Positions 1 to 35,326 of a stretch of DNA of 35,326 nt are shown here, piece after piece. The position numbers were made by a program, and so were the translations under genes. Below the pieces are notes generated by a model. The model was not told the origin of the DNA. It searched no databases and worked only from the letters and a program-made list of their open reading frames with translations. The stretch's first letter is position 1, and every line of letters begins with the position of its first letter. The stretch is from a virus: the IMG/VR virus record IMGVR_UViG_3300030099_007922, positions 27,856 through 63,181 of that record. One strand, given 5' to 3'.

Positions 1-3000
1 CACCTCAAGATAAATTTGTTGTTTATGATGTAGCGCGAGTCGGCGGCATCCCGCCACAGATTGCTGAAAATGCACAAAGATTATCACAAGCGATAATCAC
101 TAGAAACGCTCAAATAGAATCTGTGAGGGAAAGCAACGCTCGGGATCGCCAAGGGTTCGGCGGATTTGCAGAACCTGATGCGCCGGTACCACCGCCGCTT
201 ACAGATCAAGAAAAGTTGGCGATATTGTATGAAGGAACTGGTGTTGATTTTGCTAATATGGGAATGTTGACTCCCGATTTGTTTGATGCGCCCCCCGTCG
301 AGATTGATTTGGCGTATCGAAGGGGCACTGTCACAAAAGAGCAGCTATATGAAAGGATGAAATTAAGAATAAGACAATTAATTCAATTGACACCGCTACA
401 ACCAACAGAGACACCGTGGAATAGAATTTCACCAATCTACATGAATAGTCCCTCTTTCGGTTCTCGGTCAAGTGATTATGTATGGATTCGGACAATAGAT
501 GCTTTAATGCCTAATTCAAATCAAATCGGTGAAGCACGAAAGGCAGAGATTATTATAGATTGTTTAACTAAATTTGTAGAATTGTCCCACAATTGGCCAT
601 CCGACAGTGAAATTCCTGCCGTCGGTGACACTCAAGTCTGGAGACCTCTTTGGAGAGACACCAACTCTATTGTTAATTCTGGATTCTCTCCTTTTAAAGA
701 GGAGGCGCTACGATCAGTTTCTTCTGCCAATTTACCAGCAATCGCTTATGAGATGCCAACACCAAATGGTATAGGTGGATATCGACGAACGCTTTCGGCA
801 CAGGGAGCAGTGGAAAACGCCGATATGTTGGTTGAAAGCATGATGTACAATCATTATAGACCAGACAGCATTATAGCAACACCAAAATACCACACACAAA
901 ACAGACGCCAAAATGAAATATTAGAATGGTATACGCAAGAAGTATTTAGGGTGGATACTCCAATCGATTTATCTACCACACGTGCTGGTATTTTTAATAT
1001 AGGTAGTGATATAGATCCCGGCCGAATTGCTGTTGATGTTTCTTTTGACGATGCTGGTTTTGAACAGCGGTCAATAGTTCCCGGTCGCGAGGTGGATGCG
1101 GCCGCAATTGCGGAAAAGCAATTAGAACTTTACACACATCTCAGAGACAATTTGCACGTGGGATATCGTATGATGTTTGGTCATGCTGTTAAGAGAAGGG
1201 AAACAGATCTATATGGAAATATTGAAAACTACATCAGACCCAGTGATATATTCGGTGATTTTAATGTGACCAAAAAAGGACAAATGGGTATTAGAAATGA
1301 TCGCCAAGGTATAAATATGGTTGACGCATTTTCTTCTAAAGCAACTTTTCTAGGGCATGTTGAGAAAAATCCGGTCTCTCTAGTTTCTGGAAGAGATAAT
1401 GGGTTTAATAGTTTGAATGAACAGTCAATATTTTACAACAATGCAAGACTGATTCTAGAGAAGCACAATACTGAATTTGCTTTGAGGCGCCCCATCGATG
1501 CTGAAGGGTTTAATATAGACTTGATGAGCAATGATATAGTGGAAGGTTTAGTGTATTGTATACCGGTGGACGAGGTTACGAGAAGGGTGGATTGTTTTGA
1601 GGATATATTTAATGAATTTGAAGAAATAGAAAAGAGATCAGTGCTTGAAAGAATAACTGATTTGCAGGAGCAGATAGAAAATATTAGTCGATCAGACGAC
1701 CAGGTTATTGCCAATCGAGCAAGAGCGGTTAACAACGATCTCATAGAAAGACGCAATGTTCTCATGGATTCTGCAGAAATAACTAGAATGCAGTATGAAA
1801 GTGCCATGGCAGAGTTTAATGAAAACCCCAACATTGTTATAGAATTAAAAGACGCCGATGGTAATGTGACAAGAAGGTTTGAACGCCCCCGCCCTCGACC
1901 AAGTGATGCTCGATTACAAGAGTTGCTAAGAGAAATAAGAGGACTGGAAAATCTTATAGAATTAGGAAATCAGCAAATTGCTCAGGCTGAAAGGGGTGAA
2001 TTAAATCTAGAAGAGACAGAATCTTTACTTGATCCGATCCGATCAAGGTTGGGAGAAGAACAAAAAATATACAATACTCAAGGTTTTTATAATGTGTTTG
2101 AGACTGATGCTGAAAGACAGAGAGGTAAGATCTCTCACATAAGAAGATCTTTTTTGAAAAAGGGTATAGTGTTTGAAAAATATCATGAAGATTTAATATC
2201 GGAGATTTTATCATTAGGTCCGGAATATGCAGCGATTATGAGTCCTGTAATCGGTTCAGCGACATATACAGAAGAAAAAACAGGTGGGTTAAGAGAGATA
2301 AACAATGAAAACATAGATTCAACAGAAGAGCAGTTAAAACCGCATAGGATTTTATTTGATTATCTTTTTCCACTTGATCGATATGCTTCCTTGCATTTCT
2401 TGCATAATCTGGAAGTTTATGACAATAATAGAGGTCGGGAAAGTCAACTGCTTAAAGCGACAAAACTTTTTATAATTCAAACATTGCTACAGATGCAGGG
2501 ACTGGCTTCGCCTAAGGAAGAAGACAATGTTACGGAAACGGGAAACTCTACAAACGTTTTAAGAGATAATGCTGGTAGTTTTTCTCTTCCAACCCCAGAT
2601 GAGATTATGGAAATGATATGGAATATGATTAAAAAAGCAGCACAAGAAGCAGCTGTTGCTGCTTGGAGAGGTATCGCAGATACTGTAGATTTTGGTTATA
2701 GGGATATGAGAAGGGGGTATCAAAAAGATCCCTGCTCTATGGCATCTGGACTAACTCATGAATTGATGAGGTATGGACTAGCAGACATCGACGGACCTTT
2801 GGAGGATGGGTTTGGATCCAAGAATGGATGCAAATACTTTGTTCCTATCAATAAGATGGGGAACGATTTAGTAAGAGCTTTGACAAACATTGAACCATCT
2901 GACATTGCTAGGGATACATATAGAATATCACAACACCTTAAGGGTACAATGCAACCGGGCAACAGCAAAAGGTATGGATACTTGATAACGCCTGTCGGGT

Positions 3001-3161
3001 ATTCTGCTGCGGGATTACCCGAAAATAAGGGGGAAAAGCATTCAAAACTTAAGAAAGATAATGGTTGTGAAGAGGGTTGTGAGACAAAAGAAGTAGTAGA
3101 ACAGAGAGGTAAGTGCGAAGACCAAGAACAACAAAACCAGGAGGTAGTAGCAGATGAGTAG
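1..3161 (+). CDS. Large virion-associated structural protein, 5'-partial
   Basis: I do not recognise this family by name. The reading frame is open from base 3 with normal coding character (PQDKFVVYDVARVGGIPPQ...) and has no stop before the GTG at 123. That GTG lacks a Shine-Dalgarno site, so the gene almost certainly begins left of the window. At least 1052 residues are visible. A Glu/Arg/Leu-rich stretch encoded at about 1610-2060 looks like coiled coil. An Ala-rich helix follows at about 2630-2680. The C-terminal part includes a block ending YGYLITPVGYSAAGLPE. The last ~35 residues are highly charged, with three cysteines (GCEEGC, then KC). The stop overlaps the start of the gp25-like gene by 8 bases, which suggests translational coupling and a baseplate or tail role. 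That role is inference from position; no catalytic motif is visible. Confidence 0.75.
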   Translation, partial: PQDKFVVYDVARVGGIPPQIAENAQRLSQAIITRNAQIESVRESNARDRQGFGGFAEPDAPVPPPLTDQEKLAILYEGTGVDFANMGMLTPDLFDAPPVEIDLAYRRGTVTKEQLYERMKLRIRQLIQLTPLQPTETPWNRISPIYMNSPSFGSRSSDYVWIRTIDALMPNSNQIGEARKAEIIIDCLTKFVELSHNWPSDSEIPAVGDTQVWRPLWRDTNSIVNSGFSPFKEEALRSVSSANLPAIAYEMPTPNGIGGYRRTLSAQGAVENADMLVESMMYNHYRPDSIIATPKYHTQNRRQNEILEWYTQEVFRVDTPIDLSTTRAGIFNIGSDIDPGRIAVDVSFDDAGFEQRSIVPGREVDAAAIAEKQLELYTHLRDNLHVGYRMMFGHAVKRRETDLYGNIENYIRPSDIFGDFNVTKKGQMGIRNDRQGINMVDAFSSKATFLGHVEKNPVSLVSGRDNGFNSLNEQSIFYNNARLILEKHNTEFALRRPIDAEGFNIDLMSNDIVEGLVYCIPVDEVTRRVDCFEDIFNEFEEIEKRSVLERITDLQEQIENISRSDDQVIANRARAVNNDLIERRNVLMDSAEITRMQYESAMAEFNENPNIVIELKDADGNVTRRFERPRPRPSDARLQELLREIRGLENLIELGNQQIAQAERGELNLEETESLLDPIRSRLGEEQKIYNTQGFYNVFETDAERQRGKISHIRRSFLKKGIVFEKYHEDLISEILSLGPEYAAIMSPVIGSATYTEEKTGGLREINNENIDSTEEQLKPHRILFDYLFPLDRYASLHFLHNLEVYDNNRGRESQLLKATKLFIIQTLLQMQGLASPKEEDNVTETGNSTNVLRDNAGSFSLPTPDEIMEMIWNMIKKAAQEAAVAAWRGIADTVDFGYRDMRRGYQKDPCSMASGLTHELMRYGLADIDGPLEDGFGSKNGCKYFVPINKMGNDLVRALTNIEPSDIARDTYRISQHLKGTMQPGNSKRYGYLITPVGYSAAGLPENKGEKHSKLKKDNGCEEGCETKEVVEQRGKCEDQEQQNQEVVADE
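3139..3144 (+). promoter_or_regulatory. Strong Shine-Dalgarno for the gp25-like gene
   Basis: AGGAGG lies 9 bases before the ATG at 3154 and inside the 3' end of the preceding gene. It fixes the start of the gp25-like gene and shows bacterial-type initiation. Confidence 0.8.
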
Positions 3162-3540
3162 CATAGCACCGAAATTGCCGTTTATTGTTAGTAGATCCAG
3201 TACACCGATGAATACAAAAACTATTCAGGAAAACACACAACAAAACTTAAAAAATCTTATACTAACATCACCAGGTGAAAGAGTTATGGATCTGGATTTT
3301 GGCGTGGGGTTGAGAAATTATTTGTTCGATAATAACACAGCGGTTGTTAGAGCGCAACTTGAATCTAGAATATTTGAGCAAGTAGATAAATATATGCCTT
3401 TTGTAAACATAATAGATCTACAAGTAGTTGAAAATTTAAATCATCCAAATTCACTAGAAATAAAGTTAAGATACAATATACAAAATATCGCGTCAGAAGA
3501 AATATTATCCGTAAGTCTTGATCCTAAATTAAATATTTAA
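3154..3540 (+). CDS. gp25: Baseplate wedge protein, gp25/GPW family
   Basis: This 128-aa protein fits the gp25/GPW_gp25 family, the small wedge component that anchors the tail sheath to the baseplate in contractile phages and is related to TssE of type VI secretion. The family hallmark is visible at residues 40-59: PGERVMDLDFGVGLRNYLFD, followed by the expected helix (about 63-80) and a C-terminal beta segment with 'LEIKLRYNIQN'. The length is typical (T4 gp25 is 132 aa). A strong Shine-Dalgarno precedes the ATG. The downstream neighbour is gp6-like, the usual order in T4-type baseplate clusters, which supports the call independently. Confidence 0.93.
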   Translation: MSSIAPKLPFIVSRSSTPMNTKTIQENTQQNLKNLILTSPGERVMDLDFGVGLRNYLFDNNTAVVRAQLESRIFEQVDKYMPFVNIIDLQVVENLNHPNSLEIKLRYNIQNIASEEILSVSLDPKLNI

Positions 3541-3568
3541 CTATTTAATACTGTGAGGTTTTTAGTTT

Positions 3569-5353
3569 ATGAAAAAAAACATTCCGATTAATTATACAGA
3601 TAGAGATTTCAACTCTATAAAAAAAGCACTAGTAGAGCATGCAAGGAGATACTATCCTGATACTTACAGGGACTTCAATGAAGCGTCTTTTGGGTCTTTA
3701 ATGTTGGATACAGCGGCATATATTGGTGATGTGCTATCTTTTTATTTAGACTATCATGCGAATGAGAGTTTTCTGGAAACTGCAATAGAGAAGGAAAACA
3801 TAATTAATTTATCTAAAAACATGGGATACAAATATAGTGAAAGCATAACTGCATATGGAGAGTGTGACTTTTACGTTAACGTCCCGGCGTCTGCAGGTAG
3901 TCCTGACTTGGCTTACGCTCCTGTTTTAAAACATGGGGCGGAGTTATCAAGCGTCGACGGCGGACGTTATATGTTGTTGGAAGATATAGATTTTTCTGAT
4001 CCAAACAACCTTATAGTTGTCTCTGAGGTCGATGATACCACTGGTTCTCCAACCTTCTTTGCCATTAAAGCAACGGGACAAATAAAGTCTGGATTTATAG
4101 AGGAGTCGCTTGTTGAAGTTGGGGACTTTGAAAGGTTTCTTAGCGTAGAGGTGGAAGACGATAATATTTCAGAAGTAGTGTCAATAGAAGATGAGGAAGG
4201 TCACGTGTATTATGAAGTTGAACACCTATCTCAAGACGTTATATATGTCAACGTTTCAAACAGAAACAGTGATAAACATTCCGTTAAGAATATTATGAAA
4301 CCGTTATCTGTTCCAAGAAGATTTACTGTAGACCACTTTCCGGGATCTGTTGAAATACAGTTCGGGCAGGGTAGCGATATGGAAATATTATCTGGATCCT
4401 ATCTAGATCCATCAAAAGTGGCGATGAGACAGTTCGGAAGAGAGCATATTTCAAACACATATTTGGACCCCACTAATTTTACTTCTACAGAAAAAATGGG
4501 CATTTCGCCATCTAACACAACACTTTCAATTAGGTATAGAAAGGACGACGTTGAGAATGTTAATGCATCACCAAATTCGATTAACAGTGTTGTTGTTTCA
4601 GAGATGCAATTTGTAAACGAAAGTCAATTAGTGTTGTCAAAAGTTTCAGACGTGAGGGAATCACTGGAATGTCTAAATGAATTTCAGATTGTGGGAGATA
4701 TGAGTGTGCCGTCGGAAGAAGAGGTGAGAATTAGAGCAAAAAATTCTTTTTCCGCTCAAAATCGAGCAGTCACAAAACAGGATTATGTATCTATGGCGTA
4801 TTCCATGCCAAGTAGGTTCGGTGCTATCAAGCGAGCAAGGGTAGAGGTCGACAAAGACTCTTTCAAGAGAAACATAAACATGTTTATAATATCAGAAGAT
4901 TTAGATGGGTTTTTGACTGATCCCAGTATTACTTTAAAAAATAATTTAAAAAATTGGATAACAAATTATAAGATGATGGGCGATACTTTTGACATAATTG
5001 AAGCTAGGATTGTAAACTTTGGTATTGATTTTGAGTTTCTTCCTGCTAGAAACTACACTAAATCGGAAGCAACAGCGATATGTGTAAGAGAACTTCAAGA
5101 ATTTTTTAGAATTAAACCTGAAATTGGGGAAGCAATTTATATTAATGATATTTACAAAACTTTAAATGATTTAGATGCTGTGGTTGATGTTACAGACGTT
5201 ACAATTCGGTCTTTGTCTGGAGCGGGATATTCAAGCATATCTTATGATGTAGATGAAAATCTAAGTCTTGATGGTCGTACTTTGGTATTACCGTCAGATT
5301 TTATATATGAAATCAAGTATCCGTTGGTGGATATTAGGGGCACAACACTGTGA
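3569..5353 (+). CDS. gp6: Baseplate wedge protein, gp6/Baseplate-J family
   Basis: This 594-aa protein resembles T4 gp6 (660 aa), the wedge subunit that dimerises to form the inner ring of the contractile-tail baseplate. The N-terminal block carries the gp6-type signatures 'YTDRDFNSIKKAL', 'DFNEASFGSLMLDT' and 'LSFYLDYHANESF' (residues about 9-70). The centre has a J-type 'VEIQFGQGSD' segment near residues 260-270. The C-terminal half has 'QNRAVTKQDYVSMAY' (about 395-410), typical of baseplate J-like proteins. The gene starts 28 bases after the gp25-like gene, with GAGG at 3555-3558 as ribosome site. Its TGA overlaps the GTG of the next gene by 4 bases, so the two are probably translated together. 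Confidence 0.92.
   Translation: MKKNIPINYTDRDFNSIKKALVEHARRYYPDTYRDFNEASFGSLMLDTAAYIGDVLSFYLDYHANESFLETAIEKENIINLSKNMGYKYSESITAYGECDFYVNVPASAGSPDLAYAPVLKHGAELSSVDGGRYMLLEDIDFSDPNNLIVVSEVDDTTGSPTFFAIKATGQIKSGFIEESLVEVGDFERFLSVEVEDDNISEVVSIEDEEGHVYYEVEHLSQDVIYVNVSNRNSDKHSVKNIMKPLSVPRRFTVDHFPGSVEIQFGQGSDMEILSGSYLDPSKVAMRQFGREHISNTYLDPTNFTSTEKMGISPSNTTLSIRYRKDDVENVNASPNSINSVVVSEMQFVNESQLVLSKVSDVRESLECLNEFQIVGDMSVPSEEEVRIRAKNSFSAQNRAVTKQDYVSMAYSMPSRFGAIKRARVEVDKDSFKRNINMFIISEDLDGFLTDPSITLKNNLKNWITNYKMMGDTFDIIEARIVNFGIDFEFLPARNYTKSEATAICVRELQEFFRIKPEIGEAIYINDIYKTLNDLDAVVDVTDVTIRSLSGAGYSSISYDVDENLSLDGRTLVLPSDFIYEIKYPLVDIRGTTL
5336..5340 (+). promoter_or_regulatory. Shine-Dalgarno supporting a GTG start
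   Basis: AGGGG stands 9 bases before the GTG at 5350, within the end of the gp6-like gene. It supports the non-ATG start embedded in the GTGA start/stop overlap. Confidence 0.65.
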
Positions 5354-7296
5354 GTATAAAAAGATTTTTTTCAAATGCGGATAACACCATAACTAATGCC
5401 TTTGGTGCAAATCTACAAACTAGAAGAACTGGATCAAATATGGGGCAATCTGATATACTAGAAGTGTATTCCATTTATGGACAGGTAACTACGGGATCTA
5501 TAGAAAAATCACGTGCCCTTATTAACTTTGATGTTTCAAAAATAAAAACAGCAAGAGACAATACGGATATACCTGCATCTGGTAGTGTTAAATTTATGTT
5601 GAGGTTGTTTAATGCAGAGCACCATCACACTTTGCCAAGAAATTCTACCTTAGCGATTCTTCCAATATCTCGTTCTTGGAATGAGGGTTCGGGTTTAGAT
5701 ATGGAAGATTATTCAGACGAAGATGCGTCAAGTTGGATATTTTCCAGCAATACGAGGGTTGCAGACGTAACAGATATAAAGTTTGTTTCAACAACCCCTG
5801 CAGATTATAGCGGTAAGTATTTTATAGTTCAGGTTATTGGCGATGATGGTAGTCGTGCGAGATATAATTTTTGGTTTGATCACAACGGGTCCGCCACTGC
5901 ACCAAACCTCGATGGTAGCGAAGTAGAAGTTCAAATAAATGCCGCGTCAGAAAATACAGTCAAGAGGTTTGCAAGACAGGTTAAGGTTGCTGTAGATGCA
6001 CTTTCTATTAATTTATCCGCTTCTATATCGGCGGACGATACTGAAGATTCTTCTGGTGCGACTGTGAGATTGACTAATACTGTTGTGGGAGGTACATCTG
6101 GATCGATTGTTCCTGAATCTATCCTGGATACTGATGTTTTTACGCTTACAAAAGTTCAAATTGGTGGTAAAACAAGGTGGACAAATGCAGGTGGAGACTT
6201 TCATGAAGTTGGATACACAGCTGGAGAGAATTTGCCGCATTACAAGTACGATCTGATCGATGGAACAGAGGATGTCGAAGTAAACATAACATCTTTAGTA
6301 GAGGAGTGGATCGCTGCGGAATCAACGGTTGACCCAGATCGGGAAAATTATGGCGTTATGATAAAGATGTCCGGATCATTTGAAGATGGAACTAAAAAAA
6401 GATCTTATTATACGAAACGATTCTTTGGCAGAGGGACAGAGTTTTTTCTTAAAAGACCGTGCATTGAGGCAAGGTTCGACAATTCTACTAGAGACGATCG
6501 AGCAAATTTCTTTAAAAGCAGTTCTCTTGCCACTGGTGCTGAAAATTTAAATACACTGTACTTGTTTAATTACACTAGAAATACGCTTTCTAACATACCA
6601 GCACTATCAACTTCACCAGATGGATCTGATCAGTCAACCGGAGAAACTTTGATGAAAGTACAATTGTTCGAATCTGTTTCGGATTCGGCGAAACCGCACA
6701 TTTATGCAGTCGGTGGTGGTGTACCATCCGGCAGAAACGCTGGAAGCAGAAATTGGGCATCAGCATATTTATCAGAGACTGGAATTTACAGTGCATCGAT
6801 TGCTTATACTGGTTCTGCTACAAAACTATACGATGTTTGGAGCACTACAGCAGGAGTTCAGTTACATACCGGTTCAGCAATTACTGTTAAAACATTTAAA
6901 TCGTTGGATCATAATAATGCTGATGAGGAATATATTGTTTCCATGCCAAATCTAAAACCAAAATATAAAACAAAAGATAGTCCAACGTTGCGTCTTAATG
7001 TTAGAAAAAAAGATTATCAACCTAATATTTATTCAGTAGCAAGTAACAAATTGCAAAATGAAGTTTTGTATAATGTATACTATAGAGCGTATAGGGTAAT
7101 CGATCATCAGGAAGTGATATCATACGGATCGGGAAGCATACCACACACAAAGATGTCTTATGACTCAAGTGGTAGTTTTTTTAAGGTTGATATGTCGTTG
7201 TTCGAACCAGGATACATGTATGCTTTCGAAATTTCAACAGATTCTTATGAGCAGAACATAGTCAATAAGGATGAATTTAAGTTTAGAGTTGATTAA
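5350..7296 (+). CDS. Structural protein with split DNRLRE/CBM96-like domain
   Basis: This 648-aa protein starts with GTG. Residues 1-136 look like the first half of a DNRLRE/CBM96 carbohydrate-binding beta fold: 'NMGQSDILEVY' (30-40), 'SRALINFDVSKI' (54-65) and 'AILPISRSWNEGSG' (102-115). The second half appears at about 273-390, with 'KTRWTNAGGDF', 'VEVNITSLVEEWI', 'NYGVMIKMSG' and a 'KRFFGRGTEFFLKRP' strand pair. Between the halves, residues about 137-272 form a separate beta-rich segment ('YFIVQVIGDDGSRARYNFWF'). The remaining C-terminal half is beta-rich, ending in a fibronectin-like 'VLYNVYYRAYRV...YMYAFEIST' part. The placement between gp6 and the giant lectin-like gene suggests a baseplate-attached glycan-binding or fibre protein. 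The domain call is by pattern only; the exact virion location is unknown. Confidence 0.7.
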   Translation: MSIKRFFSNADNTITNAFGANLQTRRTGSNMGQSDILEVYSIYGQVTTGSIEKSRALINFDVSKIKTARDNTDIPASGSVKFMLRLFNAEHHHTLPRNSTLAILPISRSWNEGSGLDMEDYSDEDASSWIFSSNTRVADVTDIKFVSTTPADYSGKYFIVQVIGDDGSRARYNFWFDHNGSATAPNLDGSEVEVQINAASENTVKRFARQVKVAVDALSINLSASISADDTEDSSGATVRLTNTVVGGTSGSIVPESILDTDVFTLTKVQIGGKTRWTNAGGDFHEVGYTAGENLPHYKYDLIDGTEDVEVNITSLVEEWIAAESTVDPDRENYGVMIKMSGSFEDGTKKRSYYTKRFFGRGTEFFLKRPCIEARFDNSTRDDRANFFKSSSLATGAENLNTLYLFNYTRNTLSNIPALSTSPDGSDQSTGETLMKVQLFESVSDSAKPHIYAVGGGVPSGRNAGSRNWASAYLSETGIYSASIAYTGSATKLYDVWSTTAGVQLHTGSAITVKTFKSLDHNNADEEYIVSMPNLKPKYKTKDSPTLRLNVRKKDYQPNIYSVASNKLQNEVLYNVYYRAYRVIDHQEVISYGSGSIPHTKMSYDSSGSFFKVDMSLFEPGYMYAFEISTDSYEQNIVNKDEFKFRVD

Positions 7297-7298
7297 TT

Positions 7299-10200
7299 AT
7301 GAGTCTTAAAAGTTTATTTGGAAAAGATAAAAAAAATCTAAAAATATCTTCTTTGGTTAATTCCGATAAGTTATTGGAGGATGTAGAATCAATATCTTAT
7401 ATTGATCAATTTATAAAGGATCGTAAGAAGTTTAGATCCCATACCGATTATTATACTGGATCAAATTTTGCAGTATATGGTTCCCTCGAAGAATATTACA
7501 GGGCGGGAATTGATAGGATCATCAACACTTATCCTTATGATGGTTCACTCAAAGAAAAGTTAGAATGGATCAACGATTCAAACGGATTTGATCTGCATCT
7601 TTTCGAAAACGAGTATCCAAGAACAAATGGTTATATAACATTTGCAGACAGCGCAGCAGACAACACGGATTCGTGGGGATCTGTTACCTCAACTTCGGGC
7701 GCATATGGCAATCCAGCAAACAAGGAATATATTCTTATAAAGGGTGGACCTAACGTTGGAAATTTTTATAACACTGGTTCTTTAAGAACCTCCAATTTAG
7801 AAATTAACGGTCGAAACGGGAATACTGTAGAGTTTTGGTTAAAAAAATCAAACTATGTTACATCAAAAACCCAAAGAGAAGTATTATTTGACATCTCAAC
7901 CACAGGGTCGCATCAGGGTAGTTCAGCGTATGGTCGACTAACTATAGAGTTGGATAGTGGAAACTCTAATGCTTCGCCATTTTTGTTAACATATCAGTCT
8001 GGATCAACTGGGTATAAAGAGGTTCGTGTCGGCGCACCCCAATTATACACCAGTGCGTCTGATGGCAATTGGCACCACTACGCCATATCTTTTAAGAATG
8101 AATCTAATAAAATAAGAACATCATTGTATATTGACGGCGAATTGCACAAGTCTGTTTTAACAGGTAGTGCAATAGGATCACTCAATACTGCTCTAATAGG
8201 TACTATAGGCGCTCTTTCCACCGGAAAGGATTCGCAACTTGTCACAAGAACATCCTCGGAGTCTTTTATTCCTGGGTTGGGGTATGGTAAACTATCAGGA
8301 TCATTGGATGAGTTTAGGTTTTGGAAAAAAGAAAGAACTGCAAAAGATGTAGGTCGCTTTTGGTTTACACAAGTCGGCGCCGGAACTAATACAGATATCG
8401 CTAACACTCCTTTAGGGTTTTATTACAAATTCAATGAAGGTGAGACCGGACAGGTTAGAATTGATAAAACCGTTTTAGATTATTCTGGGCGTGTATCGAA
8501 TGGACAATGGATTGGATATGCTGGTTATGGGCGAACAAACAACTCGGCTATAGTTGAATCTTCTGCTTCTGTAAGTGAGTTTAAGGATCCAATTATATAT
8601 TACGATCATCCGAAAGTCAAAAGTTTTAGAGAGTCTGCGTTAGAGCAGGGGTATGCGTATGACCTGACTAACGCTTCAAGCATGTATTATAGTTTTCCAG
8701 ACTGGATTGTCGACGAGGATGGAGAATCCTCAGAAGACTTAAAAAAGATGACACAAATTGTTGCAAGTTATTTTGACAGTTTGTTTTTACAAATTAAAGA
8801 CTTAAAAAACTTAAGACATATTCAATATTCAGGATTCAAGAATAAACCGCACCCATTTAATCAAATAAAATTACAATCTATGGGTCTCATATCTCCAGAA
8901 TTGTTTATGGATGCTAACATTCTTAATACATTCGTTAATAGAGATGAGCATCAAAACTACGAACAGAGTCTGTCTGATATTAAGAATTTTATTTATAACA
9001 ATATTTATGGCAATTTGGAATCCATTTTTAAATCAAAGGGAACCATTAGGTCTTTTAGGAATCTGTTCCGATGCTTTGGGGTTGATAACGAGTTAATTAA
9101 AATAAATATGTACTCTACCGATTCAACGTATCCGGTGGAAAGTAGTTATCAAAACTCTGTTGTAAAGAGCAAGTACCTGAACTTTAACAGTGTTAATAAT
9201 AAGAATGCAACCGTGTTTCAATCTCTAGACGGACTGAGAGGATCCTACAGACTAGCAGATGCACGTGGATATGTTACAGGATCAGAGGGATTAATTTCAG
9301 ACGACGCCGCGACAGCAATCGGTATGACTGCTGAAGTTCAGGTGTTTATACCAAAGTTATATCAGATCAATCATCCGTTTTATTTTGATTCAGAGGTTAG
9401 TAGTAGTTTGTTTGGGTGCCACTCAGTCAAGAAGAATGCTGACGGAAAGAACGAAGTGACAATATCTTGGCCATCTTCAGCTGATGACCATTCTAATTTT
9501 CAAGTTTATGTTGTGAAAGAGAATGCTTTTTCAAAAACTGCAAAGTTTGTTCTTGAGAGTCGAAATGGCATATTTGATCCGGTAGAGAGTGATTTTATAG
9601 TTGACCTATATGATTCTAATAGGTGGAATCTTGCTGCCCGTCTAGTTGCGGCAGCACCGGAAGGAGACACTGTTTCCGGATCAGGCAATAATTATAAATT
9701 TGAATTGTATGGTGTGAACGTAATCGCGGACTCAATAAATGATAAATTTTCTTTAAGTAGCACAATATCTTCTGCCAATGCAGCAAACTTTATAAAGAAT
9801 TCAAGAAGATTCTATGTCGGCGCCCATCGCACGAATTATACAGGCGGAGTGATAACTACTACAGATGTAAAAATTACAAACTTTAGAGTGTGGAATAAAT
9901 CCTTGACAGATGATGAGATAAACTCTCACGCTTTCGATCCACGATCATATGGACTGTCTTCGCCATCAAAAAAGTCTTTCCCGTTATCAGACATCGGTGG
10001 AGCACAGATTCCTCAAATAGATTTACTCGCAATTAACTGGGATTTTTCTGACCTGACGGGATCCGACTCAAATGGTCAAATGTGGATAAATGATGTTTCG
10101 TCTGGGTCACACGCACCAAGTAAATTGCATCATGGAAAGATTCATCCAATTGTGGGTCGAATCCACCCAGGTAAAGGACTTTTCTTCCCATCATCAACAA

Positions 10201-13200
10201 CTAGCAGTGTTGACGTTGAGTTTGATCAAGCAACAAGATTGCAACCTTTTGAGAATGTAAAAGCATCAGATATGGTTCAGATTGTATCTAACGACGACAT
10301 AACATTTACGAGAGAAACAAAACCAACTGATTACTTTTATTCGTTTGAAAAAAGCATGTACGCTGCGATATCTGATGAAATGATAAACTTTTTTGCTGGC
10401 GTCAGTGAGTTTAGTACTTTAATCGGTGCACCTGTTGAAAGATATCGTCAAAATTATAAAGGTTTAGCAAAATTAAGACAGGTCTTTTTCCGGAGAATAC
10501 AGAATGCACCAGACATAGAGAGATATACAGAATATTATAAGTGGTTGGATTCCTCTCTATCAATTATGATCGATCAATTGATTCCCGCTTCTGTTGATTC
10601 ATCAGAAGATATAAGAAATATGATTGAAAGTCATATCTTGGAAAGAAGTAAATATTTCAACAAATTTCCAACAATGGAATTTAAACAGTCAGACCCAGAG
10701 GGTCAAATCCGAGGAGTTAATGAACTTTTGTATGATTGGCAGCACGGGCATGCCCCGCTTGGCACCCAGACTGATGATAACGTTAACTGCCTTTGGACAA
10801 AGGAAAGGGCACAAAGAAGCACCGACATATTGGTTTCAGGATCCACAGAAACAGATCCTGATCGTGAGATAATTAGAAGAGTTATAAACACTTCCGTGTC
10901 TGGATCAACATATGCAACTCGGCGTTTATCCCGACCCTACAGACTTTCGGTTGAAGATCAAAGACATGCTAAGGGTGGCGACAACACGTTTGGTAATAAA
11001 AAGAAAAGATTTTACACTGGCGTTTCTACAGCTCATGGAACCTCACACATTTCGGTTACAGGATCGGATGCAGCGCCATTGATGTGTAAAGACACAATCA
11101 ACCCTAGTAAAAAGAAGAAAATCCGAGCAACAGCAGACGTCGCGTTCTCTCAGAAGGACCGAGATATCAACGATGTCGCCCCCTTTACTCTGTACAGCAG
11201 TTCTTTGGATGACGTAAGAGATTACCACACCCAGGTGTTTAGCGGGTTTAAGAAAGGCGTGGAGATCTCCAATCTTCACGCAGACGAATACGGTGATGAT
11301 AGGGAGGTAACTCTCCAGTCTCCATTCACTGAAAAGTGGGTCGGAGGTAACGCGCACCGTCGTCAAGATCTTTCAGGATCTTTGTTGGGTCAAATAGACG
11401 CTAAAAAGCAAGGACATGACCGAGTAGAAGCGTTTAAGTTACTAGCAGAGGGCGGCATATTGTATATTCTTCCCCCGAATGCATCTGGCATTGACGCAAG
11501 CAAGATACCCATTATAGACCATACACTACAGACTGCACAGGTTTTGAGAGATGGACTAGCCAAGCGACCGGTTAATATTAAAAACATAGCAACAACAACT
11601 GGAAGCATTGCACTTGGAAACTATAATCACATATATGATGTTGTGCAATACACAACTGAAGATCAGAGAAAAGACTTTGTAGTAGATAATTTGGAGCAGA
11701 TGACGTCTTCTAACTCTACTGCCATACCAGGAGTTAAGGAATTTTCTAAATTCCCTCGTCCAGCACGAAAATCCGTATTTAAAGCGAGATTTTCAGCACC
11801 GGGCGGCACCGAAGTCGCTGGCGACAGTCGCGGCGGACATAGTATTGATAGAGAGACAAATCAATATTCTGTGTATAACTCTTTAAATTATAGAAATTTA
11901 TCGGTAAGGGGTCCGAGAGATTATTTGAACAGTGTGCCCCAGACAGGGAGCACTGATTCTAATAGTCTTGTAACTGATCACAAAATTAATTCAAATCCAA
12001 GATATAGAAGAAAGATGGACGGTGGGATGTATAGCGGCGAATTTGACCGCAATATGGACAATCGATTTGTTCAACATGAAATTCCCCAAAATGATTATCA
12101 GTATGCTTGGTTTACTTCTTCAATATCAGAACATGTCGACGCAGCTGCAATCTCTGGGCACTTGCACTCATTTAGTCAAGCGTCGATCGGTGATGCTACT
12201 GGGTCGTTAAGGTATGAAAGAACTTATGAATTTGTTAGCGGAAACTTTGGGCGCTTCGGTCGACAATTGCCAATGCGCGGACAGGATTTATATGATTTAA
12301 ATTTTGCAAATATAAACATTCCAGGTGTGAATGTTCAAGATCACTTGACGTCTTCTATAAATACCATATCTTCTGCCCATGCGCATGGTATGATATCTGG
12401 AACAATAAATTATAGGCACGGTCCATACGGTTGGCCAACCTGGAAACAGATTAGGGTTGGGGAGACTGCATTAGCCAGATACTTTAGAAGAAATAACATA
12501 TACTCACTTCCAGTGAGGGACCAGGGAGGTGGATTAGAACCTACGATTGACTTTAGAACTTTAGGTAATTATTCCTGGCCAGATAATATAGACCATAGAG
12601 TAGGGGGACCTGATAGGAGAATTGACCATCAGGATTATAGATTTACTGATCCGCCTGTTACTTCAAACAGGCATCCGATAGCATTGAGGACATTTTATCC
12701 AAATGTTCCTTATATTGGTTTTGGGGAATCAAACACTCCACCGTCAGAAGATCGTATTCCGAGACTTCCTCGTTTTGGAATTCCACCAACCCAGAATAGA
12801 CGTAGTTTTGACAGAGTGCCAGAAGCAACCCCTGGTAATAGGTTTAACGCATTAAGTTCTTTTCAACCTGCGTCTAAGAAATATTCTTTTAGTAATAAGT
12901 TGACCCAATTTGCAGATGACGAATTATCAAAAGTCTTAAATATTCGACAGTCCTTACCCTTTAAGGAAGATGCATTGTTGCAGGACGACCTTTTAACTTA
13001 TGACTTTACTGTTCCGGGATCAACCGTAGAATATTCAATGAATATTTTTCCAAAAGAAAAGAATACTTTTCTCGAACAATCAAGAGAAAGAACAAGGTTT
13101 AAGACAGATGATTTTTGGAAGACAACCCAGGCAGAAAGAGTTTTAACAAATATAACCAACTCACAAGGAAACACAATTCCAGAACTATCAGTATGGCCAC

Positions 13201-16200
13201 TAGATGGACCTACTAATTTTGGATCAAACGCAATCAATACAACGGTGCAAAAGTTGACAGGCGACGGATCAGGTGAATTGTTTGCAAACTATGCTGTTTT
13301 TCATAATGGAATGACGCACCCTAGTGCAAGTGCACTATATGCTAGACCATTTCCAATGCAATCCACGTCCAGTTTACCAGCGACAAATAAGTTGTTTAAA
13401 TTCTTTTTAGCACATACAATCAGTAGAAAAGCACAATTGTTTGGTGATTTTACTGCCGATGCTAGAAAAGCGCTTGCAAGTCTTGGACAGATGTCTGTGA
13501 TTCTTAAGGTAGCCAGAGCGAATGCAAATCATGTACCCGCCCAAGTCACCACATCCGGATCGGTGCCTGATGGGTATGTGAACGATGCAGGAGTATCTTC
13601 CACCACATCAGACACCAAAGGCGTGAGATGCGGTAACGCCCAGGGAAATTCGGGTTTTCAACCGATAACATTTCAAGGCACTCGAACTGGCGCAGCAGGC
13701 ATTACCGGAGAACCTGGTGGATATTCTTTTTATAGGTTTTTACAAACTACAGGCAGTGTAATAAATTCAAGATCATTGTTAATAAACTTTCATTTAAGAA
13801 CGGGCGGAAACGGATCGAACGCAGACCACTATGGCATTAAAGCGAGCACACTTCCTATGTATGTTCAGGTTGGATCAGATGCAAACGGGTGGTTGACTGT
13901 AGCAAAGATAGATCCAGAAGACAAACACAAGGTTAATAACAGGTTTGCATTTCATAGTGTGCTTGTAACTGCCTCTGCAGGAACTGCACGAGAGGTTAGG
14001 TGGATTGCCCCGAGCACCGATGATCCGGGGACGGGCAATTGGAATTTAGCGCTACCAAATATTTATGAAGCACAGACTGTGCAATCTTTTAACTTATCTG
14101 CTGAGTCCGATAATGATTTTGTGGGAGTTGCTGGAAATCACGTGTCGTCTTCATTCACAGTTGCAAATCGTCTTCCCGCAAAGAGAGACTATTTTACGCC
14201 TCAGTCTAACATAGGATTCTTGTCGTATGCTGCAATTGATGACTACGGTGACGAAGCGTTTAAGAATTGGACAGGCGCAGCAAACACATTGTCTCCATTG
14301 GGTGCATATTTTTCCTCTAGCATATCTTTGGAGGTAAACAAGACTTTTGATGTTAAATTTAGGCAAGATTTTGATTCCGCCAGCGTGATGGTGTACCCAA
14401 AGAATAATGAGGTTACCAATCATCTGTACGGATCTCAGTTTTTTAGAACACCAGAACACGCTGCTAGAAGTCCGTTTAATTATGATAATTACGAAGATTT
14501 CGCATATCAGTCAAAATTATTAGCAAAAGATTTTTCTGTTGTTCCTGAATTTAGAATAAGTGAGCATATGAATCGGTATATAAATGAGATTGGCGGTGCC
14601 GACCCATTTTTTAGTTGTAATGATACGATGTTAACTCTGACGGGATCTAAAACACTTCAAAACAGTTCGCAGGATGGTTTTTATGAAATTTACAGTCATA
14701 CCGACTTTATAAAGCATTTTGACGTTGTTGAGAGTAGGATGAATGCTATAAAGGGTGCAACCCCGACTAAACTGTCTTTAGAATGCAAGGCTTTTAAAAA
14801 GTTTTTGCCATACAAGGGTTTCTATCCTGCAGACCGAATGACTCAGATAGCAAGCGAGTTCAGTTCTTCTTATAGTCAGTTTGTTACAGGTGGACACTGG
14901 AGGAATGTATTAGCACCCTATTACGCACCAGGGATTGGGTTCAATACCATAAAGTCGGGTATTGCTGTAGATTATCCCATTTTTGAACCACATGAAGATA
15001 GAATCTACAATCAGTACGGAATAATATTTCAATCTGCTAGTTTAGCAATAGATCACGATGGCGGTAATGCTGTTAGTGCTGATACCGGACGCCCTTGGAT
15101 CGCAGGCGAGGGCGGATCAGGATTAAGTGGGTCTGCGAAACTCTCACTTAATAGAATTGAAATAGGTGGCGGATCTGACTGGGCAAAGTTAATAACTGGT
15201 AGTTTGTCCCCATCAGCAGAAAATAAAAAATTAACAGTTTCATGTTGGATATATTTGCCCAAGAAGCACAGAGTTGCTGATCCGTTTGGTCAATCAATCA
15301 ATTCTTACGGTTCGTTCCGTCAGCGCGGAACTATTGCTAGTTTTGGTAGTGGTGAGGATACAACTGACTCAGCGTGGAAAAAGGGAATTCATTTTGGATA
15401 TTGGACACAGGCAATGATCGCATCGACAGACAACGATATGGGTGTGGATCTTCCCGACACCGGAGGCGCCTTTGACGATAACGACCCAAATTATACTATA
15501 GGTTTTACGTGTTTTGGTGGCAATGGCAAGGACTTTTTTGCCTTATCTAAAATCGGCGCTGCACCAACAATACAAACTCTGGCGGGCCCGACAGCGGTCT
15601 GCTCCAAACCTGAGCTTAGTATGTCACCAGGGTGGAATCACATTCTTCTAACTTTAGATCCAAATGGAATAGGGTATGATAGTAATTTTAGTCATATTGG
15701 GTTTGACGCGTATGTTAATGGGCAAGAGTGGCACACAGATGTTCACCTAACTGCAAGCTCCGGGTTTTATGACGGAGGTTCAACTGAACCAGCTAATCAA
15801 ACCGAGAGTACGCCGCAAGGTATTGTAACTAACTCTGGGTCTGCCAAACCGCTTTTGGATGGTGATAGAAACTGCTTTATTGGCACTCACTTGGGAAGTG
15901 TAAAGAGAATCAATGCGCTCCCACAGTTAAACTTAAGACCTGGTACATACGAAAAAGAAACTGAAAAAATCACTTTATTCAGTTCTGCAAGCAACAAGTT
16001 CACACTTCAATCAAGAGACAATTGTCTTACCTCGACAGGTGCAGACGAACATACAATGTTGGATTGGTTGCAACCTTCGGAAATGATGATTTCCGAGGTG
16101 ATGATCTTCAATGCTGTTGCAGCTTCGAGCACGGAAGAAATGGCGAAAAGACTTTCTGGATATGTCAATGGAACACCAGATTTCGCATCTTTTACAAACG

Positions 16201-19082
16201 ATCCATCTCTCGAAGACGTTGATAATTTAACTGTTTTCAATACGGTAGGAAATACGCTTGGTGCAAGACACCCGTACACCTGTTTAGAGAAACAATATCA
16301 TAAAAATCTAATTGCATGGTACAGACCAGGAAACGATACTGGGTATGTTCCTGCAGGGCGTACGAATGGTTTGCATGTGTTTAACCATGCACAAAATTTA
16401 TTTAGTGGTAAAATTCCAGGTGACACAACTGGAAGCGTATTGCAATATGACATACATAGTATGCCTTCAAAATACAATCACATGTCGGCAACTTTATATG
16501 GATTTACAAATTGGACAGGATCTGTCGCACGTGACCTTAAGTTTTCACCTAGATACAGACAGCGGTGGAACGGAATAGCAGACTTATCAAACCCCGCTCA
16601 GTATACATATGTCTATAGTTTTCCATCTGCATCGATTGCTGATAATCCGGATGCACCTTTTAAAACTTGGTATGCAAATATAGGAAGTGATTATTGGTTT
16701 GAAAATTCAAGAGCGTATACTGAAAAACTGCTTATTGAGAACAATCCAAACTTAACAGGGTCATATATGGTTTGCACAGGGTCTGTTAAGATTCCATCAT
16801 TTATTGTTGGCACAAATCGTAATTTTACTGAAGATAGTTCGGTGCCAAGAATTGGATCTGCAAGTTATGGTACGTATCACTTTACTGGATCGTCCGCTGT
16901 CGGAGCAGAGGAGGTTTACTCACAAGGTTGGATAAACGATTATCAAAAGAATACGGGTGTGCGCAAAGTGAACAGAATTCCTTTTGAGGCAATAATATTT
17001 CCTGCTGCATTTACACCTGAAAGTAAGGACGACGGTGATTCCCCATTTGCTCTTTATTATGATAACGAACCACATTACAGTGCAAGCTTGCATGGCGCAA
17101 TGACAAACAAGCGAAGATATGTCCAGCAGAATTCTCACAATCAGCAGGTTTACGAGTGGACTGATAAAGACACAAACGTTGATTATAAGACAGATGAGAA
17201 CTTTCATTTTGGTGTTGCTATGAATTCGGCATCAGTGATGAGTCAATTTGATTTAGCTAGTGCACGAAGAAGGTCGGCACTATACACATTTGCAGCAAAT
17301 AATTTTTATGCAGAATGCTTAAACTTTTTTATTGCAAATAGAAAGGGTGTAACGATCAGGTCTAAGAGTAGACCTGGACTCCCTGTTGATCCTAACATAC
17401 AACAATACAGGATGACTATCGAACTAAACTCTGGACGAAATCCGGCAAGAAACAAAGATAATCCACTTTACAACAACCCGGCCGCCTTCGGTCCACCGGT
17501 TGATGCTGGCATACACAGAAGACAGCATATTGACGGTACACACTTTTCTAGGTCTTTGCAGTCTCATGGATATGGGTTCGCACCATATTTGCCATCTCAT
17601 TACGACGGATTCTCCCGAGCAGTATATACGTTTACTCCGGATTCAAATATTGTGTATACAACGGTGCCTCAAATACTGGAAGATACAACAGTAGAATATT
17701 TTAGAAGCATCAATTCAACAGGATCTATTTCAACGAGGGGTGGCAGCGGTTTTGCCAGCAATGAAAGACCTGCGGCAGACACGGTTGTGTCCTCGTACAA
17801 TAGAAGGTTTGCAATGCATATTACTGAAAGTTTTAACGGGTTATCGTTGGGGCAAGAAGAAAACCTGGTGCAAAGATACACTCCAGCTGGGGATCCGATT
17901 GAGGGAGAGAAGTCACTGGTTATTCAAACTAAGTTCGAGTGTCCAACTTTTGACTTCTCCGAAGTTGACGCTGACCAACCCAGAACCAGCGAAACTTTAC
18001 AGCACCTTCCAAGAATAAAGGGAATATGGCACCAGACGGGTTCCTTTGGTGCGGATGCAAAAAGACCAAACGTTAGAATTATTACTCCGCGAGCAACAAC
18101 AAATGTCGGCGACCTCAGTAGGTTATTGGGAATGCAAATTGAGGACGAACAGAACGTTGTAGGAGAACTTCCAGAATCCAGAACCGTTAGGGAGGGTGTG
18201 GTCGCGATTCCTTTCCGTACTAGGAATAACGTTAGAAGGTTTTACAATTTACCGCATCATGAGGTATATCAGGCGGTTAGAAATCTTGGGTACTCTGATT
18301 ATAAATTAAAGACAGAAGAGGAGAGGAGGCAGTTCGAAGAGTTTGCAAATCGTATTGATAATCCTCCTGGTCTTGCCGGCGGTGGCGGCATACCGGGTCT
18401 AGATATTACAAGAAGAATACTTGACGACCAAAGTAGTGTACCCTTGGTTCGTCCTTCGATTCAGAAGATGGTTCGATCTATGATGCACTACAATATTCCG
18501 CCGCAATTTAACTTTTTAAAGTATAACAACCCTAATGGAAAATACATAAAACCATTTGCAATGTACATATTTGATTTTTCAGTATCTTTGAACAAGGAAG
18601 ATATTGCTAGGATTTGGCAAAACGTCACCCCAGACTTTGGATTAAACGATTTTGGTTCAACAAATGGATCAAGACAGATTTTAAGTTCTAGGGTTGTTGA
18701 GCATGATTTGTATGATACGGATGATTTACTTAATCCAATTCCTGATATGTACCCTCTTCCGGGCGAGGATGATCGGTATGGTGTTAGAAATTGGACTGGC
18801 GGTTTTCATGAAGATTTGCAGTGGATGGTTTTTAAGGTCAAACAAAAAGCAGAATCAAACTATTTTCGAAAGAAAGAACTGGACAAACTGCCTGATGGTC
18901 ATCCTGAAAAAATCATTAGTGTTGAAAACGATATATTTAGATATGGTTTTAATTGGCCGTATGATTATTTTTCTTTAGTTGAACTAGTTAATCTGAAGTC
19001 ATCTGTCTCTTTTGGAGACAAAGAGCATCGGTTTGATGGCAGAACTGCTAGAACATTTTTAAATAGGAGAGAAGACGATTGA
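7299..19082 (+). CDS. Giant (3927 aa) LamG-containing virion protein, probable baseplate/host-recognition component
   Basis: This single uninterrupted frame fills a third of the window. Three concanavalin A/LamG-like segments are visible: residues ~165-375 (NTVEFWLKK, GNWHHYAISF, LDEFRFWKKERT), ~678-885 (DVKITNFRVWNKSLTDDEI) and ~2640-2960 (KLTVSCWIYLP, GWNHILLTLDPNG). Residues ~461-600 resemble P2 gpI/wedge-type tail proteins, with 'FKSKGTIRSFRNLFRCFGV' at 576-594. Other distinctive blocks are a helical segment at 1020-1130 (MYAAISDEMINFFAG), 1325-1360 (NLHADEYGDD...PFTEKWVGG), 1706-1733 (RHGPYGWPTWKQIR) and a C-terminal region at 3752-3860 (PFAMYIFDFS, LQWMVFKVKQ). About 30 (T/S)GS tripeptides are scattered through it. 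It follows gp25-gp6, so a wedge-linked role (positional analogue of gp7) plus surface-glycan binding is inferred. The ATG is 2 bases after the previous stop with a weak ribosome site, suggesting coupling. No catalytic motif was recognised. Confidence 0.8.
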   Translation: MSLKSLFGKDKKNLKISSLVNSDKLLEDVESISYIDQFIKDRKKFRSHTDYYTGSNFAVYGSLEEYYRAGIDRIINTYPYDGSLKEKLEWINDSNGFDLHLFENEYPRTNGYITFADSAADNTDSWGSVTSTSGAYGNPANKEYILIKGGPNVGNFYNTGSLRTSNLEINGRNGNTVEFWLKKSNYVTSKTQREVLFDISTTGSHQGSSAYGRLTIELDSGNSNASPFLLTYQSGSTGYKEVRVGAPQLYTSASDGNWHHYAISFKNESNKIRTSLYIDGELHKSVLTGSAIGSLNTALIGTIGALSTGKDSQLVTRTSSESFIPGLGYGKLSGSLDEFRFWKKERTAKDVGRFWFTQVGAGTNTDIANTPLGFYYKFNEGETGQVRIDKTVLDYSGRVSNGQWIGYAGYGRTNNSAIVESSASVSEFKDPIIYYDHPKVKSFRESALEQGYAYDLTNASSMYYSFPDWIVDEDGESSEDLKKMTQIVASYFDSLFLQIKDLKNLRHIQYSGFKNKPHPFNQIKLQSMGLISPELFMDANILNTFVNRDEHQNYEQSLSDIKNFIYNNIYGNLESIFKSKGTIRSFRNLFRCFGVDNELIKINMYSTDSTYPVESSYQNSVVKSKYLNFNSVNNKNATVFQSLDGLRGSYRLADARGYVTGSEGLISDDAATAIGMTAEVQVFIPKLYQINHPFYFDSEVSSSLFGCHSVKKNADGKNEVTISWPSSADDHSNFQVYVVKENAFSKTAKFVLESRNGIFDPVESDFIVDLYDSNRWNLAARLVAAAPEGDTVSGSGNNYKFELYGVNVIADSINDKFSLSSTISSANAANFIKNSRRFYVGAHRTNYTGGVITTTDVKITNFRVWNKSLTDDEINSHAFDPRSYGLSSPSKKSFPLSDIGGAQIPQIDLLAINWDFSDLTGSDSNGQMWINDVSSGSHAPSKLHHGKIHPIVGRIHPGKGLFFPSSTTSSVDVEFDQATRLQPFENVKASDMVQIVSNDDITFTRETKPTDYFYSFEKSMYAAISDEMINFFAGVSEFSTLIGAPVERYRQNYKGLAKLRQVFFRRIQNAPDIERYTEYYKWLDSSLSIMIDQLIPASVDSSEDIRNMIESHILERSKYFNKFPTMEFKQSDPEGQIRGVNELLYDWQHGHAPLGTQTDDNVNCLWTKERAQRSTDILVSGSTETDPDREIIRRVINTSVSGSTYATRRLSRPYRLSVEDQRHAKGGDNTFGNKKKRFYTGVSTAHGTSHISVTGSDAAPLMCKDTINPSKKKKIRATADVAFSQKDRDINDVAPFTLYSSSLDDVRDYHTQVFSGFKKGVEISNLHADEYGDDREVTLQSPFTEKWVGGNAHRRQDLSGSLLGQIDAKKQGHDRVEAFKLLAEGGILYILPPNASGIDASKIPIIDHTLQTAQVLRDGLAKRPVNIKNIATTTGSIALGNYNHIYDVVQYTTEDQRKDFVVDNLEQMTSSNSTAIPGVKEFSKFPRPARKSVFKARFSAPGGTEVAGDSRGGHSIDRETNQYSVYNSLNYRNLSVRGPRDYLNSVPQTGSTDSNSLVTDHKINSNPRYRRKMDGGMYSGEFDRNMDNRFVQHEIPQNDYQYAWFTSSISEHVDAAAISGHLHSFSQASIGDATGSLRYERTYEFVSGNFGRFGRQLPMRGQDLYDLNFANINIPGVNVQDHLTSSINTISSAHAHGMISGTINYRHGPYGWPTWKQIRVGETALARYFRRNNIYSLPVRDQGGGLEPTIDFRTLGNYSWPDNIDHRVGGPDRRIDHQDYRFTDPPVTSNRHPIALRTFYPNVPYIGFGESNTPPSEDRIPRLPRFGIPPTQNRRSFDRVPEATPGNRFNALSSFQPASKKYSFSNKLTQFADDELSKVLNIRQSLPFKEDALLQDDLLTYDFTVPGSTVEYSMNIFPKEKNTFLEQSRERTRFKTDDFWKTTQAERVLTNITNSQGNTIPELSVWPLDGPTNFGSNAINTTVQKLTGDGSGELFANYAVFHNGMTHPSASALYARPFPMQSTSSLPATNKLFKFFLAHTISRKAQLFGDFTADARKALASLGQMSVILKVARANANHVPAQVTTSGSVPDGYVNDAGVSSTTSDTKGVRCGNAQGNSGFQPITFQGTRTGAAGITGEPGGYSFYRFLQTTGSVINSRSLLINFHLRTGGNGSNADHYGIKASTLPMYVQVGSDANGWLTVAKIDPEDKHKVNNRFAFHSVLVTASAGTAREVRWIAPSTDDPGTGNWNLALPNIYEAQTVQSFNLSAESDNDFVGVAGNHVSSSFTVANRLPAKRDYFTPQSNIGFLSYAAIDDYGDEAFKNWTGAANTLSPLGAYFSSSISLEVNKTFDVKFRQDFDSASVMVYPKNNEVTNHLYGSQFFRTPEHAARSPFNYDNYEDFAYQSKLLAKDFSVVPEFRISEHMNRYINEIGGADPFFSCNDTMLTLTGSKTLQNSSQDGFYEIYSHTDFIKHFDVVESRMNAIKGATPTKLSLECKAFKKFLPYKGFYPADRMTQIASEFSSSYSQFVTGGHWRNVLAPYYAPGIGFNTIKSGIAVDYPIFEPHEDRIYNQYGIIFQSASLAIDHDGGNAVSADTGRPWIAGEGGSGLSGSAKLSLNRIEIGGGSDWAKLITGSLSPSAENKKLTVSCWIYLPKKHRVADPFGQSINSYGSFRQRGTIASFGSGEDTTDSAWKKGIHFGYWTQAMIASTDNDMGVDLPDTGGAFDDNDPNYTIGFTCFGGNGKDFFALSKIGAAPTIQTLAGPTAVCSKPELSMSPGWNHILLTLDPNGIGYDSNFSHIGFDAYVNGQEWHTDVHLTASSGFYDGGSTEPANQTESTPQGIVTNSGSAKPLLDGDRNCFIGTHLGSVKRINALPQLNLRPGTYEKETEKITLFSSASNKFTLQSRDNCLTSTGADEHTMLDWLQPSEMMISEVMIFNAVAASSTEEMAKRLSGYVNGTPDFASFTNDPSLEDVDNLTVFNTVGNTLGARHPYTCLEKQYHKNLIAWYRPGNDTGYVPAGRTNGLHVFNHAQNLFSGKIPGDTTGSVLQYDIHSMPSKYNHMSATLYGFTNWTGSVARDLKFSPRYRQRWNGIADLSNPAQYTYVYSFPSASIADNPDAPFKTWYANIGSDYWFENSRAYTEKLLIENNPNLTGSYMVCTGSVKIPSFIVGTNRNFTEDSSVPRIGSASYGTYHFTGSSAVGAEEVYSQGWINDYQKNTGVRKVNRIPFEAIIFPAAFTPESKDDGDSPFALYYDNEPHYSASLHGAMTNKRRYVQQNSHNQQVYEWTDKDTNVDYKTDENFHFGVAMNSASVMSQFDLASARRRSALYTFAANNFYAECLNFFIANRKGVTIRSKSRPGLPVDPNIQQYRMTIELNSGRNPARNKDNPLYNNPAAFGPPVDAGIHRRQHIDGTHFSRSLQSHGYGFAPYLPSHYDGFSRAVYTFTPDSNIVYTTVPQILEDTTVEYFRSINSTGSISTRGGSGFASNERPAADTVVSSYNRRFAMHITESFNGLSLGQEENLVQRYTPAGDPIEGEKSLVIQTKFECPTFDFSEVDADQPRTSETLQHLPRIKGIWHQTGSFGADAKRPNVRIITPRATTNVGDLSRLLGMQIEDEQNVVGELPESRTVREGVVAIPFRTRNNVRRFYNLPHHEVYQAVRNLGYSDYKLKTEEERRQFEEFANRIDNPPGLAGGGGIPGLDITRRILDDQSSVPLVRPSIQKMVRSMMHYNIPPQFNFLKYNNPNGKYIKPFAMYIFDFSVSLNKEDIARIWQNVTPDFGLNDFGSTNGSRQILSSRVVEHDLYDTDDLLNPIPDMYPLPGEDDRYGVRNWTGGFHEDLQWMVFKVKQKAESNYFRKKELDKLPDGHPEKIISVENDIFRYGFNWPYDYFSLVELVNLKSSVSFGDKEHRFDGRTARTFLNRREDD
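19065..19071 (+). promoter_or_regulatory. Shine-Dalgarno supporting a TTG start
   Basis: AGGAGAG lies about 7 bases before the TTG at 19079, inside the end of the giant gene. It is the main reason for accepting the rare TTG start in the TTGA overlap. Confidence 0.65.
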
Positions 19083-20230
19083 CTTTTTTCAATAAAAAAG
19101 AGGAAGTTCTAGATGTTCAATTGACTCAATTGGGCAAATACTTGCTTTCAAAGGGAAAATTAAAACCGACATTTTATGCGTTTTCGGATGATGAAATACT
19201 TTATGACCCCTCCTACGCTGGTGTTGAAAATAAAGAAACTGCAAAAGAAGCATCAAACAGAATACAGAAAGACACTCAGCGTTTGCGAGCATTGTATGAG
19301 CATGATGGTGTCGAGACAAGAATTAAATCCTTAAATGGGCACGAAGTTGAAAAAGTTAGAGGGTTCGGATGGCAAGCTAGAATTAAAAATAGAACAGAAG
19401 AGATGCCATTCAATCAAGCATATGGTATTGATACGTTTACAGAAGAAAAGATGGGGGCAGACGATAGAAATTTGGTTAGAAACATGTTGGGAAATTCTAA
19501 GATTGGCGAACAAAGATCTCCATCATGGCGCATCGATTCCCTTTACAATGGTGTAATAGAAAGTATAAACATAAGTTCTTCATCTCCAAACGTTGGAATA
19601 AAAAGACCAGTTTTAAATTTAGAGGTTGATTACGATATTGTTGGCGAGTACATTTCCCCAACGGAAGTTGACCCTGCAAGTCTTGATGGGTTTTATTTAG
19701 AGGTTGGACCAGATGGGCAACTTGCACAGTGGGAGTTTGACATGGATTCACCCCTGCCAAGAAGCATCTTGTTTGTTGATTCTGTCAAGGCGAATGTTCC
19801 AAACTCACCAGTTGTTTTAAGTATTATAGAGGATAACGTACAGTTTGATTTAGAAAATTTTGAGTATGAGTTTTATGAAATAGAAAAGGTTGAACAAAAC
19901 GAGAGAGCAAACAATGCATCAGTTGAGAGGTTGAGAAGGTTATCAAATTTTTCACCTATTGCTGGACCTTTTGGGTCAGACGATCCTGCGTTGATGCCAA
20001 ACAAAAAAAGCATAGAACATTATTTTACTGTGGGATCGGATGAAACAGTTGAGAGTGTTTTTGGTACAGACTTAAATGGCGCAAACCCGTTTAAGAGACT
20101 TTTGGCGATACAGGAAGATATCAACAACACTGTACACGCAGCAGCTAAATATGCAGAACACGCTCGAAATCCAGAGGCAGCTGCCATCGACTCTCAATTA
20201 TCAAATGCAGAAGGGGAGTGTGAAGACTGA
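19079..20230 (+). CDS. Structural protein with 'LT-G...DDEI-Y' N-terminal module
   Basis: This 383-aa protein of unknown precise function starts at TTG, overlapping the giant gene's TGA by 4 bases. Its N-terminus reads 'VLDVQLTQLGKYLLSKGKL', then 'YAFSDDEILYDPSYAG' (residues ~10-48). The same arrangement occurs at the N-terminus of the 27013-28029 product, so the two share a module. A second similar stretch, 'KRPVLNLEVDYDI' near residue 175, aligns loosely with a 'MPATLQETQFIIEADYRLG' stretch in that other protein. The centre is beta-rich, and an acidic helical stretch precedes the short Ala-rich C-terminus (NNTVHAAAKYAEHARNPEAAA). The context is tail/baseplate structural. No enzymatic motif is seen. 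Confidence 0.75.
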   Translation: MTFFNKKEEVLDVQLTQLGKYLLSKGKLKPTFYAFSDDEILYDPSYAGVENKETAKEASNRIQKDTQRLRALYEHDGVETRIKSLNGHEVEKVRGFGWQARIKNRTEEMPFNQAYGIDTFTEEKMGADDRNLVRNMLGNSKIGEQRSPSWRIDSLYNGVIESINISSSSPNVGIKRPVLNLEVDYDIVGEYISPTEVDPASLDGFYLEVGPDGQLAQWEFDMDSPLPRSILFVDSVKANVPNSPVVLSIIEDNVQFDLENFEYEFYEIEKVEQNERANNASVERLRRLSNFSPIAGPFGSDDPALMPNKKSIEHYFTVGSDETVESVFGTDLNGANPFKRLLAIQEDINNTVHAAAKYAEHARNPEAAAIDSQLSNAEGECED

Positions 20231-23200
20231 TGGCCATTAATCGATACACCGACACAAATCAAATAGTTGGACAATTCCTGCCTAAAATTTATACAAACAG
20301 GATAACAGTTGAGGATCTGGGGGTGTATTCTGCAGAGCGCCCTGGACAAACTAAAATCACGGTTGACTATCATATAAAAGATGTCTTGGATCAAAATGGT
20401 TTGGGTGTAATAACACAAACCAGAGAAGGTGAAGACGGGTCCGATTTACAGGGTAAAATATTGCAGTCTTTAAAGGTTGCAACAGTTCTCTTAAATAATT
20501 CGCAAGATGCGACAGAATTTGTAAGAGATGTTTACAAACTATCAGAAGGTCATTGGACTGAGGATATATCTTTTGCTCTTGCTATAAGGTTTTTATCCAT
20601 GGGATATACCTTAAATGGCAAAACTAATGAGTTATACATACAGGATGGTCGCCCACAAGAGTTGGGGTTTGAATTTAGAAACACAATATATGAAACTTAT
20701 GATCAAAATAATAACGTAATAAACGTCATACCATATAGTAGATCTTACGAAATAAACAATGAAGAGTGGGATAATTGTTCCAATTTATCATTGGTGTGTT
20801 TTACTTTTTTTGATTTTACAGAATTAGGACTATCAATAGATGGATTTTCTAATGAAAATGCAAACAAGCTTGGTTATATGGTTGGGGACCTGACATACGA
20901 CTCTATTTTTGTTGGTGGCAACGTTGTTTCAACGGCAAGAATATACAGAGACACAGAAACGAATAGTCCATATTACGGACCAGTTCATTATCATTCAAGT
21001 GACAATCCTGGACCTAATGGGTATGTTGGGTATATGGCCGGGTTCCCTGGAAAGGATATGGGACCCCGACTAAAAGCGATTCAGGTGCCGGTAACAAAGG
21101 TGCAAGATTTTCGAAAACTACAAAGAGCAAAATTAGTTAATTATTACCCGGCGCAATTAGAAGGATTCAGATCTTTAAAACCGGAATTATCTTATTTGGA
21201 AAAAAGAAACAAAAATTTTTTTCATACGGAAAACGTCATTGTTGACTATGACCATGGAGCAAGAAATACTAATATAGAATTTACTGTTGATTTTAAGGAC
21301 ATATTCAAGAATAATTCTAGGTATTATGACTTGTTGCACAATATTCCAATTTATGATGTCTTGCCGCTAAACTATCTTATGAAGATTGTAGGCATAAGGA
21401 TTGTGAGAAGAAGGGTGTCAAACGCCGCAATTGGGCATAATAAGTTTGGTGCCCCTAAAAGAATAAAATTTGATAGGTACAATCAAATGGACCATGTTGT
21501 TGTCAGTACATCGGATGCTCGCGACTCTCTGGAAATTATCGAAAAGCAGGATGATTTTGGTTACATAAAACAGACTGGCAGAACTTCCAATATGAGATCT
21601 TTCTTTGTTAAAGACTATGAAATATCAAACTATCATAATAGTAATACAACACATCAATATGGAGTCGAGATAACCATCAATGATACAACAAAAGATTTTC
21701 TTTTACTCTTTCTAGAGCGCGGCCGCCTCGCCGTGAATGATTTGAAAAGATATGAGCAAAAATGCTCAATCCCAATGTGTGATACACATTATATAAAAAA
21801 GGAACAAGATGGACTACCGATCGGTCTCGGCGCAGATGAATATCCAGAGTACGCTGATAGGATTCAGCATGGAAACTATAACACTAGAACAAAATCATTT
21901 ACTAATAAATTCAAGAGAGAAGCAAGACAAGAATTCGGGGCAAACTATAATGGGTTCGCATATTACGTTGATACATTTTTAATACTAACTCAATTTTCAT
22001 TTGGTAAAACTAGTGTTTCTTTAACTCGCAGCGCAGTTAACAGTGTGCAGAGAGATGATCGATTGCAAAGTCCACTAAGTGCTTTAAAATCATTAAAGGA
22101 CGACGGCGTTTTTGATTTGCCTGACGGTCAAGGCGGCGGCACTGCAGACAGGCAGAGTTTGATTAATATGATAGACCCGTCTAATGCACGACCAGAAACT
22201 ATTAGCGCTTTTATAAGATCTTTTGAAGACTTGGTATTAGAGATGGAGGATTACCTGGATGTAGACTATAGATCAACAATAAACAATGAGGGGTCCGGGT
22301 ATACATCCAAAGGGGACAAGACAATTAAAGTTCAAAAGTGGTTTAACAATACCGTCTACGGTGTCGATCAAGATAACTATATCACTTTAAGACCATCAAT
22401 TTTTTTCGACTATGGTCTTGGCAGATCATTTTCATTCTTACCTAGAGTCATAGACTATGCTGCACTTTTGAATAGGGTGAAGGTAGAAATAGACAACTAT
22501 AACATTTCACCTGATGCTCCGATAGTGCTAACCCCATCTTCAGTTGTTATTGGAGACACTATAGTGCATTTTGGTGGTGGTATGGGTGGTGTTCCTGATG
22601 CTACTTCTGACGATTCAAATCCGTATGGGCAAAGCTTTGAAATAGATCCTGAAGATGCAGACACGCAGAATGCGTTGGGTATTTTTATAGAAGAATTATT
22701 AAGATTGCAAGAAGAAGAAAATTTTAATGAGATGTTGGCGTATATGTCATCATTTGAACAATTGGAGCAAGGAAATTTATACTCTGGAATTCTTGGGTTG
22801 ATTGATCACATGTCACCAAACACGGTGGTTTACGGAGAAGACGTTTCACCTCTTACTGCTATCCCGCCAGAAATTAATTTTAGAATTAATTCGAATCAGT
22901 GTGGACTGGTAGACAATACACCGGTTCAGCAGAACAGGCAAGAGAGAAGTATCTTTTTTCCTGAATTAGAGGGGTTTGCCGCCCTTGGATATAGTCAGAT
23001 AGGGGTATTGCTAGGGAGTTTATCTCCGTCCGCCCAGATCGCTAATCTCGCCCCACAAATAGCATCTGCGGATTTTCCAAGCGGCGGCATATATGATACT
23101 TCACCTGCGGTGCTATTTAATGGTGTGAATGCTTTGACATATAATAGTTTGACATCATTAACGTCGACATCTAGAATCGATATAGGATCATTGGATGTGT

Positions 23201-23550
23201 TAACGGGCGGGTCACTAAATGAAGACCTTGCTGCTACAGCTGCAGCAATTGGTCAAGGATCCGGACCAGGGCGCATGCCCCGACGTCGACGCAGGCAAAG
23301 ATTGCCATCCTCGCATGGGTTTTTTAGGGCGTCATCCATAATGGATGGTAGAGAAAGTGTTGCATCAGCAGCATCCGCTATCAGCGCCGCAGCAAATACA
23401 GGCGCAGCACAGGCGGCCGCAGCAATTTCTGCTATTACTGGCACTGGAAATACTGATGATTCAGATTCATCGAGTTCATCAAACTCCAGTGCGGCAATGG
23501 CAGCTGTCGCCGCAGCATTTAGTGGATTTAGTGGGGGAGGAGGTTATTAA
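20230..23550 (+). CDS. Large structural protein with low-complexity basic/Ala-Ser-Gly tail
   Basis: This 1106-aa product belongs to no family I can name. The ATG overlaps the previous TGA by one base (TGATG); AGGGGAG at 20212-20218 serves as ribosome site. Residues 1-~950 look like an ordinary folded virion protein. A notable block at about 247-275 is rich in Gly, Pro and His (GPVHYHSSDNPGPNGYVGYM), followed by 'KDMGPRLKAIQVPVTK'. A second folded stretch includes 'HTENVIVDYDHGARNTNIEFTVDFK' split over ~335-360. From about residue 990 the sequence becomes low complexity: five consecutive Arg at 1018-1022, then Ala/Ser runs, an Asp/Ser run and a terminal Gly cluster. The position among baseplate-type genes suggests a virion component; the tail could be a flexible or disordered appendage. 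Function is not determinable from sequence alone. Confidence 0.75.
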   Translation: MAINRYTDTNQIVGQFLPKIYTNRITVEDLGVYSAERPGQTKITVDYHIKDVLDQNGLGVITQTREGEDGSDLQGKILQSLKVATVLLNNSQDATEFVRDVYKLSEGHWTEDISFALAIRFLSMGYTLNGKTNELYIQDGRPQELGFEFRNTIYETYDQNNNVINVIPYSRSYEINNEEWDNCSNLSLVCFTFFDFTELGLSIDGFSNENANKLGYMVGDLTYDSIFVGGNVVSTARIYRDTETNSPYYGPVHYHSSDNPGPNGYVGYMAGFPGKDMGPRLKAIQVPVTKVQDFRKLQRAKLVNYYPAQLEGFRSLKPELSYLEKRNKNFFHTENVIVDYDHGARNTNIEFTVDFKDIFKNNSRYYDLLHNIPIYDVLPLNYLMKIVGIRIVRRRVSNAAIGHNKFGAPKRIKFDRYNQMDHVVVSTSDARDSLEIIEKQDDFGYIKQTGRTSNMRSFFVKDYEISNYHNSNTTHQYGVEITINDTTKDFLLLFLERGRLAVNDLKRYEQKCSIPMCDTHYIKKEQDGLPIGLGADEYPEYADRIQHGNYNTRTKSFTNKFKREARQEFGANYNGFAYYVDTFLILTQFSFGKTSVSLTRSAVNSVQRDDRLQSPLSALKSLKDDGVFDLPDGQGGGTADRQSLINMIDPSNARPETISAFIRSFEDLVLEMEDYLDVDYRSTINNEGSGYTSKGDKTIKVQKWFNNTVYGVDQDNYITLRPSIFFDYGLGRSFSFLPRVIDYAALLNRVKVEIDNYNISPDAPIVLTPSSVVIGDTIVHFGGGMGGVPDATSDDSNPYGQSFEIDPEDADTQNALGIFIEELLRLQEEENFNEMLAYMSSFEQLEQGNLYSGILGLIDHMSPNTVVYGEDVSPLTAIPPEINFRINSNQCGLVDNTPVQQNRQERSIFFPELEGFAALGYSQIGVLLGSLSPSAQIANLAPQIASADFPSGGIYDTSPAVLFNGVNALTYNSLTSLTSTSRIDIGSLDVLTGGSLNEDLAATAAAIGQGSGPGRMPRRRRRQRLPSSHGFFRASSIMDGRESVASAASAISAAANTGAAQAAAAISAITGTGNTDDSDSSSSSNSSAAMAAVAAAFSGFSGGGGY
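23221..23550 (+). repeat. Low-complexity coding segment (Arg5, Ala/Ser/Gly runs)
   Basis: This is the 3' end of the 1106-aa gene. It encodes MPRRRRRQR near 23275, then Ala-rich stretches with 'gca/gcg' codons, a DDSDSSSSSNSS run at about 23454-23490 and a GGGG end. The composition differs sharply from the rest of the gene, so the protein tail is probably disordered. It is not a tandem repeat with a fixed unit. Confidence 0.6.
23536..23543 (+). promoter_or_regulatory. Strong Shine-Dalgarno GGAGGAGG
   Basis: GGAGGAGG lies 9 bases before the ATG at 23553 and also encodes the Gly-rich C-terminus of the upstream protein. The Gly codons and the ribosome site are therefore shared sequence. Confidence 0.75.
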
Positions 23551-23552
23551 CA

Positions 23553-26500
23553 ATGGCGGATGAGAGAGACCCATGTCAAAGATATCCTGATGTGGTAGTT
23601 GTGGAATTGGAAGATGAAGAGGTGCCACCTGAATTTCAAAATGTACCCTTTCCCAATATGCCTGGGTTTCCTGGCGTACCCAGTGTTGCGGAATCTGTTT
23701 TGCAGTTCCAGGAAGACGAACCAGAAGTTACGGTCTTTACGAGCCCTGATCCAGCTGAAGTCTTTACAGATACCATAAATCGAATGGGCGGATTCAACAA
23801 TAATGAATTTCTTGCATCCTTGCAGGCAAATGCTCAAGCGACCATCGCAGAAGATCGACAAAACTTATTAAATGAAAATTTAGAAGACGCAGTTTTGACA
23901 CCTCGATATCAAAATTATCTTGCAGCTGGTCGCAGCACCTGGTTATTTAACAATAATGCATCCGCCTATTCTGGTCGACTAGGGGAACTCTTTACTTCAA
24001 AACCAAAACATATTTTAGCAATTCAGGCGGCACCATTAACATCGATTAGGGCGCCTTCAAATGTGTACGACGCTACGTATACAGCAGATTCTTTCAGATG
24101 GTTTGCAGATAAATTGTGGGTTAACGCTAGTGATTTATCGGGACCCCAAGAGTATACAAGTCCTGATACGATGAAGATCGAGCATGGGAAAACAAAAGGA
24201 AGTTCGGATTTTTATTTTATAAATAAGGCATCAGGCGGAGCAATTCATTGGGGCATATTATATATTGATCCTGGTAAAAATGCGACTATCAGGGCGGCAG
24301 ATCCTGGTCGTCTTGGATCTGTGTTTGCAAGAGACAAGTGGGAGAATCTAGAAGAAATTGTTGATACCCTTAGTGAGCAAAACTTTTTAGATCTCAAGAT
24401 CGGATATGAAGTGCATGAGTTATATGCCGTGTCTTATGGTCCTGACTCGCAGCAATGGTCTTGGGTTGACTATTTTGCAGGCAATGTGAAAACAAACCAT
24501 GCAGCAGAATATGTTAGACCCGGACCTAGAACACCATCTGGCGAAATAATTAGAAACTTTAGAGCTTTGGCATCTAGACCGCAGTCTCCAACTTCTTGGA
24601 ACATAATACTCTTTTCTGCTTCTCCAGAACTTCGAAAGGTAAACCTTAATCCGTTTCCGGTTATACCTTTTTATGGGGAAAAGTTTCCACGAGAATTTAA
24701 TACACACCCACTCAACCCAACTGGACCTGGTCGAATGCCTCACGTTGGAAGAAACTTTTATGAAGATATCGTAACAAACGTTGTAGATGTACTTTCAAAA
24801 GAAGAGGCGGATGTCTTAGATATAGGCAATAAATCTTATTTTGATATTAGACCGGTTTATTCATATTATGATTGTATGTATGAAAAGATATTTAGTGATG
24901 TATTGGATGAAATTGAATTACCATCTCCTTATATTAGGGTGTCTGAATTATCCTATGAAACATCATCCAGAAGAAAAGAGGGATTGAGTTCTCCGATAAA
25001 AGAAGATTTTATTGAAAGTCTGTCAAACAAATTACAAGTTGCAGATTCATTTTATCAAATGAATTATTTTTCTGAAAATTCAAATCCAATTATGGGGACT
25101 TATGCCAGAAGTCAAAATGATTTTGTTTCAACTTTGCGAGGCGCCGCAGAGAGGAATGAAGACTCAGAACGTGCGCTGGCAGTATATATGTCTGATTATT
25201 ATGGTTTTAATATAGATAATGAGAAGAATAATCTTTATTTAAGTTCATACACACGAGAAGAGTTGGATATGTTTTACGACCGCAGGTTTATGAATCCTAT
25301 GTTTGTAGAGATGGAATTGGGTAGTGTACAAAAATCTCAATTATCTGAAGCAATGACTCTTAATGGTGACGACACGCTTATGAAAAATCTTTTTTCTAAT
25401 TTAAGAACAGACAGGACGAATATAAATCCAGATGTCGCAGTGGAAGGTATTCTATTAGAACCGGATCAAGAATCACAATATACTGATAATCAAGTTGCGA
25501 TGAATGAAGACTTGGATGAAAGGTTGGATATGGATGGAGTTAGTTATGTAGATCAGATAGTACAAAGTGGATTTGACGCAATACAAGGAGAAGAAACGCT
25601 TGGAGTTGAGCTTTCAACCGGAGACACTAGAAGTTTGACACCGTATAGATCGTTTGATTTTGCTAGATGGTTTGATCAGCAGTTTAAGTTTTACACAGGC
25701 CAGATGGCTTCGCAAATGTCTCCAATGGAAAAGTTTTCTAATATTTTTCGAATGTTGTTGATAAAGATAAGAATATCAAGATTTATAAATTCTAGATCAA
25801 GAACATATTCTCAAATAATGTCTGGAGTCCCCGCAAAAAATGAAGTCATTGGTTTTAGTATCGATAAATACTTGATCAATAGAGTAGACAATTCTCGCAC
25901 ATATATTAGTACTTTTCATATTATGTCAAATAACGATAGAGAAGTTGAGAAGTTTGTAGACACTCAGGTTAAGTACAGTAGGGTGTATGATTATGAAATC
26001 AATAGAGTAGTTGCCATAGTCGGAAACAGGTACGCATATGTTGATATAAATTCTAAATTTGATAACTATGAAGATAATGACTTTCGAAAGGGAGTAGGTA
26101 TAGTCAACATGCCCTTTTTAAACATAGCAGTGGTGCCCTCAACAGTAAGAAGGGTGTCTGTTACTGATAAACCACCTGTATTTCCAAATGTTGATTTTGT
26201 GCCATATAAGGGTGTAAAGAATCAAGTTCTAATAAACCTATCCGCCGCAACTGGAGAATATTCAGCACGTCCTGTAACACTATTACAGACAGACAATCAA
26301 CATTTTTATGCAACGTGTATTTCACAAAACTTAATCACTCCAGGCACAGAGATAAATTTAGATGCAAATTTTTCATTGCAGAATGTGTTGTCACCGGGCA
26401 GTCTTCTTAAGCATCGTCATGATGACGCCGTCGTCGGGTTTGAGACTTTCAGAGTGGAGGAGCATCCGGGATCTTATGATGATTTTTACAACTCTTTAAG

Positions 26501-26975
26501 ATCTAGAAGGTTGGGGTATACTGATAATGTATCGATATTGGACAGAATAGTGCCAAACAAGAAATATTATTATATTTTTAGAACAATCGACATACATGGT
26601 CACAGATCAAACCCGTCAGAAGTATACATGATTGAAATGGTTACAATAAATGATGCCACAAGATTAAAGGTTGAAATAGTTCCATTTAAGTCTGATCCAA
26701 TCGAACCAGCGCTTGATGGTAAACAGTTTATTTATTTGATACCAGCACTCGCTCAAAGAACGCTAAATACACCACCCACTGGTAAGTTTTCAGATCTTGA
26801 GCGAATGAACACCGAGGACGTCCTTGGCGATGAAAATTTGGATAAAGTTTGGAACAAAAGATTTAAATTAAGACTGAGAAGTAAGAACACTGGCAAGGAG
26901 ATAGATATAAATTTTAGGTTTAATCTAAAAGTGCATAAACACGAAGAAAATAAAAAAGTGAATTTAATATGTTAA
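23553..26975 (+). CDS. Large structural protein with C-terminal fibronectin III-like segment
   Basis: This 1140-aa protein is not assignable to a named family. The N-terminus is acidic and proline-rich (ELEDEEVPPEFQNVPFPNMP, ~16-35), as in linker or binding arms. The middle is a folded structural region with many aromatic residues. Residues ~953-1050 resemble a fibronectin type III fold: 'VVGFETFRVEEHP', then 'IVPNKKYYYIFRTIDIHGHRSNPSEVY', written here as two strands and the typical 'dG..SnPS' turn. The last ~50 residues are Lys/Arg-rich (KRFKLRLRSKNTGKEIDINF). It begins 2 bases after the previous gene and is followed by a 37-base gap. The surrounding genes point to a tail or baseplate protein, possibly surface-exposed given the FN3-like part. 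No enzyme motif is visible. Confidence 0.75.
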   Translation: MADERDPCQRYPDVVVVELEDEEVPPEFQNVPFPNMPGFPGVPSVAESVLQFQEDEPEVTVFTSPDPAEVFTDTINRMGGFNNNEFLASLQANAQATIAEDRQNLLNENLEDAVLTPRYQNYLAAGRSTWLFNNNASAYSGRLGELFTSKPKHILAIQAAPLTSIRAPSNVYDATYTADSFRWFADKLWVNASDLSGPQEYTSPDTMKIEHGKTKGSSDFYFINKASGGAIHWGILYIDPGKNATIRAADPGRLGSVFARDKWENLEEIVDTLSEQNFLDLKIGYEVHELYAVSYGPDSQQWSWVDYFAGNVKTNHAAEYVRPGPRTPSGEIIRNFRALASRPQSPTSWNIILFSASPELRKVNLNPFPVIPFYGEKFPREFNTHPLNPTGPGRMPHVGRNFYEDIVTNVVDVLSKEEADVLDIGNKSYFDIRPVYSYYDCMYEKIFSDVLDEIELPSPYIRVSELSYETSSRRKEGLSSPIKEDFIESLSNKLQVADSFYQMNYFSENSNPIMGTYARSQNDFVSTLRGAAERNEDSERALAVYMSDYYGFNIDNEKNNLYLSSYTREELDMFYDRRFMNPMFVEMELGSVQKSQLSEAMTLNGDDTLMKNLFSNLRTDRTNINPDVAVEGILLEPDQESQYTDNQVAMNEDLDERLDMDGVSYVDQIVQSGFDAIQGEETLGVELSTGDTRSLTPYRSFDFARWFDQQFKFYTGQMASQMSPMEKFSNIFRMLLIKIRISRFINSRSRTYSQIMSGVPAKNEVIGFSIDKYLINRVDNSRTYISTFHIMSNNDREVEKFVDTQVKYSRVYDYEINRVVAIVGNRYAYVDINSKFDNYEDNDFRKGVGIVNMPFLNIAVVPSTVRRVSVTDKPPVFPNVDFVPYKGVKNQVLINLSAATGEYSARPVTLLQTDNQHFYATCISQNLITPGTEINLDANFSLQNVLSPGSLLKHRHDDAVVGFETFRVEEHPGSYDDFYNSLRSRRLGYTDNVSILDRIVPNKKYYYIFRTIDIHGHRSNPSEVYMIEMVTINDATRLKVEIVPFKSDPIEPALDGKQFIYLIPALAQRTLNTPPTGKFSDLERMNTEDVLGDENLDKVWNKRFKLRLRSKNTGKEIDINFRFNLKVHKHEENKKVNLIC

Positions 26976-26997
26976 AATCTATTTACAATTGAAGTTT

Positions 26998-27003
26998 GAG
27001 GAG
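26998..27003 (+). promoter_or_regulatory. Shine-Dalgarno in the largest intergenic gap
   Basis: GAGGAG lies 9 bases before the ATG at 27013. The 37-base gap (26976-27012) is the longest non-coding stretch between genes here. It shows no convincing promoter or hairpin beyond this site. Confidence 0.7.
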
Positions 27004-27012
27004 TTATAGTAC

Positions 27013-28029
27013 ATGGCATTTCTTGATAATTCTGGCGATATTATATTAGACGCAGTTTTGACCGACACCGGTCGTTTTAGAATGGCAAGAGGAGACTTTA
27101 GGATTTCTAAGTTTGCTCTTGGCGACGATGAGATAGATTACTCTCTATTTAATAAGAATCACCCTAGTGGTTCAGCATATTACGATTTGGAGGTTTTGAG
27201 AACCCCACTTCTTGAGGCGTTCACAAACAACACCTCCACAATGAAGAGCAAGTTGCTTTCGATTAATGCTTCGAACGTGCTTCATCTGCCTGTGTTAAAA
27301 CTATTAAACGGTGGAAATACTGGCGGCACTGGTATTGCACAAGCAAGATACAAAAACTCTAAAACCCACTCAGCGACGGGCGGATTCCTGATTACGTGCG
27401 ATTCAGATACTGAATTGGTTGGCACTGGGTTGGTTAACAATGACCTAGCCCAAAAAGGAATCATATTAGGCAGCAACACCGAACGCGTCGGCGGCAGTGT
27501 TAACTTTGTTGCACTGGAGAGAGGTCTCGACACAACAGAGATAAGTCCTCAAGTGCGAATGCCAGCAACCCTTCAGGAAACTCAATTTATAATCGAGGCA
27601 GATTATAGACTGGGTTCGTTGGTTGATATCGGCGCCGCCGCTAGTCCATTACCAGTTTCTTTTATAGACGACGATCAGATTGCATCTTATTACGTTAGTG
27701 AGGGAACTAACGACTCTGGGCAACCTGTCGTTGCACCACCTCTAGACTCTTTAAGAAGTGATAGGGTGGAGCTTGGAGAGAAGTCGATGCACAATATAAG
27801 AGGTCCTCGTGATCGCATTTTGCAATTTAAACTTCAACCAAGTATTAACCTAATAAGTTCAAACTTTTTGTTTGACAAGTTGGGATCTACAATAACAACT
27901 ACGTCTGATAACGAATTGAATGGTTTCAAGGCGGCAACGTATAAGATTATAGATACTTTAGTTAGAGTGACTTCGGCCACAACTGCCTATTCTATTGATA
28001 TACCTATACGTTATATTAAAAAACAATAA
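27013..28029 (+). CDS. Structural protein with 'LTDTGR...FALGDDEI' N-terminal module
   Basis: This 338-aa virion-type protein has an N-terminus reading 'ILDAVLTDTGRFRMARGDF' and then 'SKFALGDDEIDYSLF' (residues ~10-44). It shares spacing and key residues (LT, G, DDEI, Y) with the 19079-20230 protein, which marks a common module. The centre carries Gly/Asn-rich turns (NGGNTGGTGIAQ). A hydrophobic strand, 'TQFIIEADYRLGSLVD' (about 190-205), precedes a 'DDDQIASYYVSEG' stretch. The C-terminus is beta-rich with an 'IDTLVRVTSATTAYSIDIPI' edge. Strong GAGGAG supports the ATG. I recall this N-terminal pattern from marine phage structural proteins, but I cannot name a precise role; tail or baseplate accessory is the best inference. 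Confidence 0.78.
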   Translation: MAFLDNSGDIILDAVLTDTGRFRMARGDFRISKFALGDDEIDYSLFNKNHPSGSAYYDLEVLRTPLLEAFTNNTSTMKSKLLSINASNVLHLPVLKLLNGGNTGGTGIAQARYKNSKTHSATGGFLITCDSDTELVGTGLVNNDLAQKGIILGSNTERVGGSVNFVALERGLDTTEISPQVRMPATLQETQFIIEADYRLGSLVDIGAAASPLPVSFIDDDQIASYYVSEGTNDSGQPVVAPPLDSLRSDRVELGEKSMHNIRGPRDRILQFKLQPSINLISSNFLFDKLGSTITTTSDNELNGFKAATYKIIDTLVRVTSATTAYSIDIPIRYIKKQ

Positions 28030-28053
28030 TATGATTTAAGGATTAAAAAAAGC

Positions 28054-29316
28054 ATGGCAACAACATTCAAACCCTTTTTAAACAATGATGTAACAACAAC
28101 AAAAACTCTACTGCATGAGGCGATTCCAATTACTGGCGCAATCGTTTCAGGCACCTATAATAAAGGTGATATAGGTGGACTTGCAGAATTGAATATTAAA
28201 AATTATTCACACGGAATGTTTCAGTCGGTGTATGATTATCCTTTTCTGAGTTCATCCGCCAATCATCTTTTTGATATATCTGTAGGTATTGGTAGTGGCA
28301 GTTCGCTATCTGGCAATATACATGCAGGCAATTTCCGACAGCAAGCAAAGAAGATAGCAATGTACAATCAGATGGCACAGGTTCTTATGGGGCATGACAC
28401 TAATGGGAACATTCGAGTTTTCGATGCAGACGGCAACGTAGCGTCCCCAGTTGACGGCGCCCGTGGCAACGCTTTCGGTAAAATGAGGGAAGTTATATTT
28501 CTCAATTTTTCTAGACTTCTTGTTAAGGATGAAATTAAGAAGGGATCATTTCAACTGGACTTGGGTGTTGATCCTGTTATGATTAAAAAGGGATTGAGAT
28601 CGAGAGTAAGAAATATTTTAACCCTTAAAGATACGAATGCTCAAAATGATTTTAGGATAAATTCCCCTGCAGGAGAGTATGGGATTCTATCTGCATCGAT
28701 CGGGTCAGCTGACGGCGGTCAAGATATCACTGGACGTGTTACAGGCAGTCATTCAATCGGCGCCCACGCAGGATTAATATTTTATCAAGCAGGTATAGCA
28801 GTCGTCACTGCTTCTGTTTTCGCAGGCGCTGACGGAGACGACACTGCAAACGGACTTGGCATGCTGATGACGTCAGTCTCCATGAGTATCGACGGACACC
28901 ACGGCGATGGTCGTCTTTTCATTGCTCCTGGTGGTTCTGCGTATGGTGCAGATGGTGGTGCACCATTTAGTGCTAGTATCGATACTATGATGACCGGATC
29001 TAAGATTCAGCACATTGCAAATAACATTCGTAGAAGAATTCACAATATTTCTTTTAACAACACTACGGAACTTAACTCAACTGTTTATTTCTGTAGAGCA
29101 AATCATAATGAATTTAATTATAGTGCGAATCCAACATATTTAAGTTCATCGAAGATAGTGGTTAAGGATGTCGCCCAGGATATGCCAATATCTTATGTGA
29201 CTTCTGTGGGACTTTACTCTCCAGATAATGAGCTGATGGCAGTTGCAAAACTATCTGAACCACTCAGAAAAGACCCAACTAATGAACTTACATTGAGAGT
29301 AAGGTTGGATTACTAA
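28054..29316 (+). CDS. Virion structural protein, paralogue of the next gene
   Basis: This 420-aa protein's C-terminal two thirds match the following 431-aa protein in motif order. Both have a KKGS-containing strand (here 'IKKGSFQLDLGV', there 'IKKGSVSLKFYI'), then a '.GL.FYQAG/GVVLYNEG' strand pair leading to a 'T.S' turn. Both end with an 'IGLYSPDNELMAVAKLSEPLRK' type block and an Arg-Leu-Asp terminus (RVRLDY versus KLRLDI). 'HNEFNYSANPTYLSS' (about 350-364) is a distinctive loop. The middle is Gly/Ser/Ala-rich. TAAGGA at 28037-28042 serves as ribosome site with a slightly long 11-base spacer. The paralogy and position indicate a structural tail protein; which one is unknown. Confidence 0.78.
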   Translation: MATTFKPFLNNDVTTTKTLLHEAIPITGAIVSGTYNKGDIGGLAELNIKNYSHGMFQSVYDYPFLSSSANHLFDISVGIGSGSSLSGNIHAGNFRQQAKKIAMYNQMAQVLMGHDTNGNIRVFDADGNVASPVDGARGNAFGKMREVIFLNFSRLLVKDEIKKGSFQLDLGVDPVMIKKGLRSRVRNILTLKDTNAQNDFRINSPAGEYGILSASIGSADGGQDITGRVTGSHSIGAHAGLIFYQAGIAVVTASVFAGADGDDTANGLGMLMTSVSMSIDGHHGDGRLFIAPGGSAYGADGGAPFSASIDTMMTGSKIQHIANNIRRRIHNISFNNTTELNSTVYFCRANHNEFNYSANPTYLSSSKIVVKDVAQDMPISYVTSVGLYSPDNELMAVAKLSEPLRKDPTNELTLRVRLDY

Positions 29317-29322
29317 GGGGGG
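29317..29322 (+). promoter_or_regulatory. Six-G ribosome-binding site
   Basis: GGGGGG follows the preceding TAA directly and sits 9 bases before the ATG at 29332. It is an atypical, all-G Shine-Dalgarno in an AT-rich genome; the short intergenic region has no other signal. Confidence 0.5.
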
Positions 29323-29331
29323 CAAATCGAT

Positions 29332-30627
29332 ATGCCCTTTAGAGAATTTAAAAGAAACGATTTATTTTATAATCGAATTAAAACTTTTCCAAAATGCGAA
29401 TTCATAATAAATGATTCTAAGGTATATTTTAACGGACTTAAAAATACCAAAGGAAAATTAAATAACCTACACGGGACGTCTCAGGGGTTTGTTTCTTTAT
29501 ATGAGTTGAATGTCGATAGACCTATCGATAAAGGCACAGGCGCTCCACCTGATGGTAAATCTATATATCCGTTTATAAGTAAGGACAGTGCACGAATTGC
29601 TTTTAAAACAATAAGCACTTCAGAATTTGACACCACTTCGCAGTTTCAGTATGGTGACTATATAAAGGGCGATTATCCCTTAACTTCAAGTATTAAGAGA
29701 ACCCGCTTCGCACAGACAACAGATACTTTTATAACAGTCAATAATGAAGAAAGATTTCATGGCAGTTATTTGAAACTGACAAGTAATAAAAGGTTTATCA
29801 ATGCATTAAAGAATACCTTTAACGAGTATGTTCATCAAAGTCACCATCATTGTTTTGATGATACAACAAATCCATATTCAGGTGGAACTAATGACATGGG
29901 ACTAAGTGGGTGGGATAAGTCTAAACAAGAAATATCATTAATAGAAATACCCTCAATATTTTATGGATCTTCGATAAAGAAAGGGTCAGTATCATTAAAA
30001 TTCTATATAACAGGCGCTCTTGCAGCGGAATTGCGCGACACAAAGAAAAATGGAGAATTGGTGCAGGTCTCGGGGACAATCAATGCCGCTACCAACAACG
30101 GCAAGGTCGCGGGTGTTGTTTTATATAATGAGGGGTTTGTGTGCTTGACAGGTTCATGGGATCTAAACGCAAACCATTCAGATAAATATATTGGCAACGA
30201 CAACTATAATCCTAAGTGGAAATATTTTGGAGTCGGAGCAAACGATGGAACATCTGCAGGAACATTGGTTAACTCTATGTTTGTTATGGATTTTGAAGGC
30301 GTAAACTATGTTCCAACAATAACAATGTTTGCACATGCACCCAAAGGGGAATTAAACAATTCAACAAATCCGACATCTTATAGTAAGGATAGTGTTAAGG
30401 ACCCTGTAAATTCCGGTGTTTCTTATAGAGAGCATAAAGACTTATCTTTTTCTAAAATGGAGCATAGTGAGTACGCAACGACTTCATCTTATGTTAAGCA
30501 AACCTATATTTCTAAGATTGGTATATACGATGACAAAAAGAGACTTATCGGTGTTGCTAAACTTGCCAACCCCGTAAGAAAAACAGAGGATAGAGAATAC
30601 ACCTTTAAACTTAGGTTGGATATCTAA
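29332..30627 (+). CDS. Virion structural protein, paralogue of the preceding gene
   Basis: This 431-aa protein shares a C-terminal plan with the 28054-29316 product: 'IKKGSVSLKFYI' (~215-226), 'GVVLYNEGFVCLTGSW' (~261-276), then 'YISKIGIYDDKKRLIGVAKLANPVRK' (split: strand ~392-402, strand ~403-417) and a KLRLDI end. The N-terminus differs and is basic and aromatic (MPFREFKRNDLFYNRIKTFP). A His-rich 'VHQSHHHCFDDTT' loop lies near residue 165. Its TAA overlaps the next ATG by one base (TAATG). A tandem duplication followed by N-terminal divergence is the simplest explanation. The role is structural by context, and the paralogues could form related parts of the same tail substructure. Confidence 0.78.
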   Translation: MPFREFKRNDLFYNRIKTFPKCEFIINDSKVYFNGLKNTKGKLNNLHGTSQGFVSLYELNVDRPIDKGTGAPPDGKSIYPFISKDSARIAFKTISTSEFDTTSQFQYGDYIKGDYPLTSSIKRTRFAQTTDTFITVNNEERFHGSYLKLTSNKRFINALKNTFNEYVHQSHHHCFDDTTNPYSGGTNDMGLSGWDKSKQEISLIEIPSIFYGSSIKKGSVSLKFYITGALAAELRDTKKNGELVQVSGTINAATNNGKVAGVVLYNEGFVCLTGSWDLNANHSDKYIGNDNYNPKWKYFGVGANDGTSAGTLVNSMFVMDFEGVNYVPTITMFAHAPKGELNNSTNPTSYSKDSVKDPVNSGVSYREHKDLSFSKMEHSEYATTSSYVKQTYISKIGIYDDKKRLIGVAKLANPVRKTEDREYTFKLRLDI

Positions 30628-31295
30628 TGAAACATGGGAGCGAGTTGTACGAATTAAAACTGCATGAATTAAAGTTTTTAGTAAAGAAGTATGAAATACA
30701 TCAAAAGATTCATGCCAAAGCTGCCATGATGTTCTCTAAGTCTTTTATACAATTTGTCGATTCAGTACCAGATAAATCAAAAAAACACAAATTAAAAAAA
30801 CTTGCAGGGTTAGCTGGCGCAGATGAAAAACCCATGACAAAAAACGCCAAGAATGCAAAACAGCAAGCACAATATCGCAAAGGCAAAAACAAAGTACAAC
30901 AAGAACAAGAACAGGTTTTTGTAAAACCACCGGAATCATCAAAAAAAGAAATTCCAAAAGAGTATAAGAGTTTGTACAGGAAGATAGCTAGCGCAACTCA
31001 TCCTGACAAGTCTTCTGATGGTAGCGAGGTCAGAAGTGATATATTTAAGGATTTAAATAACGCAATCGAAGAAGAGAACTATTTTAAACTGGTAGAATAC
31101 GCAATGATGTTGGATATTGAAATACCGGATGAAATACCACTGAATACGGAATCCATTGATGAGAAAATTGAAAAAACCAAAAAAGAAATTAAAGTTTTAA
31201 CTAAAAGTGTTGCCTGGGAATGGTATCATATAGATAGTGAAGCACAAGAAGTGCTTATACAAAAATACGTTGAGTATTTACTTTCGAGCACATGA
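30627..31295 (+). CDS. J-domain (DnaJ-like) protein
   Basis: This 222-aa protein has a J-domain-like segment at about residues 111-160. It carries the invariant HPD at 125-127 (ASATHPDKS), a preceding basic helix (KEYKSLYRKI) and a following helix (FKDLNNAIEEENYFKLV). HPD is the motif that stimulates Hsp70 (DnaK) ATPase. The first 60 residues are helical and basic, followed by a Lys/Gln/Asn-rich linker (~68-100). The C-terminus is helical with 'KTKKEIKVLTKSVAWEW'. There is no zinc-finger or Gly/Phe region, so it is a J-domain-only type. It links the structural block to the replication block: TAATG with the gene before, ATGA with the resolvase. Recruiting host DnaK for virion assembly or replication is inference. 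Confidence 0.8.
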   Translation: MKHGSELYELKLHELKFLVKKYEIHQKIHAKAAMMFSKSFIQFVDSVPDKSKKHKLKKLAGLAGADEKPMTKNAKNAKQQAQYRKGKNKVQQEQEQVFVKPPESSKKEIPKEYKSLYRKIASATHPDKSSDGSEVRSDIFKDLNNAIEEENYFKLVEYAMMLDIEIPDEIPLNTESIDEKIEKTKKEIKVLTKSVAWEWYHIDSEAQEVLIQKYVEYLLSST

Positions 31296-31828
31296 TATTA
31301 GGTTTAGACATTTCGACCAGCATAACAGGTATAACTCTACTTGATAACGACGGCACCTGTATACTTAATCAATCTTGGGACACGAGAAACAAGAAAAAGT
31401 TTCCTTCGATATATGAAAAAGCAATGTTTGTGCATAACAATCTAATGTCGCTGTCTATGGAATATAATATAAGTGACATATTTGTAGAGCAATCATTGCA
31501 TTCTTTTAGATCAGGGTTTTCTTCGGCGCAAACCCTGTCAACACTCTCTAGGTTTAATGGCATTGTTTCGTGGCACTGTTATAAAATCTTTGGAATAAAA
31601 CCTGAAATGATAGCAGCAACCTCTGCGAGAAAGCAAGTTGGCATAAAGGTTTCCAGAGGAGAAAACGCAAAACAAAAAAGTTTTGATTTTGTTCTTGCAA
31701 ATGAACCAACTTTTGTTGTAGAATATACAAAACATGGAAATCCCAAACCAGGAACGATGGATCGCTCCGACAGTTGGGTTATAGCGAAAGCGGGTTATGT
31801 AATTTGTACAACGAAAAACTTAAAATAG
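31292..31828 (+). CDS. RuvC-fold Holliday junction resolvase-like nuclease
   Basis: This 178-aa protein has the layout of RuvC/RNase H-fold resolvases. The first strand is 'MILGLDISTSITGI' with Asp6. The second acidic site is in 'ISDIFVEQSLHSFR' (Glu66). The C-terminal pair is in 'TMDRSDSWVIAKAG' (Asp157, Asp160). These positions match the four-carboxylate metal site of the family, and the length (about 170) is typical. Phage relatives cut branched DNA before packaging or during recombination. The start overlaps the J-domain stop as ATGA with no clear ribosome site, so translation is probably coupled. The end overlaps the primase gene. Resolvase is the best call; a related RNase H-fold nuclease with another substrate is possible. 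Confidence 0.85.
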   Translation: MILGLDISTSITGITLLDNDGTCILNQSWDTRNKKKFPSIYEKAMFVHNNLMSLSMEYNISDIFVEQSLHSFRSGFSSAQTLSTLSRFNGIVSWHCYKIFGIKPEMIAATSARKQVGIKVSRGENAKQKSFDFVLANEPTFVVEYTKHGNPKPGTMDRSDSWVIAKAGYVICTTKNLK

Positions 31829-32742
31829 TTAAGCAAAGTTTGGGCGGATACTATGAATCAAATAATGAATTGTTGTTTTATTGCCCCAAATGCAATCACC
31901 ACAAGAGAAAACTTTCTGTAAACGTAGAAAAAAATGTTTTTAAATGCTGGATTTGTGACTATAGGGGAAACAATATCGCCCCACTCATTAAAGATAGAAG
32001 ACTGAAGGAGCAGTGGAGGTCGCTTACTAGTCAGGTTGATATATCAAGATTTGATGATATGTTTAACACTGCTGCCACTGGTGACAAGGACACGCAGACA
32101 CACCTTGATTTGCCAAAGCATTTTTCAACGCTAACCAGTGCAAATCTATCCAGTATAGGCAAAAAGGCAAAAAGATATTTGCTAGACCGAGGGGTTACGA
32201 ATGAACAGATTTTTATGTATAAAATGGGATTTTGTTTTCATGGACCGTACAAGAATCGAGTAATAATTCCGTCATTTAACCAGGATGGTGAACTAAATTA
32301 TTTTATAGCAAGATCGTTCGATGGTAGTGGATTGAAGTACAAGAATCCCCCATGCACGAGGGACGTGGTCTTTAATGATTTAATGATTGATTGGGATAGT
32401 CCAATAGTTTTAGTAGAGGGGTTTTTTGATTCATTAAAGTATCAAAACAGTATCCCAATACTAGGATCAACCCTGAATACAAAGTCCCAACTGTTTTCAA
32501 AAATTGTTGAAAACAGTAAGTTTGTCTATGTTTGCTTAGACAAAGATGCCAAGCAGAAAGAATTAAAAATAATTAAAAATCTTCTTGACTTTGGCGTAGA
32601 AGTATATAAAATAGAAATATATGATTATTCCGATCTTGCTGAAGTGCCAAACTCTCTACTTGACGAGTATAAGAAACGTGCTTCTATTATTACAAGGGAC
32701 GACTATTTATTACGAAAACTTAATTTTGGAGGTAAGATATGA
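31804..32742 (+). CDS. DnaG-type DNA primase (zinc finger plus Toprim)
   Basis: This protein has a Cys4 zinc ribbon (CPKC then CWIC, residues 27-30 and 48-51 from this start) with 'FYCP' and 'KCWICDYRGN', as in primase zinc-binding domains. A Toprim core follows: 'IVLVEGFFDSLKY' (catalytic Glu205) and 'VYVCLDKDAKQK' (Asp-x-Asp at 246-248). The order and length (312 aa) match short phage primases that make RNA primers for lagging-strand synthesis. I chose TTG 31804 (LYNEKLKIVKQSL...) because it limits the overlap with the resolvase to 25 bases. An upstream in-frame TTG at 31774 would give 322 aa and a 55-base overlap. No in-frame ATG or strong Shine-Dalgarno decides between them. No helicase domain is present. 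Confidence 0.82.
   Translation: MYNEKLKIVKQSLGGYYESNNELLFYCPKCNHHKRKLSVNVEKNVFKCWICDYRGNNIAPLIKDRRLKEQWRSLTSQVDISRFDDMFNTAATGDKDTQTHLDLPKHFSTLTSANLSSIGKKAKRYLLDRGVTNEQIFMYKMGFCFHGPYKNRVIIPSFNQDGELNYFIARSFDGSGLKYKNPPCTRDVVFNDLMIDWDSPIVLVEGFFDSLKYQNSIPILGSTLNTKSQLFSKIVENSKFVYVCLDKDAKQKELKIIKNLLDFGVEVYKIEIYDYSDLAEVPNSLLDEYKKRASIITRDDYLLRKLNFGGKI
32728..32732 (+). promoter_or_regulatory. Shine-Dalgarno for the 63-aa gene
   Basis: GGAGG lies 6 bases before the ATG at 32739, inside the primase 3' end. It is the strongest evidence that the tiny gene is translated. Confidence 0.65.
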
Positions 32743-32930
32743 TTATTGAAAAGAAACTTCTCAAAAACATCATCAGTGAAGAGATTGACAGATCCTTTGA
32801 CCAGAGTCAGGACGGGTTTGTTATGGCGGACGAGATAATTGAAAAATTTGAAACCCTAAACGAATCTCAGAAACTTAATTTTTTAGAGAAATTTATTAAT
32901 CACATTAATGAAAATACAAACATCAAGTAA
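32739..32930 (+). CDS. Small acidic hypothetical protein (63 aa)
   Basis: I do not recognise this protein. It is 63 residues, probably all helical and acidic, with 'KKLLKNIISEEIDRSFDQS' and 'ETLNESQKLNFLEKFINHI' segments. It has no cysteines, membrane segment or signal peptide. The ATG overlaps the primase TGA (ATGA) and has a good GGAGG site. It lies between the primase and the Mre11-Rad50 fusion, so a small accessory to replication or recombination is possible but unproven. Confidence 0.65.
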   Translation: MIIEKKLLKNIISEEIDRSFDQSQDGFVMADEIIEKFETLNESQKLNFLEKFINHINENTNIK

Positions 32931-32936
32931 CAAAAC

Positions 32937-32942
32937 GGAGGG
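32937..32942 (+). promoter_or_regulatory. Shine-Dalgarno for the Mre11-Rad50 fusion
   Basis: GGAGGG lies in the 15-base gap before the ATG at 32946, with an unusually short 3-base spacer (5 if only GGAG is counted). It still fixes the start. Confidence 0.6.
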
Positions 32943-32945
32943 TTA

Positions 32946-35306
32946 ATGAAGTTTGCACACATAGCGGATACGCACATTCGAAATTTAAAATATCACTATG
33001 AATACAAGGAAGTTTTTAAACAATTATATGATTCTTTAAAGGAAGAGGGCGTAGATTGCATAATACACTGCGGTGACATTGCCCATACGAAAACACAGAT
33101 ATCTCCCGAGTTTGTTGATATGGCAAGGGATTTTTTTGAAAATCTTGCTAAAATCGCCCCAACATACATAATCCTTGGGAATCATGATGGCAATTTGAAG
33201 AATGCTAGTCGGCAGGATGCAATTACTCCAATAATTAAAGCATTGGATAATGACAATATTATTCTTCTCAAAAACTCGGGAGAACATAAGATTGATAATA
33301 AATTTTGCTTAAACGTGTTGTCTGTGTTTGATGAGGAAAACTGGATTCAACCTAGTAATAAACGTATGATTAATATTGCACTATATCATGGTGCAATTGA
33401 CAGGTCCAAAACGGATCTGAACTGGACTTTAGGAGGTGATCATGATATTGGCATCTTTGATAACTTTGACTTTGCTTTTCTTGGAGATATTCACAAAACG
33501 CAGAAGTTAGACAAAGAGGGGAGAATATGGTATGCAGGTTCAACAGTTCAGCAGAACTTTGGCGAATCTTTGGATAAAGGTTATTTGCTTTGGGACATTA
33601 AGAGTAAGAACAAGTTTACTAATAAGTTAATAACCTTTGACAACCCCAAACCCTTTGTAACAATTGAATTAAATAAGGATGGCACACTACCAGAGGTGGA
33701 CGTGATTCCGGGTTCAAGAGTCAGGTTGGTATCTGATTCAAATATTTCTCTAGATGTTATGAGAAAGAGCGTCGATATTGCAAAGTTTAAATATAAACCA
33801 GAAAGCATAACTTACTTAAACAGGGCATCCAGCAAGGCATTGGATGTTAATACTCCTTCAGTAGAGCAGGAGGATTTAAGAAATATAAAGATCCAAAACC
33901 GCTTAATAGAAGGGTATCTAAAAGATTATGAAGTCTCAGAACAGGTTATGGAAAAAGTTCTCTCCTTAAACTCTAGGTTAAATAAAGCAATTGAGGAATC
34001 TGAAGAGATATATCGAAATGTTAATTGGAGTATGCAGTCGTTAGAGTGGGATGGGTTGTTTAACTATGGCGAAGGTAATAAGATTGATTTTTCAAAACTA
34101 GAAGGCATTGTCGGCATTTTCGGTAAAAACTTCTCAGGGAAGTCTTCTGTTATTGATAGTCTTTTGTATGCAATATATAATTCTACTTCAAAGTCCGTAA
34201 GAAAAAATTTAAACATAATAAACCAAAATCTTGATCTAGGTTCTGCTAAGGCAAAAATCAAGGTTGGAGATAAGAATTTTGAAATTACCAGAACATCAGA
34301 AAAGTATGTCAAAAAACTAAAGGGAGTAGAAACAGAAGAGGCAAAGACGGATGTCGAGTTTCTGTCAGAAGATTTAATAGGAAATCAGGAGATATTAAAT
34401 GGCACATCTCGACAAGATACTGATAAGATCATAAGGAAATACTTTGGCACTCTAGATGATTTTTTGATGACATCTATGGCATCACAGTTGGACTCCTTAG
34501 CATTTATAAACGAAGGATCGACTAAAAGAAAAGAGATACTAGCAAAGTTTTTAGATTTAGAGATTTTTGATAGAAAGTTTAAGATGGCAAAAGAGGAGTG
34601 TACCGATATAAGGGGCGCTCTTCGGCGTCTGGAGGGTATAGATTTCAAAGAGCAGATAGAGGAGGCGATATCTGATTTGGAATTAAAAAACTCTGAATTG
34701 AAAAAGAATGTTGCAAAGTGCAAGAATCTTGAAAAAATTATCCTTGAAAATCAAGAAACTGTAGATGATCTAACGGAGAAGATAGAGTCTGCTCCAACTG
34801 AAATTATTGACCCCATTAAAGTGAAGATGGAAAAGGAGACAATATTTTCCAAGATCAATAACATCGAAAACAATATAATTTCATATACCACAGATCTGGA
34901 AGAGGCAAAAACAAAATTTCAAAAGATCGCGAAATTTTTATCAGAGTTTGATATTGGGGGGTATGAAGAAAAGAAGAGCAAGATTGTTGAGAATAGGGGT
35001 AGGTTAGAATTTCTTCTTTCTGAAATGAAAAAGGCGTCTGAGGAAAGAACGCTCCTTGTTGAGAAAAATGATTTGCTTTGCGAAGACTGTGTTGAAGTAA
35101 TCGGGACGGTTGTTGAAGCAAAAGACAAGGTAATGTCAAATTTATCAAAAGAAATAAACGACTTGGGTAAAGAATTGTCTACCTTCGACCAGGATAAAAT
35201 ACTTTCGTATGTCGATAAGTTCAATCAGTTGACAGAAAAGAAGAATGAAGTGTCAGAAAGTATTGCCACTTTGCAACTTTCTATTGATAAAAATATCAGT
35301 TGGTGA
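32946..35306 (+). CDS. Mre11-Rad50 (SbcD-SbcC; T4 gp47-gp46) fusion, lacking the C-terminal ATPase half
   Basis: This 786-aa protein joins two partners that are separate genes in T4 and bacteria. Residues 1-~240 are an Mre11/SbcD metallophosphoesterase: 'IADTH' (Asp8, His10), 'HCGDIAH' (Asp44), 'LGNHDG' (Asn79, His80), 'YHG' (His148) and 'GDIHK' (Asp181, His183). A linker to ~360 resembles the Mre11 capping and Rad50-binding region. The Rad50/SbcC ATPase lobe begins at ~365 with Walker A at 393-400 (GKNFSGKS) and a Q-loop at 'MASQLDS' (Gln514). Coiled coil then runs to a CEDC (712-715), a candidate zinc hook. Only 71 residues follow before the TGA, so the returning coil, the ABC signature and Walker B are absent. 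The family processes DNA ends for recombination. The missing half may be a real truncation or an indel near 35289-35293. Confidence 0.85.
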   Translation: MKFAHIADTHIRNLKYHYEYKEVFKQLYDSLKEEGVDCIIHCGDIAHTKTQISPEFVDMARDFFENLAKIAPTYIILGNHDGNLKNASRQDAITPIIKALDNDNIILLKNSGEHKIDNKFCLNVLSVFDEENWIQPSNKRMINIALYHGAIDRSKTDLNWTLGGDHDIGIFDNFDFAFLGDIHKTQKLDKEGRIWYAGSTVQQNFGESLDKGYLLWDIKSKNKFTNKLITFDNPKPFVTIELNKDGTLPEVDVIPGSRVRLVSDSNISLDVMRKSVDIAKFKYKPESITYLNRASSKALDVNTPSVEQEDLRNIKIQNRLIEGYLKDYEVSEQVMEKVLSLNSRLNKAIEESEEIYRNVNWSMQSLEWDGLFNYGEGNKIDFSKLEGIVGIFGKNFSGKSSVIDSLLYAIYNSTSKSVRKNLNIINQNLDLGSAKAKIKVGDKNFEITRTSEKYVKKLKGVETEEAKTDVEFLSEDLIGNQEILNGTSRQDTDKIIRKYFGTLDDFLMTSMASQLDSLAFINEGSTKRKEILAKFLDLEIFDRKFKMAKEECTDIRGALRRLEGIDFKEQIEEAISDLELKNSELKKNVAKCKNLEKIILENQETVDDLTEKIESAPTEIIDPIKVKMEKETIFSKINNIENNIISYTTDLEEAKTKFQKIAKFLSEFDIGGYEEKKSKIVENRGRLEFLLSEMKKASEERTLLVEKNDLLCEDCVEVIGTVVEAKDKVMSNLSKEINDLGKELSTFDQDKILSYVDKFNQLTEKKNEVSESIATLQLSIDKNISW

Positions 35307-35326
35307 TATACCATAATTATGAGCTC

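Follow-up and report, generated by a model that had tools for sequence, protein, structure and literature searches.

The giant protein of 3,927 amino acids (aa) encoded in this viral sequence is best explained as a contractile-tail wedge subunit of the gp7/gpI type that has grown through inserted LamG domains and a long extension of its C-terminus (probability of about 0.7). That it is a wedge subunit can be stated with considerable confidence, while the chances that its LamG domains act in adhesion are about even. At the level of sequence comparison, the gene slot, the shared core, the LamG insertions and the modular variation within the family are demonstrated, and the giant is a genuine variant of the gp7/gpI wedge protein that is widespread and so far uncharacterised. 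The window, i.e., the whole stretch of 35,326 nucleotides that was analysed, spans positions 27856-63181 of an IMG/VR virus record of 68,265 bases and includes the following features.

3154..3540, + strand: gp25-like sheath initiator/baseplate wedge subunit (P2 gpW equivalent), matching PF04965 GPW_gp25 (Pfam E 1e-12)
3569..5353, + strand: gp6-like baseplate wedge subunit (P2 gpJ equivalent), matching PHROG 10646, baseplate wedge (E 3e-17)
5350..7296, + strand: 648-aa protein between gp6 and the giant, with a relative in 90 of 93 searched loci
7299..19082, + strand: giant, probable gp7-type wedge protein, 3,927 aa, ATG start, zero internal stops
7299..7643, + strand: N-terminal helical part of the giant, residues 1-115, helices in the AlphaFold model
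7653..8570, + strand: LamG1, residues 119-424, matching Pfam Laminin_G_3 (PF13385) with E 1e-12 at 159-351
8544..9134, + strand: wedge core a, residues 416-612, aligned to the immuto family by hhalign
9147..10253, + strand: LamG2 insertion, ~residues 617-985, between core a and core b, a beta-sandwich in the AlphaFold model
10254..10688, + strand: wedge core b, residues 986-1130, with the 'IDQLIPAS' segment, aligned to immuto by hhalign
10689..13358, + strand: middle region, residues 1131-2020, the first ~500 residues present in most relatives and variable after that
14409..14993, + strand: C1 block, residues 2371-2565, in essentially all relatives that run from N- to C-terminus (coverage profile)
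14994..16343, + strand: probable LamG3 slot, residues 2566-3015 (best match 2605-2867), assigned from the same slot in relatives
17259..18998, + strand: conserved C-terminal block, residues 3321-3900, with 'YGFNWPYDYFSLVELV' (coverage profile and alignment of 49 relatives)

As the original prediction had it, the giant is read from a single uninterrupted frame of ~11.8 kb and lies downstream of gp25 and gp6, both recognised by the profiles listed above. The gp25 gene also matches PHROG 261 (E 5e-18), and the window gp6 shares 33% identity over its full length with gp112 of Flavobacterium phage immuto. In the window, the gene order is gp25, gp6, the 648-aa gene and the giant, and the order is kept in relatives: gp6 is found upstream of the giant in all 85 loci where both were detected, usually at a distance of 1.4-2.5 kb with a relative of the 648-aa gene in between. 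The description of this 648-aa neighbour as carbohydrate-binding-like was not confirmed, as scans of Pfam and PHROG gave nothing significant and the sole match was a sub-threshold endosialidase beta-barrel (E 0.025).

Several observations concern the wider surroundings of these genes. A 1,876-aa ORF (L312:8238-13868) ends at about window position 13 and overlaps a 5'-open frame running to 3161 (window 1-123). In relatives, the place of these overlapping frames is taken by a single ORF that reaches gp25 and encodes at least 1,800-2,085 aa, and a frameshift or gene split is possible at window 1-123. Upstream of the window, the same genome carries a putative surface-glycan biosynthesis cluster (G000:C1:1-16300; L311 and L312), judged by eye from the first residues, with genes resembling those for sugar-nucleotide epimerases/dehydratases, glycosyltransferases, a cytidylyltransferase and a NeuB-like synthase; such a cluster fits a phage handling surface glycans and proves nothing. 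Right at the window end and beyond it, an SbcC-like gene (L313:656-1408, ~63.2 kb in the genome) contains a few ambiguous bases that give X on translation. The 338-aa protein at 27013-28029 contains 'LTDTGRFRMARGDF..FALGDDEIDY' and shares 51% identity over 97 aa with immuto gp107, and the product of 19079-20230 begins with a similar motif, making this a recurring N-terminal motif.

Profile comparison by hhalign ties three stretches of the giant to immuto gp109 (YP_010114574.1, 1,265 aa), namely residues 42-66 to 281-305 (E 8e-5), 433-613 to 388-585 (E 5.7e-23) and 999-1128 to 625-751 (E 2.6e-13). Core a includes the helix KSKGT-SFRNLFRCFG at ~residues 576-606, and this KGT-helix region also aligns with cyanophage gp7 (E 4e-4 and 2e-4) and with a P2 gpI profile built from twelve relatives (E 1e-3), while the N-terminus of cyanophage gp7 aligns with residues 727-801 of T4 gp7 (E 7e-7). 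With 60 column shuffles per target, none reached the observed score, and this includes the short match of residues 42-66 (0/60). These E-values are pairwise, and when the window segment was compared with all phages by tblastn, the cyanophage protein came up at E 0.4 only, so synteny matters for the assignment. The KGT-helix profile similarity and the gene slot support the wedge reading, and the expectation that the giant stands in the gp7 slot is borne out. It shares a wedge core with gp7/gpI-type proteins.

The predicted P2 gpI/wedge-like region is upheld by the profile matches to gpI, immuto and cyanophage gp7, but not by significance in Pfam. For Tail_P2_I (PF09684) the cut-off was not reached, with no match in the window's genome, and the sole match in the 484-kb genome LR756508, a weak one (E 0.02, 12.7 bits), fell inside the giant's homologue. 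The giant is therefore filed as gp7/gpI-like by profile and position and not as a member of the Pfam family. A resemblance between 'KPASRHL' of P2 gpI and 'LIPAS' of core b is attractive by eye, yet it gave an hhalign E of 0.5 and is not claimed. A PDB sequence search produced no match of the core to a solved gp7 or gpI, and LamG was all that sequence searches of Pfam, PHROGs and PDB returned for the core and for the C-terminal block. AlphaFold modelled the immuto core with modest confidence (pLDDT 65), and Foldseek placed contractile-baseplate entries at ranks 1, 3, 5, 7 and 34 of 49, counted by entry and not by subunit, with no hit of the core at E <0.5.

Of the three LamG domains originally proposed, two are certain (LamG1 and LamG2) and one is probable (LamG3). 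LamG1 scores 48.9 bits against a Pfam cut-off of 27.6, and its Foldseek matches in PDB are led by pentraxin, laminin and neurexin LG domains (E ~1e-6 to 1e-5) and other ConA-like folds. It fills the stretch between the N-terminal immuto match and core a and is found in all family relatives, whereas the immuto protein is without it. LamG2 reaches only E 0.016 in Pfam and is modelled as a confident beta-sandwich by AlphaFold, where residues 1-1180 (76 sequences, pLDDT 78) form two beta-sandwiches and a helical core. An iterated LamG profile matches the window protein at 119-424 (E 2e-71), 609-947 (E 2e-18) and 2605-2867 (E 0.06); as the iteration took in family sequences, the value for LamG2 is a favourable one. 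The domains were also proposed to flank the wedge region, which needs revision in that LamG2 interrupts it and separates the KGT helix from the remainder of the core. Here, the giant has ~385 residues compared with ~40 in immuto, so that relative to immuto LamG2 is inserted into the core; alternatively, immuto may have lost it, because weak LamG-like matches occur in this region in Microcystis phage Mel-JY01 and LR756508 (E 7e-4 and 3e-4).

The probable third domain rests on the corresponding slot in relatives, since direct profile comparison of LamG1 and LamG3 was not significant (E 0.02). The slot of the window protein has no Pfam match, while residues 2770-2933 of the relative L017 gave E 4e-5 with the un-iterated profile and 8e-35 after iteration, and a clear LamG directly follows C1 in L015/L017, L021 and L080. 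Across 100 giant ORFs, 29 have a LamG match past residue 600 at E <1e-3, some of these being LamG2 itself and many lying at ~1400-2450, where the window protein has none; L056, L082 and L087 have two matches each in that range. In one relative (L008:10001-14314), LamG1 itself is interrupted, with LamG profile matches at 102-308 and 407-689, i.e., an insertion within a LamG. The mean identity is 47% for LamG1 and 47% for the core, and LamG2 and the LamG3 slot are less conserved. LamG1 is not hypervariable, unlike what a receptor-binding site might show.

A pattern scan of IMG/VR using the family alignment identified at least 588 stretches encoding relatives of the giant, and complete unsplit ORFs in the fetched viral loci encode 2,806-5,456 aa, most of them ~3,000 aa. 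In a coverage profile of 64 loci spanning both ends of the giant, residues 1-1600 and 2400-2550 are present in nearly all and residues 3350-3900 in ~85-100%, in agreement with the conserved-looking C-terminal region noted originally, while residues 2050-2350 and 2700-3100 occur in ~10%. Accessory LamGs and gene splits of relatives fall in the middle region. The best conserved C-terminal signature, 'WMVFKVKQRA..NY ... Y.NWPYDFFSLVEL' at ~3840-3900 (window 18816-18998), had no database match, and profile comparison of C1, the middle region and C3 with immuto, cyanophage and T4 gp7 gave zero matches. Family members from uncultured marine phages are already deposited in BFVD, as found using Foldseek, without a function, and the literature search returned no virion proteome or structure for any family member. 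A 1,559-aa relative with 40% identity over residues 1-1219 was also found on a 2.8-Mb contig of a WOR-3 bacterium MAG chromosome (CP070664.1; L176), preceded by a gene for a relative of the 648-aa protein and with no tblastn match to the window gp25 or gp6 in the fetched stretch; this locus may be a provirus, a relic or a chimaera.

These relatives bear directly on whether the ORF is genuine and whether it is one protein. A metagenomic contig and an unusual length could raise the suspicion of a chimaera or a chance long frame, yet relatives in at least 588 IMG/VR stretches, together with full-length ones that are colinear over the size range given above, reduce this to a negligible probability, as does the C-terminal quarter of the giant (residues 2956-3927), which is 100% identical to part of a second IMG/VR record (L003); a chance ORF or assembly artefact is rejected on the strength of the relatives. 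A fusion of a LamG-bearing gp7 (~1-1900) with a separate baseplate protein (~2370-3927) would be compatible with the best explanation, and it could account for seven relatives (L025, L028, L029, L036, L046, L064 and L084) in which the same sequence is divided between two neighbouring genes, the gaps at the junctions being -4 to +24 bases and the starts ATG or TTG. Most relatives are nevertheless unsplit, and the fused form may be the ancestral one from which the split forms arose, leaving this a rather doubtful account. A single chain is in any case not essential, as the N- and C-terminal parts are separate genes in several relatives.

The identity and role of the protein leave two further alternatives. 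The giant may be a tail-fibre or receptor-binding protein that follows gp6 by chance, with the true gp7 elsewhere, e.g., at 20230-23550 or 23553-26975, neither of which gave an assigned function. Most of the giant's length is without a gp7 match, and its core has no significant structural match to gp7, but a core common to immuto gp109, cyanophage gp7 and P2 gpI together with a fixed gene order make this improbable. More serious, if somewhat short of even odds, is the possibility that the protein is a gp7-type wedge whose LamGs are structural, packing on fibres, on adjacent wedges or on the 648-aa protein, and bind no host glycan. LamG folds often make protein contacts, which would suit such a role, and LamG1 is both present in every relative and conserved like the wedge core. 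The gp7-like part of the injection system AlgoCIS has been placed as the fibre- and neighbour-binding side (PMC8894135). On the other hand, the accessory LamGs vary in number and position, and LamG2 and LamG3 diverge faster than the core, both a better fit to outward-facing modules.

For a gp7/gpI-type wedge subunit that carries insertions of LamG1 close to its N-terminus and of LamG2 within the wedge domain, plus a clade-specific extension of ~2,800 aa, a mechanism can be sketched from the baseplates of T4 and P2. One copy of the giant would join two copies of gp6 in each of six wedges, with core residues 20-115, 416-612 and 986-1130 forming part of the core bundle and trifurcation unit. LamG1 and LamG2 would then be placed in loops at the surface, and the extension of 2,800 aa may form a peripheral arm that points outwards, so that each baseplate would carry 12-18 LamG domains. 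Their most likely partners would be glycans of the cell surface or capsule, or fibres of the phage itself, and such contact could be coupled to rearrangement of the wedge and contraction of the sheath. Should the LamGs bind glycans, a single chain would connect contact with firing. It could further be speculated, tentatively, that a widespread marine phage lineage has shifted host-surface recognition into the wedge by placing lectin-type LamGs in and on gp7, at least 12-18 per baseplate, and that gain or loss of LamGs in fixed slots of this single gene tunes host range. The analysis gives a likely role to an abundant, unannotated family of giant marine phage proteins and describes its anatomy as a wedge core, LamGs inserted at fixed sites, further LamG slots that vary, and a C-terminus that is conserved.

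Compared with known systems, the gene order gp25-gp6-X-giant parallels gp6-gp7 of T4 and W-J-I of P2. T4 gp7 (1,032 aa, 26% of the giant and so the quarter originally estimated) and P2 gpI/Tail_P2_I (176 aa) are much smaller; they have the gene order and the KGT/KGI helix in common with the giant, the relation is visible solely through profiles, and no LamG was found in T4 gp7. The closest counterparts, immuto gp109 and Mel-JY01 WWT39511.1 (1,336 aa), both from cultured phages and annotated as hypothetical, occupy the same slot after gp25 and gp6 and share the giant's wedge core on either side of the LamG2 site, yet they are one third of its length and have no detected counterpart of the C-terminal blocks. 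Unlike the giant, immuto gp109 is without any LamG.

The single-chain design was originally judged unusual, which is weakened by proteins of 4,000-6,500 aa in the same slot of cyanophages, by a LamG in one of them and by the carbohydrate-binding modules of AlgoCIS; giants of this size, and LamG within them, both have precedents. Cyanophage gp7, labelled 'baseplate wedge initiator' (4,156 aa in S-SM2, ~5,195 aa in P-SSM2 and 4,024 aa in S-B05), is a giant directly after gp25-gp6, with no 648-aa gene between gp6 and gp7 and no LamG found in its core, and its relation to the window giant is detectable in the alignable KGT region only. Syn19_088, annotated as a 'virion structural protein' of 6,483 aa and encoded immediately after gp6, has a LamG of its own at 4153-4327 (E 2e-18) and belongs to family T4-GC969, whose presence in S-SM1 virions was established by mass spectrometry (PMC3037559). 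In AlgoCIS, the wedge protein Alg11 has two carbohydrate-binding modules (domain IV), and the gp7-like part of Alg12 has been called a hotspot of re-engineering (PMC8894135). As compared by description, AlgoCIS resembles the giant in adding carbohydrate-binding modules to a wedge protein and differs in the fold of the modules, in the wedge chain that bears them and in being an extracellular injection system and not a phage. The literature search found no description of a LamG inserted in a wedge domain or of the accretion pattern, and it looks as if the protein type is known and the LamG-decorated, size-variable form is not described in the literature searched. Finally, gp7 has been stated to be absent from cyano- and pelagimyophages and apparently substituted by VrlC (PMC7029224). 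The alignment to T4 gp7, the gp7 labels in P-SSM2 and S-SM2 and a 1,016-aa relative in the slot after gp6 in HTVC008M argue, on sequence grounds, that the protein after gp6 in cyanophages is gp7.
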